This document shows, in pieces, positions 1 to 64,000 of a stretch of 64,000 bases of DNA. A program made the position numbers and the translations under genes. The DNA lies in NCBI RefSeq assembly GCF_001956295.1, contig NZ_MRTD01000011.1, positions 62,001 to 126,000 on the forward strand, written 5' to 3'. A model generated the notes under the pieces. That model was not told the origin of the DNA. It worked only from the letters and a program-made list of their open reading frames with translations, and did not search any database. Position 1 is the stretch's first letter. Every line of letters begins with the position of its first letter. The stretch is from Paenibacillus sp. FSL A5-0031. GTDB taxonomy: Bacteria > Bacillota > Bacilli > Paenibacillales > Paenibacillaceae.

Positions 1-497
1 TTAACAATGCGATAGGGGGCGGAATGAGCTCGAGGCTGTTCCAAGAAATAAGAGAGAAGCGCGGACTCGCGTATTCTGTCTATTCCTATCACACTTCCTA
101 TGCGGATACTGGCTTGTTTACTTTATATGCTGGAACGGCGCCTAAGCAAACGAAGGAAGTGCTTGATTTAACGATGGAACAGATGAACGAGCTGTCTGTA
201 AAAGGATTAGGCGAGGATGAACTGCACCGCGGCAAGGAGCAATTGAAGGGCAGCTTGATTTTGAGCTTGGAGAGCACGAGCAGCAGAATGAATCGATTGG
301 GCAAAAACGAGTTGATGCTCGGTCATCATTACACGCTTGATGAGCTGTTGAAGCGTATCGATTCGGTGCAGATGTCAGATGTAGTTGATGTTACGAAGCG
401 TATGTTGGCTGCTCCTTTCTCCGTTGCAATGGTCGGAACGAATGATAAAGCAGCAGCAGAGCTCAGGAGGGATCAATTTGTATCAAGTTCAGTTTAA
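1..497 (+). CDS. ymxG: M16 family zinc peptidase, C-terminal part (YmxG/MlpA-like), cut by the window start
   Basis: The open frame enters from outside the window (frame from base 3) and ends at 497. The visible ~165 residues contain the M16 C-terminal pattern [20 protein letters not shown], which forms the wall opposite the active site in this family. The HxxEH zinc motif would lie upstream of the window. Identity as YmxG rests on this M16 signature plus its place just before dut and the dipicolinate synthase genes, an order usual in Bacillus and Paenibacillus. The end overlaps the start of dut by 20 bp, implying coupled translation. Substrate is unknown. Confidence 0.85.
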
Positions 498-921
498 ACG
501 ATTAGAAGGAAATGAAGATATTGCCATACCGAAAAAAATGTCCGAATGGGCAGCGGGCTTTGATCTGCAAGCTTCTGTAGGAGAGCCTGTTGTATTGCAG
601 CCAGGCGAGCGTAAGCTTATTCCTACCGGCTTTGCAATGGCAATGCCCGGGGAGCTTGAGGCGCAAATTAGACCGCGCAGCGGCCTTGCGTATAAGCATG
701 GCATTACTTGCTTGAATTCACCAGGAACGATTGATGCGGACTACCGAGGAGAAGTGAAAGTACTGCTCGTCAATTTAGGCGATCAGCCGTTTACAATTAC
801 GCGCGGGGAAAGAATAGCTCAAATGGTATTCCAACTCGTGCCGGCAGTTACGATTATAGAAGCTGACGAGCTGTCTGACACCGTAAGAGGTGCCGGCGGG
901 TTTGGACATACTGGCGTTTAA
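478..921 (+). CDS. dut: dUTP diphosphatase (dUTPase)
   Basis: Hydrolyses dUTP to dUMP and pyrophosphate, keeping uracil out of DNA and supplying dUMP for thymidylate. I choose the TTG start at 478 because GGAGG precedes it and it gives a normal ~147-residue trimeric dUTPase; the longer open frame only adds sequence overlapping ymxG. All five motifs are visible: AAGFDLQA (~25-32), [10 protein letters not shown] (~66-75), [10 protein letters not shown] (~84-93), RGERIAQMV (~109-117) and the C-terminal GGFGHTG arm that closes over the substrate. It is followed by a strong terminator and so ends the ymxG-dut unit. Confidence 0.95.
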
Positions 922-951
922 GCGATTTGAATTCATAAATGAGTATTAAGA

Positions 952-980
952 AGATCGGGCATATGCCCGATCTTTTTTTC
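952..980 (+). terminator. Rho-independent terminator after dut
   Basis: Perfect 9-bp stem AGATCGGGC / GCCCGATCT with an ATAT loop, followed by a T run. Confidence 0.9.
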
Positions 981-986
981 TTTTTC

Positions 987-1012
987 ACCCCGCTCTGGGC
1001 GCAAGCATAAGA
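987..1012 (+). promoter_or_regulatory. Candidate sigma-K promoter for spoVFA-spoVFB
   Basis: AC at 987-988 and CATA at 1006-1009, 17 bp apart, resemble the sigma-K pattern (AC ... CATA). In B. subtilis the spoVF operon is expressed in the mother cell under sigma-K, so function and site agree. The motif is short and could arise by chance. Confidence 0.45.
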
Positions 1013-1049
1013 TGATCTAGAGCTATTAGCAAGGAAGGAGTGAAGCTTA

Positions 1050-1949
1050 ATGCTAACAGGCGTTCAAGTGCTGCTGCTTGGTGGTGATGCAAGGCAGCTG
1101 GAGGTAATTCGAAAGCTGACTGAGCTTGATGCTGCTGTCACAGTCTCGGGTTTTGACGGCTTGCATTCGTCACTCGACGGGGCGGTACAGGCGGAGTTCG
1201 AGGAACAGCTTTTTGAATCCGTCGATGCGTTGTTATTGCCTGCCGTAGGCACTGATGATCAAGGGATCATCCAGAGTGTTTTTAGTGACCGACAAATGCA
1301 GCTGGCAGACAGCCATTTTGCCAAGCTGCCAAAACATTGCACTGTATATACAGGAATGGCGAAGCCTTATTTGCGTCAGCTATGCGAGCAGTATTCACTG
1401 TCGCTCGTTGAGCTGTTTGATCGTGATGATGTTGCCATATACAATTCAATTCCGACAGCGGAAGGCGCCTTAATGATGGCCATTCAGAATACGGATATTA
1501 CGATTCATGGGTCATCTTCTATGGTGCTTGGTTTCGGTAGAACAGGCTTTACAATGGCACGAACACTTCAAGGTTTGGGGTCCAAAGTGAAGGTCGGTGT
1601 ACGGCGTTCAGAGCAGTTCGCAAGAGCGGCAGAGATGGGTTTTGAGCCTTTCTACATCAGTGGTTTATTGCATCATGTGAGCAATATTGACTTGCTTTTT
1701 AATACAATTCCGACTATGATAGTCACAGCACAAATTATCGCAAATTTACCTTCGCGAGCCGTCATTATTGACCTCGCATCGAAGCCTGGCGGGACAGATT
1801 TCCGCTTCGCTGAGAAGCGTGGCATTAAAGCGATGCTCGCACCCGGACTACCCGGTATCGTCGCACCGAAAACAGCTGGACGTATCATAGCGGATTGCTT
1901 ATCTCAGTTGATTTTGGACGATACGATTAAGCGGGGGAATGGGATATGA
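1050..1949 (+). CDS. dpaA: Dipicolinate synthase subunit A
   Basis: With DpaB, oxidises the dihydrodipicolinate-branch intermediate of lysine biosynthesis to dipicolinic acid, the spore-core chelator made in the mother cell late in sporulation. The 299-residue product has a Rossmann-type nucleotide site MVLGFGRTG at ~158-166, as in this NAD(P)-binding family. RBS AAGGAGTG precedes the ATG. It overlaps dpaB by 4 bp and is followed by asd, dapG and dapA, so precursor supply and DPA synthesis sit together as in B. subtilis spoVF. Confidence 0.93.
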   Translation: MLTGVQVLLLGGDARQLEVIRKLTELDAAVTVSGFDGLHSSLDGAVQAEFEEQLFESVDALLLPAVGTDDQGIIQSVFSDRQMQLADSHFAKLPKHCTVYTGMAKPYLRQLCEQYSLSLVELFDRDDVAIYNSIPTAEGALMMAIQNTDITIHGSSSMVLGFGRTGFTMARTLQGLGSKVKVGVRRSEQFARAAEMGFEPFYISGLLHHVSNIDLLFNTIPTMIVTAQIIANLPSRAVIIDLASKPGGTDFRFAEKRGIKAMLAPGLPGIVAPKTAGRIIADCLSQLILDDTIKRGNGI

Positions 1950-2536
1950 ATTGGTCTGGAATTACGGTGGGTTATGCGTTGTCAGGCTCACATTGTACGT
2001 TTGCTGAAGTTATGCCTGAAATTAAGCGGTTCGTCGATGCGGGGGCCAATGTGGTGCCGATCGTTTCGAATACACTTATGACAACGGACACTAGATTTGG
2101 AAAGTCCGAGGATTGGCAAACACAGTTAAAAGCGATTACCGGAAATGAACTTATTTCGACCATTGTGCAGGCGGAGCCACTTGGGCCTTCTAAGCTGCTG
2201 GACGTTCTCGTCATAGCACCTTGCACAGGAAATACGACAAGCCGACTTGCAAATGCGATAACCGACAGCGCAGTACTTATGGCTGCTAAAGCCCAAATGC
2301 GCAACGGCCGTCCGCTGGTTCTTGCTATTTCGACAAATGATGGACTTGGTTTAAATGCCGCTAACATAGCGAAGCTATTAGTGGCTAAACATATTTATTT
2401 TGTACCGTTCGGCCAAGATAATCCGGTGCAGAAGCCTAATTCGCTTGTTGCCAGAATGGATTTGGTCTTGGAAGCATGCGAAGCTGCCCTCTCTGGCAAA
2501 CAGCTGCAGCCTCTGCTTGTCGAACGTCATTCATGA
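1946..2536 (+). CDS. dpaB: Dipicolinate synthase subunit B
   Basis: Flavoprotein-like subunit of the dipicolinate synthase complex. The 196 residues match the flavoprotein fold, with an N-terminal segment of the type VGYALSGSHCTF and the nucleotide-binding patch IAPCTGNTTSRLANAITDSA (~90-109). The ATG overlaps the stop of dpaA (ATGA), so the subunits are translationally coupled. Length is normal. Confidence 0.93.
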   Translation: MNWSGITVGYALSGSHCTFAEVMPEIKRFVDAGANVVPIVSNTLMTTDTRFGKSEDWQTQLKAITGNELISTIVQAEPLGPSKLLDVLVIAPCTGNTTSRLANAITDSAVLMAAKAQMRNGRPLVLAISTNDGLGLNAANIAKLLVAKHIYFVPFGQDNPVQKPNSLVARMDLVLEACEAALSGKQLQPLLVERHS

Positions 2537-2564
2537 CACACGGATAGAGGGGAGACGACAACAG

Positions 2565-3599
2565 ATGTCGTATCAGAGATTGTTTAACGTTGCAGTTGTT
2601 GGTGCAACAGGCGCAGTAGGAGAACAAATACTGAAATTACTTGCTTCCAGAAACTTCCCGATCCGAAAGCTTAAGCTGTTGTCGTCTGCTCGTTCAGCCG
2701 GCACAAAAATTACATTTAATGATCAGGAGCTTACGGTTGAAGAAGCAAAACCGGAAAGCTTCGAAGGTATCGACATCGCTTTGTTTAGTGCAGGAGGCGA
2801 TGTTACTAAAGCATTGGCTCCACATGCAGTTAAACATGGTGCAGTATGTATTGATAACACGAATGCATACCGCATGGACGAAAACACACCGCTTGTCGTT
2901 CCTGAGGTTAATATTGAGAAGGTTAGCGAGCATAAGGGCATAATCGCTAATCCGAACTGCTCGACCATTCAAATGGTAGTAGCTCTTAAACCGCTACAAG
3001 ACCGTTTTGGCATTTCGCGTATTATCGTTTCCACTTATCAAGCGGTATCTGGTGCTGGAAATCTTGCCATTGACGAGATGCTTCGTCAAACTGCAGCTTC
3101 ACTTCAGGGTGAAGAGGTAAACCCAGCTATTCTTCCAGTAGGCGCATTGCCGGTTAAGCATCAAATCGCATTTAATGCGATTCCGCAAATTGATAAGTTT
3201 CAAGAGAATGGTTATACGCTTGAGGAAATGAAGATGGTTCGCGAAACGAAAAAAATTATGGGTGACGAGTCTATTCAGGTTACAGCTACATGCGTGCGAA
3301 TTCCTGTCGTTTACGGTCACTCGGAATCTTTATATGTTGAGCTCAAAAACGACTACGATTTGGAAGAGGTTAAGCAGCTGCTTGCAGATGCACCGGGCGT
3401 TACGCTCGTTGATGATCCTGCTAATCAGCAATACCCGCTTGCGACTGATGCCGCCGGTAAGCCGGATGTATTTGTTGGTCGCTTGAGACGTGATCTTGGT
3501 TCGGATCGCGGACTTAATATGTGGATCGTCTCCGATAACCTGCTCAAAGGAGCAGCATGGAATGCTGTTCAAATAGCTGAACATATCGCAAGAGGTTAA
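2565..3599 (+). CDS. asd: Aspartate-semialdehyde dehydrogenase
   Basis: Reduces aspartyl-4-phosphate to aspartate-4-semialdehyde with NADPH, the branch point to lysine/DPA, threonine and methionine. I choose ATG 2565 (344 residues, after GAGGGGAG) over longer in-frame sequence that overlaps dpaB. GATGAVG at 13-19 is the NADP loop; the catalytic cysteine is Cys132 in NPNCST. C-terminal residues RLRRDLG fit the substrate-binding region. Placed between dpaB and dapG in one direction. Confidence 0.95.
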   Translation: MSYQRLFNVAVVGATGAVGEQILKLLASRNFPIRKLKLLSSARSAGTKITFNDQELTVEEAKPESFEGIDIALFSAGGDVTKALAPHAVKHGAVCIDNTNAYRMDENTPLVVPEVNIEKVSEHKGIIANPNCSTIQMVVALKPLQDRFGISRIIVSTYQAVSGAGNLAIDEMLRQTAASLQGEEVNPAILPVGALPVKHQIAFNAIPQIDKFQENGYTLEEMKMVRETKKIMGDESIQVTATCVRIPVVYGHSESLYVELKNDYDLEEVKQLLADAPGVTLVDDPANQQYPLATDAAGKPDVFVGRLRRDLGSDRGLNMWIVSDNLLKGAAWNAVQIAEHIARG

Positions 3600-3661
3600 T
3601 GTATTAAGTAAAAGGTAGTAAAGCTTGCTTCTTCCCTGGATCGATCATGGAGGATTATAAT

Positions 3662-4876
3662 ATGCGCATCCTGATTCAAAAATTCGGGGGCACCTCTCTT
3701 TCTACCGATCATGCCAGAGAACACGTAATTAGTCATATTACCAGAGAACGCAGCAGTGGCTTTGCTGTAGTCGTAGTCGTATCTGCTATGGGGCGTAAGG
3801 GAGATCCTTACGCAACGGATACCTTGCTTCAGGTTATACGTGATAATGGCGACAGGCTGCCAGCGCGTGAGCGAGATATGCTGCTAGGCTGCGGAGAAAT
3901 TATTTCCGCAGCCGCTTTATGCAGCTTGCTCATTGCGAGCGGCATTCCTTCCGTTGTCCTAACCGGAGGACAGGCGGGCATGATTACTGACGAGCAGTAT
4001 GGGCAAGCCCGAATCAAAGAGATTCGGCCAGATAAGGTGCTTCATCATTTACGTGAAGGAACCGTAGTAATCGTAACAGGTTTTCAAGGAAGCACAGCAT
4101 TAGGAGATACGACAACACTTGGCCGCGGTGGAAGCGATACTTCAGCTACAGCATTAGGTGCTGCGCTGCGCGCTGAAATGGTCGATATTTATACGGATGT
4201 TAACGGAATTTTAACGGCGGACCCTAGATTAGTCGAGGAGGCGAAACCGCTTCCTGTCGTAAGCTATGCTGAAATATGCAACATGGCAAGGCAAGGAGCT
4301 AAGGTTATCCATCCTCGTGCCGTTGAGATTGCTCAGCAGGCTCGTATACCGCTCCGCGTTCGTTCTACCTTCTCAAATGAAACAGGCACATTAGTAACTG
4401 ATTCAGCTGAGCTTAAGGCTGAGCTGGCGGTTAAGGATCGTCATGTTACAGGAATTGCCCATGCATCAGGGATTACTCAAATATCAGTAAAGGCTATTGA
4501 AGGCCGAAATGATGTGCAGCTGCAAGTGTTTCAATCTATGGCTAAGCATCATATTAGTGTTGATTTTATTAATGTAACGCCAAGCGGTGCAGTTTATACC
4601 GTATTTGATCATGATGCTAAACGTGCAGTTGATGTACTGAAGGAATGCGGCTTTGCACCTTCAGCTATTAATGGCTGTGCTAAAGTATCCGTCATCGGCG
4701 GTGGTATGAATGGAGAGCCAGGCGTTATGGCGCGTATCGTGGAAGCGCTGACGGAGCAGGGCATTTCAATCATGCAATCGGCTGATTCTAATACAACGAT
4801 ATGGGTGCTCGTACGTGAAGCGGATATGGTAGAGGCACTTCGTTCTCTGCACGCGAAGTTCGAGCTTCATCGATAG
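3662..4876 (+). CDS. dapG: Aspartate kinase I (DapG type)
   Basis: Phosphorylates aspartate, the first step of the aspartate pathway. ATG 3662 gives 404 residues and has GGAGG eight bases upstream; the open frame's earlier ATG (3647) overlaps that RBS. KFGGTS at 7-12 binds substrate, and two C-terminal ACT domains (~265-404) provide feedback control. In B. subtilis DapG is the diaminopimelate-inhibited isozyme; the link with dpaAB-asd-dapA suggests the same isozyme, but inhibition cannot be read from sequence. No T-box or lysine riboswitch fits in the short upstream gap. Confidence 0.92.
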   Translation: MRILIQKFGGTSLSTDHAREHVISHITRERSSGFAVVVVVSAMGRKGDPYATDTLLQVIRDNGDRLPARERDMLLGCGEIISAAALCSLLIASGIPSVVLTGGQAGMITDEQYGQARIKEIRPDKVLHHLREGTVVIVTGFQGSTALGDTTTLGRGGSDTSATALGAALRAEMVDIYTDVNGILTADPRLVEEAKPLPVVSYAEICNMARQGAKVIHPRAVEIAQQARIPLRVRSTFSNETGTLVTDSAELKAELAVKDRHVTGIAHASGITQISVKAIEGRNDVQLQVFQSMAKHHISVDFINVTPSGAVYTVFDHDAKRAVDVLKECGFAPSAINGCAKVSVIGGGMNGEPGVMARIVEALTEQGISIMQSADSNTTIWVLVREADMVEALRSLHAKFELHR

Positions 4877-4901
4877 AGCAACTTTTTTGGGAGGAATTCA
4901 G

Positions 4902-5777
4902 ATGGAATTTGGAAGACTAATTACCGCAATGGTAACCCCATTTGATGCGGACGGTCATATTGATTGGGAAACGACAGCAAAATTAATTGATTATTTGATT
5001 GAGGAGCAGCAAAGCGATAGTCTTGTCGTTTCAGGTACGACTGGCGAATCACCGACGCTCTCCGATGAAGAAAAACTGGAACTGTTCCGATTCGCTGTTA
5101 AGCATGCGAATGGTCGTTGCAAAATCATTGCTGGTACGGGCAGCAACAACACAGCCCATTCCATCCATCTGACAAAAGACGCAGAAGCAGCTGGCGTTGA
5201 TGGCATTTTGCTTGTAGCTCCATATTATAACCGTCCTAGTCAAGAAGGACTTTATCAGCACTTTAAGGCTATTGCTGAAGCAACAAAATTGCCTATTCTT
5301 TTGTATAATGTGGAAGGTCGTACGGGAGTCAACATCTCTGTCGAAACGACGCTTCGCTTAGCACAAATCGACAATGTTGTGGCGACAAAAGATTGTGCTT
5401 CAACAGATCAATTAACTCAAATTATTAGTGGTGCTCCTGCAGGTTTTAAAGTATACAGCGGGGACGACAGTGCTACACTGCCTGCTTTAGCTATTGGAGC
5501 TTACGGAATCGTTAGCGTTGCGGGACATGTCGTTGGCGCGCAAATGAAACAATTAATCGAAGCCTATGTGAACGGAAACGTTCAGGAAGCTGCTCGAATA
5601 AATGGTATTTTACATCCAATTTTCAGAGGTTTATTCTATTGTCCTCATCCTGTACCTAATCCTGTGGCCGTGAAATTTGCACTTGGCTTAAAAGGTTTGC
5701 CAGTTGGAGGAGTTAGACTTCCGCTTGTTACTGTGACCGAGGCTGAGGCCGCATTCTTACGCAATTTACTGGTGTAA
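4902..5777 (+). CDS. dapA: 4-hydroxy-tetrahydrodipicolinate synthase
   Basis: Condenses pyruvate with aspartate semialdehyde, feeding lysine, cell-wall DAP and spore DPA. ATG 4902 has GGAGGAA at the right distance; 291 residues is normal. Visible motifs: GTTGESPTL (substrate loop), NRPSQEGLYQHF, and the Schiff-base lysine Lys163 in VATKDCAS. The loop usually read as NVPGRT is NVEGRT here, a small change away from the catalytic lysine. It ends the dpa-asd-dapG-dapA run and is followed by a terminator. Confidence 0.95.
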   Translation: MEFGRLITAMVTPFDADGHIDWETTAKLIDYLIEEQQSDSLVVSGTTGESPTLSDEEKLELFRFAVKHANGRCKIIAGTGSNNTAHSIHLTKDAEAAGVDGILLVAPYYNRPSQEGLYQHFKAIAEATKLPILLYNVEGRTGVNISVETTLRLAQIDNVVATKDCASTDQLTQIISGAPAGFKVYSGDDSATLPALAIGAYGIVSVAGHVVGAQMKQLIEAYVNGNVQEAARINGILHPIFRGLFYCPHPVPNPVAVKFALGLKGLPVGGVRLPLVTVTEAEAAFLRNLLV

Positions 5778-5799
5778 ATACACGTAATCGTTGATTGCA

Positions 5800-5833
5800 G
5801 CCGGTGCATCCAGCATCGGTTTTATTTTTTTGG
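5800..5833 (+). terminator. Rho-independent terminator after dapA
   Basis: CCGGTGC / GCATCGG stem with one G-T pair, followed by TTTTATTTTTTT. Confidence 0.8.
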
Positions 5834-6050
5834 GAAGCATATTGCATAATAGCAATATCGTGTTTCACTTGTATTCCAGCTTTTTCTTCATGTATAATGA
5901 TTTCAAGTGACTGGGTGCGGCAAATATTTGGAAATGAAATTAACGTCAGAGCGGCATCTGACGATAACAACGCATAGGTAAACAATGTTCGGCATTAATT
6001 ACCTATGGATCCGTACAAAATAAATATTGCTTTTCCATATTACGACAATA

Positions 6051-6192
6051 CTTACGAGGCCATTATAGCTTCGCAATAATAATTAGATGCTTACGGAGCC
6101 GTTCGCTTCGAAATATTTAAGAAAATGCTTACAAAGCTATTTTGCTTCGAAAATTAACCCAATGATTACGAAGCGAATTTCGCTTCGCAAAA
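6051..6192 (+). repeat. Four imperfect ~38-bp hairpin repeats in the leader of RNase J
   Basis: Copies begin near 6051, 6090, 6128 and 6165. Each reads roughly TTACGAAGC, 5-7 bases, GCTTCGAAAA, so each can fold into a small GAAGC/GCTTC hairpin. The array fills the 150 bp before the RNase J start and ends just before its RBS. The rest of the 5834-6050 gap shows no convincing gene. The repeats may be RNA structures recognised by the encoded ribonuclease; this is inference. Confidence 0.7.
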
Positions 6193-6210
6193 TTTTAAGG
6201 AGGAAAACAC

Positions 6211-7890
6211 TTGTCTAAGAAGAACAACCAGGATAAATTGCTCATTTTTGCACTAGGCGGAGTTGGCGAGATCGGGAAAAACATGTACGTCATCCAATAT
6301 AACAATGATATCGTTGTAGTTGACTCAGGACTTAAGTTCCCTGAAGAGGACATGCTCGGAATCGATATTGTTATCCCAGACATCTCTTACCTAACGGAAA
6401 ATCGCGACAAAGTTCGCGGAATTATTATTACACATGGTCACGAGGATCATATTGGCGGTTTGCCTTATGTACTAAAAAGCTTAAATGTGCCATTATATGC
6501 AACAAAACTAACACTCGGACTTATCGAAGGAAAATTGAAGGAAGCGGGCTTGCTCGGGGAAACGAAACGTATTCTCATCAATGCAGATAGCGAAATTCAA
6601 TTAGGCACGATTCGTGCATCCTTCTTCAGAACGAACCACAGTATTCCAGATTCCGTAGGTGTTAGCTTGGATACACCGGAAGGTACTGTTGTTCATACAG
6701 GTGACTTTAAATTTGACCATACGCCGGTGAATGAGCAATTTGCTGACTTGCAGCGTATCGCTGAAATTGGCAAGCGCGGCGTTTTGGCTCTATTGTCAGA
6801 CAGTACAAATGCTGAACGTCCAGGATACACACCATCTGAAGCACAAGTTGGCGATAATCTAGAGGATATTTTCCGCAAATCATCACAACGCGTTGTCGTA
6901 GCAACTTTTGCTTCCAATGTACACCGGATTCAACAAATTATAAATGCAGCTATTGCAACAAAACGTAAAATTGCGGTTGTTGGCCGCAGTATGGTTAACG
7001 TTGTAGGTATTGCTTCTGATCTTGGCTACTTGAATATTCCAGAGGGAATGATTATTGAGCCGGAAGAAGTAAACAAATTAGCTGCTGATCGTGTTGTTAT
7101 TTTGTGTACAGGCAGTCAAGGCGAGCCGATGTCGGCGCTTACTCGCATGGCACGATCGACACATCGCAAAGTAGATATTTTACCAGGCGACACCGTCATT
7201 ATTGCGGCAACACCGATTCCGGGCAACGAAAGATATGTTGGTCGTACTGTTGATGAATTATTCCGCCTTGGTGCAAATGTTATTTACGGAAATGGTTCCG
7301 TTTCAGGCGTTCACGTATCTGGTCACGGCAGCCAAGAAGAACTTAAGCTTATGCTTAACTTGATTAAACCAAAATACTTCATTCCTATCCACGGTGAATA
7401 TCGTATGCTTCGTCAGCATGCGAAGCTTGGAGAAGCAATCGGAATTGAGCGTGAGAACATCTTCGTTATTGATAACGGTGATACAGTTGAGTTCCAGAAC
7501 GGCAGCGGCCGCAAAGGCTCGAAAGTACAAGCAGGAAACGTATTGATTGATGGATTGGGCGTAGGCGATGTTGGTAACATTGTATTGCGTGATCGCAAGC
7601 TTTTGTCGCAAGATGGCATTTTGGTCGTTGTTGTTACATTAAGCAAGCAAGATGGCGCGATCTTGTCTGGTCCAGATATTATTTCTCGCGGTTTCGTTTA
7701 TGTTCGTGAATCCGAAGGTCTTCTTGATGAAGCCAATCGCATCGTAACATCGACGCTTACACGTTTGATGAATGATAAAGTAAATGAATGGGCATCGCTC
7801 AAAACGAATGTGAAGGATGCGCTGGGTCGTTTCTTGTACGAGCAGACTCGTCGTCGTCCAATGATTTTGCCAATCATTATGGAAGTTTAA
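6211..7890 (+). CDS. rnjB: Ribonuclease J (metallo-beta-lactamase family)
   Basis: Endo/5'-3' exoribonuclease of mRNA and rRNA metabolism. The start is TTG 6211 after AAGGAGG. The 559 residues carry the zinc motif HGHEDH (His75, His77, Asp79, His80), a beta-CASP region with GRSMVNVVGIA and LCTGSQGEPMSALTRMA, and the downstream IPIHGEYRML, all typical of RNase J. Position after dapA matches B. subtilis rnjB (ymfA); J1 versus J2 cannot be settled without a tree. The leader has four hairpin repeats. Confidence 0.92.
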   Translation: MSKKNNQDKLLIFALGGVGEIGKNMYVIQYNNDIVVVDSGLKFPEEDMLGIDIVIPDISYLTENRDKVRGIIITHGHEDHIGGLPYVLKSLNVPLYATKLTLGLIEGKLKEAGLLGETKRILINADSEIQLGTIRASFFRTNHSIPDSVGVSLDTPEGTVVHTGDFKFDHTPVNEQFADLQRIAEIGKRGVLALLSDSTNAERPGYTPSEAQVGDNLEDIFRKSSQRVVVATFASNVHRIQQIINAAIATKRKIAVVGRSMVNVVGIASDLGYLNIPEGMIIEPEEVNKLAADRVVILCTGSQGEPMSALTRMARSTHRKVDILPGDTVIIAATPIPGNERYVGRTVDELFRLGANVIYGNGSVSGVHVSGHGSQEELKLMLNLIKPKYFIPIHGEYRMLRQHAKLGEAIGIERENIFVIDNGDTVEFQNGSGRKGSKVQAGNVLIDGLGVGDVGNIVLRDRKLLSQDGILVVVVTLSKQDGAILSGPDIISRGFVYVRESEGLLDEANRIVTSTLTRLMNDKVNEWASLKTNVKDALGRFLYEQTRRRPMILPIIMEV

Positions 7891-7909
7891 CATATAAGTA
7901 ATTAATGAA

Positions 7910-7965
7910 AAGAATCGCTTGTCCTTTCCGCAATTGCCGCGGCGGACACAAGCGATTCTTTTTTT
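7910..7965 (+). terminator. Rho-independent terminator after rnjB
   Basis: Long stem AAGAATCGCTTGTCC pairing with GGACACAAGCGATTCTT, then a T run. Confidence 0.9.
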
Positions 7966-8026
7966 ATGTAAAAACCGAAACCGTTTCTGATTGGTTTGTC
8001 AAATCAAGAGATCTAGACTGTATTTT

Positions 8027-8055
8027 GTATAAATTTTTGACCAGACCTCATACTA
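8027..8055 (+). promoter_or_regulatory. Sigma-G type promoter for tepA
   Basis: GTATA at 8027-8031, 17-bp spacer, CATACTA at 8049-8055: an exact match to the forespore sigma-G pattern (GNATR, 17-18 bp, CATWMTA). It stands 34 bp before tepA, whose B. subtilis orthologue is known as a forespore gene. Confidence 0.85.
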
Positions 8056-8088
8056 TGACGAGCATCATCATAAGAGGGGGATATTTAA

Positions 8089-8844
8089 ATGAATGGTCAC
8101 ACAAACATGCAGTTTACTTCAGAGCAGCCTGAACAGCCTATTCCAGACGATAAAAAAAAGACGAATGCTGTTGTCGAAACGATTCAGCAGCTTGGTCAGA
8201 CAGCGGTTCCTGCATTGACGGAATCCAATATCTTTTGTATGACCATCATTGGGCAAGTGGAGGGACATCTCGTTTTGCCTCCGCAAAATAAAACGACTAA
8301 ATATGAGCATCTTATTCCACAACTCGTAGCAGCTGAACAAAATCATAAAATTGAAGGTGTGTTTATCGTTCTGAATACTGTAGGCGGCGATGTTGAGGCA
8401 GGACTCGCAATAGCTGAAATGATTTCATCACTCAGCAAGCCAACCGTAACGCTCGTGCTTGGCGGAGGACATTCCATAGGTGTTCCGATTGCCGTAGCTG
8501 GCGATATGTCATTTATTGCAGAGACAGCAACGATGACGATTCATCCAATTCGTCTAAATGGTTTAGTGATCGGTGTACCACAAACCTTTGAATATTTGGA
8601 TAAAATGCAGGAGCGCGTCGTACGATTTGTAACATCGCACTCGAACGTGACGGAACATACATTTAAAGAGCTCATGTTCAAGACGGGGGAGCTTACTCGG
8701 GATATAGGAACTACGGTTATTGGGTCTGATGCAGTCAAGCATGGTCTGATTGATGCCGTTGGCGGCTTGGGTGAGGCGTTAAAGGAATTAAACCGAAGAA
8801 TTGAGGCTTCCAAGCTCGGCAGAATTGAGGTGAATATTCAATGA
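8089..8844 (+). CDS. tepA: ClpP-like protease TepA (YmfB), spore outgrowth protease
   Basis: ClpP-fold serine protease of family S14. The 251 residues contain nucleophile Ser129 in GGGHSIGVP and His152 in [10 protein letters not shown], matching the ClpP/TepA catalytic pair; Asp is expected further on. In B. subtilis TepA (YmfB) is made in the forespore and helps break down small acid-soluble spore proteins in outgrowth; older work called it translocation-enhancing. The sigma-G promoter upstream agrees with this. It overlaps the next gene by 4 bp. Confidence 0.9.
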
Positions 8845-9053
8845 CACTTTATACGAATATGCCTCTTGAGGTTGTACTGGAGGGCTTTAATGACGAAATG
8901 GAGCAATCGCAAGAGGTATGGTCAAATGGTGTAAAGATGCAGGTGACTCCTATCGCACCGGGAATGGGCAAAATTATTCGTTTATTAGATTGCAGCCTCG
9001 ACGACTATCTCAATCCAAATTTAATGCCGGGCACGATTGTGAATTATAAATAA
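8841..9053 (+). CDS. YlzJ-like small protein
   Basis: 70 residues beginning [16 protein letters not shown], a pattern I associate with the YlzJ-like family found next to tepA and spoIIIE in Bacillales. Function unknown. The ATG overlaps the tepA stop, so it is probably co-expressed in the forespore. No membrane segment. Confidence 0.75.
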
Positions 9054-9061
9054 GGAACAAA

Positions 9062-9096
9062 CAAATGTTCGTGCAAATGTCTCATAGGAACATTTG
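9062..9096. repeat. Inverted repeat upstream of spoIIIE
   Basis: CAAATGTTC at 9062-9070 and its complement GAACATTTG at 9088-9096, with an extra CAAATGT copy between them (9074-9080). A TATAAT stands at 9108-9113, so the repeat lies in the promoter region of spoIIIE and could be an operator. There is no T run to make it a terminator. Confidence 0.5.
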
Positions 9097-9134
9097 CCCA
9101 CCTATGGTATAATCTTTTACCAGAGGTGACGGAT

Positions 9135-11813
9135 TTGGCAAAGAAAAAGAGACGTAAAAAATCAATTGGCACAAACTTAAAATATGAAGTATATGGTATT
9201 TTGCTTATTACAATTTCAATTATTGCCCTCTCTGGAGAGGCGGCTGTCGGGCGCTCGTTATCCAAGCTGTTTGGGCTTGTGCTCGGCAAGTTTTATTTTG
9301 TATTAGCACTAATTGGGATTGTCATTGGACTTGCGGTCATGATCAAACGCGCTTGGCCTAAAGGATGGACGAACAAGCGAACAGGCTTGTTTATCATGGT
9401 GCTGGCTTTTACACTCATGAGCTCCATATCTGAAATTGATCAAAAGCTGAGCCCTACGGTTGATTTGACAGGGTCGAGTATTTTTAATCAGCTTAGCAGC
9501 GATTTGAAATTATCTTTAATAAGTGTACCGGCCGAAAATGATTTACCGATCAGAGACAAAGAAATAAGCGGTGGTTTTGTAGGCGCTATTCAATATTCAT
9601 TATTTTTCTCTTTGTTTGGGTATTATGGCGCGAAGCTTATTATGTTTGTTATGTTCGCGATCTCTATCATGCTTATGACAGGTAAGTCATATGTGGAGTT
9701 AGGGAGATTGGTTACGACCCGAGGCAATCGTATGTTCAAGCTGCTTGCAGCTAAATGGAAGAAGAGGGCTTCCCTGCGTGCTGCCGCAGCAGCACAAGCG
9801 AGTGCCAACGTTGGACAGGCTGATTTCGATGATGATGATGAAACAATTGATGACGATCATGAAAGTTATGTTGCTGCTCCTCCTAAGAAGAAGAAGAGAA
9901 GATCCTTGTTTTTCTCTTGGAGACAGGATCAAGATGAAGAAGAGTCTGATATATCCAGTCATCCGCAGGATGAATGGGTGTTCGAGCCAAATGGAACGGA
10001 TACGCTTGCAAGCGCAAAGCCTGCCTGGCAAAATGATATCGAACCGCCTTGGGAGAAATCCGGCGCTGATTTACATACAGATTTGAATCCAGATATACAT
10101 GAGCATGACAGCACGCCGCCATGGGAAAATGCTGGTGATGGTCTTATAATCGACCATGAGCCGCTTGTAGCTAATCGTGATGAAGCATGGAACCAAACGA
10201 ATCCTATTCAGGAATTAGCCAATTCAGAGCTGCATAACGATACTCTGGAAGAGGCTGAGGATGATGATACGGATTTATTGGAGCCTGAAATAATCGCGGC
10301 TGGTGCTAATTCTTCAGAAGCGCTTGTGTATGAGGAAGATACGGAGCAATTGATTCCGAAACGTCCTATTGCCGAAGAGAACGCACCTAAGCCTTACCTG
10401 CTGCCGCCTTTTACGCTGCTTACTAAACCGAATTTAATGAGTAAAAATGCAGATGCGTCCGACATGTACGATTCTCGCCGAAAGCTGGAGGCAACGCTGG
10501 AAAGCTTTGGCGTACGTGCCAAGGTACTGGATGTTGTTCGCGGGCCAGCAGTAACGCGTTATGAAGTTCAGCCGGCAACGGGCGTTAAGGTTAGCCGAAT
10601 TGTTGGTTTAACGGATGATATCGCTCTTGCGCTAGCAGCTAAGGATATTCGGATGGAAGCACCGATTCCGGGGAAATCAGCCATAGGGATAGAAGTACCA
10701 AATATGGAGGTCTCCGTCGTAACGATGCGCGAGGTAATGGAAACCACTGCGTTTCAAAATGCTGCATCCAAATTGTCTATCGCGTTCGGCCGAGATATAT
10801 CAGGACAGACGATCGTAGGCAACTTAGCCAAAATGCCCCATTTGCTTGTAGCAGGTGCTACAGGTTCGGGTAAATCCGTTTGTATTAACGGCATTATTAC
10901 GAGTATTTTGTATAAGGCTGCGCCAGACGAGGTTAAATTTCTTATGATTGACCCAAAAATGGTTGAGCTGAACGTATACAATGGGATTCCGCATTTGCTC
11001 GCTCCTGTTGTTACGAATCCTAAGCGTGCTTCTCTGGCTCTAAAGAAAATCGTTGTTGAGATGGAAAGCCGCTATGAGCTTTTCTCCAAATCCGCAACTC
11101 GCAATATCGAAGGCTACAACAATTTAATGGCCGATAATCCTGCAGCTGTTCTTCCTTATATCGTTGTTATTGTGGACGAGCTTGCTGACTTGATGATGGT
11201 TGCTGCAAACGATGTAGAGGACTCCATTGCAAGGCTAGCTCAAATGGCGCGTGCAGCTGGCATTCATCTTATCATTGCAACGCAGCGGCCATCAGTCGAT
11301 GTCATTACGGGTGTAATTAAAGCGAACATTCCTTCCCGAATTGCTTTCGGCGTATCTTCTCAGGTAGACTCCCGAACCATTCTTGATATGGTTGGAGCGG
11401 AAAAGCTGCTTGGCCGCGGTGATATGCTTTTCTTGCCGGTTGGAATGTCGAAGCCGATCAGGGTGCAAGGAGCCTTTTTATCCGACCAGGAAGTAGAATC
11501 ATTAGTAAACTACGCACGCGGTCAAGCCGAAGCGCAGTATAAAGAGGATCTTGTACCGGAAGTTGAAGAGGAATCAACGGATGGGAACGAAATGCTGGAC
11601 GAGCTTTATGATCAGGCGGTACAAGTGATATTGGAAGCGAAGCAGGCATCGGTTTCCTTACTGCAGCGCCGTATGAGAATTGGTTATACTAGAGCGGCAA
11701 GATTGATCGACCAAATGGAGGCTCGCTCTATTGTTGGTCCTTATGAAGGCAGTAAGCCACGGGAAGTGCTAATTACACTCGATCAATTTCAAGCTGGAAG
11801 AGCTAGCTCATAA
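9135..11813 (+). CDS. spoIIIE: DNA translocase SpoIIIE/FtsK
   Basis: Hexameric ATP-driven DNA pump at the septum that moves the chromosome into the forespore and clears trapped DNA. I prefer TTG 9135 (892 residues, AGAGGTG six bases upstream) over GTG 9126, which overlaps that RBS. Order: basic N-terminus, about four membrane segments (~20-160), an acidic low-complexity linker (~200-400), the motor with Walker [10 protein letters not shown] (~574-582) and Walker [13 protein letters not shown], then the C-terminal winged-helix gamma domain (~825-892) that reads polar DNA sequences. SpoIIIE versus FtsK/SftA is chosen from position after tepA. Confidence 0.93.
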
Positions 11814-11844
11814 TTTCCGAAGTTTGCAGAAAACGGAACGAAGT

Positions 11845-11874
11845 GCATAGAAGTGGGATCAACTTCTCATACTA
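11845..11874 (+). promoter_or_regulatory. Sigma-G type promoter for the SleB-like gene
   Basis: GCATA at 11845-11849, 18-bp spacer, CATACTA at 11868-11874: exact match to the sigma-G pattern, 57 bp before the start of a cortex hydrolase gene that is forespore-expressed in B. subtilis. Confidence 0.85.
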
Positions 11875-11931
11875 AAGTTAGGTAACGCTACCTTAAGCGA
11901 ACTAACTTGCAAGAGAAAGGCAGATCCCATC

Positions 11932-12717
11932 ATGAGAAATCGTTTGATTTTGGTGACCTCGATTATCGTGCTGTTGTTGTTCGGTTCCTTTTCGTTACTG
12001 AGCGGAAAGCATGACGGAGTAAAGGAAACGTTCAGCAACGCCACCTTAACGGTAGGCTCAACTGGACAAGACGTAAAAGAATTGCAAGGACGGCTAAAGC
12101 ACCTCGGTTATTTTAAAGGTGATATAGACGGGAAGTTTGGATCGAGCACAAAAAATGCAGTCACATGGTTTCAATGGAAGTTTGGGCTTAAATCGGACGG
12201 TATTGTCGGTGCCAAAACAAAGCTGAAGCTTTGGGAAGCAACAAAAAAATGGACGCCATCAGCAGCAGCCCCGCCTGCTTCCGGTTCTAATTCTGGCGGT
12301 AAAGAAGATGCTGGTTCTTCCGGCAATAAGGCACCCATTGGAGGTTCCAACCGATTAGGCTTGTCGGAAAATGACATACAGATAATGGCTAATGCCGTAT
12401 ACGGTGAAGCAAGAGGCGAGCCGTATGAAGGCCAAATCGCGGTTGCTGCGGTTATCATTAACCGTATGAAGTCTCAAAGTTTCCCTAACACGATTTATGG
12501 CGTCATCTTCCAGCCTGGTGCCTTTACAGCGGTTGCTGACGGGCAAATTTGGCTCACGCCTAATGCGAAAGCGCGCGAGGCAGTTATGGATGCCATTAAC
12601 GGCCAAGATCCTTCTGGCGGTTGTCTTTATTATTTCAATCCAGAAACAGCAACCTCGAAATGGATCTGGACAAGAACACAAATTAAAACAATCGGCAAGC
12701 ATATATTTTGTATGTAA
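11932..12717 (+). CDS. sleB: Spore cortex-lytic enzyme, SleB type
   Basis: Lytic transglycosylase-type hydrolase that opens cortex peptidoglycan in germination. The 261 residues show an N-terminal hydrophobic signal/anchor (~5-22), a peptidoglycan-binding domain (~38-100, with VGSTGQDVKELQGRLKHLGY), a Pro/Ser/Gly linker, and a C-terminal SleB catalytic domain (~143-261) with AVYGEARGEPYEGQIAVAAV, where the glutamate after GEA is the expected acid. SleB versus the related CwlJ/YkvT proteins is decided by the binding domain. The exact sigma-G promoter fits. No ypeB follows, so the partner must be elsewhere. Confidence 0.85.
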   Translation: MRNRLILVTSIIVLLLFGSFSLLSGKHDGVKETFSNATLTVGSTGQDVKELQGRLKHLGYFKGDIDGKFGSSTKNAVTWFQWKFGLKSDGIVGAKTKLKLWEATKKWTPSAAAPPASGSNSGGKEDAGSSGNKAPIGGSNRLGLSENDIQIMANAVYGEARGEPYEGQIAVAAVIINRMKSQSFPNTIYGVIFQPGAFTAVADGQIWLTPNAKAREAVMDAINGQDPSGGCLYYFNPETATSKWIWTRTQIKTIGKHIFCM

Positions 12718-12864
12718 CTATAAGCCATTCTCGAAAGGAAGCAGCCGTTACTGCCTAGTGCAGCAGTGGTTGCTTCTTCCATTTCCTATAGGTTAGAATG
12801 GTATAGTGATTTGTTTAATGGAATAGATTTACTCTATAACGCGCCGTTGAAAGGAGCAAACCGA

Positions 12865-14139
12865 GTGTCCACATTTGAAAGAGGTCAGCTGCAGCGCATT
12901 CGTCTGCATGTATTGCCTACAAAACGATTCAAAACGTTTGCCATTTCGTTATTTGCGGGACTTTCACTTGAAGAAGCAACAGTAACACCGGTTGCTCTTA
13001 TTCCGTTTGTACTGAGAAGAGGCACGGCGAAATTACCAGAAACGATTACTTTTCGTGAGAAGCTTGACGATTTATATGGAGCAGGCTTTGGGTTTGATGT
13101 ATATAAAAGAGGCGACTCTCAGATCGTCCAATTTCGAATGGATGTCATAAATGATGAGTTTGTTTCATCCGATACTCCACTTCTTGCAGAATCGCTGCAA
13201 TTTCTAGGTGATGTAATAACAGATCCGCTCATAGATCAGAATGGTTTCCATCAGAAGTATGTAGATGCCGAGAAAACGACGCTCAAAAAACGTTTAGAGG
13301 CGATCGTAAATGATAAAATTCGATACGCCGCTGAGCGCTGCTTGGAAGAAATGTGCGCGGATGAGCCTTATCGTTTGCATCCACTAGGCAAGCTTGCTGA
13401 AATCGAATCCATTACCTCATCTTCACTTTATGATTCCTATTTGCAGTGGCTGGATAATGCAGCGCTTGACTTGTATGTCGTTGGAGATACGACGCTTGAG
13501 GAAGTAACGGAGCTTGTGTCGAGCGCCTTCAAGCTGAAGGATGGTTCACCATCTGCTTATTCAACGCCTAACATCCACCACCCTGTTAAGGAAGTAAAAC
13601 AGGTTACAGATCGGATGGAAGTGAGTCAAGGTAAGCTGAACTTAGGACTTCGTACGGGAGTCGGGTATGTTGACGATGCTTATCCAGCTGCATTAATGTA
13701 CAACGGCATCTTAGGCGGATACCCTCATTCGAAGCTTTTCTTGAATGTCCGCGAGAAAGAGAGCTTGGCTTATTACGCTGCATCCCGTCTTGATGGACAT
13801 AAAGGGTTATGCACAATTCAATCCGGAATTGAGTTTGCAAATTACGAGCGAGCGGTTGCGATTATTAAAGAGCAGCTTGAAAGTATGCGTCAAGGAAATC
13901 TCTCGGAGCTTGAGATGAACCAAACCAAGGCGATGATATCCAATCACCTTCGTGAGCTTCAAGACTCAGCATATGAGATGATTGCTTATGATTTTAATGG
14001 CGTGTTAACGGGTAAAGATCGAAGTGCAGAGCAGTTGCTTGAACAGGTTCAAGCGGTAACAGCTGAGGATATCGTTAAGGTTGCAGAGCAAGTACAGCTC
14101 GATACGATTTACTTTTTGCGCGATCGAAAGGAGGCATAA
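12865..14139 (+). CDS. ymfF: M16-like protein YmfF, EF-P modification-associated, no zinc motif
   Basis: Inactive-type M16 peptidase homologue. GTG 12865 follows AAGGAG and gives 424 residues; the longer frame adds unlikely leader sequence. The place where M16 enzymes carry HxxEH reads FVLRRGTAKLPETI, so metal ligands are absent, as usual for YmfF. It pairs with active YmfH 3 bp downstream; in B. subtilis ymfF/ymfH/ymfI sit together, YmfI acts in 5-aminopentanol modification of elongation factor P, and the peptidase pair is associated with that pathway. The 12,718-12,864 gap has a weak inverted repeat but no clear terminator. Confidence 0.85.
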   Translation: MSTFERGQLQRIRLHVLPTKRFKTFAISLFAGLSLEEATVTPVALIPFVLRRGTAKLPETITFREKLDDLYGAGFGFDVYKRGDSQIVQFRMDVINDEFVSSDTPLLAESLQFLGDVITDPLIDQNGFHQKYVDAEKTTLKKRLEAIVNDKIRYAAERCLEEMCADEPYRLHPLGKLAEIESITSSSLYDSYLQWLDNAALDLYVVGDTTLEEVTELVSSAFKLKDGSPSAYSTPNIHHPVKEVKQVTDRMEVSQGKLNLGLRTGVGYVDDAYPAALMYNGILGGYPHSKLFLNVREKESLAYYAASRLDGHKGLCTIQSGIEFANYERAVAIIKEQLESMRQGNLSELEMNQTKAMISNHLRELQDSAYEMIAYDFNGVLTGKDRSAEQLLEQVQAVTAEDIVKVAEQVQLDTIYFLRDRKEA

Positions 14140-14142
14140 AAG

Positions 14143-15429
14143 GTGCAAACCCTAAATTATCCAAATGTTCAGGAAACTTTGTATCGTGAAGTGCTTGATA
14201 ATGGACTTGAAGTTATCGTGCTTCCGAAGGAAGGCTTTCATAAAACGTACGCGACATTTTCAACAAAATATGGTTCCGTTGACAACCGTTTTTCAGTTGG
14301 CAGCCAGCCGCCTGTAAAAGTGCCGGACGGTATTGCACATTTCTTGGAACATAAAATGTTTGAAGAGCCTACAGGCGATATTTTCGCAGTATTTGCCTCT
14401 CAAGGTGCATCGGCTAATGCCTTTACGAGCTTTGACCGAACCGTATACTTGTTTTCGGCAACGGAGCAAATCAACGCTAATTTAGAGACGCTTATCAATT
14501 TTGTTCAGAACCCTTATTTTACGGATACAAATGTGGAGAAGGAAAAAGGGATCATTGAGCAAGAAATCAATATGTACCGCGACAATCCGGATTGGAGAGT
14601 CTATTTTGGATTGATTGATGCGCTTTATCATGAGCATCCTGTTCATATTGATATCGCCGGCACTGTCGAGTCCATCAGACAAATAGATAAGGAAACGCTA
14701 TATCGCTGTTATGAAACGTTTTATCACCCATCAAATATGTTGTTGTTTGTTGTTGGCGGAGTGAAGGCGGAGGAAGTATTCCAGCTTGTCCGCGACAATC
14801 AAAATAGCAAGTCGTTTGAACCTCAAGGACCGATTGAACGTTACTTCGAGAAAGAGCCGGAAACAGTGAAAATTGCGCGCAAGGTAACGGAGCTTCCTGT
14901 ATCATTGCCTAAATGCATGCTGGGCTTTAAAGAAAAGCAGACAGGTCTTGAAGGGGAAGCGCTTCTTCGTCAAGAAGTAACGACCAAGCTGATGTTGGAT
15001 GCTTTGATTGGACCTAGCTCTAAGCTTTATCAGCAGTTGTATGAAAATGATCTGATCTCTGATTCATTTGGAAGCGAGTATAATTCGAGCACGGGTTATG
15101 CTTTCTCCGTTATCGGCGGAGATACTCCAAATCCTGATGAGCTTATTAAGCAAATCCGAACAGCGGTTGAAGCCGTTTTGGTAAGCGGTATTGAGCCTAC
15201 TGCTTTTGAAAGATCCAAACGTAAAAAAATCGGTGGATATTTGCGTATGCTTAACTCCCCAGAAGCAATTGCCGGTGAATTTACAAGATATCGATTCCGT
15301 GACAGCGACATGTTCGACGTCCTCGATTTCTATGAGAAATGTACACTTGAACAAGTGAATGAACGGCTCCGCGAGCATTTTGATTTCGATCAGCTTGCAG
15401 TTTCCATTGTGGAACAGCCTTCAAAATGA
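14143..15429 (+). CDS. ymfH: M16 zinc peptidase YmfH, EF-P modification-associated
   Basis: Starts at GTG 14143 after AAGGAGG; 428 residues. The inverted zinc motif HFLEH is intact (His66, Glu69, His70), with the downstream glutamate in the helix KEKGIIEQEINMY. Likely forms a two-subunit peptidase with YmfF, as in other paired M16B proteins. Overlaps ymfI by 4 bp. Substrate unproven. Confidence 0.87.
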   Translation: MQTLNYPNVQETLYREVLDNGLEVIVLPKEGFHKTYATFSTKYGSVDNRFSVGSQPPVKVPDGIAHFLEHKMFEEPTGDIFAVFASQGASANAFTSFDRTVYLFSATEQINANLETLINFVQNPYFTDTNVEKEKGIIEQEINMYRDNPDWRVYFGLIDALYHEHPVHIDIAGTVESIRQIDKETLYRCYETFYHPSNMLLFVVGGVKAEEVFQLVRDNQNSKSFEPQGPIERYFEKEPETVKIARKVTELPVSLPKCMLGFKEKQTGLEGEALLRQEVTTKLMLDALIGPSSKLYQQLYENDLISDSFGSEYNSSTGYAFSVIGGDTPNPDELIKQIRTAVEAVLVSGIEPTAFERSKRKKIGGYLRMLNSPEAIAGEFTRYRFRDSDMFDVLDFYEKCTLEQVNERLREHFDFDQLAVSIVEQPSK

Positions 15430-16172
15430 AGACGCTCCAACAGATGACGGTTCTTATTACGGGGGGAAGCCGCGGCATCGGAGCAGCTATTGCTAAACGA
15501 TTTGCAGCGGAAGGCGTAAATATCGTTATCCATTACTTGCAATCTCATGAGACAGCAAATGAAACGGCGCGGATGTGTATGGCTCTTGGCGCGAATGTGT
15601 TAACCATTTCTGCTGATCTGCGCTCTAAGGAGCAGCTGGAGCGGATGCGGGAGAAGCTGGAGAGCCATAATATGCTTCCCGATATATTGGTTAATAATGG
15701 CGGAATTTCACATTATGGCATGTTAATGGATGTGACAGAGGAAGAATGGGATGATGTGATGGCGGTCAACCTCAAAGGAATGTTCCTTTGTTCGCAGCTA
15801 TTTATGCCGAATATGATTGCACAGCGCTTTGGCCGCATCATAAATGTTTCTTCTATTTGGGGAATGTCAGGTGCTTCGTGCGAGGTTCTCTATTCCACGA
15901 CAAAGGGTGGCATGAACGCCTTTACTAAGGCGCTGGCGAAAGAGCTGGCGCCGACAGGCGTTACGGTCAATGCGGTTGCTCCTGGTGCAGTTGAGACAGA
16001 AATGATGGATGGGTTCAATGCGGAGGAAAAGGCAGCTATTCAGCAGGAAATTCCGGTTGGACGTTTTGGTTCAACAGATGAAATTGCCTCACTTGTTTAT
16101 TTTCTTGCACTGCCGGAATCTTCCTATATTACGGGCCAAGTCATTAGTCCGAATGGCGGATGGCATACGTAG
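15426..16172 (+). CDS. ymfI: SDR-family EF-P 5-aminopentanone reductase YmfI
   Basis: Short-chain dehydrogenase with TGGSRGIG at 12-19 (NADPH loop), NNGG near 92, and catalytic Tyr156/Lys160 in YSTTKGG. In B. subtilis YmfI reduces 5-aminopentanone on Lys32 of EF-P to 5-aminopentanol. The sequence alone would also fit FabG; coupling to ymfF/ymfH and the family's conserved position favour YmfI. 248 residues, overlapping ymfH by 4 bp. Confidence 0.85.
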   Translation: MKTLQQMTVLITGGSRGIGAAIAKRFAAEGVNIVIHYLQSHETANETARMCMALGANVLTISADLRSKEQLERMREKLESHNMLPDILVNNGGISHYGMLMDVTEEEWDDVMAVNLKGMFLCSQLFMPNMIAQRFGRIINVSSIWGMSGASCEVLYSTTKGGMNAFTKALAKELAPTGVTVNAVAPGAVETEMMDGFNAEEKAAIQQEIPVGRFGSTDEIASLVYFLALPESSYITGQVISPNGGWHT

Positions 16173-16280
16173 TCGGTGGCTGCTGCTTCTTGGGACAAGC
16201 TTGTTGCATAATTAGAACAGTGTTTACGCATCATATGACTGTTGATGATTTTTTTCTATACCCTTAGGAGGCGAAGAAAC

Positions 16281-16532
16281 ATGTCAACCGTACTTTCTAA
16301 TTTTGCAACATGGAAGCAATTTTTGGCAGAGCGCGTATCGCAAGCCAAAAAAATCGGCATGACGGAAGAAACGATTTCAAGCTTAGCTTACGAAATCGGT
16401 ACTTTTCTCGACGAGAAGGTCGATCCGAAAAATGAGGAAGAACGCGTATTGAAGCAGCTATGGGACGCTGGCGATGAAGCAGAACGCAAAACACTTGCAT
16501 GCTTAATGGTCAAGCTCGTTCAGGAGTCTTAG
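16281..16532 (+). CDS. ymfJ: DUF3243 protein (YmfJ-like)
   Basis: 83 residues from ATG 16281, which has TTAGGAGG upstream; the longer frame is not needed. Small, charged, soluble protein with FLDEKVDPKNEEERVLKQLW typical of the DUF3243 family found after ymfI. No known function. Closed by its own terminator. Confidence 0.8.
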   Translation: MSTVLSNFATWKQFLAERVSQAKKIGMTEETISSLAYEIGTFLDEKVDPKNEEERVLKQLWDAGDEAERKTLACLMVKLVQES

Positions 16533-16577
16533 CAGCAATCGTACGAAATCGTCATCTTCCTTAACAGAAGCAGAAGC

Positions 16578-16605
16578 AGAAGAGCCTCCTCTAGGAGGCT
16601 TTTCT
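16578..16605 (+). terminator. Terminator after ymfJ
   Basis: GCCTCC TCTA GGAGGC, extended to a ~12-bp stem (AGAAGAGCCTCC with GGAGGCTTTTCT), with a short T run. Confidence 0.8.
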
Positions 16606-16712
16606 GCAATGTTTCTTTTTGGGTTGCAGGATTGTGACGAAACTTGTAGAATTATGTTTCATGATGTATGTAATCTTCTTTTACATACTTCTACAAGAAC
16701 AGGTTTAGGACG

Positions 16713-17489
16713 GTGACCGCATTGGAATCGAAACAATGGTACATGGAATACAAAATACATAAAAACCGCCCGGGTTTGCTTGGAGATATCGCCTCATTGC
16801 TCGGTATGCTTGAGGTTAATATTATGACAATTAACGGTGTGGAAGATAGAACAAGGGGCATGCTGCTTCAAACTGACGATGATGAGAAGATTGAATTGCT
16901 TGGCAAAATGCTGCAAAAAGTAGATAATATTACTGTTAATAAACTGAGAACGCCTACAATTGTAGATATTTTGGCAGTGCGCCATGGACGCTACATTGAA
17001 CGTGATTCTGATGATCGCAAGACGTTTCGTTTTACACGCGATGAGCTGGGCATTTTGGTCGATTTTTTGGGTGAAGTGTTTAAACGAGACGGCAATCAGG
17101 TTATAGGAGTAAGAGGGATGCCGCGAGTTGGGAAGACGGAATCCATTATTGCAGGAAGCGTATGCTCGAACAAACGATGGTCCTTTGTGTCCTCCACCTT
17201 ATTGCGCCAGACGGTTAGAAGCCAGATGTCAGAGGACGAAATGCAGCCGAATACAATCTTTATCATTGATGGTATCGTCAGTACGATTCGTTCAAATGAA
17301 AAGCATTACAGCTTGCTTCAGGAAATTATGGCTATGCCATCAACTAAAGTAATTGAGCATCCGGACATATTTATTAAGGAATCCAATTACGATTACAGCC
17401 ATTTTGATATTATTGTTGAATTACGGAACAACCCAGATGAAGAAATTTCTTATGAGTCCTTTACAACTAACTATACAGACGATTTCTAA
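16713..17489 (+). CDS. ymfK: DUF3388 protein YmfK, ACT-like domain plus P-loop-like domain
   Basis: 258 residues from a GTG start. The N-terminus (~11-70) reads as an ACT-like domain (NRPGLLGDIASLLGMLEVNI), the ligand-sensing fold. The middle has a Walker A-like GMPRVGKTES (~135-144), followed by a strand FIIDGIV that could act as Walker B. The family (DUF3388) is conserved next to rodZ in Bacillales but has no assigned role that I know. A ligand-sensing NTPase is inference. Confidence 0.8.
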   Translation: MTALESKQWYMEYKIHKNRPGLLGDIASLLGMLEVNIMTINGVEDRTRGMLLQTDDDEKIELLGKMLQKVDNITVNKLRTPTIVDILAVRHGRYIERDSDDRKTFRFTRDELGILVDFLGEVFKRDGNQVIGVRGMPRVGKTESIIAGSVCSNKRWSFVSSTLLRQTVRSQMSEDEMQPNTIFIIDGIVSTIRSNEKHYSLLQEIMAMPSTKVIEHPDIFIKESNYDYSHFDIIVELRNNPDEEISYESFTTNYTDDF

Positions 17490-17507
17490 TCGGAAGGAGG
17501 CCGTCTC

Positions 17508-18452
17508 ATGTCTGACTTAGGAGAATTGCTTCGCAAGGCGAGAGAGCAACGTGGATTAACGCTTGACGATATTCAAGAAACGACAAAAATTAGAAAACGG
17601 TATTTGGAAGCGATTGAAAGTGGAGACCACACGGTTTTGCCTGGTCCTTTTTATGTACGAGCATTTGTGAAAAATTACTCAGAAGCTGTTGGGCTTGATC
17701 CGGACGAAGTGCTTCGTTTGTATCAGCATGAGGTGCCTGCAGCGCCGGTAGAACAAATATCTGAGCCGATTGTATCAAGATCACCAAGACGTGTGCAGTC
17801 CCAGTCTTCAGAAAGACTAGGGAAAATCGGCTTCAATGTGATGATGTGGTCGTTTCTTATTTTAATTGTTGTCGTCATCTGGGTGTATGTTATTAATAAT
17901 GACACAGGTGGTGCCAAACAAACCGACAACAATACCAATATCACGGAAGTTTCAAAACCTCCAGCTACGAATGAGGGAGGAACCGCGGGTGGCAACGAAA
18001 ACACGCCAACCGACAATCCAACGCCGCCAACACCAACACAAGCACCAACGACGGTTACTTTCGGAAGCAAAGTAGGCAAAGCGGATCAATATGATATCGG
18101 TCCTGTTGGCGTTGCCCATAAGGTTGAGGTTAAAGTGAGCGGCGGAAGAAGCTGGTTAGAGGTACGTTCAAACAGCAATCAAGGCGAGAAGCTTTATTCT
18201 GCGAATGCTGAGGACGGCAGTGTTGAATCATTTGAACTTACGGGTCCGCTTTATATCAATGTTGGTAGAGCAGATTTAACGGAAATTAAGGTTGATGGGG
18301 TTATTGTTCCTGACGGGGACAGAGCGGGCTCGAAGAAGCTGCTGCTTAAACCTCTAATTGACGAAAACGCTGCAACAGGTGGAAATACTGAAACTGGAAC
18401 TGAATCTGGCACTAACACAGGTACGGGAACGAATCAAACGAAAACGGAATAA
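17508..18452 (+). CDS. rodZ: RodZ-family cytoskeletal/HTH membrane protein (YmfM)
   Basis: 314 residues: N-terminal helix-turn-helix (~1-70, [20 protein letters not shown]), which in RodZ binds MreB; one transmembrane helix (~111-131); a Thr/Pro/Asn-rich linker (~140-185); and a C-terminal DUF4115-type extracytoplasmic domain (~190-285). The tail is a Gly/Thr/Glu repeat. Links the elongasome to cell shape. RBS GGAGG upstream of ATG. Confidence 0.88.
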
Positions 18453-18480
18453 TGATTACCGTAACAAAGGAGAGATTGAA

Positions 18481-18975
18481 TTGGCATCAGAAAATGCATT
18501 TGATATTGTATCCAAGGTGGATATGCAAGAATTAGCCAATGCGATAAAGCAGGCGGAGCGGGAAATTGAAACACGCTTTGATTTTAAAGGTAGCAAGAGC
18601 TCCATTGCGCTTGAGAAGGAAGATCTTGTTGTTGCTTCAGAGGATGAATATAAGCTTAAGAGTGTGCTGGACATTTTATTATCCAAAATGGTAAAACGCG
18701 GAGTTCCAATTAAAAATATGGACTACGGAAAAATTGAAGGTGCTTCCGGCAATACGGTTCGTCAGCGTATTAAGCTAAGACAGGGTATTGAGCAGGATGT
18801 TTCAAAAAAAATTAATATTCTTATCCGCGATTCAAAGCTGAAGGTAAAAAGCTTGATTCAAGGCGACCAACTGCGCGTTTCCGGAAAAAGCTTAGATGAT
18901 TTGCAAGCTGTTATGAAGCTGCTTAGGGAAGCAGATTTGCCTGTAGAGCTTCAATTTACTAATTATCGTTCCTAA
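18481..18975 (+). CDS. yajQ: YajQ-family nucleotide/cyclic-di-GMP-binding protein
   Basis: 164 residues from TTG 18481, chosen because AAAGGAGAG precedes it and family members begin with a short A/S-rich start then FDIVSKVD. Contains the family patterns [11 protein letters not shown] (~33-43) and [20 protein letters not shown]. Some members bind cyclic di-GMP; role here unknown. Followed by a stem without a T run (18,989-19,013). Confidence 0.88.
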
Positions 18976-19073
18976 CAAGCAAAAACGCCTTCAGCGTCCT
19001 CTGGATGCTGAAGCAGCTTTGGCGAAGAAATATAAGATGAGTAGGTACAAAATATATACTTTCTTATATTTAA

Positions 19074-19114
19074 AAAGGCTTCGTTTCATCGGTTTCCGAG
19101 AAACGGGGCTTTTC
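19074..19114 (+). terminator. Probable terminator upstream of the pgsA promoter
   Basis: AAGGCTTCGTTTC can pair with GAAACGGGGCTTTT; followed by a short T-rich stretch. The 18,976-19,226 gap otherwise holds only the promoter below. Confidence 0.6.
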
Positions 19115-19157
19115 GTTTTGGTAAAGCCATAGATGAAAAATGAGGCTTTAGCCGCTT

Positions 19158-19186
19158 TTGACACGTGTAATGGCATGTATTATACT
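19158..19186 (+). promoter_or_regulatory. Sigma-A promoter for the pgsA transcript
   Basis: Perfect TTGACA (19158-19163), 17-bp spacer, TATACT (19181-19186). It lies ~180 bp before pgsA, leaving a leader long enough for the 47-codon frame described next. Confidence 0.85.
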
Positions 19187-19226
19187 TGTTTAGACAGCTT
19201 TACAGTTGGATCTGGGGGATACATAG

Positions 19227-19370
19227 ATGAGAGAAAAAACACATGCGGTCACTCAAAGCTGCTTAACAAATGAATTGCAGCTGGGACAAAAATCTGATTT
19301 TTTTTACAAACAAAGGGTTCGCGTAACGCACACCTATGAGTTAGATCGATCTGAGGAGGGAATTGCGTGA
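19227..19370 (+). CDS. Possible 47-residue leader peptide or gene remnant coupled to pgsA
   Basis: ATG 19227 follows GGGGG and runs 47 codons; its TGA overlaps the GTG start of pgsA (GTGA), a classical coupling arrangement. The product ends VRVTHTYELDRSEEGIA, faintly like the C-terminal TRAM-domain end of RimO, which I recall as a pgsA neighbour in some Paenibacillus. It is therefore either a translated leader/small gene or the last scrap of a lost rimO. No protein-level evidence. Confidence 0.4.
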   Translation: MREKTHAVTQSCLTNELQLGQKSDFFYKQRVRVTHTYELDRSEEGIA

Positions 19371-19942
19371 ATCTGGCGAACCGCATTACACTAGCCAGAA
19401 TATTTTTGGTGCCGGTTATTATGTTTTTTCTGCTTATTAAAGTGGATTTGGGGTCGTTCACGATTTCTGACTTCTCCATTACATACAATCAAATTGCAGC
19501 GGCACTCATTTTTATTGTGGCAGCAAGCACAGACGGTCTAGATGGTTATATTGCAAGGAAAAACAAAATTGTAACTAACCTCGGCAAGCTGCTTGACCCT
19601 TTGGCGGATAAGCTTCTCGTGGCGGCAGTTCTCATTTCACTTGTTGAAATGGATAAACTTAATGCGCTGATTGCAATTGTTATTATCAGTAGAGAGTTTG
19701 CTGTTACAGGCCTTCGTCAAATCGCACTTTTAGAGGGTTCTGTTATGGCTGCCAGCACTTGGGGGAAATGGAAGACGGCGATTCAAATTACGATGATTAT
19801 CGCTCTTCTTATTAATAATTTCCCATTCAATTTTATTGATTTTCCATTCGATGTTGTTGCAAGCTGGGTAGCAGCTGCTATTACAGTTTACTCAGGCATT
19901 GATTATTTCTTGAAAAACAAACATCTGATTCCGGTAGAATAA
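19367..19942 (+). CDS. pgsA: CDP-diacylglycerol-glycerol-3-phosphate 3-phosphatidyltransferase
   Basis: Makes phosphatidylglycerol phosphate, the committed step to PG and cardiolipin. 191 residues from GTG after GAGGAGGG. The CDP-alcohol phosphotransferase motif is complete: D56-G-x2-D-G-x2-A-R, then G and D-x3-D in LGKLLDPLADKLL. Several membrane helices. Essential gene, usually just before cinA-recA in Bacillales. Confidence 0.94.
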   Translation: MNLANRITLARIFLVPVIMFFLLIKVDLGSFTISDFSITYNQIAAALIFIVAASTDGLDGYIARKNKIVTNLGKLLDPLADKLLVAAVLISLVEMDKLNALIAIVIISREFAVTGLRQIALLEGSVMAASTWGKWKTAIQITMIIALLINNFPFNFIDFPFDVVASWVAAAITVYSGIDYFLKNKHLIPVE

Positions 19943-19947
19943 TGGTA

Positions 19948-19982
19948 AAGCATCTTTCCGTCAAAAAGGGGAGATGCTTTTG
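19948..19982 (+). terminator. Probable terminator after pgsA
   Basis: AAGCATCTTTCC pairs with GGGGAGATGCTT; short T run. Confidence 0.6.
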
Positions 19983-20034
19983 CTTATATGTCTTTAATTA
20001 CTCATACATTTGAATATGAAGGAGAACTTGAATC

Positions 20035-21285
20035 ATGAAAGCAGAAATTATTGCAGTCGGGACAGAGCTGCTGCTCGGGCAAATTGTTAATACGAATGCT
20101 CAATACTTATCGCAGAAGCTTGCAGAGTTAGGTGTAGACGTCTATTTTCAGACTGTAGTTGGGGATAATTCTGCTCGCCTGAGGCAAGCCATTGAGATCG
20201 GCAGAAGCCGTGCGGATTTGCTTGTTTTTACTGGCGGACTCGGACCAACACAAGATGATCTTACAAAAGATGTATTAGCTGATTATTTGAACCGTGAGCT
20301 GAGTATTCATGAGCCGTCTATGTCCGCAATTGAGCAGATGTTCAGCTCGCGCGGCATTCATATGGTGGAGAGCAATCGTCGTCAGGCTTTGATGATCGAT
20401 GGCGGGGTTCCGTTGGAAAATACTACAGGCTTAGCTGTTGGCAACGGTTTGTCTGTTGATGGAACACTTTATTTGCTGCTGCCTGGACCGCCGCGTGAAA
20501 TGAAGCCGATGATGGAAGATGCCGGTGAACGGTGGCTGCGTTCGATGATGGGAGAGGCCAATCCGCTTTATTCTCGCATCTTAAAGTTTGCGGGGATAGG
20601 TGAATCCAACCTCGAAGCTAAGCTTCTGGATCTGATTGATGGGCAGCTTGATCCTACGATCGCACCATATGCAAAGGAAGGCGAGGTTTCGATACGCGTA
20701 TCGACCAAAGCGAGCTCTTCCATTGAGGCTGATCTGAAAATCGATAAAAGTGTGCAGCAGATTAAGGATCGGGTAGGCGAATATTTGTATGCAGAGCAGG
20801 ATATCCCTCTGGAGGAGGAGGTTATACACCTGCTGAGAGCCTCAAGACGCAAGCTGGCGAGCGCGGAAAGCATTAGTGGGGGTTTGCTTGCCGAGCTAAT
20901 TACAAACGTTCCTGGAAGCAGTGGAGAGTACGTAGGAGGGGTTGTCACCTACACCAATATAATGAAGCATCATTTGCTCAGCATTCCGATGACTCAACTT
21001 GAAGGCGAAGGGGCTCCTGGAGCGATTAGCGATTCGACTGCCGCTTTAATGGCAGAGCGGGTTCGAGAACTCTCCGATGCTGATTTTGGCGTTTCTTTGA
21101 CAGGGGTTGCTGGACCAGCGCAATCAGAAGGCAAGCCAGTGGGGCTTGTCTATGTAGGAATTGCCGAACGCGGCAAACCGACCGCTGTTCATACGCTGAA
21201 TTTGAGCGGCGGCAGAGGCATGATCAGAATGCGAGCAGTAAAGTCTGCTTTGTATCGTTTGTGGCTTGCGCTGCAAGCACGGTAA
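20035..21285 (+). CDS. cinA: CinA-family competence/damage-inducible protein
   Basis: 416 residues: N-terminal molybdopterin-binding-like (MoCF) domain (~1-170, with GTELLLGQIVNTNAQYLS and FTGGLGPTQDD) and C-terminal CinA/PncC-like domain (~255-416, with SAESISGGLLAE and VSLTGVAGPA). Family members act in pyridine nucleotide salvage (NMN deamidase, ADP-ribose hydrolysis). Next to recA as in many Bacillota. RBS AAGGAG. Confidence 0.92.
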   Translation: MKAEIIAVGTELLLGQIVNTNAQYLSQKLAELGVDVYFQTVVGDNSARLRQAIEIGRSRADLLVFTGGLGPTQDDLTKDVLADYLNRELSIHEPSMSAIEQMFSSRGIHMVESNRRQALMIDGGVPLENTTGLAVGNGLSVDGTLYLLLPGPPREMKPMMEDAGERWLRSMMGEANPLYSRILKFAGIGESNLEAKLLDLIDGQLDPTIAPYAKEGEVSIRVSTKASSSIEADLKIDKSVQQIKDRVGEYLYAEQDIPLEEEVIHLLRASRRKLASAESISGGLLAELITNVPGSSGEYVGGVVTYTNIMKHHLLSIPMTQLEGEGAPGAISDSTAALMAERVRELSDADFGVSLTGVAGPAQSEGKPVGLVYVGIAERGKPTAVHTLNLSGGRGMIRMRAVKSALYRLWLALQAR

Positions 21286-21346
21286 TTTTGCTGATTAGGA
21301 ATGGCAGATGCATGTTTGGCAAATGGATGATTGCCATAAATAATGT

Positions 21347-21375
21347 TTGTCAATTGACGGTTTGACCGTTATAAT
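21347..21375 (+). promoter_or_regulatory. Promoter upstream of the terminator before recA
   Basis: TTGTCA at 21347-21352, 17-bp spacer, TATAAT at 21370-21375. Its start site would lie only ~13 bp before the terminator at 21395, predicting a very short transcript. Confidence 0.6.
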
Positions 21376-21394
21376 AAAGCTTAGTTATCGGAAG

Positions 21395-21432
21395 AACCGT
21401 AGCGAAGATTACCTTTGCTGCGGTTTTTTTTA
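21395..21432 (+). terminator. Rho-independent terminator between cinA and recA
   Basis: AACCGTAGC pairs with GCTGCGGTT, followed by a T run. Confidence 0.85.
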
Positions 21433-21461
21433 TGTCCATTTAAGGGGGCGAAGCGAAAAGG

Positions 21462-21475
21462 CGAATGTATGTTCG
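21462..21475 (+). promoter_or_regulatory. LexA (SOS) operator of recA
   Basis: CGAATGTATGTTCG matches the Gram-positive SOS box CGAACRNRYGTTYG at all but one fixed position and sits immediately before the recA -35. Confidence 0.85.
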
Positions 21476-21484
21476 AAAAAATGC

Positions 21485-21513
21485 TTGTCAACCTGCCGGA
21501 AAAAAGGTATCAT
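21485..21513 (+). promoter_or_regulatory. recA promoter
   Basis: TTGTCA (21485-21490), 17-bp spacer, TATCAT (21508-21513), just downstream of the LexA box. Confidence 0.75.
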
Positions 21514-21544
21514 AAAATTATAAATAAAGAAGGATGTGAGTTTC

Positions 21545-22594
21545 TTGTCGGATCGTCGCGCTGCACTAGAAATGGCTTTGCGTCAAATTGAGAAACAATT
21601 TGGTAAAGGCTCCATCATGAAATTGGGAGAATCCACACACATGCAAGTTGAGACCGTGCCTAGCGGTTCGCTTGCTCTAGATATTGCTTTGGGAATAGGC
21701 GGATTACCGCGTGGACGGGTTATCGAAATATATGGACCAGAATCTTCTGGTAAAACGACAGTTGCGCTTCACGCGATTGCTGAGGTTCAAAAAATTGGCG
21801 GACAAGCTGCCTTTATCGATGCCGAGCATGCGCTTGACCCGCTTTATGCAAGCAAGCTTGGTGTAAATATTGATGAGCTATTGCTTTCGCAGCCTGATAC
21901 AGGCGAACAAGCTTTGGAAATTGCCGAAGCTCTTGTAAGAAGCGGCGCGGTAGATATTATCGTTATTGACTCCGTTGCGGCACTTGTACCGAAAGCTGAA
22001 ATCGAAGGCGACATGGGTGATTCTCACGTAGGTCTTCAAGCTCGTCTGATGTCTCAGGCTTTGAGAAAACTATCGGGAGCAATTAGCAAATCGAAAACAA
22101 TTGCGATCTTTATTAACCAATTGCGTGAGAAAGTCGGCGTTATGTTCGGTAACCCCGAGACAACACCAGGCGGACGCGCATTGAAATTCTACTCGAGCGT
22201 ACGGCTTGACGTTCGTCGTATTGAGACGCTGAAGCAAGGCAATGACATGATCGGTAACCGTACTCGTATTAAGGTTGTTAAGAACAAGGTTGCTCCACCG
22301 TTTAAGCAAGCTGAGGTGGACATCATGTACGGCGAAGGTATTTCCAGAGAAGGTACGCTTGTTGATATCGGTGTTGAGATGGATATCGTTCAGAAGAGCG
22401 GAGCATGGTTCTCTTACAATGGCGAGCGTCTGGGCCAAGGTCGTGAGAATGCGAAGCAATATTTGAAAGATCACAAGGATGTTGCCGAAGTTATTGAAAA
22501 GCAAATTCGCGATGCGAGCAACTTATCTGCAGCAGCAACTCAGGCTAATTTCAAACCTGATGAAGATGATGAAGAGTTCGAAGATCTAGAATAA
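21545..22594 (+). CDS. recA: Recombinase RecA
   Basis: Strand-exchange ATPase and LexA coprotease. I choose TTG 21545 because RecA of relatives begins [15 protein letters not shown] 21536 would add three residues and leave no RBS space. 349 residues. Walker [10 protein letters not shown] at ~64-72, the core [14 protein letters not shown] and DNA-binding loop L2 region ([20 protein letters not shown]). Acidic C-terminal tail. SOS control by the upstream LexA box. Confidence 0.96.
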
Positions 22595-22620
22595 ATTGTC
22601 CGGCAATTATACGTGTTGAT

Positions 22621-22650
22621 GCTTCGCCGTCCTGTTAGGGACGGCGAAGC
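22621..22650 (+). promoter_or_regulatory. Strong hairpin between recA and recX
   Basis: GCTTCGCCGTCC pairs with GGACGGCGAAGC around a short loop; no T run follows. Such a stem can limit readthrough from recA into recX or stabilise the recA 3' end. Confidence 0.7.
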
Positions 22651-22673
22651 TGTGTTTAGAGAGGATGTACCGT

Positions 22674-23378
22674 ATGACCCAAAGCCATTCAAGAACCGAA
22701 GAAGAATGGATGATATTATCCGTTAAGCAAGACAAAAAAGAACGGAAGTTATACCATCTTTTTGCCGAGTCAGAGAAAGCTATTCTGTCCGTGCATGAAG
22801 ATATATTGATTCGTTATCGATTGACCAAGGGACAACTTGTAACCGAAGCTCAGGCCGATGAAATACGAATGGAAGATGAGCGTTATCGGGGATATATAAT
22901 GGCTATCGCATATTTGGGAGCAAGACCGCGAACGAGAAAGCAGATTGAGCAATATTTGAATCGCAAGTTTTTTGAAGCTGACAATATTCAGTATGCCCTT
23001 GACCGTTTAGAAAGAGAGCATATTGTGGATGATGAACAATATGCACGCCAATTTGCGACCAGCCGGCTTAAGAATCGCTTAAAGGGTCGACGGTTCATTC
23101 AGCAAGAGCTGCAGCAGCGAGGCGTGTCGAAAGAAGCCGCAGCAGAAGCAATCGGTTCACTGGACCAGAAAGTGGAATTAGCATCTGCTAAGAAGGCTGC
23201 GGAGAAGAAATGGCGATCTTTAAAAGGTGAACCATTTGAGAAAAAACGTAAGCTTATGGGGTATTTAATGCGCAGCGGCTTTCCGGGAGATATCGTGAAA
23301 GATGTGATAAAGTCGATCGATCTGGATGGGGAAGAAGACTCATTCGAGGAAGATGATGGGCTTTTGCTTGACAATTGA
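22674..23378 (+). CDS. recX: Regulatory protein RecX
   Basis: Modulates RecA filament activity. ATG 22674 (234 residues) has GAGAGG ten bases upstream; ATG 22665 overlaps that RBS. The protein is made of three-helix RecX repeats, with LGARPRTRKQIEQYLNRKF and HIVDDEQYARQFATSRL clear in the middle. Long N-terminal arm as in Bacillales RecX. Confidence 0.9.
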   Translation: MTQSHSRTEEEWMILSVKQDKKERKLYHLFAESEKAILSVHEDILIRYRLTKGQLVTEAQADEIRMEDERYRGYIMAIAYLGARPRTRKQIEQYLNRKFFEADNIQYALDRLEREHIVDDEQYARQFATSRLKNRLKGRRFIQQELQQRGVSKEAAAEAIGSLDQKVELASAKKAAEKKWRSLKGEPFEKKRKLMGYLMRSGFPGDIVKDVIKSIDLDGEEDSFEEDDGLLLDN

Positions 23379-23397
23379 TTTTACGAAAAGATAAAAT
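23368..23397 (+). promoter_or_regulatory. Candidate promoter for rny
   Basis: TTGACA (23368-23373), 18-bp spacer, TAAAAT (23392-23397), overlapping the end of recX. The remaining gap to 23,559 shows nothing else that I can identify. Confidence 0.5.
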
Positions 23398-23559
23398 GAG
23401 GTTGTATTCCTTCATTATTGAATCAATTTTCCTTCCAAAAGTTGATTCAATACGATTATTTTCGTCAAATTAGTAAATGTTTAAACGGTTTGAAGCCGGT
23501 TGAAAACCTAATATCATCCCAAGCAGTGCCTTGGTGTATGCAACAAGGAGGTGAACAAG

Positions 23560-25104
23560 ATGCCTAATGAGATCATTTGGATCTTGATCTGTCTCTTTGT
23601 TGGCGCAATATTCTTTGGGATTGGTTATTTTATTCGAAAGTCGATTGCCGAGGCCAAAATTTCAAGTGCTGAGCAAGCTGCTATTGTAATCGTAGAAAAT
23701 GCGAAAAAAGAAGCGGAAGCTCAGAAGAAAGAAACTGTGCTAGAGGCAAAAGATGAAGTCCACAAACTTCGTTCCGAAGCCGAGAGAGACATTCGTGAAC
23801 GTCGCAACGAGGCTCAACGTCAGGAAAGACGTTTGCTCCAAAAAGAGGAGTCGCTGGATAAAAAGTTAGAAGCGCTAGAACGCAAAGAAGAAACTGTAGC
23901 CAACAAAGAAAAACGGATCGAAGAAACGCAAGAGCAGATCGACTCCATTTACAAGCAACAGTTAAGTGAATTGGAACGTATATCGAGTCTGACAACGGAA
24001 GATGCGAAATCGATCATTTTATCCAATGTTGAACAGGAAGTACGACATGAGACAGCACAGATGATTAAAGAGATCGAGCAGCAAGCGAAAGAAGAGGCCG
24101 ATAAGAAAGCCCGTGATATTATATCACTAGCTATTCAGCGCTGTGCGGCAGATCATGTGGCAGAGACGACGGTTTCCGTCGTAACCTTGCCTAATGAAGA
24201 AATGAAAGGCCGTATTATTGGGCGTGAAGGCCGTAATATCCGTGCTTTGGAAACATTGACTGGTATCGATCTTATTATCGACGATACACCGGAAGCGGTC
24301 ATTTTATCTGGTTTCGACCCGATAAGACGCGAAATTGCCCGCACTTCTTTGGAAAAGCTTGTGGCTGACGGTCGTATCCATCCTGCCCGCATTGAAGAAA
24401 TGGTTGAAAAATCTCGTAAAGAAGTGGATGAGCGTATCCGTGAATACGGTGAGCAAGCTACTTTCGAGGTTGGCGTTCATAGCTTGCATCCGGATTTAAT
24501 CAAGATTTTAGGTCGATTGAAATATCGGACAAGTTATGGTCAAAACGTGCTGAAGCACTCAATGGAGGTCGCTTACTTGACTGGATTGATGGCAGCAGAG
24601 CTTGGTCAAGATGTTACGCTCGCAAGGCGTGCAGGCTTGCTGCATGATATCGGTAAAGCGCTTGACCACGAAGTTGAAGGATCACACGTTGAGATCGGCG
24701 TTGAGCTCGCTAAGAAATACAAGGAGCATCCTGTCGTTATTAACAGTATTGCCTCCCATCACGGTGATACGGAAGCCACTTCCGTTATCGCGATGCTCGT
24801 AGGAGCAGCAGATGCATTGTCCGCTGCACGCCCTGGAGCTCGTCGTGAAACGCTTGAAACGTATATCAAACGTCTGGAGAAGCTAGAAGACATTTCCGAA
24901 TCGTTTGAAGGCGTTGAAAAATCATACGCGATCCAAGCTGGCCGCGAAGTGCGCGTCATGGTGCAGCCAGAGAAAATCGATGATACAGAAGCATTCCGAC
25001 TCGCTCGTGATATTACGAAAAAAATCGAGAGCGAACTTGATTATCCGGGACATATTAAAGTTACGGTTATTCGTGAGACACGCGCGGTTGAATATGCAAA
25101 GTAA
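23560..25104 (+). CDS. rny: Ribonuclease Y
   Basis: Membrane-bound endoribonuclease that starts bulk mRNA decay. ATG 23560 follows AAGGAGGTG; GTG 23551 overlaps the RBS. 514 residues: N-terminal transmembrane helix (~4-24), long coiled coil (~30-150), KH domain (~205-270, [15 protein letters not shown]) and HD domain with His362-Asp363 in LLHDIGKAL. Placed before ymdB as in B. subtilis. Confidence 0.95.
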
Positions 25105-25128
25105 GTAAACAAAAAAATATAAGCTTTT

Positions 25129-25164
25129 CAGAAAAGTGGCTGCTAGTTAGCCACTTTTCTGTTT
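25129..25164 (+). terminator. Rho-independent terminator after rny
   Basis: Perfect 13-bp stem CAGAAAAGTGGCT / AGCCACTTTTCTG, short T run. Confidence 0.85.
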
Positions 25165-25193
25165 GCAGGCGTACAAAAAAGGAAGTGTAATGA

Positions 25194-25988
25194 ATGAACG
25201 TATTATTTATCGGCGATATCGTAGGCAATGTAGGAAGAAGCGCGTTAAAGCGAGTACTGCCAGCACTTAAAAGTAAATATAACCCTCATATTATTATTGC
25301 GAATGGCGAGAACGCCGCTGCTGGGCGTGGGATTACAGCAACCATTGCTAAGGAATTTTTCGAATGGGGAATCCATGGCATAACGATGGGCAACCATACG
25401 TGGGATAATAAAGATATTTTTGAATGGATCGACGACGAGCCGCGCTTGGTTCGCCCAGCAAATTATGCAGAAGGCGCTCCTGGACAAGGCATGGCTTTTA
25501 TTAAGGCTGGCGGAAAGCAGCTTGCTATTATTAACTTGCAAGGCCGCACCTTTTTACCGCCAATCGATTGTCCATTCCGCAAAGCAGACGAATTGATCGA
25601 AGAGGCAAAAGAGCAAACGAACAATATCCTTGTCGATTTTCATGCGGAAGCAACCTCGGAGAAAATCGCGATGGGATGGCATCTCGATGGCAGAGCTTCT
25701 ATCGTCCTTGGCACGCATACGCATGTACAAACGAATGATGATACGATCCTGCCTGGGGGCACGGCTTACATAACAGATGTTGGCATGGTTGGCCCTAAAG
25801 AAGGAGTACTTGGCATGGAGCGAAACGCCGTTTTGCATAAATTTATTACGCAGCTGCCGGTTCGTTTTGTAGTGGATGAAGGAAAGTGGCATTTGCATGC
25901 AATCACTGTTCAAATCGATGATGCGACGGGTCAGGCACGGAAAATTGAGAAAATTCGTCTTACGGAAGATGAATGGCTTCTGATGTAA
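25194..25988 (+). CDS. ymdB: YmdB-type metallophosphoesterase
   Basis: Calcineurin-like phosphodiesterase of the YmdB family; in B. subtilis it hydrolyses 2',3'-cyclic nucleotides and affects biofilm formation and RNA decay. 264 residues. Metal ligands are visible in GDIVGNVGR, NGENAAAGRGIT, GNHTWDN, DFHAEATSEK and GTHTHVQTND. The RBS is AAGGAAGTG before an ATG. Confidence 0.92.
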   Translation: MNVLFIGDIVGNVGRSALKRVLPALKSKYNPHIIIANGENAAAGRGITATIAKEFFEWGIHGITMGNHTWDNKDIFEWIDDEPRLVRPANYAEGAPGQGMAFIKAGGKQLAIINLQGRTFLPPIDCPFRKADELIEEAKEQTNNILVDFHAEATSEKIAMGWHLDGRASIVLGTHTHVQTNDDTILPGGTAYITDVGMVGPKEGVLGMERNAVLHKFITQLPVRFVVDEGKWHLHAITVQIDDATGQARKIEKIRLTEDEWLLM

Positions 25989-26049
25989 TACTATGATTCT
26001 AGTGAAAGTTCTGACAATTCAGAACAGTTTGTTAATATGCGGAATAAAA

Positions 26050-26078
26050 GCAGGAATTTTTTAAACTCCCTCGAATAC
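26050..26078 (+). promoter_or_regulatory. Sigma-H type promoter for spoVS
   Basis: GCAGGAATT at 26050-26058 matches RnAGGAWWW; GAAT at 26073-26076 with an 11-bp spacer gives the -10 half (only the purine at its first position is missing). spoVS of B. subtilis is a sigma-H gene. Confidence 0.7.
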
Positions 26079-26125
26079 TATTTAAAAGTGGAATCCATCC
26101 AACAGTCCAAGGGGAGGTTCTTTTT

Positions 26126-26386
26126 ATGGATGTATTAAAAGTTTCAGCAAAGTCCAATCCAAATTCCGTTGCAGGTGCGCTAGCTGGCGTTCTTCGTGAA
26201 CGTGGTGGTGCGGAGCTGCAAGCCATTGGTGCTGGTGCGTTAAATCAAGCGATCAAAGCAGTTGCGATTGCTCGTGGATTTGTCGCTCCCAGCGGGGTGG
26301 ATTTAATTTGTATACCGGCTTTTACTGACATTGTTATCGATGGGGAGGATCGAACAGCAATCAAATTGATTGTTGAACCTCGGTAG
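26126..26386 (+). CDS. spoVS: Stage V sporulation protein S
   Basis: 86-residue Alba-like protein, starting MDVLKVSAKSNPNSVAGALA and nearly invariant in the family. Required for spore coat/cortex progression and septation timing in B. subtilis. Strong RBS GGGGAGG. Own sigma-H type promoter, own terminator. Confidence 0.96.
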   Translation: MDVLKVSAKSNPNSVAGALAGVLRERGGAELQAIGAGALNQAIKAVAIARGFVAPSGVDLICIPAFTDIVIDGEDRTAIKLIVEPR

Positions 26387-26440
26387 CAAGTCCAAGCGGC
26401 GTTAAGCTGTAAGCCAATTGGATTAAAAAACAATCGTTCG

Positions 26441-26468
26441 CCTGTTTACGTCGTAGACAGGTTTTTTT
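26441..26468 (+). terminator. Terminator after spoVS
   Basis: CCTGTTTAC pairs with GTAGACAGG, then seven T. Confidence 0.85.
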
Positions 26469-26498
26469 GCTGCAAATTATAAACGGTGAGGTGCGTCT

Positions 26499-27440
26499 AT
26501 GAAAGTGGTAGATTTCCATTGCGATGTGCTATGCAAACTGTTGATTGATGAAAATTTATATTTTCAAGGCAATAAGCCCGGCAAATTAGATGTTACATAC
26601 GAGCGTTTAAAGGCTGCAGGAACGATCTTGCAAACTTTTGCAATCTATATTCCACAATCAATGAATGGTCGACTAGAGCCGATTTTGGAGAGTGTAGATC
26701 GTTTTCACCAAATGGTGTTAAGCTGCGAGGACATGGTGTGGGTAAGGACAACCCATGACTTGGATTCTTGTATTAAGGATGGAAAAATCGGAGCATTACT
26801 GTCGCTTGAAGGTGTTGATGGTCTTCAAGGCCAAATGTCGCTGCTTCGCATCATGCATCAATTAGGCATACGTGCAGCTGGAATGACATGGAATCACGCG
26901 AATTGGGCTGCAGACGGAGCGATGGAGCAGCGCGGCGGGGGCTTGACCGCAAAAGGGAAATTGCTAGTAGAAGAATGCAATAATTTGGATATACTAATAG
27001 ATGTATCACATTTATCTGAACGTGCGTTCTGGGATGTTGCTGAGCTTTCCAAGAGACCGATCCTAGCTTCTCATTCAAATGCAAGAGCAATCTGTGATCA
27101 TCCACGTAATTTGAGGGATGCCCAAATTGAAAAAATAATTGAGATGCAAGGAGTAGTCGGGGTTACTTTTGTGCCTTGGTTTGTATCCAGCGCGGAAGTC
27201 GTTGTCATTGATGATTTATTGCGTCATATTGAGCATATTTGTGAGCTAGGCGGAGCATCGCATATAATGCTCGGCTCTGATTTTGACGGAATTGATAGTT
27301 ATATGAAACAGTTAACGCATCCTGGAGAACTCATTAATCTTCAAGAGGCACTTCTTAAACGTTATTCTGAGCAGCAAACCGAACAGTTTATGTCCGGTAA
27401 TGCACTTCGTTTTCTTCGGGAAAATCTCCCTTTTAACTAA
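26499..27440 (+). CDS. Membrane dipeptidase family (M19) zinc dipeptidase
   Basis: 313 residues from ATG after GGTGAGGTG. Metal-ligand motifs of M19: DFHCDV near the N-terminus, SLEGVDGL (bridging Glu), DVSHLSE and ASHSNARA (His), and GSDFDGID. Releases amino acids from dipeptides; some bacterial relatives have other substrates. No signal peptide, so probably cytoplasmic. Confidence 0.88.
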   Translation: MKVVDFHCDVLCKLLIDENLYFQGNKPGKLDVTYERLKAAGTILQTFAIYIPQSMNGRLEPILESVDRFHQMVLSCEDMVWVRTTHDLDSCIKDGKIGALLSLEGVDGLQGQMSLLRIMHQLGIRAAGMTWNHANWAADGAMEQRGGGLTAKGKLLVEECNNLDILIDVSHLSERAFWDVAELSKRPILASHSNARAICDHPRNLRDAQIEKIIEMQGVVGVTFVPWFVSSAEVVVIDDLLRHIEHICELGGASHIMLGSDFDGIDSYMKQLTHPGELINLQEALLKRYSEQQTEQFMSGNALRFLRENLPFN

Positions 27441-27540
27441 AATGAATTCGATCTATTTGCGGTATGGGATTGATCGAAACAAACTATGCTTATATTAAGC
27501 GTTTACATCTTGATTTTTATAGATATGCGCTTTAAACTTG

Positions 27541-27570
27541 TTGTGACTGTTATGAATTATACTATATAAT
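27541..27570 (+). promoter_or_regulatory. Candidate promoter for korA-korB
   Basis: TTGTGA (27541-27546), 18-bp spacer, TATAAT (27565-27570). Confidence 0.6.
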
Positions 27571-27622
27571 TACTTGATGAAATAGAATATTGCACGTTTT
27601 AGACAAAGAGGAGTTGGGCATT

Positions 27623-29380
27623 TTGATTAGTCAATTGTCTTGGAAGATCGGGGGACAACAAGGTGAAGGCGTCGAAAGTACAGACCGGATTTTTTCCACG
27701 GCGCTAAACCGTTTAGGCTATTATTTATATGGATATCGTCATTTCTCCTCGCGGATCAAAGGCGGACATACGAATAACAAAATTCGTATAAGCACGAAGC
27801 CGATTCGTGCTATTTCGGATGATTTGGATATCTTGGTTGCTTTTGACCAAGAAAGCATTGATTTGAATGCGAAGGAATTGCGTCTAGGCGGCGTTATCGT
27901 TGCAGATGCAAAGTTTAACCCAACGATACCTGAAGGCATAGATGCTAGACTGTTTGCAGTTCCGATTACGAAGATGGCTGAGGAGCTAGGCACTTCATTA
28001 ATGAAAAACATGGTTGCCTCAGGCGCTTCTTGGGCGCTTCTTGGTCTTCCGCTTGAAGTATTCAATAAAGCGGTTGAAGAAGAGTTTGGACGCAAAGGCG
28101 CAGCTGTTGTAGAGAAAAATATCGAAGCGGTAAAAAGCGGGGCTGAGTTTGTGCTGGAGCAAGCGGGCGGACCGCTTGACGAATTTAAGCTAGATGAGGC
28201 TGACGGGCAGCAGAAGCTGTTCATGATCGGCAATGAAGCAATCGGTCTAGGTTCTTTGGCAGCTGGATGCCGTTTGATGGCGGCTTACCCGATCACACCA
28301 GCTTCCGAGATTATGGAATATTTGATTAAAAAGCTTCCGAAATTCGGCGGAACAGTCGTGCAAACAGAGGATGAAATTGCAGCGGTAACGATGGCGATTG
28401 GTGCAAACTATGCTGGCGTTCGCACAATGACCGCTTCTGCGGGTCCGGGGCTGTCCCTAATGATGGAGGCTATTGGTCTTGCAGGCATGACAGAAACACC
28501 GCTGGTCATCGTTAATACGCAGCGTGGCGGTCCTTCAACGGGTCTACCTACGAAGCAAGAGCAATCGGACTTGAACGCAATGGTTTACGGTACACATGGA
28601 GAGATTCCAAAAATCGTCATTGCTCCTGCTTCGATTGAAGACTGCTTCTACGATACGATAGAATCGTTCAATTTGGCTGAGGAATATCAAGTACCGGTCA
28701 TTCTGATGACCGATTTACAGCTGTCGCTCGGCAAACAGTCTTGTGATCAGCTTGATTACAGCAAAATTGAAATCAAACGCGGCAAACTAGTCGAGAATGT
28801 GCCTGCACTTGAAGGCCACGATTTGTTTAAACGCTATGAGCTAACAGAAGACGGCATTTCCCCACGTGTATTGCCAGGCGAGAAGGGCGGTCTGCATCAT
28901 GTGACAGGCGTAGAGCATGATGAAACTGGACGTCCATCGGAGAATGCAGTGAACCGTCAGCACATGATGGATAAGCGGTTGAATAAGCTGAATGATATGT
29001 ACATTCGTGATGCTATTCGTGTTGACGCGCCTCATGAAACGCCTGATTTGCTTATAATCGGTATGGGTTCTACTGGCGGCACGATTGATGAAGCTAGAAG
29101 CTTGCTTACTCTAGATGGCGTGAAAACGAACCATATCACGATTCGTCAAATTCATCCTTTCCCAACTAAACCTCTGCTTCCTTACTTGCAAAATGCGAAA
29201 AAAGTAATTGTCATCGAAAATAATGCAACCGGACAGCTGGCAGGACAAATTAAAATGCATGCTGGTTTTGCAGAAAAAATCGATAGCTTGCTTAAATACG
29301 ACGGTAACCCATTTTTACCTTCCGACGTTCACAAAGCATGTAAGGAGTTGAGTTTAGATGGCAACGTTCAAAGAGTTTAG
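27623..29380 (+). CDS. korA: 2-oxoacid:ferredoxin oxidoreductase alpha subunit (fused gamma-alpha)
   Basis: With KorB, oxidatively decarboxylates 2-oxoglutarate (or a similar 2-oxoacid) to acyl-CoA, reducing ferredoxin. TTG 27623 has AGAGGAG nine bases upstream; 585 residues. N-terminal gamma domain (~1-185, GGQQGEGVEST) fused to the alpha domain, which begins at AAYPITPASEIMEYL. C-terminal transketolase-like domain with GMGSTGGTIDEA. Overlaps korB by 23 bp. Confidence 0.9.
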   Translation: MISQLSWKIGGQQGEGVESTDRIFSTALNRLGYYLYGYRHFSSRIKGGHTNNKIRISTKPIRAISDDLDILVAFDQESIDLNAKELRLGGVIVADAKFNPTIPEGIDARLFAVPITKMAEELGTSLMKNMVASGASWALLGLPLEVFNKAVEEEFGRKGAAVVEKNIEAVKSGAEFVLEQAGGPLDEFKLDEADGQQKLFMIGNEAIGLGSLAAGCRLMAAYPITPASEIMEYLIKKLPKFGGTVVQTEDEIAAVTMAIGANYAGVRTMTASAGPGLSLMMEAIGLAGMTETPLVIVNTQRGGPSTGLPTKQEQSDLNAMVYGTHGEIPKIVIAPASIEDCFYDTIESFNLAEEYQVPVILMTDLQLSLGKQSCDQLDYSKIEIKRGKLVENVPALEGHDLFKRYELTEDGISPRVLPGEKGGLHHVTGVEHDETGRPSENAVNRQHMMDKRLNKLNDMYIRDAIRVDAPHETPDLLIIGMGSTGGTIDEARSLLTLDGVKTNHITIRQIHPFPTKPLLPYLQNAKKVIVIENNATGQLAGQIKMHAGFAEKIDSLLKYDGNPFLPSDVHKACKELSLDGNVQRV

Positions 29381-30224
29381 AAATAATGTAAAACCTAACT
29401 GGTGCCCGGGCTGCGGAGACTTTTCTATTCAAGCGGCGATTCAACGTGCAGCAGCTAACGTAGGACTAGAACCTGAGAACCTAGCGGTTATATCAGGTAT
29501 TGGATGTTCAGGCCGGATCTCTGGCTACATTAACGCATATGGATTCCATGGCATTCACGGCCGCGTGCTGCCTATCGCACAAGGTGTAAAGCTGGCTAAT
29601 CGCGAGCTTACCGTAATCGCTTCAGGCGGAGACGGAGACGGCTTCGCTATCGGTATGGGGCACACGGTTCACGCGATCCGTCGCAACCTGAATGTGACTT
29701 ATATCGTAATGGATAACCAAATTTATGGCTTAACCAAAGGTCAAACATCACCGCGCAGCGCGGAAGGCTTCAAAACAAAATCGACGCCGGAAGGCTCGAT
29801 TGAGTCGACGCTGTCACCGCTTGAGATTGCATTGTCTGCGGGTGCGACATTTATTGCTCAATCATTCTCGAGTGATTTGAAGCAGCTGACGAAATTAATC
29901 GAAGAGGGAATCAACCACGAAGGTTTCTCCTTGATTAATGTATTCAGCCCATGTGTTACCTTCAACAAAATCAATACGTACGACTGGTTTAAGGAAAATA
30001 TCGTGAACTTGGAGCAATTCCCTGATTACGATCCAACAAACCGTGTGCAGGCGATGAACAAGATTATGGAAACAAACGGCATGCTCACAGGACTTATCTA
30101 TCAGAATAAAACGCGAAAAGCCTATGAAGATTTGATTACAGGCTTCAAGCCCGAGGCTCTAGCTAAGCAAAATATCAAAATCACCCCAGAAGAATTCGAT
30201 AAGCTTGTTGCCGAATTTAAATAA
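29358..30224 (+). CDS. korB: 2-oxoacid:ferredoxin oxidoreductase beta subunit (TPP-binding)
   Basis: 288 residues. NWCPGCGDF at ~15-23 and GGDGDGFAIGMGH bind thiamine pyrophosphate and metal; the YGLTKGQTSP loop follows. The set of Fe-S cysteines is sparse, as in KorB-type proteins. Starts inside the end of korA, so the subunits are coupled. Substrate (2-oxoglutarate vs pyruvate) is inferred from the KorAB-like lengths. Confidence 0.9.
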   Translation: MATFKEFRNNVKPNWCPGCGDFSIQAAIQRAAANVGLEPENLAVISGIGCSGRISGYINAYGFHGIHGRVLPIAQGVKLANRELTVIASGGDGDGFAIGMGHTVHAIRRNLNVTYIVMDNQIYGLTKGQTSPRSAEGFKTKSTPEGSIESTLSPLEIALSAGATFIAQSFSSDLKQLTKLIEEGINHEGFSLINVFSPCVTFNKINTYDWFKENIVNLEQFPDYDPTNRVQAMNKIMETNGMLTGLIYQNKTRKAYEDLITGFKPEALAKQNIKITPEEFDKLVAEFK

Positions 30225-30234
30225 GTGGTATGAT

Positions 30235-30269
30235 AAGCATGCGGCCAAAAGGCCGTATGCTTTTTCTTT
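30235..30269 (+). terminator. Terminator after korB
   Basis: AAGCATGCGGCC AAAA GGCCGTATGCTT, followed by T-rich sequence. Confidence 0.85.
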
Positions 30270-30313
30270 CAACTCTGTGGAAAACAACAAAATTAAATCA
30301 GGAGAGTGACAAC

Positions 30314-30889
30314 ATGATACATAGAGGAGTACCAATCGGAGTATCTGCAAGACATATTCATTTATCACAGGAGCATGTTGAAATATTGTTTGGGGCAGGT
30401 TATGCGTTAACTGAAATGAAGCCATTGTCTCAGCCAGGACAATACGCTGCGAATGAAACGGTAGCAGTTGTTGGTCCAAAAGGAACATTTGGAAAAGTAA
30501 GAATTCTCGGACCTGCACGGAAAGAGACGCAGCTCGAGGTATCGCGTACGGACGCATTTGCGTTAGGCGTTAACCCGCCAGTTCGGGAATCCGGTAATAC
30601 AAAAGGCTCTGCAGGCATTAAGCTTCAAGGACCTGCTGGAGAGGTTACAATCGAAGAGGGCGTCATTGTAGCGGCTCGTCATATTCATTTCCACACAAGC
30701 GATGCTGAGCGGTTTGGTATTGCGGACAAGCAGTCGCTGCGGGTTCGTTTCGCCGGCGAGCGCGGTGTCGTATTTGAAAATGTTGTTGCACGTGTATCTG
30801 ATCAATTCGCACTTGATATGCACATCGATACAGATGAAGCAAATGCAGCAGGCGTGAAAAACGGAGATATGGCTGAAATCATAGATTAA
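30314..30889 (+). CDS. pduL: PduL-family phosphate acyltransferase
   Basis: 191 residues from ATG 30314 (GGAGAG upstream); the longer frame runs through the korB terminator and is rejected. The two symmetrical metal-binding motifs SARHIHLS (~12-19) and AARHIHFH (~125-132) are the PduL hallmark. Interconverts acyl-CoA and acyl phosphate. No microcompartment shell genes are near, so this is probably a housekeeping phosphotransacetylase. Proximity to KorAB, which makes acyl-CoA, is suggestive only. Confidence 0.88.
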   Translation: MIHRGVPIGVSARHIHLSQEHVEILFGAGYALTEMKPLSQPGQYAANETVAVVGPKGTFGKVRILGPARKETQLEVSRTDAFALGVNPPVRESGNTKGSAGIKLQGPAGEVTIEEGVIVAARHIHFHTSDAERFGIADKQSLRVRFAGERGVVFENVVARVSDQFALDMHIDTDEANAAGVKNGDMAEIID

Positions 30890-30892
30890 TCA

Positions 30893-30943
30893 ATAAAAAA
30901 ACAGCTTCCCTGTCGTCAGAGACGATGAGGAAGCTGTTTTTTT
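30893..30943. terminator. Bidirectional terminator between pduL and the MFS gene
   Basis: A run, ACAGCTTCC, loop, GGAAGCTGT, T run; works for both convergent genes. Confidence 0.85.
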
Positions 30944-30959
30944 GTTTGTAAAAATGGAA

Positions 30960-32453
30960 TTAATGTCCCATCATCATGGATACTTCAGGTTTATTCTCAG
31001 CATTGGTGCCATCCTCTTGCTTCGGTCTGCGAAGTAGGAAGGCTGTGAGGGCTCCAACGATTGAAATGGATGCCAAGATGAAGAACGTATCTCCGTAAGA
31101 GGAGTACACTACATTTGGTCCTGGGTTAGTTACGCTGTAATGCTCTACTCTGCTAGCGAGAATCGTCGACAAGCCGGCGATTGCAAAGGAAGTCATAACC
31201 TGCTGCGCAGCTGCGGTCAGCGAGGTTACGCGGCTAACGAGCTCCTTAGGAGCGGATTGCATAATATGTGTGTTAAGCGGCATCATCGACAAGCCCATAC
31301 CTGCACCGAGAAGAGCAATCGGAATCATAAGAGTGAGAAGAGTCGTGTCCGCTGAAAGCTGGCTAAGGATGAAGCCTGCAATCGTAACAATGGATAAACC
31401 GGCAATGACGATTGGACGAGCTCCGAAACGGTCAAACAGCTTGCCGCCGATCGGCATGAAGATACCTGCTGCTAAAGCTTGTGGAAGCAAAATAAGTCCA
31501 GTATCAAATGCGGAGTAACCTTTGGCGATTTGCAAGAAAATCGGAATCAAGAATAATGTTCCGAATAATGCGATTTGAACAATCCACTGCAAAATAATGC
31601 CGCGTGTGAAATTGCTTGATTTAAAGACGCGAAGCTCAAGCAACGGTTCCTTGCGCTTCAGTTCTATGATGATGAAGAGGATAAGCGAAAAACCGCCTAC
31701 TATCATTCCGATCAAAGCTTCAGGCGAAGTCCAGCCGCTGCCTGCGCCGCCTTCACCGCCGCCAGCAGAGCTTACGCCATAAGCAAGACTGGCAAAAGCA
31801 AGTGGGGCAAAAATCATACCTAAAAAGTCTAGGGAAGGAACATGTTTGCGTTCAATTTTTGGCAAGGTGCGAAGCCCTACGATAACGGCAATGACACCAA
31901 TCGGAAGATTGATAATAAATATCCAATGCCAAGATACATAATCAACGAGCCAGCCTGCTACTACAGGGCCAAGAGCGGGAGCTAACAGCATTGGAATACC
32001 GATCATACCCATAACTGCTCCTTGTTTGCCAGGAGGGCTGAGTCTAAAGGTAAAGGCCATTGCGATTGGAGCAACCATACCGCCGCCAAGACCTTGAATG
32101 ATACGGAATACGATAAGCTGTTCAGCGGTTGTTGCTAATGCACAAAGACCGGAACCAATCGTAAACATAATGATTGAGAACAAAAAGACTTGTTTGGCGC
32201 CAAAACGATCTGACATCCATCCCGCAAGCGGAATAACAGCAGCTTGTGCAAGTGCATAACCCGTGATGGTCCACTGAACAAGTGACATCGAGCTTTTGAA
32301 GTCGGCCATTAAACCTGGCATAGCGACATTCATTGCGGTGCCGTCCAAAATAACCATGAACATACCGACGATAATGGCAATCAGCGGTGCAATAATATTG
32401 CGCATGGACATCGGATCACCAGCAGGTGAAGCTTTTTTTGAAGCTGAAGCCAT
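30960..32453 (-). CDS. DHA2-family multidrug MFS transporter (EmrB/QacA type)
   Basis: 497 residues with ~14 hydrophobic segments, the DHA2 topology. Motif A-like GWMSDRFGAKQVF lies after the second helix and motif C-like GPVVAGWLVDYVSWHWIF around helix 5. Exports drugs by proton antiport in this family; substrate unknown. Divergent from a TetR regulator gene, with a shared operator region, so probably repressed until inducer binds. RBS AGGAGG on the minus strand. Confidence 0.9.
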   Translation of the reverse strand: MASASKKASPAGDPMSMRNIIAPLIAIIVGMFMVILDGTAMNVAMPGLMADFKSSMSLVQWTITGYALAQAAVIPLAGWMSDRFGAKQVFLFSIIMFTIGSGLCALATTAEQLIVFRIIQGLGGGMVAPIAMAFTFRLSPPGKQGAVMGMIGIPMLLAPALGPVVAGWLVDYVSWHWIFIINLPIGVIAVIVGLRTLPKIERKHVPSLDFLGMIFAPLAFASLAYGVSSAGGGEGGAGSGWTSPEALIGMIVGGFSLILFIIIELKRKEPLLELRVFKSSNFTRGIILQWIVQIALFGTLFLIPIFLQIAKGYSAFDTGLILLPQALAAGIFMPIGGKLFDRFGARPIVIAGLSIVTIAGFILSQLSADTTLLTLMIPIALLGAGMGLSMMPLNTHIMQSAPKELVSRVTSLTAAAQQVMTSFAIAGLSTILASRVEHYSVTNPGPNVVYSSYGDTFFILASISIVGALTAFLLRRPKQEDGTNAENKPEVSMMMGH

Positions 32454-32496
32454 TTTATTTCCTCCTATCCAAATATGAGGGTCTATCCAACTATTG

Positions 32497-32525
32497 TTGA
32501 CCTCTGTGTACCAGCAGGCTACAAT
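32497..32525 (+). promoter_or_regulatory. Promoter of the tetR-like gene
   Basis: TTGACC (32497-32502), 17-bp spacer, TACAAT (32520-32525); its start point would fall just before the palindrome. Confidence 0.65.
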
Positions 32526-32546
32526 GAAAGGTGACCGCTTCTATGA

Positions 32547-32562
32547 GCGGACAATTGTCCGC
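32547..32562. promoter_or_regulatory. Operator palindrome between divergent MFS and TetR genes
   Basis: GCGGACAATTGTCCGC is a perfect 16-bp palindrome close to both predicted start points. A second copy of the core, CAATTGTC, at 32590-32597 overlaps the MFS -35. Confidence 0.8.
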
Positions 32563-32570
32563 ATTACTGA

Positions 32571-32599
32571 ATAATAAAGACGAATGGGGCAATTGTCAA
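32571..32599 (-). promoter_or_regulatory. Promoter of the MFS transporter gene
   Basis: Minus strand TTGACA (complement of 32594-32599), 17-bp spacer, TATTAT (complement of 32571-32576). Confidence 0.75.
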
Positions 32600-32638
32600 T
32601 CGTAAGATTTGTAAACGCGGAAAAAGGAGATAGGAACG

Positions 32639-33247
32639 ATGACTGCACCAGAAAACAGCAGAACGAAACAAGCGCTAAGCAAAGCGATTTTGCGTACGGC
32701 TAATCACTTGTTTACGGAGCATGGGGTAGAATCGGTCAGTATGCATCAAATCGCCAAATCAGTCGGTATTGGACAAGGCACCTTGTACCGGAGGTATTCA
32801 AACAAAGGTGATTTGTGTATGGATATGATGAAAGAGAATTTTGAAATTTTCATCAATGAGATCGACGCGTATTTGACAGAAGGGGCTATGCTGTCCGTAC
32901 ATGAGCGATTGAGCGGAGTAATGCGCAAAATTATAGCGTTTATCGATAAGGAATCGAAATGGCTTGGCGTGATGCAATCTTTTAATAAAATCGAACTTGA
33001 ACATCCTAAAGGTGATTTTTTTCAATCACCGCCTTATCTATATTTGCATACTGTCCTGCGCAGCTTACTTGAGGAAGCAATGGAGAAAGAGCAAATTAAG
33101 CCTATTGATCCTTGTTATGCTGCTCATTCCTTTATATCCATTCAATCCCCGCATACGTTTAGGCAATTGCGTTACGTAATGGGCTACACTTGTGAAGAAA
33201 TACAGGACCGATTTTGCAAGACATTTATTGATCCTTTATTTCGATAA
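32639..33247 (+). CDS. TetR/AcrR-family transcriptional regulator
   Basis: 202 residues; N-terminal HTH (~10-60) with LFTEHGVESVSMHQIAKSVG and GTLYRRYSNKGDL, typical TetR recognition. C-terminal ligand domain is not assignable. Divergent from the MFS gene and followed by a terminator, so most likely its local repressor acting at the 16-bp palindrome and controlling itself. Confidence 0.9.
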   Translation: MTAPENSRTKQALSKAILRTANHLFTEHGVESVSMHQIAKSVGIGQGTLYRRYSNKGDLCMDMMKENFEIFINEIDAYLTEGAMLSVHERLSGVMRKIIAFIDKESKWLGVMQSFNKIELEHPKGDFFQSPPYLYLHTVLRSLLEEAMEKEQIKPIDPCYAAHSFISIQSPHTFRQLRYVMGYTCEEIQDRFCKTFIDPLFR

Positions 33248-33267
33248 TTGATTACTATTGTAAAAAG

Positions 33268-33300
33268 GAGGGCAGCGTATATGCTGCCCTCTCTTTTATT
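33268..33300. terminator. Terminator between convergent tetR and dnaN-like genes
   Basis: Perfect 9-bp stem GAGGGCAGC / GCTGCCCTC, T-rich on the plus side. Confidence 0.85.
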
Positions 33301-33310
33301 TGTCTTGAAA

Positions 33311-34441
33311 TTATAGCTGATGCGCCGTCAGCACAGGAGAAATAATGTATAGTGTATCTTCGTTGTTGGTCGGCTTAACGATGATCGGTTTATTTTTCCC
33401 TGTAAATCGCAACAACACTTGTGTGCTGTCAATAGCTAGCAAAATGCCTCTCATATATTTTCCATTGAAAAAAACAACAAGCGGCTCACCTAAAATATGG
33501 TTAATGGCGAACTTTTCGGAGACATCACCTATCTCAGCTGCTGTTGCAAATAATTCGACTTCACGAGATGAAATACGCATCCCGATGGCATGTGTATCAC
33601 TAACGAGCAAGCTGACGCGTTGGACGGCCCGAAGAAAAGGAGCAGTGTTCATCGTTATTTCGGTTGAAAAGGTTTTTGGCACCAATCTTTCAACTACAGG
33701 AAATGTGCCTTGAATAAGCAGCGATTGCATAGTGAAATTTAATGTGTGGAAGGAAATGACCTGGTCTGAAATCGTAATTTGTGTTTTGCTAGATCCATCT
33801 GACAGCATTTTGGAATAATCGGACAAATGTTTTGCTGGAATAACAAACGGAACTGAATCTAAGCTGTATTCACTTAGATTTGAGGTGCTTGTAGCAAGCC
33901 GAACGCCATCGGTAGCAGAAAGCCTTAGCTTTCCATTAATGGTTTGACAAGAAATGCCTGTCAATATCGGTTTCGCTTCAGAAGTGGAAGCTGCAAACGA
34001 AACTTGCTTCACAATCTTTTTAAATTCTATATTATTGATTTGAAATTTAGCTGTATTCTCCAAGCTGCGCATATCTGGAAATTGTGAAACATCCATTGTA
34101 GCCAGACTGTATGTAGAATGATCTGATTCAATATGTATGAAATTATGTTTTAACACTGCGAGTTTCACTTTGCTTTCAGTTGAAAAACTGCGGACAATAT
34201 CGAGCAAAAGACGAGCGGGGATAACTGTACTTCCTTCTTTATCAATTTTAAGCTGGTCACAATGACTAGGGATAACATATTGAAGAGCCATTGAAGCATT
34301 GCAGGCTGTGAGAGAAAGACCGCGAGCTCCGGCTTGCATTTTAATCCCTGTAAGAATAGGGGAAACTGCTTTTAATGCCAAACCAGCAGCAATATGCTGA
34401 AGTCCAATATGCAACGATTGCTGTCTCACTTCAACAAGCAT
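33311..34441 (-). CDS. Second DnaN-like beta sliding clamp
   Basis: 376 residues from ATG 34441 (GTG 34450 is an alternative). Three repeated clamp domains can be followed: ~1-120, 121-245 (beginning FKKIVKQVSFAAS and including ATDGVRLATS), and 246-376. The end reads ISPVLTAHQL, resembling the conserved DnaN C-terminus. It is not in the dnaA-dnaN-recF context, so it is a paralogue; related second clamps occur in some Bacillus and Paenibacillus. Preceded on the same strand by a ribbon-helix-helix gene 16 bp away. Confidence 0.85.
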   Translation of the reverse strand: MLVEVRQQSLHIGLQHIAAGLALKAVSPILTGIKMQAGARGLSLTACNASMALQYVIPSHCDQLKIDKEGSTVIPARLLLDIVRSFSTESKVKLAVLKHNFIHIESDHSTYSLATMDVSQFPDMRSLENTAKFQINNIEFKKIVKQVSFAASTSEAKPILTGISCQTINGKLRLSATDGVRLATSTSNLSEYSLDSVPFVIPAKHLSDYSKMLSDGSSKTQITISDQVISFHTLNFTMQSLLIQGTFPVVERLVPKTFSTEITMNTAPFLRAVQRVSLLVSDTHAIGMRISSREVELFATAAEIGDVSEKFAINHILGEPLVVFFNGKYMRGILLAIDSTQVLLRFTGKNKPIIVKPTNNEDTLYIISPVLTAHQL

Positions 34442-34456
34442 GATGGTCACCCGTCT

Positions 34457-34708
34457 TTACAATAATTTGTCGTGTGTATTTAATGATGACTCTATTATTC
34501 CGCGAATTACTTCAGATCTGGAGAGACCAGATGTTTTGCACCGATTTTCAAGCTCGGTCCAGACCTCATTGGTGAGCGTTAACGATATTTTTTTAGTTTC
34601 CCCAAATCCCTTTCTTCCGGCTCCGGCACGAGGTCCTCCACGGGAAAACATGATGGAAACCTGCCCTTCTTCGTCGGGCACAGCAATTTTTATCTTTTTT
34701 CCAGCCAT
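34457..34708 (-). CDS. Ribbon-helix-helix DNA-binding protein
   Basis: 83 residues from the ATG at 34708, which has AAAGGAG on the minus strand. The C-terminal part (ISLTLTNEVWTELENRCKTS, then LSRSEVIRGII) is a ribbon-helix-helix fold; the N-terminal part has a Gly/Arg patch GGPRAGAGRKGFGE. Directly before the clamp paralogue, probably one operon that it may regulate. Confidence 0.75.
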   Translation of the reverse strand: MAGKKIKIAVPDEEGQVSIMFSRGGPRAGAGRKGFGETKKISLTLTNEVWTELENRCKTSGLSRSEVIRGIIESSLNTHDKLL

Positions 34709-35015
34709 AAAACTGCTCCTTTTTCGTTTGATTAAGGTAACTCTAATCAATGATCAATATATTAACTTTAGCATGTAAATTATGACATTGCAATGTGGGT
34801 TATAAAACATTAATCAAGGTCCATTTGAATAACTGCCATTTGACTATACATAGCAATAAAAAAGATAGTAAATGAATGAAACCATTCTATAAGCTTTTTT
34901 TTGATTTGCTTGTGATGGATTAGGCGTGGGCGTTATGATATAATTTCTAATTGATATGTTCAAATGAATAAAAATAATTAATAATGGAAATTGCAGATAA
35001 AGGAAGTGAATCCCC

Positions 35016-35306
35016 ATGACGAAGGAGACCAAAAGCACACCAGACTTAAAATCTGGCACGGGTGTTAAGGACTACTCCAAGTATTTCGATTTTTCGGATG
35101 CAAAGATTTTACGAGAAGAAGATGGCATGACTACCGTTCGAATTAAAGGTCGGAATATACAAATCAACTCTGCTCCCAATCACAAGGATGAGAAGAAGCG
35201 TGGCAAAGAGGATATCGAGGTGCATTATGACTTTGCGATTCCTGCTGAGCTTCGATCGATGGGTATAGGCAAGTTTTATTTAATCCAAACGTATGGCTGT
35301 CCGTAA
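35016..35306 (+). pseudogene. miaB: Truncated native miaB 5' end left of the island
   Basis: Encodes the first ~95 residues of MiaB ([23 protein letters not shown], then KFYLIQTYGC) and stops two codons after the junction (CPstop). This is the host's own start; the rest of the gene lies past 60,048. It keeps an RBS (AAGGAAGTG) and a plausible promoter (TATGAT/TATAAT near 34,935-34,942), and its message is closed by a terminator at 35,345. The peptide lacks the Fe-S and radical SAM parts and cannot be an enzyme. Confidence 0.9.
35289..35302 (+). other. Left attachment junction (attL)
   Basis: The point where homology to MiaB ends: bases encoding T-Y-G-C. Compared with 60,041-60,053 the matching positions are ACnTAnGGnTGnC. 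Serine integrases need only a 2-bp identical core, so the exact crossover (GG or TG) cannot be fixed here. Confidence 0.7.
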
Positions 35307-35344
35307 GACGTTAATGCATAATAATATCTTGCAAATTCCATGCT

Positions 35345-35377
35345 GATCCTCTACCTTAAAAGTAGAGGATCTTTTTA
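35345..35377 (+). terminator. Terminator after the miaB stub, before the integrase
   Basis: Perfect 10-bp stem GATCCTCTAC / GTAGAGGATC, then T5; it stops host transcription entering the island. Confidence 0.9.
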
Positions 35378-35398
35378 GTATTCATAGGGGGCGTTGAA

Positions 35399-37555
35399 AT
35401 GGTTGAGCACTTTTCATCGATTAGAAAGAGGAAGGAAAAGTCTAGTGCAGATAATTTAAAAAGTATTAGGAAAGCCGTAATCTACGTGCGGGTATCTGAT
35501 GTTAAGCAATTGGACGGTGTGTCATTGGATACACAAGAAAATGAGATACGAGCTTTCCTTAAAAATTCTGTGGATGAAAATGGTAAGCACATTACATATG
35601 AAGTGGATAAGGTCTTCCGTGAGGAGGGAAAGAGTGGTAAGGATCAATATCGCGATAAGTTTCAGGAAATGATTAAATATGTCCGTGATAATCGGAAGGA
35701 TATTGATGGGGTGTGCTTTTACGCCATTAGCCGTCTTGGACGTAATGTGAGAATGGTTCTGGATACTATAGATGACTTTAATAAATTGGATGTAACAGTG
35801 CTTTCTAAGTCAGATAGTTTAAACTCTAAAACAGCCAATGGCAGGTTTACCCTTACCATCCTATCGGCGCTTGCACAGCTTGAATCTGAGCAAATAGCTG
35901 AGAGGGTAATGCCCAACATGATTACTTCTGTAAGAGATTATGGTAGATGGCAGGGCGCTAGGTACGTTCCATATGGCTATAAACATGAGATAAATCCTGA
36001 GCTTCCTCCAAATGATGCAAATGCTAAGAAGAAGATGCTCTTGGTAGAACCAGATGAAGCAAGACAGGTCAAACAGATTTTTGAATGGTATTGTGACGGA
36101 ATCGGAAATGACTTGATTGTTGGCGAATATAAAATAGCCAAGCATCTTAATGAAATTGGATGGAAGTACCGAAAGGGGAAGGAATGGCAGCAGAGACAAA
36201 TTCAAAGCATTCTGAAGAACGGTCATCTATATACAGGATGGCTAGTCTGGAATAGGCACGGAACTGAAAACAAAATGGAAGAGATTGTCGATGATTATGG
36301 CATCGTTCGTGATAAGGAGGTAATGAAACCAACAAAGGAAGGCTACCTTAAGCCGGTTAAAGAGACATACCGGAAAGAAGATCACGAAATTATAATTGCT
36401 GAAGGAATTCATGAAGCAATTATATCGGAGGCGCTATGGGCAAAAGTAGTCGACCGACTTAATCAGCGTTCCCAAAAAGACACTAGTAAAATTGATACAT
36501 CTAGACAAGCAAAACACCTCTTCACACACGTATTAAAGTGTCCACAATGCCGCGGAACGATGGCAGCATCCACTCTTGATGGACAGGTATATTACAAGTG
36601 TCAGAAGGCAGCTAGAGGCGGTATGTGCAAGCACAACATGATACGAGAGGATTATATCAGGGAAACGATTCTGAATGTCGTATTAAGCCATTATGAGTCA
36701 TACATCTATAAGCGGTTCGATGAGATAGTAGGAAAAGAATCAAAGCGCGAAAAATATCAAACGGACGCTGAAGCACAACTTGCAGCACTTGATGTTAAGA
36801 TTGCTGGAGCAAATAAGCGTATGGCAGAAATTGTTCACGAATATCAGTCGGATTCCCCGAAAAAATTAATAAAAACTCGTGAGCAAGCTGAAAGTATTAT
36901 TAACCAAATTGATGGAGAACGAAGCCAGGTTCAAATGGAAATGGATGAGATTAAGAGTGAAATGCAAGAACGGCTTTGGGAAGAAAAAGAAGTCGAAGAT
37001 ATTGTGGAAAAGTTAAAGGGTTTCTCAGATATTCGAGTTTACTTCGACTCATTAACAACTGTTGGGCAAATGGACTTTGTTGACAGGTACGTTAAACGAA
37101 TCGAATATACCAAAGAGGAGGGGAAAAAAGGAGCTCATGCTTATGAAATTAAAAAAATCGTTCTAATGCCATTATTTTTTCCGTTATTTGATTTCGAAGA
37201 TAAGCGCTTTGTTGATTTTGTTAATAAGGGAAATGGAACCGAGGAAAAGAGTGTTAACGAGAAGATTAACGAAATTAATTTGAGGCAGTTGTCACATCAT
37301 GTAAGAACAGAAATTGGTGGCGTAATCGATCCGAATAAATCTAATTTGAAATCGGTTGCCAAAATAGTTGCACTTCAATCGAGTTTGCCGATTTACTATT
37401 TGAACGATGATGGTAAGGAGTATAGACCGAGTGCGCGCAAAAAATTTCAGGGGTTCATTAATGGAATGAATCCGAGTGCAAAACGAGAGTTGACTAAATT
37501 TCTTAAATCAAATTCAAGTGAACTTGTTCTCGATAAAGATGTTGATTCGCCATAA
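35399..37555 (+). CDS. Large serine recombinase (site-specific integrase)
   Basis: 718 residues. Catalytic resolvase domain ~24-180 with the nucleophile Ser33 in YVRVSDVKQ and the SRLGRNVRM arginine helix; recombinase domain (~200-320, VPYGYKHE); zinc ribbon with CPQC and a second Cys pair in KCQKAARGGMC (~380-410); then a coiled coil (~455-535) as in phiC31/Bxb1-type enzymes. It probably inserted the island into miaB. Located right inside attL, as integrase genes usually are. ATG after AGGGGGCG. No recombination directionality factor is recognisable. Confidence 0.95.
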   Translation: MVEHFSSIRKRKEKSSADNLKSIRKAVIYVRVSDVKQLDGVSLDTQENEIRAFLKNSVDENGKHITYEVDKVFREEGKSGKDQYRDKFQEMIKYVRDNRKDIDGVCFYAISRLGRNVRMVLDTIDDFNKLDVTVLSKSDSLNSKTANGRFTLTILSALAQLESEQIAERVMPNMITSVRDYGRWQGARYVPYGYKHEINPELPPNDANAKKKMLLVEPDEARQVKQIFEWYCDGIGNDLIVGEYKIAKHLNEIGWKYRKGKEWQQRQIQSILKNGHLYTGWLVWNRHGTENKMEEIVDDYGIVRDKEVMKPTKEGYLKPVKETYRKEDHEIIIAEGIHEAIISEALWAKVVDRLNQRSQKDTSKIDTSRQAKHLFTHVLKCPQCRGTMAASTLDGQVYYKCQKAARGGMCKHNMIREDYIRETILNVVLSHYESYIYKRFDEIVGKESKREKYQTDAEAQLAALDVKIAGANKRMAEIVHEYQSDSPKKLIKTREQAESIINQIDGERSQVQMEMDEIKSEMQERLWEEKEVEDIVEKLKGFSDIRVYFDSLTTVGQMDFVDRYVKRIEYTKEEGKKGAHAYEIKKIVLMPLFFPLFDFEDKRFVDFVNKGNGTEEKSVNEKINEINLRQLSHHVRTEIGGVIDPNKSNLKSVAKIVALQSSLPIYYLNDDGKEYRPSARKKFQGFINGMNPSAKRELTKFLKSNSSELVLDKDVDSP

Positions 37556-37561
37556 GAATGA

Positions 37562-37610
37562 TAGCAAGAGAAAAAACTCGTCTCTCATAGGCGAGTTTTT
37601 TCTCTTGCTA
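37562..37610. terminator. Bidirectional terminator between the integrase and the next convergent gene
   Basis: 19-base arms beginning TAGCAAGAGAAAAAACTCG pair perfectly across a short loop; the minus-strand stop codon lies in one arm. Confidence 0.9.
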
Positions 37611-38009
37611 ATATTGATAGATAAGTCTTCCACGTCTAATTTGACATGCTTCCACAAATACCTTAAACAATTCGTCTCCCCAAGTTCCTAAAGCGAGGTA
37701 GGTTGAAAAATCGTCATTTCGTAATTCGTGTTGATGGTTATTGTAGAGATTCAAACCAGCCTTAACCAGAAATAGATACCCAGATGATAACCCAGTTCTA
37801 TTGCTTGGTGGTGAATCATCCTGCACTTCAAAATACCAATCGAAAGGACCGTGCCCATCTGAAACGGGATTTCCATCACAATGGTCAAATATTACGGGAT
37901 GAGCTACTATGTAAAATCCCGTTTGGTACTGAGAATCTTTCTTTGCTACTGGGTACTTCTCCAACATTAAATTAAAATTTTCTGCGTGTTTCTTGTTTGC
38001 GAAATACAT
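37608..38009 (-). CDS. Unknown protein, possibly DUF2538-like
   Basis: 133 residues from the ATG at 38009, chosen because GGAGG stands ten bases before it. Begins MYFANKKHAENFNLMLEKYP and ends GTWGDELFKVFVEACQIRRG; this resembles my memory of DUF2538 proteins, which have no known role. Soluble, aromatic-rich. Stands alone between the integrase and the replication module. Confidence 0.6.
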   Translation of the reverse strand: MYFANKKHAENFNLMLEKYPVAKKDSQYQTGFYIVAHPVIFDHCDGNPVSDGHGPFDWYFEVQDDSPPSNRTGLSSGYLFLVKAGLNLYNNHQHELRNDDFSTYLALGTWGDELFKVFVEACQIRRGRLIYQY

Positions 38010-38152
38010 GTACAAACGACCTCCATGATTGCTATTGTTTTGACTATTTCCAAACTTTAAAGAACGGATCACTCTGACTACTTTGAAGCATCCAGAGCTT
38101 GTCTCGCGGTATAACCAGCGGACAAATTAAGAATTTTACAAATGATAAGCGA

Positions 38153-39571
38153 TTACTGGACATTGTCAATCAACTCTTCATATGTTTCGTCGTTTACATT
38201 ATGTTTATCGTTTTCAAATGAAGGTATATGAATAATGGTACTTTGCGCAAATAAATCGATTGGCATATTGGACAATATCCGACTCCGGGCGTATAGGTTT
38301 AAACTAGAAAATTGATAATTACTAATGCGCTGGCGAGTATAATCAAATGGGAAAGCAATCTCTATGTCTTTCAATCCATATCGATTTTTATTGATGTAGG
38401 CGTAAATATTGGGGTGGACATTAGGTAATATGCGATCCGATTTCTTTTTGTACAAAATGATTACGGAAGCAGAATTGTCTTTTAACGTGCTCGTATTTTT
38501 CATTTTACTGTTGCCAGGGTCTTTTAAATCTGGAGTTATTTGTGACAGCCAAACAAAAGAGAGATTCTTATCTTTCACGCATTGCCGTATCATATCCGAT
38601 ACTTCGGCGTAGCGTTCGAAATCGCCGTTTGCCTTTGGTTTTTCGGCTTTACAAAGCTGGAAGTAATCATAGAAGACGATATCTATTCCTTGTTCTTCTG
38701 CATGCTCTATCCTTTGGCATAGACGCTCAGCAGATAGGATGTTACCTTCAATTATTAATCTGCCGCTAAAAAATTGCCGTAATAACTGTTGAGCTTGTGC
38801 TTTGACGGTCTGAAATTGGTCTGGTGAGTCATCCAAACGGTTCTCTAGCCGCCAAAAAAATTCTTCTTTTTCAGAAATAATTGCAAGCGCCTTAAAAACT
38901 AAGTTCATAGGGTGCATTTCTTGGGAAAGGACGAGTACCTTATATCCAGCTTCTGCTGCTTTGGATGCACAATTCATCATGGTTGTGGTTTTGCCTACAC
39001 CCGATCCAGCTGCAATGACGTTTGGCTCGCCGCGATAAAACTTACTATGCTCATCAAGTTCACGCAAAAAAGTAGGAACCGCTTTTTTGCGTTTATCTTG
39101 TCTGTAGTGTGCGTCTATAATTTCTTCAGCTGATGTATTTTCAAATACAATTTTCGGGTCTTTAAGAGCAAGTATTTTTTGAGCGAATTGCATGTCAATT
39201 TTTTTTGTATCTTTAGCATTTTTGCGATTGTCGGCATATTCCTTTAGAAGTAAATCCCGTTGGGACTTAAATTTTTGTTCTACCATATCGGTTACGTGAA
39301 GCATGAAGTTGTTAATAACTTCTTTGTCATCACTAATAGCAAAGGTCTGGTGAAGTTGTTTTGCTATATTCTTGTTTTCTGTGAAGCGGCTAAACATTTC
39401 AAGAGTCAGTTTTCCATGCTTTTGGTTTTCCTCGCATATGTTGAAAACCTGTTTGCAATTAGAATCTGTAAAATCCTGCACCGTAATCCCAAGCTGCCTA
39501 ATCGTTTTTAGTAGCTTCAAATCTGCACATAAAGCCTTCAAAATTTCATTTTCCATTTGTTCTCTATTCAT
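38153..39571 (-). CDS. DnaB-like replicative helicase
   Basis: 472 residues: DnaB N-terminal helical domain (~1-100) and RecA-like helicase core with Walker A AAGSGVGKTTT (~188-198), H2-type VLVLSQEM, Walker B-like DIVFYDYFQL, and VWLSQITPD. Opens DNA for replication of the island or a plasmid/phage ancestor. First gene product needed after the loader and initiator encoded upstream on the same strand. Confidence 0.88.
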   Translation of the reverse strand: MNREQMENEILKALCADLKLLKTIRQLGITVQDFTDSNCKQVFNICEENQKHGKLTLEMFSRFTENKNIAKQLHQTFAISDDKEVINNFMLHVTDMVEQKFKSQRDLLLKEYADNRKNAKDTKKIDMQFAQKILALKDPKIVFENTSAEEIIDAHYRQDKRKKAVPTFLRELDEHSKFYRGEPNVIAAGSGVGKTTTMMNCASKAAEAGYKVLVLSQEMHPMNLVFKALAIISEKEEFFWRLENRLDDSPDQFQTVKAQAQQLLRQFFSGRLIIEGNILSAERLCQRIEHAEEQGIDIVFYDYFQLCKAEKPKANGDFERYAEVSDMIRQCVKDKNLSFVWLSQITPDLKDPGNSKMKNTSTLKDNSASVIILYKKKSDRILPNVHPNIYAYINKNRYGLKDIEIAFPFDYTRQRISNYQFSSLNLYARSRILSNMPIDLFAQSTIIHIPSFENDKHNVNDETYEELIDNVQ

Positions 39572-39592
39572 TTATATTACCTCCAGTTGTTT

Positions 39593-40303
39593 CTAGGGAA
39601 TTTGCTTGATTTTCTCATCAGTAGGCTGATGCCTAATAGATTGTTCTAAAAAAGCGTATATCTTCCTATCGCCTTTCAATAGAGCACTCGTAATTCTACC
39701 GTTAGGATATGCGGTTTTCATATCAGCAATCTTGCAGTTGCTGGTAACAATGAGCAAACCGGTATGATCGCGAATAATGGCATCGATATTATTGATAACA
39801 TTGTTCAAATTAAAATCGGTATAGTTCTCAACGCCAAGATCGTCGATAACAATAATATCTGCTTCTGACAGTTGCTTTTCCATCTGTGCTTTTTTCGTCT
39901 TATCATTCAACCAATCACGGATGAAGCGCATATCGAGAAAGACACTTTTGTATTTTTGATAAGCTGCTAATAATAGCAATGTACAGGCATATTGGGTTTT
40001 TCCATAGCCCATATCGGAGATGAGAATCAAGTGCCATCTCTTCTTGATCATGTGAGCTAGTGAATTATTATGAGTGCTTATAAGTTCATGGAAAGGTATT
40101 AAACCATTATGTTCTGTTAGAATGTTCGGGTTAAATTGCAATTGAGAGGGGAAGAACATTAAATGTTTACTTGCCCCTGATTGCCGGTAAATCTCATATG
40201 CTTTATGAATATCTGTACAAGGACAAAACTCGTATGTATCTCGATTGATTTTAATTTGTCCGTAGCCGTCACAAGTTGGGTTTTCGATAATGCATTTCAT
40301 CAT
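39593..40303 (-). CDS. DnaC/IstB-like helicase-loader ATPase
   Basis: 236 residues from ATG 40303 with AGGAGG upstream; the longer frame overlaps the previous gene and is rejected. Small N-terminal Cys cluster (CIIENPTC ... CPCTD, ~4-32), then AAA+ ATPase with Walker A SDMGYGKTQY and Walker B IIVIDDLGVENY, typical of DnaC/DnaI loaders. Between initiator and helicase genes, 10-20 bp spacing, so one operon. Confidence 0.85.
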   Translation of the reverse strand: MMKCIIENPTCDGYGQIKINRDTYEFCPCTDIHKAYEIYRQSGASKHLMFFPSQLQFNPNILTEHNGLIPFHELISTHNNSLAHMIKKRWHLILISDMGYGKTQYACTLLLLAAYQKYKSVFLDMRFIRDWLNDKTKKAQMEKQLSEADIIVIDDLGVENYTDFNLNNVINNIDAIIRDHTGLLIVTSNCKIADMKTAYPNGRITSALLKGDRKIYAFLEQSIRHQPTDEKIKQIP

Positions 40304-40313
40304 TTGGTTCCTC

Positions 40314-41276
40314 CTATTCGAATAAGCCGGTAATATCGGCGAAGTTGCTTGGTTTATTGTCGGCTTTTGTTGCTGTGAGCTGACGTGATGTTCTGGGTAA
40401 ATGTTTCTCTTTCTGCTGTTGAGAGGCTTGTACAACATAGGCATGGAATGTATCAGTCAAGGCTATCAAGCCATTTGCATTTGCTGTTTTTATTGCTTGG
40501 CATACGATTTTAGGTTCATAAACGTTATCGCTTGTCCGTTTATTCTCCAACCAATTAAGCTCAGCCTCAGAAGGAAAAGATTCGTATTGTTTGATATAGA
40601 CAGAGAGGATTTTAAGCATACTGTCCCGCTGTGTTTTGGTTTTATGTGATCGCCAGCCTGATGCCGTAATAAGAGCTAGGAGCGCTGATGCGGGAGCATG
40701 ATTTATTTTCAGCCAGTCAAGCGTCTGTTTGGTAAAGGCGTAATCACTATTTGCTCCTAATGCCTTTAGGTATGAATTCAAAGCAGTAAAATTAGTTTGA
40801 ATCTCAGGATTTGAATGCGCAGTATTCATTTTTCTTCTTTCTGGAGTAGTCTTTGAAGTATTCTCTGGTATTGGTTTGTTCAAGCTGAGCGATGCGTCTG
40901 TCCAATTTGAATTGACCGTCTGCTCATTTTGAACAGATGCATTGCTCATCCGATCCAATTCAGCATAATCAATGGTGTACCACTTGGTTTTATCGAATCC
41001 GGCATGATTGTAATTTCCAGTTATAATTAACCCACACTTCTCCAAACTCCCAATGATTCGGCGGATTGTACTAATAGACCAGAACGGGAATTGCTCTTGC
41101 CAGGCTTCGTAGGTATTATATACCCAGAGTTTCCCGTTATGTTGATGAGTGCTTTTGTCCAGCCAATAATGGAATTGTTGAAGAATGATGCTTTCATTCA
41201 GACCGATCAAGCAGGCAAGGCGAGGATATACAAGCAGTGGATATTCATCAAGAAGAAGATGGTTCCGTGTGTTCAT
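40314..41276 (-). CDS. Replication initiator/DnaD-like winged-helix protein
   Basis: About 320 residues (ATG 41276, alternative 41285). The N-terminus (~15-110: LACLIGLNESIILQQFHYWL, then FWSISTIRRIIGSLEKCGLI) is the winged-helix domain of phage/plasmid replisome organisers. The C-terminal half has a DnaD-like helical look but I cannot assign it firmly. First gene of the initiator-loader-helicase set, likely recognising an origin on the island. Confidence 0.8.
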   Translation of the reverse strand: MNTRNHLLLDEYPLLVYPRLACLIGLNESIILQQFHYWLDKSTHQHNGKLWVYNTYEAWQEQFPFWSISTIRRIIGSLEKCGLIITGNYNHAGFDKTKWYTIDYAELDRMSNASVQNEQTVNSNWTDASLSLNKPIPENTSKTTPERRKMNTAHSNPEIQTNFTALNSYLKALGANSDYAFTKQTLDWLKINHAPASALLALITASGWRSHKTKTQRDSMLKILSVYIKQYESFPSEAELNWLENKRTSDNVYEPKIVCQAIKTANANGLIALTDTFHAYVVQASQQQKEKHLPRTSRQLTATKADNKPSNFADITGLFE

Positions 41277-41309
41277 AAAGACCATCCTCTTTCATGCGTA
41301 GGCACAATA

Positions 41310-41480
41310 TTAACGCTCATCACACACCTTCCCTTCGAGTAACTGCATTACATAGGCTTCCAATACTTCTTGAATCGTGAGACCGCGCTCTGCACAGTAC
41401 ACCTTAAATGCTCTACGCATTTCTTCATCTCTTGCGTAGAATTTGATTTGTGGTTGCTGATTTCTTTTTAACAACATCAT
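41310..41480 (-). CDS. Small ribbon-helix-helix-like protein
   Basis: 56 residues from ATG 41480 (GAGGGAG upstream). Pattern QIKFYARDEEMRRAFKVYCA then GLTIQEVLEAYVMQLL fits a CopG/Arc-type RHH repressor. Just before the replication genes; a copy-number or operon repressor is plausible. The longer frame has no RBS. Confidence 0.65.
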   Translation of the reverse strand: MMLLKRNQQPQIKFYARDEEMRRAFKVYCAERGLTIQEVLEAYVMQLLEGKVCDER

Positions 41481-41671
41481 AATTCTCCCTCGTAAAATAG
41501 TAATAATGGACTTTCTGACTATGTAATTGAGATAAAAAAGAAGGAGTCCTTTTTTAGTTTTAAAAAATTTTGATTGCCCAACGATTTTAAGGGAATTTTG
41601 GTTGTCGTCAAGAAAATCGCAATAAAAAAATGCCAACCGAAAAGGGAGGCATCATAACAAGAAGATTGATT

Positions 41672-42929
41672 TCATTTTTTACTCCGCTTATATGGACACA
41701 TTTTGTCATTGCGACTGTGACCGTACAACTGAGTGATGTATTGATTGATCAGCCAACGTTGTTGACGATTCATCAACCGATTGGGAACATACTTGGGCGT
41801 TAAAACACCATTTCGTTGAACTGTCGGATTTAGTTTGGGGTCTTCGTTAACGAATTGCATTATTGCTTCCACAAGCTGTTCCTTACTCCAGGATTTCAAC
41901 CGACGCATATGTAACTCGACTCCAGCTTTTCTGAAATCATGAACAGATTTATAACAAACTTTTCCATGTGAAGCACAACTTTTAACAAGTGATCGAACCT
42001 GCTTTTCTGACATTCTATGTCCCCAAATATTTGTTTGTTTATTGGGAAAGTGCGGCTCCAGCTTTTTGAGTTTTTCCATGACGATGGGAGGGAGGGGGGA
42101 GCATTCGTGGGCGGTTATTCTTATTTTGATTCTTTTTGTTCAAATGGATACAATTGTTCTCAAAGTCAATCTGTTCGAAACTGATTTTAAGCGCTTCTGA
42201 TATTCGAGGGTTGGCATGTAAGAAAATGGAGAGGAGTGTTTCTTCATATAGGCTGTAATGCTTTTGAGCTTGTTTTACGATAATCTGTGCTTCACGGAGG
42301 GTATAGCCTACTCCTCCAGTGCTACCACGCCTGCGATCAGCTTTTCGGGCTACTGGAATCATGCTGCGGTGCTTATCATTGACAAGAGTAGCATGACTTT
42401 TTAATCCTACGATTACTGCTGATTCCGACATTTTAATAATTGAACTTACGTAAGCGGAGATTGTTTTGGCAGAAAGGTTTTTATCAAGTAAGGATTGGAT
42501 AAAACCACCGACCATGCGCGGTTTTACATCACGTAATGACTTCACATTATCGTAATTCTCATAACAAAACTTAAGAAATGTACGGCAACTTTTTTTGTAA
42601 CGTTCAAATGTCACTGATGACCAAATTCCCGTCACTCCAAGATTTCCATTGTTTCCTTTCTTCGCATCGCGTTTGGTCTGTTTACCGCTGGTAGCCCTTG
42701 TGACTTTGGAATTCCTGATAATCACTTTATCTAAATCGGCATGTAAGCGAATCAACTCTTTTTTCTGTCGGCTAGAAAGATGGTCGATTTTTCGCTGTTT
42801 ATCACTCACCTTTTGTTTGCTTTTCCTTTCTCCATGCTTTTTCTGACCGGAAAAATACTTGTTGTCATAGGCTAGGCGATTTGATAGAGCACGTTTGATC
42901 TTTGATGTTTCATCCATTATTTGAACCAC
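41672..42929 (-). pseudogene. Tyrosine recombinase split by a one-base shift in a G6 tract
   Basis: Two overlapping minus-strand frames (42929-42039 and 42079-41672) form one ~418-residue protein if one base is removed from G6 at 42,094-42,099. N-terminal basic arm and SAM-like domain (~90-190), then Arg in NPRISEALKISFEQID, HxxR in VHDFRKAGVE, and GHSRNDKMCPY with a candidate nucleophile tyrosine at the very end. Could be a true frameshift, a sequencing error or programmed frameshifting. As annotated, neither half holds the whole active site. Upstream of it is the decamer array. Confidence 0.75.
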
Positions 42930-43100
42930 CTCCTGATTCGGAGGTATTATATCTGCATTTATTTAATTGAGTTGAAAATAATTCCGAAAAATTGCGAGTA
43001 GATGGAGGGACCTAAGCCGAATTGACATGGAGCCTCTACAGGCGTGATTTCATGTGAATGAGTAAAACCGCAAGGTATTCGCACGGCAGGGTAGCCTATT

Positions 43101-43200
43101 GGGGCTCTTATATGCACTTATATGCTCTTATATTCTTTTAGATGCTCTTATATGATCTTAGATGATCTTAGGTGCTCTTAGATGTTCTTAGACTCCGTTA
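43101..43200 (+). repeat. Ten tandem decamers (CTTAGATG type), left array
   Basis: Ten consecutive 10-bp units, each ending in TTA, of which most read like GATGCTCTTA, TATGCTCTTA or GATGATCTTA. In frame CTTAGATGNT the unit matches the complement of the array at 59,468. It lies ~170 bp upstream of the recombinase gene. It looks like iterons: an origin or partition site. Confidence 0.8.
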
Positions 43201-43506
43201 AGAGGCTATCTTGTCAATTTCTAAACCTATCACGCCCGATACTCAGTATAAAGTCTTAAGAGTTTAACTGAGCATGAAACGATCCAGAAGAAATTTTTTT
43301 ATGAATACCGACAAATATAAACCTAAGAAAACTGTTGTAGTTGGATCATTTAGCCGACATATTCTAAACGAATTCCCCCTCTACCTGCCTTATGATGAAA
43401 TATCGCTGCCGCGATACTTCATAAACGCCAGATAAAGGGTTGATAGTGCTGGTTATGTCGTTTCACGACAAAACCACTGAATGCATTTTTGGCGTTGATG
43501 CAACGC

Positions 43507-43548
43507 AAAAAAGCACCCAGCCCACTATGGGTTACATGCTGCTTTCAT
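43507..43548 (-). terminator. Candidate minus-strand terminator
   Basis: On the minus strand AAAGCAGCA ... TGCT pairs and CCCA/TGGG form an inner stem, followed by T6. It could end a transcript coming through the hairpin region from radC. Confidence 0.5.
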
Positions 43549-43690
43549 TGAGAGTTTGAACACATTCACTAAAGCAAGAGGCTGCGCCTCCCATTGTTAC
43601 AAACCTTACGTGCGTAAGGTTATACGTGGCATGGTAACCAAATTGTGTTCAAGAAAGAAGGAACTTACGCGTTCCTCTATAAATTAGTAT

Positions 43691-44164
43691 TTACATTAAA
43701 CCTTGTTCTTTCATGCTGAAATAATTTTCTTCCGAGACAATGACCGAATCAAGCAACTCTATCCCAATAATTTCACCGGCTTGTTTAATACGTTCAGTTA
43801 TTTCGCAGTCTTGCTGCGAAGGTGAACAGTCTGAGCTTGGATGATTATGAGCAAAGATAATGCTGGCGCTGTTGCTTAGGATAGCGACTTTAAATACTTC
43901 ACGAGGATGAACAATAGCAGCGTTCAGACTACCAATTCCAATTGTTTGAATGGCATTAACTTTGTTTTTCGTGTCCAAACAAATAAGAATGCAGTGTTCG
44001 CGATCCTCACTGCCAAAGAAATCTTTTGCTATTTGAAAAGCATCTTGCGGCTTGCGTATAACATTGGTTTGATATGATAAGGTAGCTTCCTTCACTAATT
44101 TTAAGCTAACAATATTCAATCTTTTCATTTTTGGTGCTTTTTCAAGTTCTTCGGTTAGTTGCAT
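43691..44164 (-). CDS. RadC-like JAB-domain protein
   Basis: 157 residues from ATG 44164 (GGAGG upstream). The MPN+/JAMM motif is intact: HNHPSSDCSPSQQD (~105-118), with the distal Glu expected earlier in the domain. RadC-like proteins are common on mobile elements; actual role (DNA repair, anti-restriction) is not settled. The N-terminal HhH domain of full RadC is absent, as usual in mobile versions. Confidence 0.88.
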   Translation of the reverse strand: MQLTEELEKAPKMKRLNIVSLKLVKEATLSYQTNVIRKPQDAFQIAKDFFGSEDREHCILICLDTKNKVNAIQTIGIGSLNAAIVHPREVFKVAILSNSASIIFAHNHPSSDCSPSQQDCEITERIKQAGEIIGIELLDSVIVSEENYFSMKEQGLM

Positions 44165-44304
44165 GATATGCATCCTCCATTTTTTATAGTTATCTTTGAT
44201 TAAACCACGAATCATAGATTAGCGGCGCACTTTACTCGTTATAAAACAGGTAAAGCTTGTCCGAAAAATAATCTCCGAACAAATTAAGCGATAATACGCC
44301 AGCA

Positions 44305-44368
44305 TTATAGTTTCATACGAATGATTGTCAACAAAAAGATTGACAATCATTTGTTTGGATTTATCATT
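44305..44368. promoter_or_regulatory. Divergent promoters with mirrored -35 boxes
   Basis: A 12-bp perfect inverted repeat (AATGATTGTCAA 44,321-44,332; TTGACAATCATT 44,341-44,352) supplies a TTGACA to each strand. Minus strand: 16 bp to TATAAT (complement of 44,305-44,310), driving radC. Plus strand: 16 bp to TATCAT (44,363-44,368), driving the next gene. The repeat is also a natural operator. Confidence 0.75.
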
Positions 44369-44394
44369 TAAGCACAGAAAAGAAGGTGATTAAT

Positions 44395-45429
44395 TTGTAT
44401 CAATTTATAAAAGATTTAGAAACAATGAAGTGCCCTCCGCTGCTTGTAAAAGAAAGAGAGCTTTCAGCGGATAGTCAGATTCGTAGGAAGTTTACTCTGG
44501 GAGAAGCGGATATTCGTCCAGACTTCGCTAAGGAATATTTAGAACAGGGATACGTGGTTTTTCCTGTTTATCGTGATAGTCGGATACTTCCACTACAGTT
44601 TGGGGCAAAATTTTGCGATTATCGAATCATCAACTATGGTGATGCATGCGAGATCATTCAAGAATATGGAAAACTTGAAATGAATCCTCAGGATACACGG
44701 TATATGAAGCCGTCTCTTGATAATCCCATGTCTCGATCCTTTCGTTTCTATTATGATAGAACGGAAGGGCGGTACAAGCAGGAAAATAGTGAAGCAAAGT
44801 GGTTATTAAGGGTAGCTGAAATCAAATCAATCAAAGAAAGTGAAAGTGTTAATGATTTGGTGTGGATGTTCTATGATTTTTACAGTGATTTTTGGATCGA
44901 CCGTGTCCAATGCAGAAGCAGGTTTAATTTGGACGACAAGCCGACGCATTTGGATTATATGGACTATATCTATTATCTTGATTGCCAATTGGAGAATGTA
45001 AAGGCGTACACGCTTCTCCTTCGTATTTTCAGCGAGCTTGACGAAGAAGAATATCAATTATCCGTTCAAATGGTAGATTCACTGGAAAAGCAAATTGAAA
45101 ACTGCCGAGAGTATCTTCATCGTAACGTGCTAGAGGATAGATTCGACCCGAAAAACGATGCCTTGCATGGCAAGACGATAGAGAAACTTCACAAACATAT
45201 CAATATTCTTTTTAAACCGGGATTTTTCGTTGATCCATTGAAAGAGAAGCTGTATCCGAATATTGGACAGATTTATGATCGCTTGCAGCTTAGCAGAATT
45301 TATAATAGCTTCGAAACTCTGCGAGAAAAACAGCAGAATATAATTATTAAAGCGAAAAGAGCCTTTGAGATTCAAGGTAAAACAACTCTGAATGCAATTT
45401 CAGACTATCTTGTGTATTTCGTCAACTGA
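44395..45429 (+). CDS. Unknown 344-residue protein
   Basis: TTG 44395 has AGAAGGTG eight bases upstream; GTG 44386 overlaps that RBS. No domain recognised. Soluble, acidic and aromatic-rich; the second half is helical (SVQMVDSLEKQIENCREYLH). Expressed from the divergent promoter opposite radC and closed by a terminator. It could be cargo or a regulator of the downstream defence genes, but nothing in it shows this. Confidence 0.7.
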   Translation: MYQFIKDLETMKCPPLLVKERELSADSQIRRKFTLGEADIRPDFAKEYLEQGYVVFPVYRDSRILPLQFGAKFCDYRIINYGDACEIIQEYGKLEMNPQDTRYMKPSLDNPMSRSFRFYYDRTEGRYKQENSEAKWLLRVAEIKSIKESESVNDLVWMFYDFYSDFWIDRVQCRSRFNLDDKPTHLDYMDYIYYLDCQLENVKAYTLLLRIFSELDEEEYQLSVQMVDSLEKQIENCREYLHRNVLEDRFDPKNDALHGKTIEKLHKHINILFKPGFFVDPLKEKLYPNIGQIYDRLQLSRIYNSFETLREKQQNIIIKAKRAFEIQGKTTLNAISDYLVYFVN

Positions 45430-45457
45430 ACTACTAACAAGCTAAACTCCTTTTTTC

Positions 45458-45482
45458 AGAGCTTGCAACAAAGCTCTTTTTC
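45458..45482 (+). terminator. Terminator after the 344-residue protein gene
   Basis: AGAGCTT / AAGCTCT stem, then T run. Confidence 0.7.
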
Positions 45483-45572
45483 ATTCTATGTCTACTGAAC
45501 CAGTTAGATTTATGGTACGATAGAATTTATTGTGGATTTTATCAGAAAAATGGGATTGGGGAAATTATATAC

Positions 45573-46028
45573 ATGTTGCGCTATGAAAAAATTGATGATG
45601 GATCGACAGCGAATTACATGCTCCATATTGATCATAATTATCGACTATATATCGATGTCATAAATGGTAAAGCTTATTATGGCATTTGGAGTGAAATAGA
45701 AAAAATGAATAATCCTATTGTCCTTCAAGGTAACGGAGAATTCGAGTGGGATTGGCGTCAAAAACAATTTCATCTGCCAAAAAGGATAGAAGAACCAGCT
45801 TTAAGACAAATGAAAAAGTTATATGCTTATTACTTGAACGGTGGGAAAGAACCTATACTGTACGATCAGCTTTGGGCAGAACTGCAAGTTTATATTCGAA
45901 GTATGACAAAGGAATCCGAAGATTCAATGAACAAAGATACTGAGCAATACGAATATCATAAAGGTCGGTATGAAACTTATGGACAACTATCTGCATATAT
46001 GAAAAAGCTACTTGAGGCTAATAATTAG
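45573..46028 (+). CDS. Unknown 151-residue protein
   Basis: ATG with GGGG 11-12 bases upstream. First half is beta-rich and aromatic (YRLYIDVINGKAYYGIWSEI), second half helical and charged. No family recognised. Lies between two terminators directly before the defence operon, so it is transcribed alone. Confidence 0.7.
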   Translation: MLRYEKIDDGSTANYMLHIDHNYRLYIDVINGKAYYGIWSEIEKMNNPIVLQGNGEFEWDWRQKQFHLPKRIEEPALRQMKKLYAYYLNGGKEPILYDQLWAELQVYIRSMTKESEDSMNKDTEQYEYHKGRYETYGQLSAYMKKLLEANN

Positions 46029-46058
46029 ATTCGTATCTTCAGATGAATTTTATGACTT

Positions 46059-46085
46059 AAAGCCCTCTTTCAACAGGGCTTTTTT
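46059..46085 (+). terminator. Terminator upstream of the BREX-like operon
   Basis: AAAGCCCT / AGGGCTTT stem, then T run; insulates the defence operon from upstream genes. Confidence 0.85.
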
Positions 46086-46183
46086 ACTATGAAAGCAGGG
46101 AAGTATAAAGCTTTAGTCGAATAAATAAGGTTGCTGTCGTTTTATTTTTAGAACAAGATATTAATTTTGAGGAGAAATTGAAA

Positions 46184-49100
46184 ATGCTCAACAACGGTTT
46201 TATATCACAGACGTATCTTAAATTAGTTATATCTAAAATCAAAAATGAAATGATCAAAAATTCAATTGAAGGCATTCGTATGTTTTTTCAAGATGTAAAA
46301 ACATACGTAGATAAAAATAGCGATAAAGAAGAATATTCGTTAGAAGAGTATATTGATGATTTTATTATTTCTTATGTTGGGACATTTTTTAATTTTAATT
46401 CAATATCTGATAGTGTAAATAACTTTAAGCTCTATGCGGATTCCTTGAAAGAAAAGCCAATAGGTACTTTGGTAGCTCTTCACTACTCTGATGAAGTATC
46501 ATCGGAAGTCAAAGGGAAAAACTTCGGCTATACGGCTGTTCAATTAGCACGTAAAGAAAATGTTAGATGGGCTTTTCTAACAAACGGACTAATCTGGCGT
46601 ATTTATGATGTACAGTCTGTAAGTCCATATGAAACTTATTTGGAAATAAACTTAACTGATGTATTATTTGCTAAAACTGATATGAATGAAGACGCAAAAG
46701 CGTTTTCATTATTTTGTCAAGCTAAATCATACTTTTCTGTTACAAGTGAGGTTAAATCTCAAATTGAGATTCATTTCGAGAATAGCGAAAAAGAAATGGA
46801 AAAGCTTGAAAATGTTTTGAAGGGTAAAATCGAACAAATTGTAACAGATATAAGTTATGGTTTTATTCAAAGTATCGGAAAAGAACAGTATTCTGAGTTA
46901 GAACGCAGAAAAATTTTCGAGGACTCGATTATTTTATTATATCGTATGTTGTTTATACAATATGCGGAATCAAGATCCCTATTTCCTATGGAAAACGAAA
47001 CATATGTAAAGCAAAGTTTCGAATCGTTAGCTCAATCTGCCAGAGATTTATATAATTCAGGCGATTTGGTAAATTACGTTGATTCATATTCACTATGGAG
47101 AAAGCTGGATATATTGCGCGGCTATATTAATTCCGGATGGGATGATATAGATATGAAGGCATACAATGGTGGACTTTTCGATAATGAGTACCATGAGATT
47201 CTTAATGGTTATTCTATTTCTGACAGTTACTTTGCCGAAGTCTTATGCGGGCTCTCTTTCGTAAAAGACAAGAACGATGGATTTAAAGATCGTATTGAAT
47301 TCAAAGATTTATCTGTAAGGAGTTTGGGCAGTTTATATGAAGGCTTGCTTGAATTCAATCTATTTATTGCTGAAGAAGAATTAGTAAGAAGATCTTCGAA
47401 AGGGAAAGTTGTTTATATTCCGACCTCTGAAACAACAGTGAAACAAACAGAACGAAATAGTATTATTTCGAAAGGGAAGATCTACCTCTCCCAAGATGCA
47501 TTAGAACGTAAAGAAACCGGCAGTTATTATACACCAGAAGATGTTGTAAATTACATTATTGAAAATACGGTTGGTAAAAAATTAGAAGAAATTAGATCTC
47601 AATTCAATCAACTTTTGAAAAATGAACAAAGCAGATTGCTTACAGCAATCAATTTTTCGGAAACACAAGCGATTCATAACAGTATTGACCAAAATGTTCA
47701 TGAATTTATTCAAAAGAACATATTAACTCTAAGTGTTCTTGATAATTCAATGGGAAGCGGACACTTTCTAGTTAATACAACACATTATATTGCTAATTTT
47801 ATTATGGATTTAGTTCATTCGACTGAATGGGAAAGTGAATATCTGAATGGTGATCTCTCATACTGGAAAATACAAGTAGTAAGTCATTGTATATTCGGTA
47901 TTGATATTAATCCGCTAGCACTACATCTGGGCAAACTGTCTTTATGGCTTGTTTCTGCTGCAAAAAATAAGCCCTTATCATTTATGGATCACCATTTGAA
48001 AGTAGGAAATAGCTTAATCGGTATAGACAAGAGAAAGGTTCAACAGCAAATCAATGATTGGATGAACGGTGAATATGACATTTTTACAGCTTCCTATAAC
48101 AGCGTAATCGAAAATATACTTAACAAATACAATCTAATCTCACAAATGCCAGAAGAGACAAGAGACCAAGTGCATGCGAAAAAAGATCTTTATGATGAAA
48201 TTAATAGTGAAGTAGATCTTCTAAAGAAAAAATTCAATGTTTATTTAGGTATGTTACAGATAGATGGTAAAGTACACGATGAAACCTTCCTTAAGTTGTT
48301 AAACTATAATGATTCCGAATTTGATATTAATCTCGATGTGTATGAAGAATACCTGCTACATGCTCAACAGCAACAATATTTTCATTGGGATTTAGAGTTC
48401 CCTGATATTATGGAAAATGGTGGGTTTGATATAGTTATTGGTAATCCCCCTTACGTTGTTGTTACGGATACAAAACCATATAGGCAAAGTATTACCCAGA
48501 CTCTACAGACAAATAATTTATACTCTTATATGATGGAAAGAGCCCTTAAACATAGCAAAGGTGAAGGATACTTTGGTGTAATTGTTCCTATTTCATCAGT
48601 TGCTGGGAAAACTATGATTCCGCTCCAGAAACACTTGTTGTCCAGTATGAGTAAGTTGTATATAAGCAACTATTCAACTAGACCATCAAAATTATTTCAA
48701 AAAGTTGAGCAAAGATTGTCCATAATTATGGGGACGAAAGCTATTGATAACAAATCTGAGGTTGAACTGTATACCACTTCCTATATGAAGTGGTACTCTC
48801 ATGAAAGGAAGCAACTATTCACGGAAATGTTAAAATATTCTCGCTGTTATATTGAGATTGTCACGGATGGGATTATACCAAAACTTGGCAACGTAATTGA
48901 AAACAACATATTTCAAAAAATTAAATCTGTAAAAAATAATTTGGCGTCAATTACCGATAATGACGGAGAGATCTATCTTTACTATCATGGAACCCCTAGG
49001 TACTGGAATAAAGCTATGGATTATGTTCCTGGTTTCTACAGTGAAAAGCAAGGACATAAGCAATCAACAGAGTATAAGACTCTTTCCTTTAGTGACGAGT

Positions 49101-49498
49101 TAAAGAAAAGTGTATTTGGATGCATAGTGAATAGTGCTCTATTTTATTGGTGGTGGAATGTTGTTTCCGATTGTAGGCATCTAACGAAAAGGGATGTTAT
49201 GGATTTTAGCTTTAATTGGGACAGTCTTTCTCTAGAAATGATCAACAATTTAAGCAATGTATTCAATGAGTTAATGGATAATTTCAAGACAAATAAAAAG
49301 CAACTGATTATGAATCTTGGTGGGAACCTCGGTCAAGTAACTTTAGATTCCGTTGACCATCAGTTATCTAAGCCTATTATTGATAAGATAGATGGATTTA
49401 TTGCTGAGTATTATGGACTTAACGAAGAAGAGCTTTCTTTTATTATAAATTACGACTATCGGTTTAGAATGGGTGAAGAGGGTAATGAAAATGAGTAA
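46184..49498 (+). CDS. pglX: PglX-like N6-adenine DNA methyltransferase of a BREX-like operon
   Basis: 1104 residues from ATG 46184 (GAGGAG upstream; TTG 46178 possible). The N-terminal ~150 residues end in FLTNGLIWRIYD (~130-141), the pattern of type IIG/type I nuclease-like domains, but I see no convincing D-ExK catalytic set. Methyltransferase core: KETGSYYTPEDVV (~446), motif I DNSMGSGHFLV (~518-528) and motif IV GNPPY (Asn754). C-terminal ~300 residues should recognise the target. In BREX, PglX methylates host DNA to mark self. Overlaps the next gene by 8 bp. Confidence 0.85.
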   Translation: MLNNGFISQTYLKLVISKIKNEMIKNSIEGIRMFFQDVKTYVDKNSDKEEYSLEEYIDDFIISYVGTFFNFNSISDSVNNFKLYADSLKEKPIGTLVALHYSDEVSSEVKGKNFGYTAVQLARKENVRWAFLTNGLIWRIYDVQSVSPYETYLEINLTDVLFAKTDMNEDAKAFSLFCQAKSYFSVTSEVKSQIEIHFENSEKEMEKLENVLKGKIEQIVTDISYGFIQSIGKEQYSELERRKIFEDSIILLYRMLFIQYAESRSLFPMENETYVKQSFESLAQSARDLYNSGDLVNYVDSYSLWRKLDILRGYINSGWDDIDMKAYNGGLFDNEYHEILNGYSISDSYFAEVLCGLSFVKDKNDGFKDRIEFKDLSVRSLGSLYEGLLEFNLFIAEEELVRRSSKGKVVYIPTSETTVKQTERNSIISKGKIYLSQDALERKETGSYYTPEDVVNYIIENTVGKKLEEIRSQFNQLLKNEQSRLLTAINFSETQAIHNSIDQNVHEFIQKNILTLSVLDNSMGSGHFLVNTTHYIANFIMDLVHSTEWESEYLNGDLSYWKIQVVSHCIFGIDINPLALHLGKLSLWLVSAAKNKPLSFMDHHLKVGNSLIGIDKRKVQQQINDWMNGEYDIFTASYNSVIENILNKYNLISQMPEETRDQVHAKKDLYDEINSEVDLLKKKFNVYLGMLQIDGKVHDETFLKLLNYNDSEFDINLDVYEEYLLHAQQQQYFHWDLEFPDIMENGGFDIVIGNPPYVVVTDTKPYRQSITQTLQTNNLYSYMMERALKHSKGEGYFGVIVPISSVAGKTMIPLQKHLLSSMSKLYISNYSTRPSKLFQKVEQRLSIIMGTKAIDNKSEVELYTTSYMKWYSHERKQLFTEMLKYSRCYIEIVTDGIIPKLGNVIENNIFQKIKSVKNNLASITDNDGEIYLYYHGTPRYWNKAMDYVPGFYSEKQGHKQSTEYKTLSFSDELKKSVFGCIVNSALFYWWWNVVSDCRHLTKRDVMDFSFNWDSLSLEMINNLSNVFNELMDNFKTNKKQLIMNLGGNLGQVTLDSVDHQLSKPIIDKIDGFIAEYYGLNEEELSFIINYDYRFRMGEEGNENE

Positions 49499-50315
49499 AC
49501 CTAAACTTTATTTATCAGAAGGTTACCACATGAAATTTGACACTGTAGCTTCCTTGCTTCAACTGGTCAATGATTCTAATTTGCCAACCCACTCCAAAGA
49601 GTGGGTTACAAAGAACATGGGGGTATCGTCAAGAATGGTGAAGTGCATTGCGAATTATTGCAGCGCTACCGGATTATTAATACCAAAAGTTTATAAACCG
49701 ACTTTATTTGGTAAGCTTGTTAACGAATATGATCCATATGTTGGAGACAACGGTACACTTTGGTTAATGCATTATATTGCAGCTTCTAATCAAGAGTTGA
49801 TTATTTGGAATCGCTTATTTAATACAATTCTTCATGAAATGCCAACAGGTCATCAAAGTAATGAGTATTATCATTATTTTGATGATCTACATGAAACTTT
49901 TACACCCGCAACAATTAAAACAAATGTTCCAAGTGAGCTTAATAGCCTGCTTAATGCATACAGTGAACAACAATTTTCGAAACTAGGAATTATTGCGAAG
50001 ACTAACGATGGAGTTTATTCTTATAAAAATCAACCTATGTCCATTATCATATTTTATGCTTTAGTTTTGCTGTATAAAGAACGTAATTATCAAGGTGCAT
50101 CTACAATGGATGTTTCTTTTCTATGCAGTGAGTTCAACAGTCCAGGACGTGTTAGCTTATACTCTTCAATAAATATTAGACGGATGATTGAAGAACTGCA
50201 CAAAGTGAAATTGATACAATTGGAATCAAGAGCAGATCTAGATCAGATTCGTTTTGTTCATAATCATACGTTTCTTGATGGAGTTAAGATGTATTACAGA
50301 GGTAATCATGACTAA
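49491..50315 (+). CDS. DUF4007-like protein of the BREX-like operon
   Basis: 274 residues from ATG 49491. Contains LFGKLVNEYDPYVGDNGTLW (~80-99) followed by LMHYIA, which I recognise as DUF4007, a family I recall near PAPS-reductase-like and phosphorothioation/BREX-4 defence genes. N-terminal region looks winged-helix (WVTKNMGVSSRMVKCIANYC). Likely a DNA-binding or adaptor subunit. 8-bp overlaps on both sides show tight co-translation. Function inferred only. Confidence 0.65.
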   Translation: MSKPKLYLSEGYHMKFDTVASLLQLVNDSNLPTHSKEWVTKNMGVSSRMVKCIANYCSATGLLIPKVYKPTLFGKLVNEYDPYVGDNGTLWLMHYIAASNQELIIWNRLFNTILHEMPTGHQSNEYYHYFDDLHETFTPATIKTNVPSELNSLLNAYSEQQFSKLGIIAKTNDGVYSYKNQPMSIIIFYALVLLYKERNYQGASTMDVSFLCSEFNSPGRVSLYSSINIRRMIEELHKVKLIQLESRADLDQIRFVHNHTFLDGVKMYYRGNHD

Positions 50316-50793
50316 TTCAATACACCTTAACGACCTCGTCGAAGTTCAGAAAACAGAACGATATAAAGCGATTATTATCCTTGGGAATATTCATTCTTTA
50401 TCTCCTAATGTTGGAAGTGATATCGCTAGTGCACTAGAAGCGAAGTACATCTCGATCGTAGATGAGTTTGTACAAAATCAATTGCGTAATACATGTATTG
50501 ACACATTCGATCCTGATGATTTGAAAAATACGCTTAGGGAATTGGTAACACCAACAGAAGAAGTTGTAGTTTTAGAGGGCATTGATATGCTTTGGACTGT
50601 ATGGTCTACTTCAATGCGAAATCGATTTCTAAAAATGATTGAAATGAATACTATTTCACCGTATAGAGATACGGTCTTTATTTTTTTAATTCTTAAAGAC
50701 GATCAACTAATGAAATGTGACTGGAAAAACGATGCCCATCACTCACCTAGAGTGATGGATATTAACGAGATACTACTAGGAGGACCTCAATGA
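50308..50793 (+). CDS. Small BrxF-like P-loop-fold protein with degenerate Walker A
   Basis: 161 residues from ATG 50308. Strand order resembles a small P-loop ATPase: KAIIILGNIHS (where Walker A should be, but no GxxGKS), then VVVLEGIDMLW (Walker B position, LEGID) and TVFIFLILKDD. This is like BrxF of BREX type 3 with a lost nucleotide site. Start and stop overlap both neighbours (8 and 4 bp). The role may be structural within the ATPase complex; low certainty. Confidence 0.5.
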   Translation: MTNSIHLNDLVEVQKTERYKAIIILGNIHSLSPNVGSDIASALEAKYISIVDEFVQNQLRNTCIDTFDPDDLKNTLRELVTPTEEVVVLEGIDMLWTVWSTSMRNRFLKMIEMNTISPYRDTVFIFLILKDDQLMKCDWKNDAHHSPRVMDINEILLGGPQ

Positions 50794-53700
50794 TGAACAA
50801 AATCTCAAACATTATTGAAATAAAAAGCGCTTACTCTACTCAAGTAAATTTAAGGGAAGAATATGATGATTATAAAGTCAATTTAGAGCGTATGGAGCGT
50901 TATATGCCTATACGTTCCCATAGAGCAGCATTTGAGAAAATCACTAGAGCTCTACTAGAGCGTGACAGTAAAAGGTTTTTTCTGTTAACAGGTAGCTATG
51001 GTACCGGCAAGTCTCATCTAAGTTTAATGCTTGCAAATTATTTGACGCACCCTTCTACGGCACCAGAAATTGAAACTTTCTTCGAAAACTTTGCACATAT
51101 GTCAGAGCAAGATGGAGAATCCATAAATGACATTGACAAATGGAAAATCAAAAGAAAGAATGGTAAGTTTCTTGTCTGCATTTGTGATTATGACAGTGAT
51201 AATTCTTTCATGGAGATCATTCTTAAATCTATTATCACTGCATTGGAAAGAGAAGGAATTGATAGTGCTCAATTAGCTACTCCATATAGAGAAGCAGTTA
51301 GAAAAATCGAGGATTGGAAAAGATTCTCCAATGAAGGATTAAAAGACTTCTATTCCGATTTTGAACGTTCTTTAATGAGCAAACTGCCCGGAACAACTCC
51401 TAATCAATTTATTAAAGCTCTTGATAAGGATCTCGATTCAGAAAAATTAGTTATATTTAGACAAATTCATAAGGAAATCACTACAGTTGATTTCATGATG
51501 GATAAAAATAATTTGGTAGAGATTGTGAAGGATTTAGTACAAAGCCCTTTATTCTTGGAAAATTTTCAGGGGATTGCAATTTTATTCGATGAGTTTGATT
51601 ACATATTAAAAGAAAAACAACGTTTTGGTTCAAATTTGAATGTGTTCCAAGCTTTTGGAGAATATTGTTCTAAATCATTTATTAATGGTGCTCCTGTTTT
51701 TATGTTAGCTACGGGACATAGATCGTTTATCAGTTATAAGTCTCGATATAACGAAGATGATTTTTCTGTAGTTAACAATCGTGTAGAAGAAGTTTCTCTT
51801 AAAACAGAAGGATTCGAAGACATTATTTCTGCAATAGTAATCCCAAATAAAAACTCTGAATCATGGAAACAACTTATACGTCCAAACCGTCATGTTTTTG
51901 ATTCTCTAACGCAATCATGTAAAGAACATGAGATTTTTTCACACCTTTCTAGCTCAGGGAAAAAGCTTCGGGAGAAAATCATTGAAAATATTTATCCTAT
52001 GCACCCGATGGCTACTCATGTCCTACTTGAACTGTCGAAAGATATTGCGTCTAACAATCGTTCCGTATTTACATTTTTCACAAAAGCCTATCGTAACAGT
52101 AGTGAAGAAGGATCTTACAACTGGTATACTCATACACATAATATATTGGACGACAAAGGGAATCTGAATTTTTATACGGTAGACTACTTATTTCGGTACT
52201 TCAACCAATTAATTAGTTCTGATAATCTCGAACTTCCTGACAGTAAGAAATCCATAATCAGGAATTTTGAAGCATCCTTGAGGGAATGGAAAAAGGTTCA
52301 TGCCAAAGAGAAAACCCTAATTGTTGATGAAAATGAACTTTGGGCAGAGCGTATACTTCAAACTCTTGTTTTATATCATTTAGCGAATGTTGTACCTAAT
52401 GCTACTAATATTTTGTTTGGATTAAATGCTAATGCTAATTTATTCCCAGAGCTTGCTGCCAAGATTAAATCCATCCTGAGATATCTGGCAGATAGGCATA
52501 TTTTGTTTTACAACAAACAGTCTGATGCATATGAGTTTAAGAAAAATGATTTGATTGATATTGATGGATTAATCGAAGAGTATGTCTCTAAGGAAGAACA
52601 TTACAACTTTAATGTCGTAGATGAGTTTTCTCGTATTGGTAAAATTAGAGATCATTCTGAATTGTATCAACTTTTCCGAGACGACTTTTACTCGGGTAAG
52701 GCATACAATTTAGAATGGTCAGAAGATAAACGGTTTTTACGCGTCTTTACAACAGTTAAAGAGCTAGAAAGTAAGAATTTCTTTGAGAAAATTTCTAGAG
52801 CGATGTTTGAAGAACAAGATTTCACAAAATCATATGAAGGCGTTTCACTCATTGTAATCTGTGAGACATTAGATGAGAGGGATAAGGCAAGATCCCTATC
52901 AATGCATAATAAAAACTCACGAATACTAATAGGGGTTCCTAAAAATGATATTCCTGTGAAAGAACAAGTGGCTAGATATATTGCTCTGGAGAGTATATCT
53001 AGTTCAGCGATTTCAGAACAAGAATTCGCACTAGTTCAAGACAAGAAAAACTATCAGGCAAAACTTATCTCGGATCAACTGAAGCAATACTCCGACCAAA
53101 AAAATATTAATTGGACTGAAAAAGAAGGAAATGTTATTCCAATTTCCAAGGATGAGCATGCTTCTGTTAGCTATGTATTGCAAAAATTATTTGAAAATAA
53201 ACGCACAAGAATAAAGCACCCCGATCTAAATAAAAATCATAGTATTGAAAAAAATGGTCAGAACGCACTTAGAGATGCTGTCGATCGATTATTAAATTTT
53301 GAAAGTGATTTATCCTGGGATACTACTAAAGCACTAGACACTTCAGATATGAGGATTTTTAATAACGTATTAGCCGCGGCGGATGTCTTAGTGATATCAG
53401 AACAGAACAAGAACATGTGTAAAGGTAAACTCAATACTAAGTTTGCGTCGTATAAGGAAACGTTACCGGCTTTGGCTGCTATGTTTTTAGAAATTGAAAA
53501 CAAACAAAAAAATATTCCTTTTTCTAATTTCATAAAAATCGCGCAAGATTATGGAGTTGGTAGATATGCTTTCCTACTTTATTTTTCTATAATATTACGT
53601 TATTACGATAGTGCACTCTATTTGAAGTCAGCTCCTAATGCACCAGATAATCTAAAGATTAATTCCTTTTCAGATTTAGAAGATTTAATAGGTAAGAAGA

Positions 53701-54944
53701 AACATCCAAATGCAGTAATTGATATTTTACAGTTAACAGAGATTGAAAAAAAATTCGTAAATTCCATTTATCAAATATATGAGACAATACCTGTTAATAA
53801 GAACATTACAGTTGACCAATGTTATTCTCGATTAATGAAATGGTACGAAATGTTACCTAATGTTTCCAAGGTTGGTTCTATTTACTCGGACACACGTTTT
53901 CATAATCTGATTAATGTATTTTCAGGTATGAAAAATAGTTCAATGCCTTATTTTATTATATCTAAACTGCAAACAATAATTGGACGTGATGAGAATGACT
54001 TACTAAGTGACTCTGCTGTTGAAAGTGTTTTAGATTTCCTAAGATCAGCCAAAATAGAAATGCCTTATTCAAAGCAGAAAGTTTTGGATAGTATTTTTGA
54101 ACAAGTTACAAATCTCTTTAATCCAAGTTTTACTGGAAAGTATACTGAAGAAGAAACTAGGAAGAGCATAGTTAATTGGTATGATTCTCTTACTGAAATA
54201 CAGAAGGATACAAGTTTTCACAAGCATAGCCCTGATAGCAAAATAGTTATAAAGAATGCTGCCTCGTGTATCAATGCTGAACAAACCTTGGCAGTTGATA
54301 TGTCAGAACAGCTAGTACAACAAAAAGTGCTAGAATGGTCTACTGATAAGACCGCTGACCTGGCTCATAAAATTAAACATGCTAAGGTATATATTGAACA
54401 ATTTGTAGTTGATGTAGAAGATCCAATATTGGTTATTCCTGATGCCTGGATTAAAGTCCCCGAGGGCAATCAAGATGTTTACTATTTCCAAAAGGGTTCT
54501 ATAACAATTAAGAGTCCTAGTGAAAATTACACTGTACTATACACTGACGATGGAAGTAGCCCATTAAGTCCGGTAAGCAATCCTAAAGAGATAAAGAATG
54601 AGATAAACTTTACTCCATTGATTGATGAGTTCATCTTACAATTGGTTAGTGTTGACGATCAAAATAGAAATGGATTGATAAGAAAGTACAAATTTAGGGC
54701 GGGAAAATTAAGGTTTCAAGCTCGACCAATGATTAAAGAGCATCAAGCGGTAATGAATTTTGGATCTTCTTCTGTTGCAGCAGAATCTGAAGAGTCTATT
54801 ATGATTCCAAGTATTCCTTATGATAACAATTCTCTTGAGATATGCATCAATAGCATTATACAGACAGCAATAAATAAAAAGAACGTCACTAATACTGTAA
54901 TAAGAGAAACTTTATTAAATATGTTAAGCAGTTTGGAGGAATAA
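50790..54944 (+). CDS. brxC: BrxC/PglY-like giant ATPase
   Basis: 1384 residues. Walker A TGSYGTGKSH at ~67-76, Walker B IAILFDEFD at ~262-270, then long helical regions. Near the C-terminus (~1240-1262) VLYTDDGSSPLSP is the chitobiase/hexosaminidase C-terminal beta-sandwich motif, which I do not expect in BrxC. It is the core ATPase of BREX-type systems and usually the largest product of the operon. ATGA overlap with the gene before; one base before PglZ. Confidence 0.8.
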   Translation: MMNKISNIIEIKSAYSTQVNLREEYDDYKVNLERMERYMPIRSHRAAFEKITRALLERDSKRFFLLTGSYGTGKSHLSLMLANYLTHPSTAPEIETFFENFAHMSEQDGESINDIDKWKIKRKNGKFLVCICDYDSDNSFMEIILKSIITALEREGIDSAQLATPYREAVRKIEDWKRFSNEGLKDFYSDFERSLMSKLPGTTPNQFIKALDKDLDSEKLVIFRQIHKEITTVDFMMDKNNLVEIVKDLVQSPLFLENFQGIAILFDEFDYILKEKQRFGSNLNVFQAFGEYCSKSFINGAPVFMLATGHRSFISYKSRYNEDDFSVVNNRVEEVSLKTEGFEDIISAIVIPNKNSESWKQLIRPNRHVFDSLTQSCKEHEIFSHLSSSGKKLREKIIENIYPMHPMATHVLLELSKDIASNNRSVFTFFTKAYRNSSEEGSYNWYTHTHNILDDKGNLNFYTVDYLFRYFNQLISSDNLELPDSKKSIIRNFEASLREWKKVHAKEKTLIVDENELWAERILQTLVLYHLANVVPNATNILFGLNANANLFPELAAKIKSILRYLADRHILFYNKQSDAYEFKKNDLIDIDGLIEEYVSKEEHYNFNVVDEFSRIGKIRDHSELYQLFRDDFYSGKAYNLEWSEDKRFLRVFTTVKELESKNFFEKISRAMFEEQDFTKSYEGVSLIVICETLDERDKARSLSMHNKNSRILIGVPKNDIPVKEQVARYIALESISSSAISEQEFALVQDKKNYQAKLISDQLKQYSDQKNINWTEKEGNVIPISKDEHASVSYVLQKLFENKRTRIKHPDLNKNHSIEKNGQNALRDAVDRLLNFESDLSWDTTKALDTSDMRIFNNVLAAADVLVISEQNKNMCKGKLNTKFASYKETLPALAAMFLEIENKQKNIPFSNFIKIAQDYGVGRYAFLLYFSIILRYYDSALYLKSAPNAPDNLKINSFSDLEDLIGKKKHPNAVIDILQLTEIEKKFVNSIYQIYETIPVNKNITVDQCYSRLMKWYEMLPNVSKVGSIYSDTRFHNLINVFSGMKNSSMPYFIISKLQTIIGRDENDLLSDSAVESVLDFLRSAKIEMPYSKQKVLDSIFEQVTNLFNPSFTGKYTEEETRKSIVNWYDSLTEIQKDTSFHKHSPDSKIVIKNAASCINAEQTLAVDMSEQLVQQKVLEWSTDKTADLAHKIKHAKVYIEQFVVDVEDPILVIPDAWIKVPEGNQDVYYFQKGSITIKSPSENYTVLYTDDGSSPLSPVSNPKEIKNEINFTPLIDEFILQLVSVDDQNRNGLIRKYKFRAGKLRFQARPMIKEHQAVMNFGSSSVAAESEESIMIPSIPYDNNSLEICINSIIQTAINKKNVTNTVIRETLLNMLSSLEE

Positions 54945-57275
54945 GTGTTGAGCGGCATACAAATTTTTGCCGATCCAAATAGGCATCTATCTGATTCCAT
55001 GTTAATTTTCAGTAAGATTTCTGATTATCCAAAACTGTACCACACAGTTCGAGAAATGTTAGCAAATAACATCAGCCGCTCGGATATCATTGTTCAAAAC
55101 CAGCAGCTCTTATCATGGCTTAGAGAATTAAACAACTTTGAACCTAATGATATGTTAACGTTTCGTGAAATGACTTTAAGACAGTTTGTTACTAACACTT
55201 GGGGGATTATTCCCCCTTCTTATCTTCTAGATGATGATTTGAAAGAAATTCTAGATATTTTTCCAGTTCTGAAGGATCAAAGTGATTTTGAGAAAAGCGT
55301 ATTGGAACATTATTTTCTTTTCTCTTTTGATTTCACTGAGTTAACGTTAACAACGTTAGAAAAAATCTGCAATGAGGCAAAGTTTGCTGATTATAGAAAC
55401 AAGTCACAACTTAAATGTATAAAATTGATTCTCGATCATCAAAAGGAAAAGGCTTTAAAGTATAATAAAAATATTTCGATATTAATTGAGATTCTGTTTG
55501 AATCGCCTGAAAAATTCATAAAAATAGTGTCAAGCTTTGCTGTTTTGAAAGGTTATACAAACGAGCTTAGAAACAGATTTTTAGAAGGATATATTTACGA
55601 ACTTTCAAGTTTGAGCATTAAGCAATTTTATCCGAATACCAACACTCTTCCTATAGAAATAACAAATGCTATTAGAGTTGAATTAAATAGTTTATTAACC
55701 AGCGCTTCAACCTTAGATGAAGTAGCTGAAATAATTCGATGCACAAGCGGGATATTAGAAAGCGAGTTTGAGACGCTGGTTGAGTTTATCAACTCTCAGA
55801 TACATTTCGATCGTAATAAATTGATTGTAGTAGTTAAATCACACTTTATACGGTTATTGACAAGAAAACCAGAACTATCAACTGAATTAGATTTACTTTT
55901 TTCCCCCGATTTCCCGTCGGCACCTAACTTTGAAGATGCAAAAACATGGTTTGAATGGGCGGAGAATGAATATCTTCCATATCGGCGTTGGCAAGAAACA
56001 CGTAAAGAAAATAATGAACTACTGGATTCTTATGGTATCCTGTTTTCTGACTGGATTGCGAAAAATTACTTCGAAATTAAATATTCTTATCCTAATACTG
56101 TCATGAATTTGTTACCTAATATAAAACAAAAGATTGACCAACAATCTTTCACTTTATTATTAATCATTGATAATATCGGATTACGCTGGAACAATCACCT
56201 TATCAATTTGTTTAAGAAAAACAGCATTAATTTACTACAAAAAGAGAACCTTATTGCTGCTATCCCTACCGAAACTAGGATTTCAAAAACAGCATTACTC
56301 TCGGCAAATTATACATTTTCAAAAAATGAACAAGACTATCGGAAGCTGATTGAACAAAAAACTAGTGAGCAATTCCAAAACAAACAGTTGTTTTATACAA
56401 CAAAGGTGTCTGATTTAAAACAGCTACCGGAAGATGTCAACTTTGCAATTCTAAATTATTTGATGATTGATGAATACATGCATATGGATCAGAATAAAAT
56501 GGCAAGTCCCAAATTAGAGGTTATTTCCAATGAGCTGAACGGTTTAGTTGATTTGGTATGCAAGAGTCTGGCTTATAGACCTCAAATAGATATCTATGTG
56601 GTATCCGACCATGGCTCTGTAAAAATTTCTAATGACAAAGTAATAAACGTTGATGATATATTTTTAGGAGATAAAATTATTGAAGGTACGGAGCGGTATA
56701 TCTGTGTATCAGATGAACAATTAAATCGTTTCCGCAGCAAACTTGAAACAATTGGTTATATCTTTGAGAGAATTCGATATAATCTTGATGCAAACTATGT
56801 GATATTAAAAGGTTACAATTCATTCAGGAAGAACACGGCAGATCAATATCTGCATGGTGGAGTATCTCCAGAAGAAATTCTAGTACCATTACTACATTTT
56901 CATAGATCAACTCACACCGTAATACCACCAAATGTACTTATAAGGGATAACACATTTAGATTTAACGTAAAGAGTCAATTATTATTGCTTATTGAGAATA
57001 CAAATCAAATTCCTGTTCAAAATTTGCAACTTACGATATTAAGTCCTTTCGTTTCTGTCGATAATGATATCTTAATCGTGGAAAAGATTGATTCAATGAC
57101 TAAAATTGATGTCAATATTGAGAATGTCCGAATCATGCGTAAGGGGAGTATTGTTCCGACTGAACTGTCTATTAGCATTCAATATGACTTTGCTTCAAAA
57201 CAGTATAGTTCTGAGATCAAATTGCCAATTGTAATTAAATCAATGCAAGAGAATACGTTTGATTTTGATTTTTAA
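54945..57275 (+). CDS. pglZ: PglZ-domain protein (BREX phosphatase-like)
   Basis: 776 residues; GTG 54945 or TTG 54948 after GGAGGAATAA. The PglZ (alkaline-phosphatase fold) core lies in the middle: LLIIDNIGLRW (~402-412), IDEYMHMDQNKM (~507) and the metal motif VVSDHGSVKI (~550-559). N-terminal ~330 residues are helical; C-terminal ~120 look like a beta-sandwich. PglZ is the defining protein of BREX/Pgl defence. The first motif lacks the arginine-tyrosine often seen after the Asp. Confidence 0.85.
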   Translation: MLSGIQIFADPNRHLSDSMLIFSKISDYPKLYHTVREMLANNISRSDIIVQNQQLLSWLRELNNFEPNDMLTFREMTLRQFVTNTWGIIPPSYLLDDDLKEILDIFPVLKDQSDFEKSVLEHYFLFSFDFTELTLTTLEKICNEAKFADYRNKSQLKCIKLILDHQKEKALKYNKNISILIEILFESPEKFIKIVSSFAVLKGYTNELRNRFLEGYIYELSSLSIKQFYPNTNTLPIEITNAIRVELNSLLTSASTLDEVAEIIRCTSGILESEFETLVEFINSQIHFDRNKLIVVVKSHFIRLLTRKPELSTELDLLFSPDFPSAPNFEDAKTWFEWAENEYLPYRRWQETRKENNELLDSYGILFSDWIAKNYFEIKYSYPNTVMNLLPNIKQKIDQQSFTLLLIIDNIGLRWNNHLINLFKKNSINLLQKENLIAAIPTETRISKTALLSANYTFSKNEQDYRKLIEQKTSEQFQNKQLFYTTKVSDLKQLPEDVNFAILNYLMIDEYMHMDQNKMASPKLEVISNELNGLVDLVCKSLAYRPQIDIYVVSDHGSVKISNDKVINVDDIFLGDKIIEGTERYICVSDEQLNRFRSKLETIGYIFERIRYNLDANYVILKGYNSFRKNTADQYLHGGVSPEEILVPLLHFHRSTHTVIPPNVLIRDNTFRFNVKSQLLLLIENTNQIPVQNLQLTILSPFVSVDNDILIVEKIDSMTKIDVNIENVRIMRKGSIVPTELSISIQYDFASKQYSSEIKLPIVIKSMQENTFDFDF

Positions 57276-57287
57276 GGGGGGATTGCA

Positions 57288-58706
57288 ATGCTCGAACAAT
57301 TTGAACAAAAAGCCCTAGACAATTATGGAGAAGTTGTAATTAATAAGAATCTGGTACATCAGGCTGGTTTTACAGCACGTTCAATTCCCACCTATGTAGG
57401 AGAATGGATACTATTTAATTTCCTAGAAGAAGGTATACTGACTGATGATTCAAGAAAAAAGATAGCTGATTTTATAAATAAATTTCTACCCCAGAAAGCA
57501 CAAAAGGAACAAATTAAAAACCAATTATTGAATATGGAAAGCGTGAAGTTACTTGACGATTATAGTGTTTCTGTTAATTTAAAGACAGGCAACAGGAATT
57601 TGCGAATTCCATTTTTGGACATCAATGATGCGATGATCTCTCCACAAATAGTGGAAGATAATGATTTAATGCTAGCGAGTGGAGTCTGGGGAGTTGGGGA
57701 GTTGTTCTACGCTCCGCCAGATAGTGAAAATAATCGTGGAAGTGTAATACTCCGATCGTTCAAACCATTCCAAATCAATGCTGTTGATTTAGACTATTTT
57801 ATTGAATGCCGTGAGCAATTTACATTTGATGAATGGATAAATCTTATAATATCAAGCATGGGTTTTAATCCTGGCATATACACACTCGAACAAAAAATGA
57901 TTTTAATTACAAGGATTGTTCCCTTTGTTGAGCCTCGTGTCAATCTAATTGAACTTGCACCTAAAGGAACTGGTAAATCATACGTGTATGATAATTTTTC
58001 GAGATATGCTCGTGTTGTGCGCGGTGGGAAAGTCAGCCCTGCTGTAATGTTTTTTCATCAAACCAAGAATACACCTGGCTTAATAGCTAAATATGATGCT
58101 GTTGTGCTTGATGAGATTCAGAGTATACAAGCAGATCCCGAACTGGCTGCTGGTCTAAAAACATATTTAGAGAGTGGGAAGTTCAGCCGTGGGAATACGG
58201 AAGCTACTTCCGAAGCAGGATTTGTAATGCTTGGGAACGTTGCACTCGATGAAAATCGAAACCCGCTTTATCTAGAAGAGGGCATTTTGAAAGAAATACC
58301 TAACTTTTTGCAAGAAACAGCATTTATTGACCGATTACATGGAATTATCCCTGGATGGCAAATGCCCAGAGTGTCTAATGATACTCCTTCGAAAACACTT
58401 GGGTTCAAAGGAGATTTCTTTTCTGAGATACTTCATAATTTGCGTGGTAAAGTGGACTACTCCGATTTTGTAAGTGGTTATATGCATTTAACAAATTGTA
58501 AGGATTTACGGGACTATAAAGCGATTCAGAGACTTGCGACTGGCTTCCTCAAAATCATTTTCCCTGATATGAAAGTCAGTAATGAAGACTTCATTGCACA
58601 CTGCTTAAAACCGGCTGTTGAATTACGCCAGAGGGTCAGAGATGAACTGCATAAGATGGATCCTGAGTATAAAAAAATAAAAATTGAAATTAGTAAAGCC
58701 GATTAG
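57288..58706 (+). CDS. brxL: BrxL-like AAA+ ATPase (short, ~470-residue form)
   Basis: 472 residues from ATG after AAGGGGGG. Walker A LAPKGTGKSYV at ~222-232, Walker B AVVLDEIQS at ~271-279 and the downstream GNVALDEN sensor region. Longer BrxL proteins carry a Lon-like C-terminus; this one ends before it, which matches the ~470-residue family I remember as 'Lon-related' next to PglZ genes. BrxL acts as a DNA-binding motor in BREX immunity. Last gene of the operon, followed by a terminator. Confidence 0.8.
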   Translation: MLEQFEQKALDNYGEVVINKNLVHQAGFTARSIPTYVGEWILFNFLEEGILTDDSRKKIADFINKFLPQKAQKEQIKNQLLNMESVKLLDDYSVSVNLKTGNRNLRIPFLDINDAMISPQIVEDNDLMLASGVWGVGELFYAPPDSENNRGSVILRSFKPFQINAVDLDYFIECREQFTFDEWINLIISSMGFNPGIYTLEQKMILITRIVPFVEPRVNLIELAPKGTGKSYVYDNFSRYARVVRGGKVSPAVMFFHQTKNTPGLIAKYDAVVLDEIQSIQADPELAAGLKTYLESGKFSRGNTEATSEAGFVMLGNVALDENRNPLYLEEGILKEIPNFLQETAFIDRLHGIIPGWQMPRVSNDTPSKTLGFKGDFFSEILHNLRGKVDYSDFVSGYMHLTNCKDLRDYKAIQRLATGFLKIIFPDMKVSNEDFIAHCLKPAVELRQRVRDELHKMDPEYKKIKIEISKAD

Positions 58707-58724
58707 TCTATATATTCTAAATTT

Positions 58725-58751
58725 GAACTGTTTTTGTAGCAGTTCTTTTTT
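58725..58751 (+). terminator. Terminator after the BREX-like operon
   Basis: GAACTG / CAGTTC stem then TTTTTT. Confidence 0.7.
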
Positions 58752-58816
58752 AGTATGCTCAGCGATCGCCCAGTGGTAAAATAGACCTAATTTGTTTTGA
58801 TATAACCAATAACAAT

Positions 58817-59119
58817 GTGGAGGATAAAAATATAGCATTCGAAAGACCAATTACAATTAAAGAAGCAATTGATAATGTATACGGAGAATTTTAATTACAT
58901 AGGTAATTTACAGTTGATTGAAGGTACCGAATCAGCAGAAATCCTACATGGACATTGATAAATGGCTAGATACAGTTTGTTCAACAGACCAAAAGAAGAG
59001 CGATTATAGAAAGAACATTATATACCGGATATTCCTTTGACGATTGACAATTTTCAAGAATTCATTGAAGCAAGAGATGCACTGATTGTGAAAAAACTTG
59101 CTCAAATACTAATAGGAGG
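58817..59119 (+). pseudogene. Remnant of a DUF262 (GmrSD-type) restriction gene
   Basis: Three frames together spell a shrunken DUF262 protein. From GTG 58817: IAFERPITIKEAIDNVYGEF (N-terminal signature), then stop. Next frame: YIGNLQLIEGTESAE (C-terminal core motif), then MDIDKWLDTVCSTDQKKSDY in a third frame, and finally YIPDIPLTIDNFQEFIEARD. Over 400 codons of the usual middle are missing, with at least three frameshifts. A type IV-like nuclease gene was therefore lost from this island. Its RBS GGAGG and position behind the BREX terminator are kept. Confidence 0.75.
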
Positions 59120-59130
59120 CTTGATGATTA

Positions 59131-59358
59131 ATGGCTTTAATTAAAGAGATAGAAAAAGCGGAAAGAAACTCAAGATTGCAGATTGAAGCGAATTGTACTT
59201 ATAATACTTTGATGACAAATGGAAAGAAGTACATTCAATTAAACACATATGGATCTAAAGAACGAGTACATACCAATATTGTGAGTCAATCTATGCAGTT
59301 TGACGAGAAATCTGCAAGGGAGCTATTTGAAATTTTAAAAAATGAGTTTAATTTGTAA
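59131..59358 (+). CDS. Unknown 75-residue protein
   Basis: ATG 59131, TAGGAGG upstream. Begins MALIKEIEKAERNSRLQIE and contains YIQLNTYGSKER and SQSMQFDEKSARELFEILKN; small soluble proteins of this look recur near restriction/defence genes in my memory, without a function. Probably once co-transcribed with the dead DUF262 gene. Own terminator follows. Confidence 0.65.
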   Translation: MALIKEIEKAERNSRLQIEANCTYNTLMTNGKKYIQLNTYGSKERVHTNIVSQSMQFDEKSARELFEILKNEFNL

Positions 59359-59397
59359 ATAGAGATTTGAAAAATGATAATACATACTTACTATTTA

Positions 59398-59426
59398 AAG
59401 AGTCTTACGATGTAAGGCTCTTTTTA
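59398..59426 (+). terminator. Terminator after the 75-residue protein gene
   Basis: AAGAGTCTTAC pairs with GTAAGGCTCTT, then T run. Confidence 0.8.
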
Positions 59427-59467
59427 TTACTTCAAAGTATATACGATTCGATATGGGGACGATTTAC

Positions 59468-59575
59468 ATCTAAGAGTACCTAGAAGTATCTAAAATATCT
59501 AAGGTCATCTAAGGTCATCTAAGGTCATCTAAGGTCATCTAAGGTCATCTAAAGCATCTAAGAGCAATAAGAACT
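59468..59575 (-). repeat. Tandem decamers (CTTAGATG type), right array, inverted relative to the left one
   Basis: Five exact copies of ATCTAAGGTC (59,497-59,546) flanked by degenerate units on both sides. Their complement reads GACCTTAGAT, which shares CTTAGATG with the array at 43,101 on the opposite strand. It stands ~110 bp before the miaB promoter. The 59,427-59,749 gap has no gene. Confidence 0.85.
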
Positions 59576-59680
59576 AGCTTAGACAAATTACAGAGGAAAA
59601 AGAGAATTCGTTTTTAAAGGAAGGTCATTTTCGTTTAAATTTTTTACGTTCCCTGTAGATGGATATACTTATGTCATTTG

Positions 59681-59689
59681 TGCTATAAT
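59681..59689 (+). promoter_or_regulatory. Island-borne promoter for miaB (extended -10)
   Basis: TGCTATAAT: TG extension plus a perfect TATAAT, about 60 bp before the miaB ATG; no good -35 is visible, as usual for extended -10 promoters. Confidence 0.65.
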
Positions 59690-59749
59690 TTTATATTGGG
59701 TTAAAAAAATAATGAGTTATATTTTAGATAGAGGGAAGTGATTTTTAAC

Positions 59750-61360
59750 ATGTCAAAGGAGAACCAAAATACATCGGACTTAAAATCCGACAAGGTTAAG
59801 GATTACTCCAAATACTTTGACTTTTCGGATGCGAAGATCCTAAGTCAAGAAGACGGTAAAACAACTTACCGTATCAAAGGTCGCAATGTCCAAATAAATT
59901 CAACTCCAAATCATAGGGACGAAAAGAAGCGGGGTAAAGAAGATATTCAGGTATTGACGTTCGAAGATGCCAAAACAGAAGAAATTATAGAAATGTTCAG
60001 AGAAATGAACCGTAAAAAGCAACATTATTATGCAATAAAGACTTACGGATGCCAAATGAACGAGCATGACACCGAAGTCATGAAGGGCATGTTCGAAGAA
60101 ATGGGTTATACAGCTACGGAGGATCGAAATCTTGCAGATGTAATCTTACTTAATACATGTGCCATTCGTGAGAATGCCGAAGATAAAGTGTTTGGCGAGC
60201 TTGGCCATTTGAAAGCGCTGAAGACGGAGAAACCGGATTTGCTGTTAGGTGTTTGTGGCTGTATGTCGCAGGAAGAATCGGTTGTAGGACGTATTTTGCA
60301 AAAGCATTCTTTTGTAGATATGATCTTTGGTACGCATAACATTCATAGACTTCCGTACTTGCTGCAAAATGCTTATTTCAGTAAGGAACTGGTCGTTGAG
60401 GTATGGTCCAAGGAAGGCGATATTATCGAAAATATGCCTAAGAAACGCGAAGGAATGCGAGCTTGGGTTAATATTATGTACGGATGCGATAAGTTTTGTA
60501 CGTATTGCATCGTGCCATATACACGCGGGAAAGAGCGCAGCAGACGTCCAGAAGATGTCATTGCTGAAGTGCGCGACTTAGCTAGACGAGGATTTAAAGA
60601 AATTACATTGCTTGGGCAAAATGTTAATGCTTATGGCAAGGATTTTGAAGACATCAACTATCGCTTTGGCGATTTGATGCATGATATGTCCAAAATTGAC
60701 ATTCCGCGTATCCGCTTTATGACGAGCCATCCGCGTGATTTTGACGATCATTTGATTGAGGTGCTTGGAACAGGCGGCAATTTGGTTGAGCATATTCATT
60801 TGCCTGTTCAGTCCGGCAGCACCGAAATATTGAAACGAATGAGCCGCAAGTATACTCGCGAGATGTATCTAGAGCTGGTTGCTAAAATTAAAAAAGCAAT
60901 ACCGGGTGCGATGCTCACTTCAGATATAATCGTCGGTTTCCCTGGTGAAACAGACGAGCAGTTTGAGGATACGATGACGCTGGTGAAAGAAGTTGGCTTT
61001 GATTCGGCTTATACTTTCCTTTATTCTCCGCGTGAGGGTACACCTGCCGCTAGTATGGAAGATAATGTTCCGCTAGAGGTGAAAAAAGCTCGTTTACAGC
61101 GTCTCAATGCACAGCTAGCTGCAAATGCGAGAGAAAAAAATGAGCAGCTTCGCGGCGAAATTGTCGAGGTTCTCATTGAAGGCGAAAGCAAAAACAACGC
61201 TAATGTCCTTTCCGGACGGACGCGTACGAATAAATTAGTGCATTTGGAAGGTCCAAAGGAATGGGTTGGCCAGTTTATTATGGCTAAGGTTACCGAGGCA
61301 CAAACTTGGTATATCAAAGCCGAAAGTATAGAACAGGATGCACAAGAAGCCGTTAGCTAA
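59750..61360 (+). CDS. miaB: tRNA-2-methylthio-N6-dimethylallyladenosine synthase, island-host chimera
   Basis: Radical SAM methylthiotransferase for A37 of tRNAs. ATG 59750 with GAGGGAAGTG upstream gives 536 residues. UPF0004 domain with the Fe-S cysteines in [24 protein letters not shown] and VCGCMSQEE; radical SAM triad [12 protein letters not shown]-terminal TRAM domain. The first ~100 codons come from the island and differ from the native stub at 35,016, most strongly over ~70-95; the rest is host sequence. Followed by ricA. Confidence 0.93.
60041..60053 (+). other. Right attachment junction (attR)
   Basis: Codons for T-Y-G-C where island-encoded miaB meets the native remainder. Matches attL (35,289-35,302) at ACnTAnGGnTGnC. 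Confidence 0.7.
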
Positions 61361-61383
61361 CGGTAAAACAGGAGAGATGACAA

Positions 61384-61878
61384 ATGGCAGAGCAACATAC
61401 AGCAGATAATCAAGCAGCGCAATGTGACCATGATCATGAGCATGGCGAAGGCTGTGGAATTCCAAGTTTCCATACTCGGGATCTCATCGTTCGCGAAGAT
61501 ATTTCGAAAAAAGCAAAAGAATTAGCGAATCTCATCTTTACTTCTGAGGAAGTACAGCACTACCGCCGCGCAGAGCTGCAAATTAACGGCAATGAGCGTG
61601 TGCAGCAGTTAATTACAAAAATTAAGAAAAAACAAAAGGAAGTTGTTGCTTTCGAAACCACTTTCAAAAATGCAGACATGGTTAAAAAGATCGAAGGCGA
61701 AATGGAAGAGCTGCAGGACGAGCTTGACGGTATTCCTATCGTGTCCGAGTTCCAACAAAGTCAAAGCGACATCAATTATTTGCTTCAGCTCGTTATTTCG
61801 ATCATCCGTGATACTGTGTCTGAGAAAATCAACGTTGAGGATGCGTCAGAGCCAGCTCCTGAAGAGTGCAGCGACTAA
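61384..61878 (+). CDS. ricA: RicA/YmcA-family regulator (YlbF domain)
   Basis: 164 residues after AGGAGAG, 23 bp from miaB, so one operon. YlbF/YmcA helical domain (~40-145). Before it lies a His/Cys-rich stretch CDHDHEHGEGCG and the end has EECSD; cysteines at both ends suit the Fe-S cluster held by the B. subtilis RicA-RicF-RicT complex, which tunes RNase Y processing, biofilm, competence and sporulation. Gene order miaB-ricA is as in B. subtilis (ymcB-ymcA). Confidence 0.85.
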   Translation: MAEQHTADNQAAQCDHDHEHGEGCGIPSFHTRDLIVREDISKKAKELANLIFTSEEVQHYRRAELQINGNERVQQLITKIKKKQKEVVAFETTFKNADMVKKIEGEMEELQDELDGIPIVSEFQQSQSDINYLLQLVISIIRDTVSEKINVEDASEPAPEECSD

Positions 61879-61899
61879 AATAAGCTAGACCAGCGTTAT

Positions 61900-61953
61900 A
61901 AGCCGTATGTTTTGCAGCTCTTTTTGGGATGCAGACATGCGGCTTTCATTTTT
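61900..61953 (+). terminator. Terminator after ricA
   Basis: AAGCCGTATGT pairs with ACATGCGGCTT, then T-rich. Confidence 0.75.
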
Positions 61954-62010
61954 ACATATGAAATGTTACTTTTTTCAAATTAACATAACTGGCGGAAGGG
62001 ATTAAGTCAT

Positions 62011-62529
62011 ATGAAATATAGACAAATAAACCAAAACACTGAAGAAGATTTTCAAGATTTAGAATTTGACATCATTGAGAGTCATGAGATAAATCATCGA
62101 AATTATTTTCTTGTGCATGGTCAATATGGAAATGAAATTGTTGGCTTTGAAGTGCTAATAAATAATGATATGATTCCTGGATGGAATCAGGGAGAAATCA
62201 ATCAAGAGGCATTTTATTTTGAGGGAATAACGCTTAAATCAATTGGTAAAGAATCAGATTCGTTCATTAAGGCTTTGTTGGAGCTTTATGGCTATGAGGG
62301 AGAGTTAAAGTGTGATGATGAAATCTCATTTACATGTTTTGCACTAGAGGGTGACCCTAGAAATATTGCAAATGAAGATATTAAATTTAAGGTCTTTTTC
62401 GATGATAATAATGAGCTTGATTTGTATTGCGAAATATATATGAATATATCGGTACAGAATAAGGTTTTTGAATTGAAAGAAAAGGATACTGAATATCGCG
62501 GGAACATTTTAAGAACTTTAGGAAAGTAA
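62011..62529 (+). CDS. Unknown 172-residue protein
   Basis: ATG with GGAAGGG upstream. Acidic, beta-rich, no membrane segment; no family recognised. AT-rich compared with ricA and bioY. Stands alone between two terminators. The size and acidity resemble immunity-type proteins, but that is only an impression. Confidence 0.7.
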   Translation: MKYRQINQNTEEDFQDLEFDIIESHEINHRNYFLVHGQYGNEIVGFEVLINNDMIPGWNQGEINQEAFYFEGITLKSIGKESDSFIKALLELYGYEGELKCDDEISFTCFALEGDPRNIANEDIKFKVFFDDNNELDLYCEIYMNISVQNKVFELKEKDTEYRGNILRTLGK

Positions 62530-62562
62530 CTCGCGAGGCATTTCGAAGTAGATGTCTAAAAC

Positions 62563-62614
62563 AAAAACCGCTATATTCCGATTCAAAATGCATAATCGGA
62601 AAAAGCGGTTTTTT
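62563..62614. terminator. Bidirectional terminator between the unknown gene and bioY
   Basis: AAAAACCGCT and AGCGGTTTTT arms, with an inner CCGATT/AATCGG stem; serves both convergent genes. Confidence 0.85.
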
Positions 62615-62634
62615 GCTTTCATAGCAATACGATT

Positions 62635-63249
62635 TTAAACGTTAAATGTCGATTTCTCTTCGCTGTTTCTTACGGTTGACGAGCGTATATGGACAATGTA
62701 AGGTGTTAAAGAGGTTGCTAAAATAGCGCCTGCCAATGATTTAATCGCATCACCGATGATGAACGGATAGAATCCGACCGTCATCGCTTTCTGGAACGAA
62801 AGATCTAGAGCATTCATGAGCCATGGAATGCCTGGAATGTATGAGGTGATGGAGCTGAATAGCTCGAAAATGATGAAAAAAACTATAAAAGCTAAGGCTT
62901 TATTTCCCTTGGACATTTTACTGCGTAGAAATCCGCCAATCGCTAGGCTAACCAAAAACGAACAGAACGGGAAGGCGAATATAAAGCCGCCAGTAGGTCC
63001 TGTTAGATGAGGGATACCGCCTTGCCCGCTAAATAAGGGCAGGCCGATAGCAGCAAGCAAAATGACGATAAATATGCTGAGGAAAGCGTTGCGCGGCGTT
63101 AGAAAGAGACCGGCTAATCCAACAGCTAAGGTTTGAAGAGTAATCGGGACGAATGAGCCGCCGAACTTTATTGTCAAAGAACTCATGACGATAAACAAAG
63201 CTGCGAACAAAGAAATAAAGACGAGTGAGCGAATGTTGCTGGTTTGCAT
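62635..63249 (-). CDS. bioY: BioY biotin-transport substrate-binding (S) component
   Basis: 204 residues with about six membrane helices. BioY pattern: SFVPITLQTLAVGLAGLFL (~32-50) and LTGPTGGFIFAFPF (~82-95). It captures biotin and works with an ECF energising module. The divergent ATPase gene and the BirA-type operator between them support the assignment. A biotin-responsive repressor should shut it off when biotin is plentiful. Confidence 0.92.
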   Translation of the reverse strand: MQTSNIRSLVFISLFAALFIVMSSLTIKFGGSFVPITLQTLAVGLAGLFLTPRNAFLSIFIVILLAAIGLPLFSGQGGIPHLTGPTGGFIFAFPFCSFLVSLAIGGFLRSKMSKGNKALAFIVFFIIFELFSSITSYIPGIPWLMNALDLSFQKAMTVGFYPFIIGDAIKSLAGAILATSLTPYIVHIRSSTVRNSEEKSTFNV

Positions 63250-63285
63250 AATGATGCTAGTCTCCTTTATGTACTTGCGATAATA

Positions 63286-63319
63286 TTGTTAACCATTTAT
63301 ATTTAAAACAGGTTAACAA
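63286..63319. promoter_or_regulatory. BirA-type biotin operator
   Basis: TTGTTAACC, 16 bp, GGTTAACAA: perfect inverted arms matching the known Firmicutes BirA repressor site. It sits between the divergent bioY and ATPase genes and can control both. Confidence 0.9.
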
Positions 63320-63371
63320 ATCGAATTGTAGCATAGCCTATCGTTTTCGGGAAGAGGTTGGGTGAAATTTT

Positions 63372-64000
63372 TTGAGTCAGAGCATTCAGGTACAATTGAA
63401 GCAGGTTACCGTTACGCCTCCAGCAATAGGTGAAGGACAAAAACGGAAACCAATAATAAGAGATATTTCGCTTGTTATAAAAGAGGGAGAATGGATTACT
63501 CTGCTTGGCTGCAATGGAAGCGGGAAAAGCACAGTTGCGAAAGTAGCTGCTGGTTTTCGTGTAGCAGGCGTCAGCGGTCAAGTCTTAAGGAACATTCATA
63601 CTGCTGCAAAGGGGAAGCCGATTCCAATTGTTATGCAGCAGCCTGAGGCAGCGATGATCGGGGCAACGCCGCTCGAGGATATTATTGTCATGCTGGAGCA
63701 GAATGAGCAGGAAGCGGCTAGTATTCGATCTGAAGCCGAGCAAGCGCTGCAAAGAGTAGGCATGGGTGAGCGAATGCATCAACCGATTGAAACCTTATCC
63801 GGAGGGCAGAAGCAGCTCGTTGCGATAGCTGGGTGTTTGGCACTAAAAGCGCCAATGCTTGTGCTTGATGAGGTAACAGCGATGCTGGATCCAGAAGCAG
63901 CCATCTCTGTGCTGGAGCAAACGAGAAGTTTGCAGCAAGCCGGAATTACGGTCATTTGGATTACGCAGAAGCTGGAGGAGCTGCAGGCGGGAGATCGAAT
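63372..64000 (+). CDS. ECF transporter ATPase (EcfA/BioM-like), cut by the window end
   Basis: Reads open from TTG 63372 (GGGTG eight bases upstream) to the window end, about 209 residues. Walker A LLGCNGSGKST, signature LSGGQKQ, Walker B MLVLDEVTAMLD. Energises BioY-type uptake. Two oddities: the usual Pro after DE is Val, and the H-loop reads IWITQKLEE where ABC ATPases have a catalytic His. It should continue past 64,000, perhaps with a second ATPase and the T component. Confidence 0.85.
   Translation, partial: MSQSIQVQLKQVTVTPPAIGEGQKRKPIIRDISLVIKEGEWITLLGCNGSGKSTVAKVAAGFRVAGVSGQVLRNIHTAAKGKPIPIVMQQPEAAMIGATPLEDIIVMLEQNEQEAASIRSEAEQALQRVGMGERMHQPIETLSGGQKQLVAIAGCLALKAPMLVLDEVTAMLDPEAAISVLEQTRSLQQAGITVIWITQKLEELQAGDR

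What the first reader, a model, noticed from the sequence alone, without database searches (positions are those of the whole stretch)
46184..58706. BREX-like operon with a gene set outside the standard BREX types
Seen: six tightly overlapping genes encoding a PglX-like methyltransferase, a DUF4007-like protein, a small BrxF-like protein, a giant BrxC-like ATPase, PglZ and a ~470-residue BrxL. Known: type 1 is BrxA-BrxB-BrxC-PglX-PglZ-BrxL; type 4 is BrxP-BrxC-PglZ-BrxL; BrxF belongs to type 3. Here there is no BrxA, BrxB or BrxP, the methyltransferase comes first and DUF4007 is present. Inference: a hybrid in which a DNA methyltransferase replaces BrxP of a type-4-like core, swapping the type of self mark.
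Basis: partly seen in the sequence, partly recalled or inferred. Interest (0 to 1): 0.9.

Follow-up and report, generated by a model that had tools for sequence, protein, structure and literature searches.

The report
Methylating variant of type-4 BREX
A six-gene bacterial anti-phage operon pairs the machinery of a sulfur-marking defence system (type-4 BREX) with a DNA-methylating enzyme in place of the sulfur enzyme, and the same combination recurs in distantly related microbes, so it looks like a distinct branch of BREX.

Summary
In detail: six intact, abutting genes at 46184-58706 encode an Eco57I/IIG-type DNA methyltransferase (MT), DUF4007, a BrxF-like AAA+ protein, an SspC/BrxC-like ATPase, PglZ and a short BrxL. 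It is a lineage, not a one-off hybrid. BrxC searches gave 48 loci. Of the 21 with at least 5 kb held on both sides of BrxC, MT is in 21, BrxL 21, PglZ 20, DUF4007 18, the BrxF-like protein 17, and the PAPS-reductase motif in 0. Of 53 comparison loci (mostly Ssp and type-4 BREX) PAPS-type profiles match 49 and the MT profile 0. BrxC, PglZ, BrxL and DUF4007 each form one clade apart from the typed sets used, which lack type 2. MT divergence tracks BrxC (r 0.94). Six of 16 carrier genomes searched have no PAPS-reductase domain. A 2026 survey says type 4 lacks the methyltransferase entirely. Best reading: a methyl-marked relative of PT-marked type-4 BREX, with PglZ as the likely nuclease. Function is untested; the direction of the swap and the relation to type 3 are unresolved.

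The parts
46184..49498 (+). DNA methyltransferase (MT), N6-adenine type by motif: degenerate nuclease-like N-domain, BrxX/PglX-like helical domain, Eco57I methylase core, C-terminal specificity region (inferred)
   Evidence: DNSMGSGHF, NPPY; no D..ExK set conserved in 28 aligned MTs; residues 26-200 align to HsdR, DrdV, BpuSI; 206-439 to BrxX 8zek Z 9.3
49491..50315 (+). DUF4007 / SspB-like protein (BrxA counterpart by PMC12839542)
50308..50793 (+). BrxF-like small AAA+ protein; Walker A degenerate in this copy
50790..54944 (+). BrxC/SspC-like ATPase, Walker A GSYGTGKS
54945..57275 (+). PglZ; predicted metal-dependent nuclease, T444 and H637 align with E. fergusonii PglZ T538 and H741
57288..58706 (+). 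BrxL, short form (472 aa) without C-terminal extension, as in type 4
46059..46082 (+). intrinsic-terminator-like hairpin upstream of the operon
35399..37555 (+). large serine recombinase at the left end of the integrated element that carries the operon
   Evidence: Resolvase, Recombinase, Zn_ribbon_recom
35015..35299 (+). left remnant of the host miaB 5' end, cut at the codons for YGC
59738..61360 (+). miaB with an element-borne 5' end (right junction of the element near 60050)

Best explanation
A BREX defence system of a distinct lineage close to type 4 in which N6-adenine methylation, not phosphorothioation, is the self mark. Proposed mechanism: the MT methylates an adenine of an asymmetric site in host DNA, with BrxC, DUF4007 and the BrxF-like protein forming the DNA-scanning assembly that licenses it. 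On unmodified invading DNA the same assembly does not find the mark and engages BrxL (ATP-dependent ring on DNA) and PglZ (metal-dependent nuclease), and phage replication stops. Shown here: gene set, intact motifs, co-inheritance, purifying selection, exclusion of PAPS reductase. Inferred: methylation, its site, the mark's role, and the action of PglZ and BrxL (from work on type 1).
For: Of the 21 loci with enough flank MT is in 21 and the PAPS motif in 0. PAPS-type profiles (seeded from the comparators themselves) match 49 of 53 comparators; in the 48 loci only the fused BrxP profile matches anything, two DUF4007 proteins. The MT profile matches 0 of 53 comparators. Six of 16 carrier genomes searched, among them the complete Pelolinea chromosome, have no PAPS_reduct match. 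BrxC, PglZ, BrxL and DUF4007 are each one clade in quick trees (SH-aLRT 100, 89, 99, 98). BrxL joined to type 1 is rejected, p-AU 5.6e-5. MT and BrxC distances correlate at r 0.94 over 24 loci. NPP[YFW] is in 34 of the 35 MT ORFs (35 include L057, a duplicate of L024, and pieces of split genes; the one without is the upstream piece of L097); the motif I pattern is in 28 of 35. The PglZ catalytic T and H are kept in 30 of 30 aligned rows, 24 of them of this lineage; T538A abolishes nuclease activity in E. fergusonii PglZ (PMC12205998, passages). dN/dS 0.02-0.14.
Against: No methylation or phage data exist. 12 of 48 loci show no MT: L058, L079, L084-L087, L090 and L096 hold under 2 kb upstream of BrxC; L063 and L093 hold 3-4 kb; L100 holds 7 kb and L098 10 kb upstream of a BrxC fragment, without MT. 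The MTs are not one clade: helicase-linked MTases from plasmids fall among them. Most member loci are metagenome bins. The deep order is weak: joining the lineage to type 3 is not rejected for BrxC (p-AU 0.58, likelihood even 3.15 higher) and only marginally for PglZ (p 0.043). A wider PP-loop pattern finds one 403-aa ORF (SGGLDS) two genes past BrxL in P. macerans; no PAPS-type profile matches it.
Confidence: 0.75

Rival explanations
1. It is a divergent type-3 BREX: BrxF, BrxC, a methyltransferase and PglZ are part of the type-3 set, with DUF4007 standing for BrxA and BrxL for the helicase BrxHII.
For: PglZ matches NCBIfam BREX_PglZ_3 best (E 1e-16; 18 of 24 members match it). The small protein matches type-3 BrxF. 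A BrxC tree joining the lineage to type 3 is not rejected.
Against: No helicase in the operon, and the MT does not join PglXI. BrxL is said to be absent from type 3 (PMC12839542 section 19). DUF4007 and BrxC profiles point to SspB/SspC. PglZ joined to type 3 is marginally rejected (p-AU 0.043); it scores 60 bits against a cut-off of 250, and 17 of 24 members also match PglZ_4.
Confidence: 0.17
2. It is ordinary type-4 BREX whose PAPS reductase was lost or lies elsewhere in the genome, and the MT is a passenger restriction-modification gene.
For: The core is type-4-like; a recent survey found PAPS reductase in only 406 of 457 type-4 taxa.
Against: MT in 21 of 21 loci with enough flank, distances tracking BrxC, 6 of 16 carrier genomes searched without any PAPS_reduct match. 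In the window's genome the three PAPS_reduct matches are on other contigs.
Confidence: 0.06
3. The MT is itself a type IIG restriction enzyme and the BREX genes only assist it.
For: Best profiles are IIG, and residues 26-200 align to the nuclease domains of HsdR, DrdV and BpuSI (Z 8.0-9.6).
Against: Across 28 MTs no D..ExK set is conserved in that domain; PglZ keeps its metal-site residues.
Confidence: 0.04

Closest known systems
Type-4 BREX (BrxP/SspD-DUF4007, BrxC/SspC, PglZ, BrxL)
   Same: DUF4007, SspC-like BrxC, PglZ, short BrxL of about 475 aa; plasmid loci L023 and L136 have the order DUF4007-small protein-BrxC-PglZ-BrxL and are in the nearest group by BrxC (85) and PglZ (83)
   Different: No PAPS reductase in the operon and a DNA methyltransferase instead. 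The small protein of L023 was not matched by the BrxF-like profile; that of L103 was, E 5e-4
Type-3 BREX (BrxF, BrxC, PglXI, BrxHII, PglZ, BrxA)
   Same: BrxF-like small protein, a methyltransferase, PglZ profile
   Different: No BrxHII, MT of another branch, DUF4007 instead of BrxA, BrxL present
Type-1 BREX (BrxA, BrxB, BrxC, PglX, PglZ, BrxL)
   Same: N6-adenine-type methyltransferase, PglZ, BrxL; MT residues 206-439 align to BrxX
   Different: No DUF1819/DUF1788 proteins among those scanned; BrxL not with type 1 (p-AU 5.6e-5)
Ssp (SspBCD) phosphorothioation
   Same: SspB and SspC homologues
   Different: No SspD; PglZ and BrxL added
DISARM class 1 methyltransferase DrmMI / type IIG enzymes
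   Same: MT family
   Different: No DrmA, DrmB or DrmC call among the six proteins in the rows shown (25 of 31 rows shown for the MT)

Membership tests
BREX (any type) | PglZ and BrxC homologues in one operon | tested here: met
   PglZ metal-site residues kept
[quoted passage not shown]
   motif in 0 of 21 loci with flank; PAPS-type profiles find none in the 48 loci apart from two DUF4007 matches
Type-4 BREX | DUF4007 | tested here: met
Type-4 BREX | short BrxL grouping with type 4 | tested here: met
   472 aa; grouped with type-4 rows against type 1 at 99; 22 of 32 BrxL of the lineage are 657-702 aa
Type-4 BREX | PglZ recognised by NCBIfam BREX_PglZ_4 | tested here: not met
   no match in the window protein; 17 of 24 members match, best E 6e-14. 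The PT-type locus L023 is also under the cut-off (20 bits against 140), so this feature is a weak criterion
Type-3 BREX | BrxF | tested here: met
   (probability 91, E 1e-6; three BrxF rows)
Type-3 BREX | PglXI methyltransferase and BrxHII helicase | tested here: not met
   no helicase in the operon; MT apart from PglXI
Type-3 BREX | BrxC and PglZ inside type 3 | tested here: inconclusive
   p 0.58; p 0.043
Type-1 BREX | BrxA and BrxB genes; BrxL of type 1 | tested here: not met
   no such families among the eight proteins scanned
Ssp | SspD PAPS reductase | tested here: not met
Type IIG restriction enzyme | intact PD-(D/E)XK nuclease site | tested here: not met
   fold kept, no catalytic set conserved in 28 MTs
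BREX-Related Capture (BRC) system | HerA/FtsK translocase | tested here: not met
   none among the proteins scanned; definition read in PMC12839542 section 36
Type-2 BREX | PglW, BrxHI, BrxD and place in the trees | not tested
any BREX | phage protection and host DNA mark | not testable with these tools
   needs experiment

The most novel reading that the evidence does not exclude
The DUF4007-small AAA+-BrxC-PglZ-BrxL set is a restriction core that does not depend on the chemistry of the mark: one lineage pairs it with SspBCD phosphorothioation (L023, L136, with two separate ATPase-DUF4007 sets), its sister pairs it with an adenine methyltransferase. It would be a seventh BREX type and the BREX mirror image of the Dnd systems that carry methylases.
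Probability: 0.55. Interest if true: 0.82.

Novelty: new variant of a known kind. Interest (0 to 1): 0.72.

Why it matters
A 2026 BREX survey states that type 4 lacks a methyltransferase entirely; this lineage has a type-4-like core with one, in loci from many phyla. Because similar cores occur with a backbone mark or a base mark, it allows a direct test of an open question: how BREX reads the mark. Swapping MT for SspBCD on one core would show whether BrxC, PglZ and BrxL sense the chemistry or only whether the modification enzyme is satisfied.

Tried and rejected
The viral-contig scans with the BrxC protein and the BrxC alignment found no relative. Phage records gave 3 weak partial matches, not followed. 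The Annamia plasmid (L137) has PglZ and BrxL, but its BrxC is in pieces and no PAPS-type match lies in the stretch held; it was kept among the comparators. That the 718-aa ORF upstream of the P. macerans operon is the window's recombinase was tested and is wrong (no similarity). My first PAPS motif missed Ssp loci of Paenibacillaceae, whose PP-loop reads SGGA[GS]S, so I repeated the test with profiles. The Foldseek search with the MT N-domain had no match under E 0.001; only the VIA re-alignment supports the fold. Solved structures of BrxB or BrxF did not appear among the small protein's matches, which excludes nothing. The AU test that all type-4 BrxC rows are one clade did not finish.

Counts, choices and dropped rows: lineage membership was set by BrxC similarity, not by the MT. 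In one search, 83 stretches were confirmed, 80 kept, 79 loci; L057 is the same locus as L024 and was dropped. I drew the line by eye at the drop in identity between L102 and L103, so L058-L102 plus window, L020 and L024 make 48; the short match L133 (41% over 48 residues) was left with the comparators. 23 of the 48 were put in the BrxC tree, all in one clade; the PglZ, BrxL and DUF4007 trees hold 19 each and the MT tree 21 (L057, L066, L068, L072, L073, L077, L089 and L101 left out). L124, a near copy of L123, was left out of the trees. For BrxF I first aligned five proteins, saw that the two from L157 and L160 were not BrxF, and used three. PAPS-type profiles were seeded from the comparators, so their 49 of 53 is partly built in; their silence in the 48 is not. 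Trees are 'quick' with SH-aLRT only and lack type 2.

Literature: seven searches listed no description of this gene set. Subscription papers and preprints are mostly not held. The 2015 paper that defined the types and the paper on phosphorothioation by BREX type 4 were not held, and supplements were not read; the survey's 51 type-4 taxa without PAPS reductase could include this lineage. PMC12839542 was read in its outline, sections 12, 19, 25 (part 1 of 2), 28, 33, 34 and 36 and passages (sections 29 and 30 on two BR types were not read); PMC12205998, PMC10164562, PMC10853773, PMC12707154 and PMC8713573 in passages; other papers in listings only. The six-type gene lists given under Closest known systems are partly recalled.
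Full report
What is there. Six abutting + strand genes at 46184-58706 encode, in order, a DNA methyltransferase (MT), DUF4007, a 161-aa protein, a 1384-aa ATPase, PglZ and a 472-aa BrxL. Profiles identify MT as an Eco57I/IIG/DrmMI-type methylase, DUF4007 as SspB-like, the ATPase as SspC-like before BrxC-like, and PglZ and BrxL as such. MT, DUF4007, PglZ and BrxL pass Pfam cut-offs; only BrxL passes an NCBIfam cut-off. The closest named relative found, Paenibacillus macerans MER 50.2, has the same six genes; dN/dS is 0.02-0.14 with no internal stops.

The small protein. No library names it. Its 23-row alignment gives a confident model (pLDDT 88.7) that aligns to AAA+ domains (NSF D2 Z 9.0), and profile comparison with three type-3 BrxF proteins gives probability 91, E 1e-6. 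In the window the Walker A loop is degenerate. The motif search prints an intact GK[ST] for 10 of the 29 members listed, and L063 and L095 show one that the pattern missed. So the BrxF-like protein may be an active P-loop NTPase in some members.

The methyltransferase. Motif I (DNSMGSGHF) and motif IV (NPPY) are intact. A model of residues 1-440 (pLDDT 86.6) shows a restriction-nuclease-like domain at 26-200 (HsdR 3h1t Z 9.6, rmsd 3.0, 113 aligned; BpuSI 3s1s Z 8.0) and a helical domain at 206-439 like BrxX/PglX (8zek Z 9.3, rmsd 5.5, 162 aligned; 8c45 Z 8.6). In 28 aligned MTs no D..ExK set is conserved in the first domain, so the nuclease appears dead and the protein should only modify.

A recurrent lineage. 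One scan of the genome collection with the BrxC profile gave 79 loci. With the window, an Abditibacteriota plasmid and P. macerans, 48 belong to this BrxC lineage by similarity. In the 21 with at least 5 kb on both sides of BrxC: MT 21, BrxL 21, PglZ 20, DUF4007 18, BrxF-like 17, PAPS motif 0. Three layouts occur: MT-DUF4007-BrxF-BrxC-PglZ-BrxL (window, P. macerans, two Clostridium, Rubrobacter, Abditibacteriota, Chloroflexota bins, with an extra ORF in L091); DUF4007-BrxF-BrxC-MT-PglZ-BrxL (Anaerolineaceae); DUF4007-BrxF-MT-...-BrxC-PglZ-BrxL (mostly deltaproteobacterial bins, also acidobacterial and planctomycete). L058-L102 carry 16 named phyla, most as metagenome bins; isolates include Clostridium, Leptolinea and Pelolinea. 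Within the window's family it is rare: full-length matches in 2 of 295 genomes, the window's own among them. 12 of 48 loci show no MT; most hold little upstream sequence, but L098 (10 kb) and L100 (7 kb) do not.

Exclusion of the marks. PAPS-type profiles match 49 of 53 comparator loci, from which they were seeded, and in the 48 only two DUF4007 proteins through the fused BrxP profile. The MT profile matches 0 of 53. A wider PP-loop pattern finds one 403-aa ORF in the P. macerans flank, which no PAPS-type profile matches. Of 16 carrier genomes searched (16 of 48), 6 have no PAPS_reduct match at E 0.001, one of them complete (Pelolinea); the 14 control genomes all have one. In the window's genome the three matches are on other contigs. 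MT distances follow BrxC distances (r 0.94, 24 loci, 0 of 2000 permutations), nearly as well as PglZ does (0.97, 22 loci). Shared organismal descent could add to this correlation.

Trees. BrxC: 23 of 23 lineage rows in one clade (100), nearest to three type-4-like rows from loci that also hold an SspC (L023, L136, L110; 85). PglZ: one clade (89), nearest to L023, L136 and L137 (83). BrxL: one clade (99), with type 4 against type 1 (99); type 1 membership rejected (p 5.6e-5), type 4 as one clade not rejected (p 0.082). DUF4007: one clade (98). Against a clean story: holding BrxC with type 3 is not rejected and scores 3.15 log units better; for PglZ it is marginally rejected; the MTs of the lineage are not one clade.

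Intermediate anatomy. On the Pseudanabaena and Thermomicrobium plasmids a DUF4007 (SspB)-SspC-PAPS reductase set stands beside a second DUF4007-small protein-BrxC-PglZ-BrxL set and a cysteine desulfurase. L103 has a similar double arrangement up to PglZ, and its small protein matches the BrxF-like profile (E 5e-4); that of L023 does not. This suggests two modules, a marking one and a restricting one, and the window's lineage has the second with a methylase.

Mechanism. Shown: gene set, motifs, conservation, exclusion. Inferred: host methylation at an asymmetric site and restriction of unmarked DNA. PglZ of type 1 is a metal-dependent nuclease inactivated by T538A (PMC12205998, passages); the window's T444 and H637 align with T538 and H741 in 30 of 30 rows, 24 of this lineage. 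BrxL of type 1 is an ATP-dependent DNA-binding ring (PMC10164562, passages).

Setting. The operon lies in an integrated element. The relatives G686 and G192 (L180, L182) have miaB uninterrupted, whereas in the window miaB sequence breaks off at 35299, next to a large serine recombinase, and the host-like sequence resumes near 60050, with a substitute miaB 5' end supplied from 59738. The P. macerans copy shares only 46076-58690 with the window (81.6%), so the operon seems to move as a unit between carriers.

Known or new. PMC12839542 (2026) reports for 457 type-4 taxa PAPS reductase in 89%, DUF4007 97%, BrxL 96%, and says that the MTase is entirely absent there; it also mentions Dnd systems whose PT genes are replaced by cytosine methylases, a parallel. 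The BR overview, type-3 BR and BRC sections describe no such set; sections on type-1 and type-2 BR were not read. My seven searches listed no other description; their limits are in Tried and rejected. I rate it a new variant of BREX, plausibly a seventh type.

Noticed in passing
window 35299-60050: The operon sits in an element of about 24.8 kb with a large serine recombinase, inserted in miaB at the codons for YGC; the element brings a substitute miaB 5' end, leaving a cut remnant at 35015-35299.
   Followed up: partly
window 38156-44215 (- strand): Same element: DnaB-like helicase, IstB-like ATPase, a phage-integrase-like ORF and a RadC-like JAB protein.
   Followed up: no
L023, L136, L103: Loci with two ATPase-DUF4007 sets, SspBCD-like for marking and DUF4007-small protein-BrxC-PglZ for restriction; L023 and L136 are in the nearest group to the window's lineage in the BrxC and PglZ trees.
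   Followed up: partly
L020 26-1732; L095 1688-4663; L103 1930-5085: A protein annotated RpoD stands directly before the L020 cassette; larger ORFs with similarity to it stand before the cassettes of L095 and L103.
   Followed up: no
L025, L032, L036: SspD of Paenibacillaceae Ssp loci reads SGGAGS or SGGASS at the PP-loop in the three shown, not SGGKDS.
   Followed up: partly
BrxL of L066-L083, L088, L089, L092 and others: 22 of 32 BrxL proteins of the lineage are 657-702 aa, with an extension that the window's 472-aa form lacks.
   Followed up: no
L170 6279-12692: The Synechocystis pSYSX relative of the MT lies with a helicase and near a multiubiquitin/E2/ThiF set.
   Followed up: no
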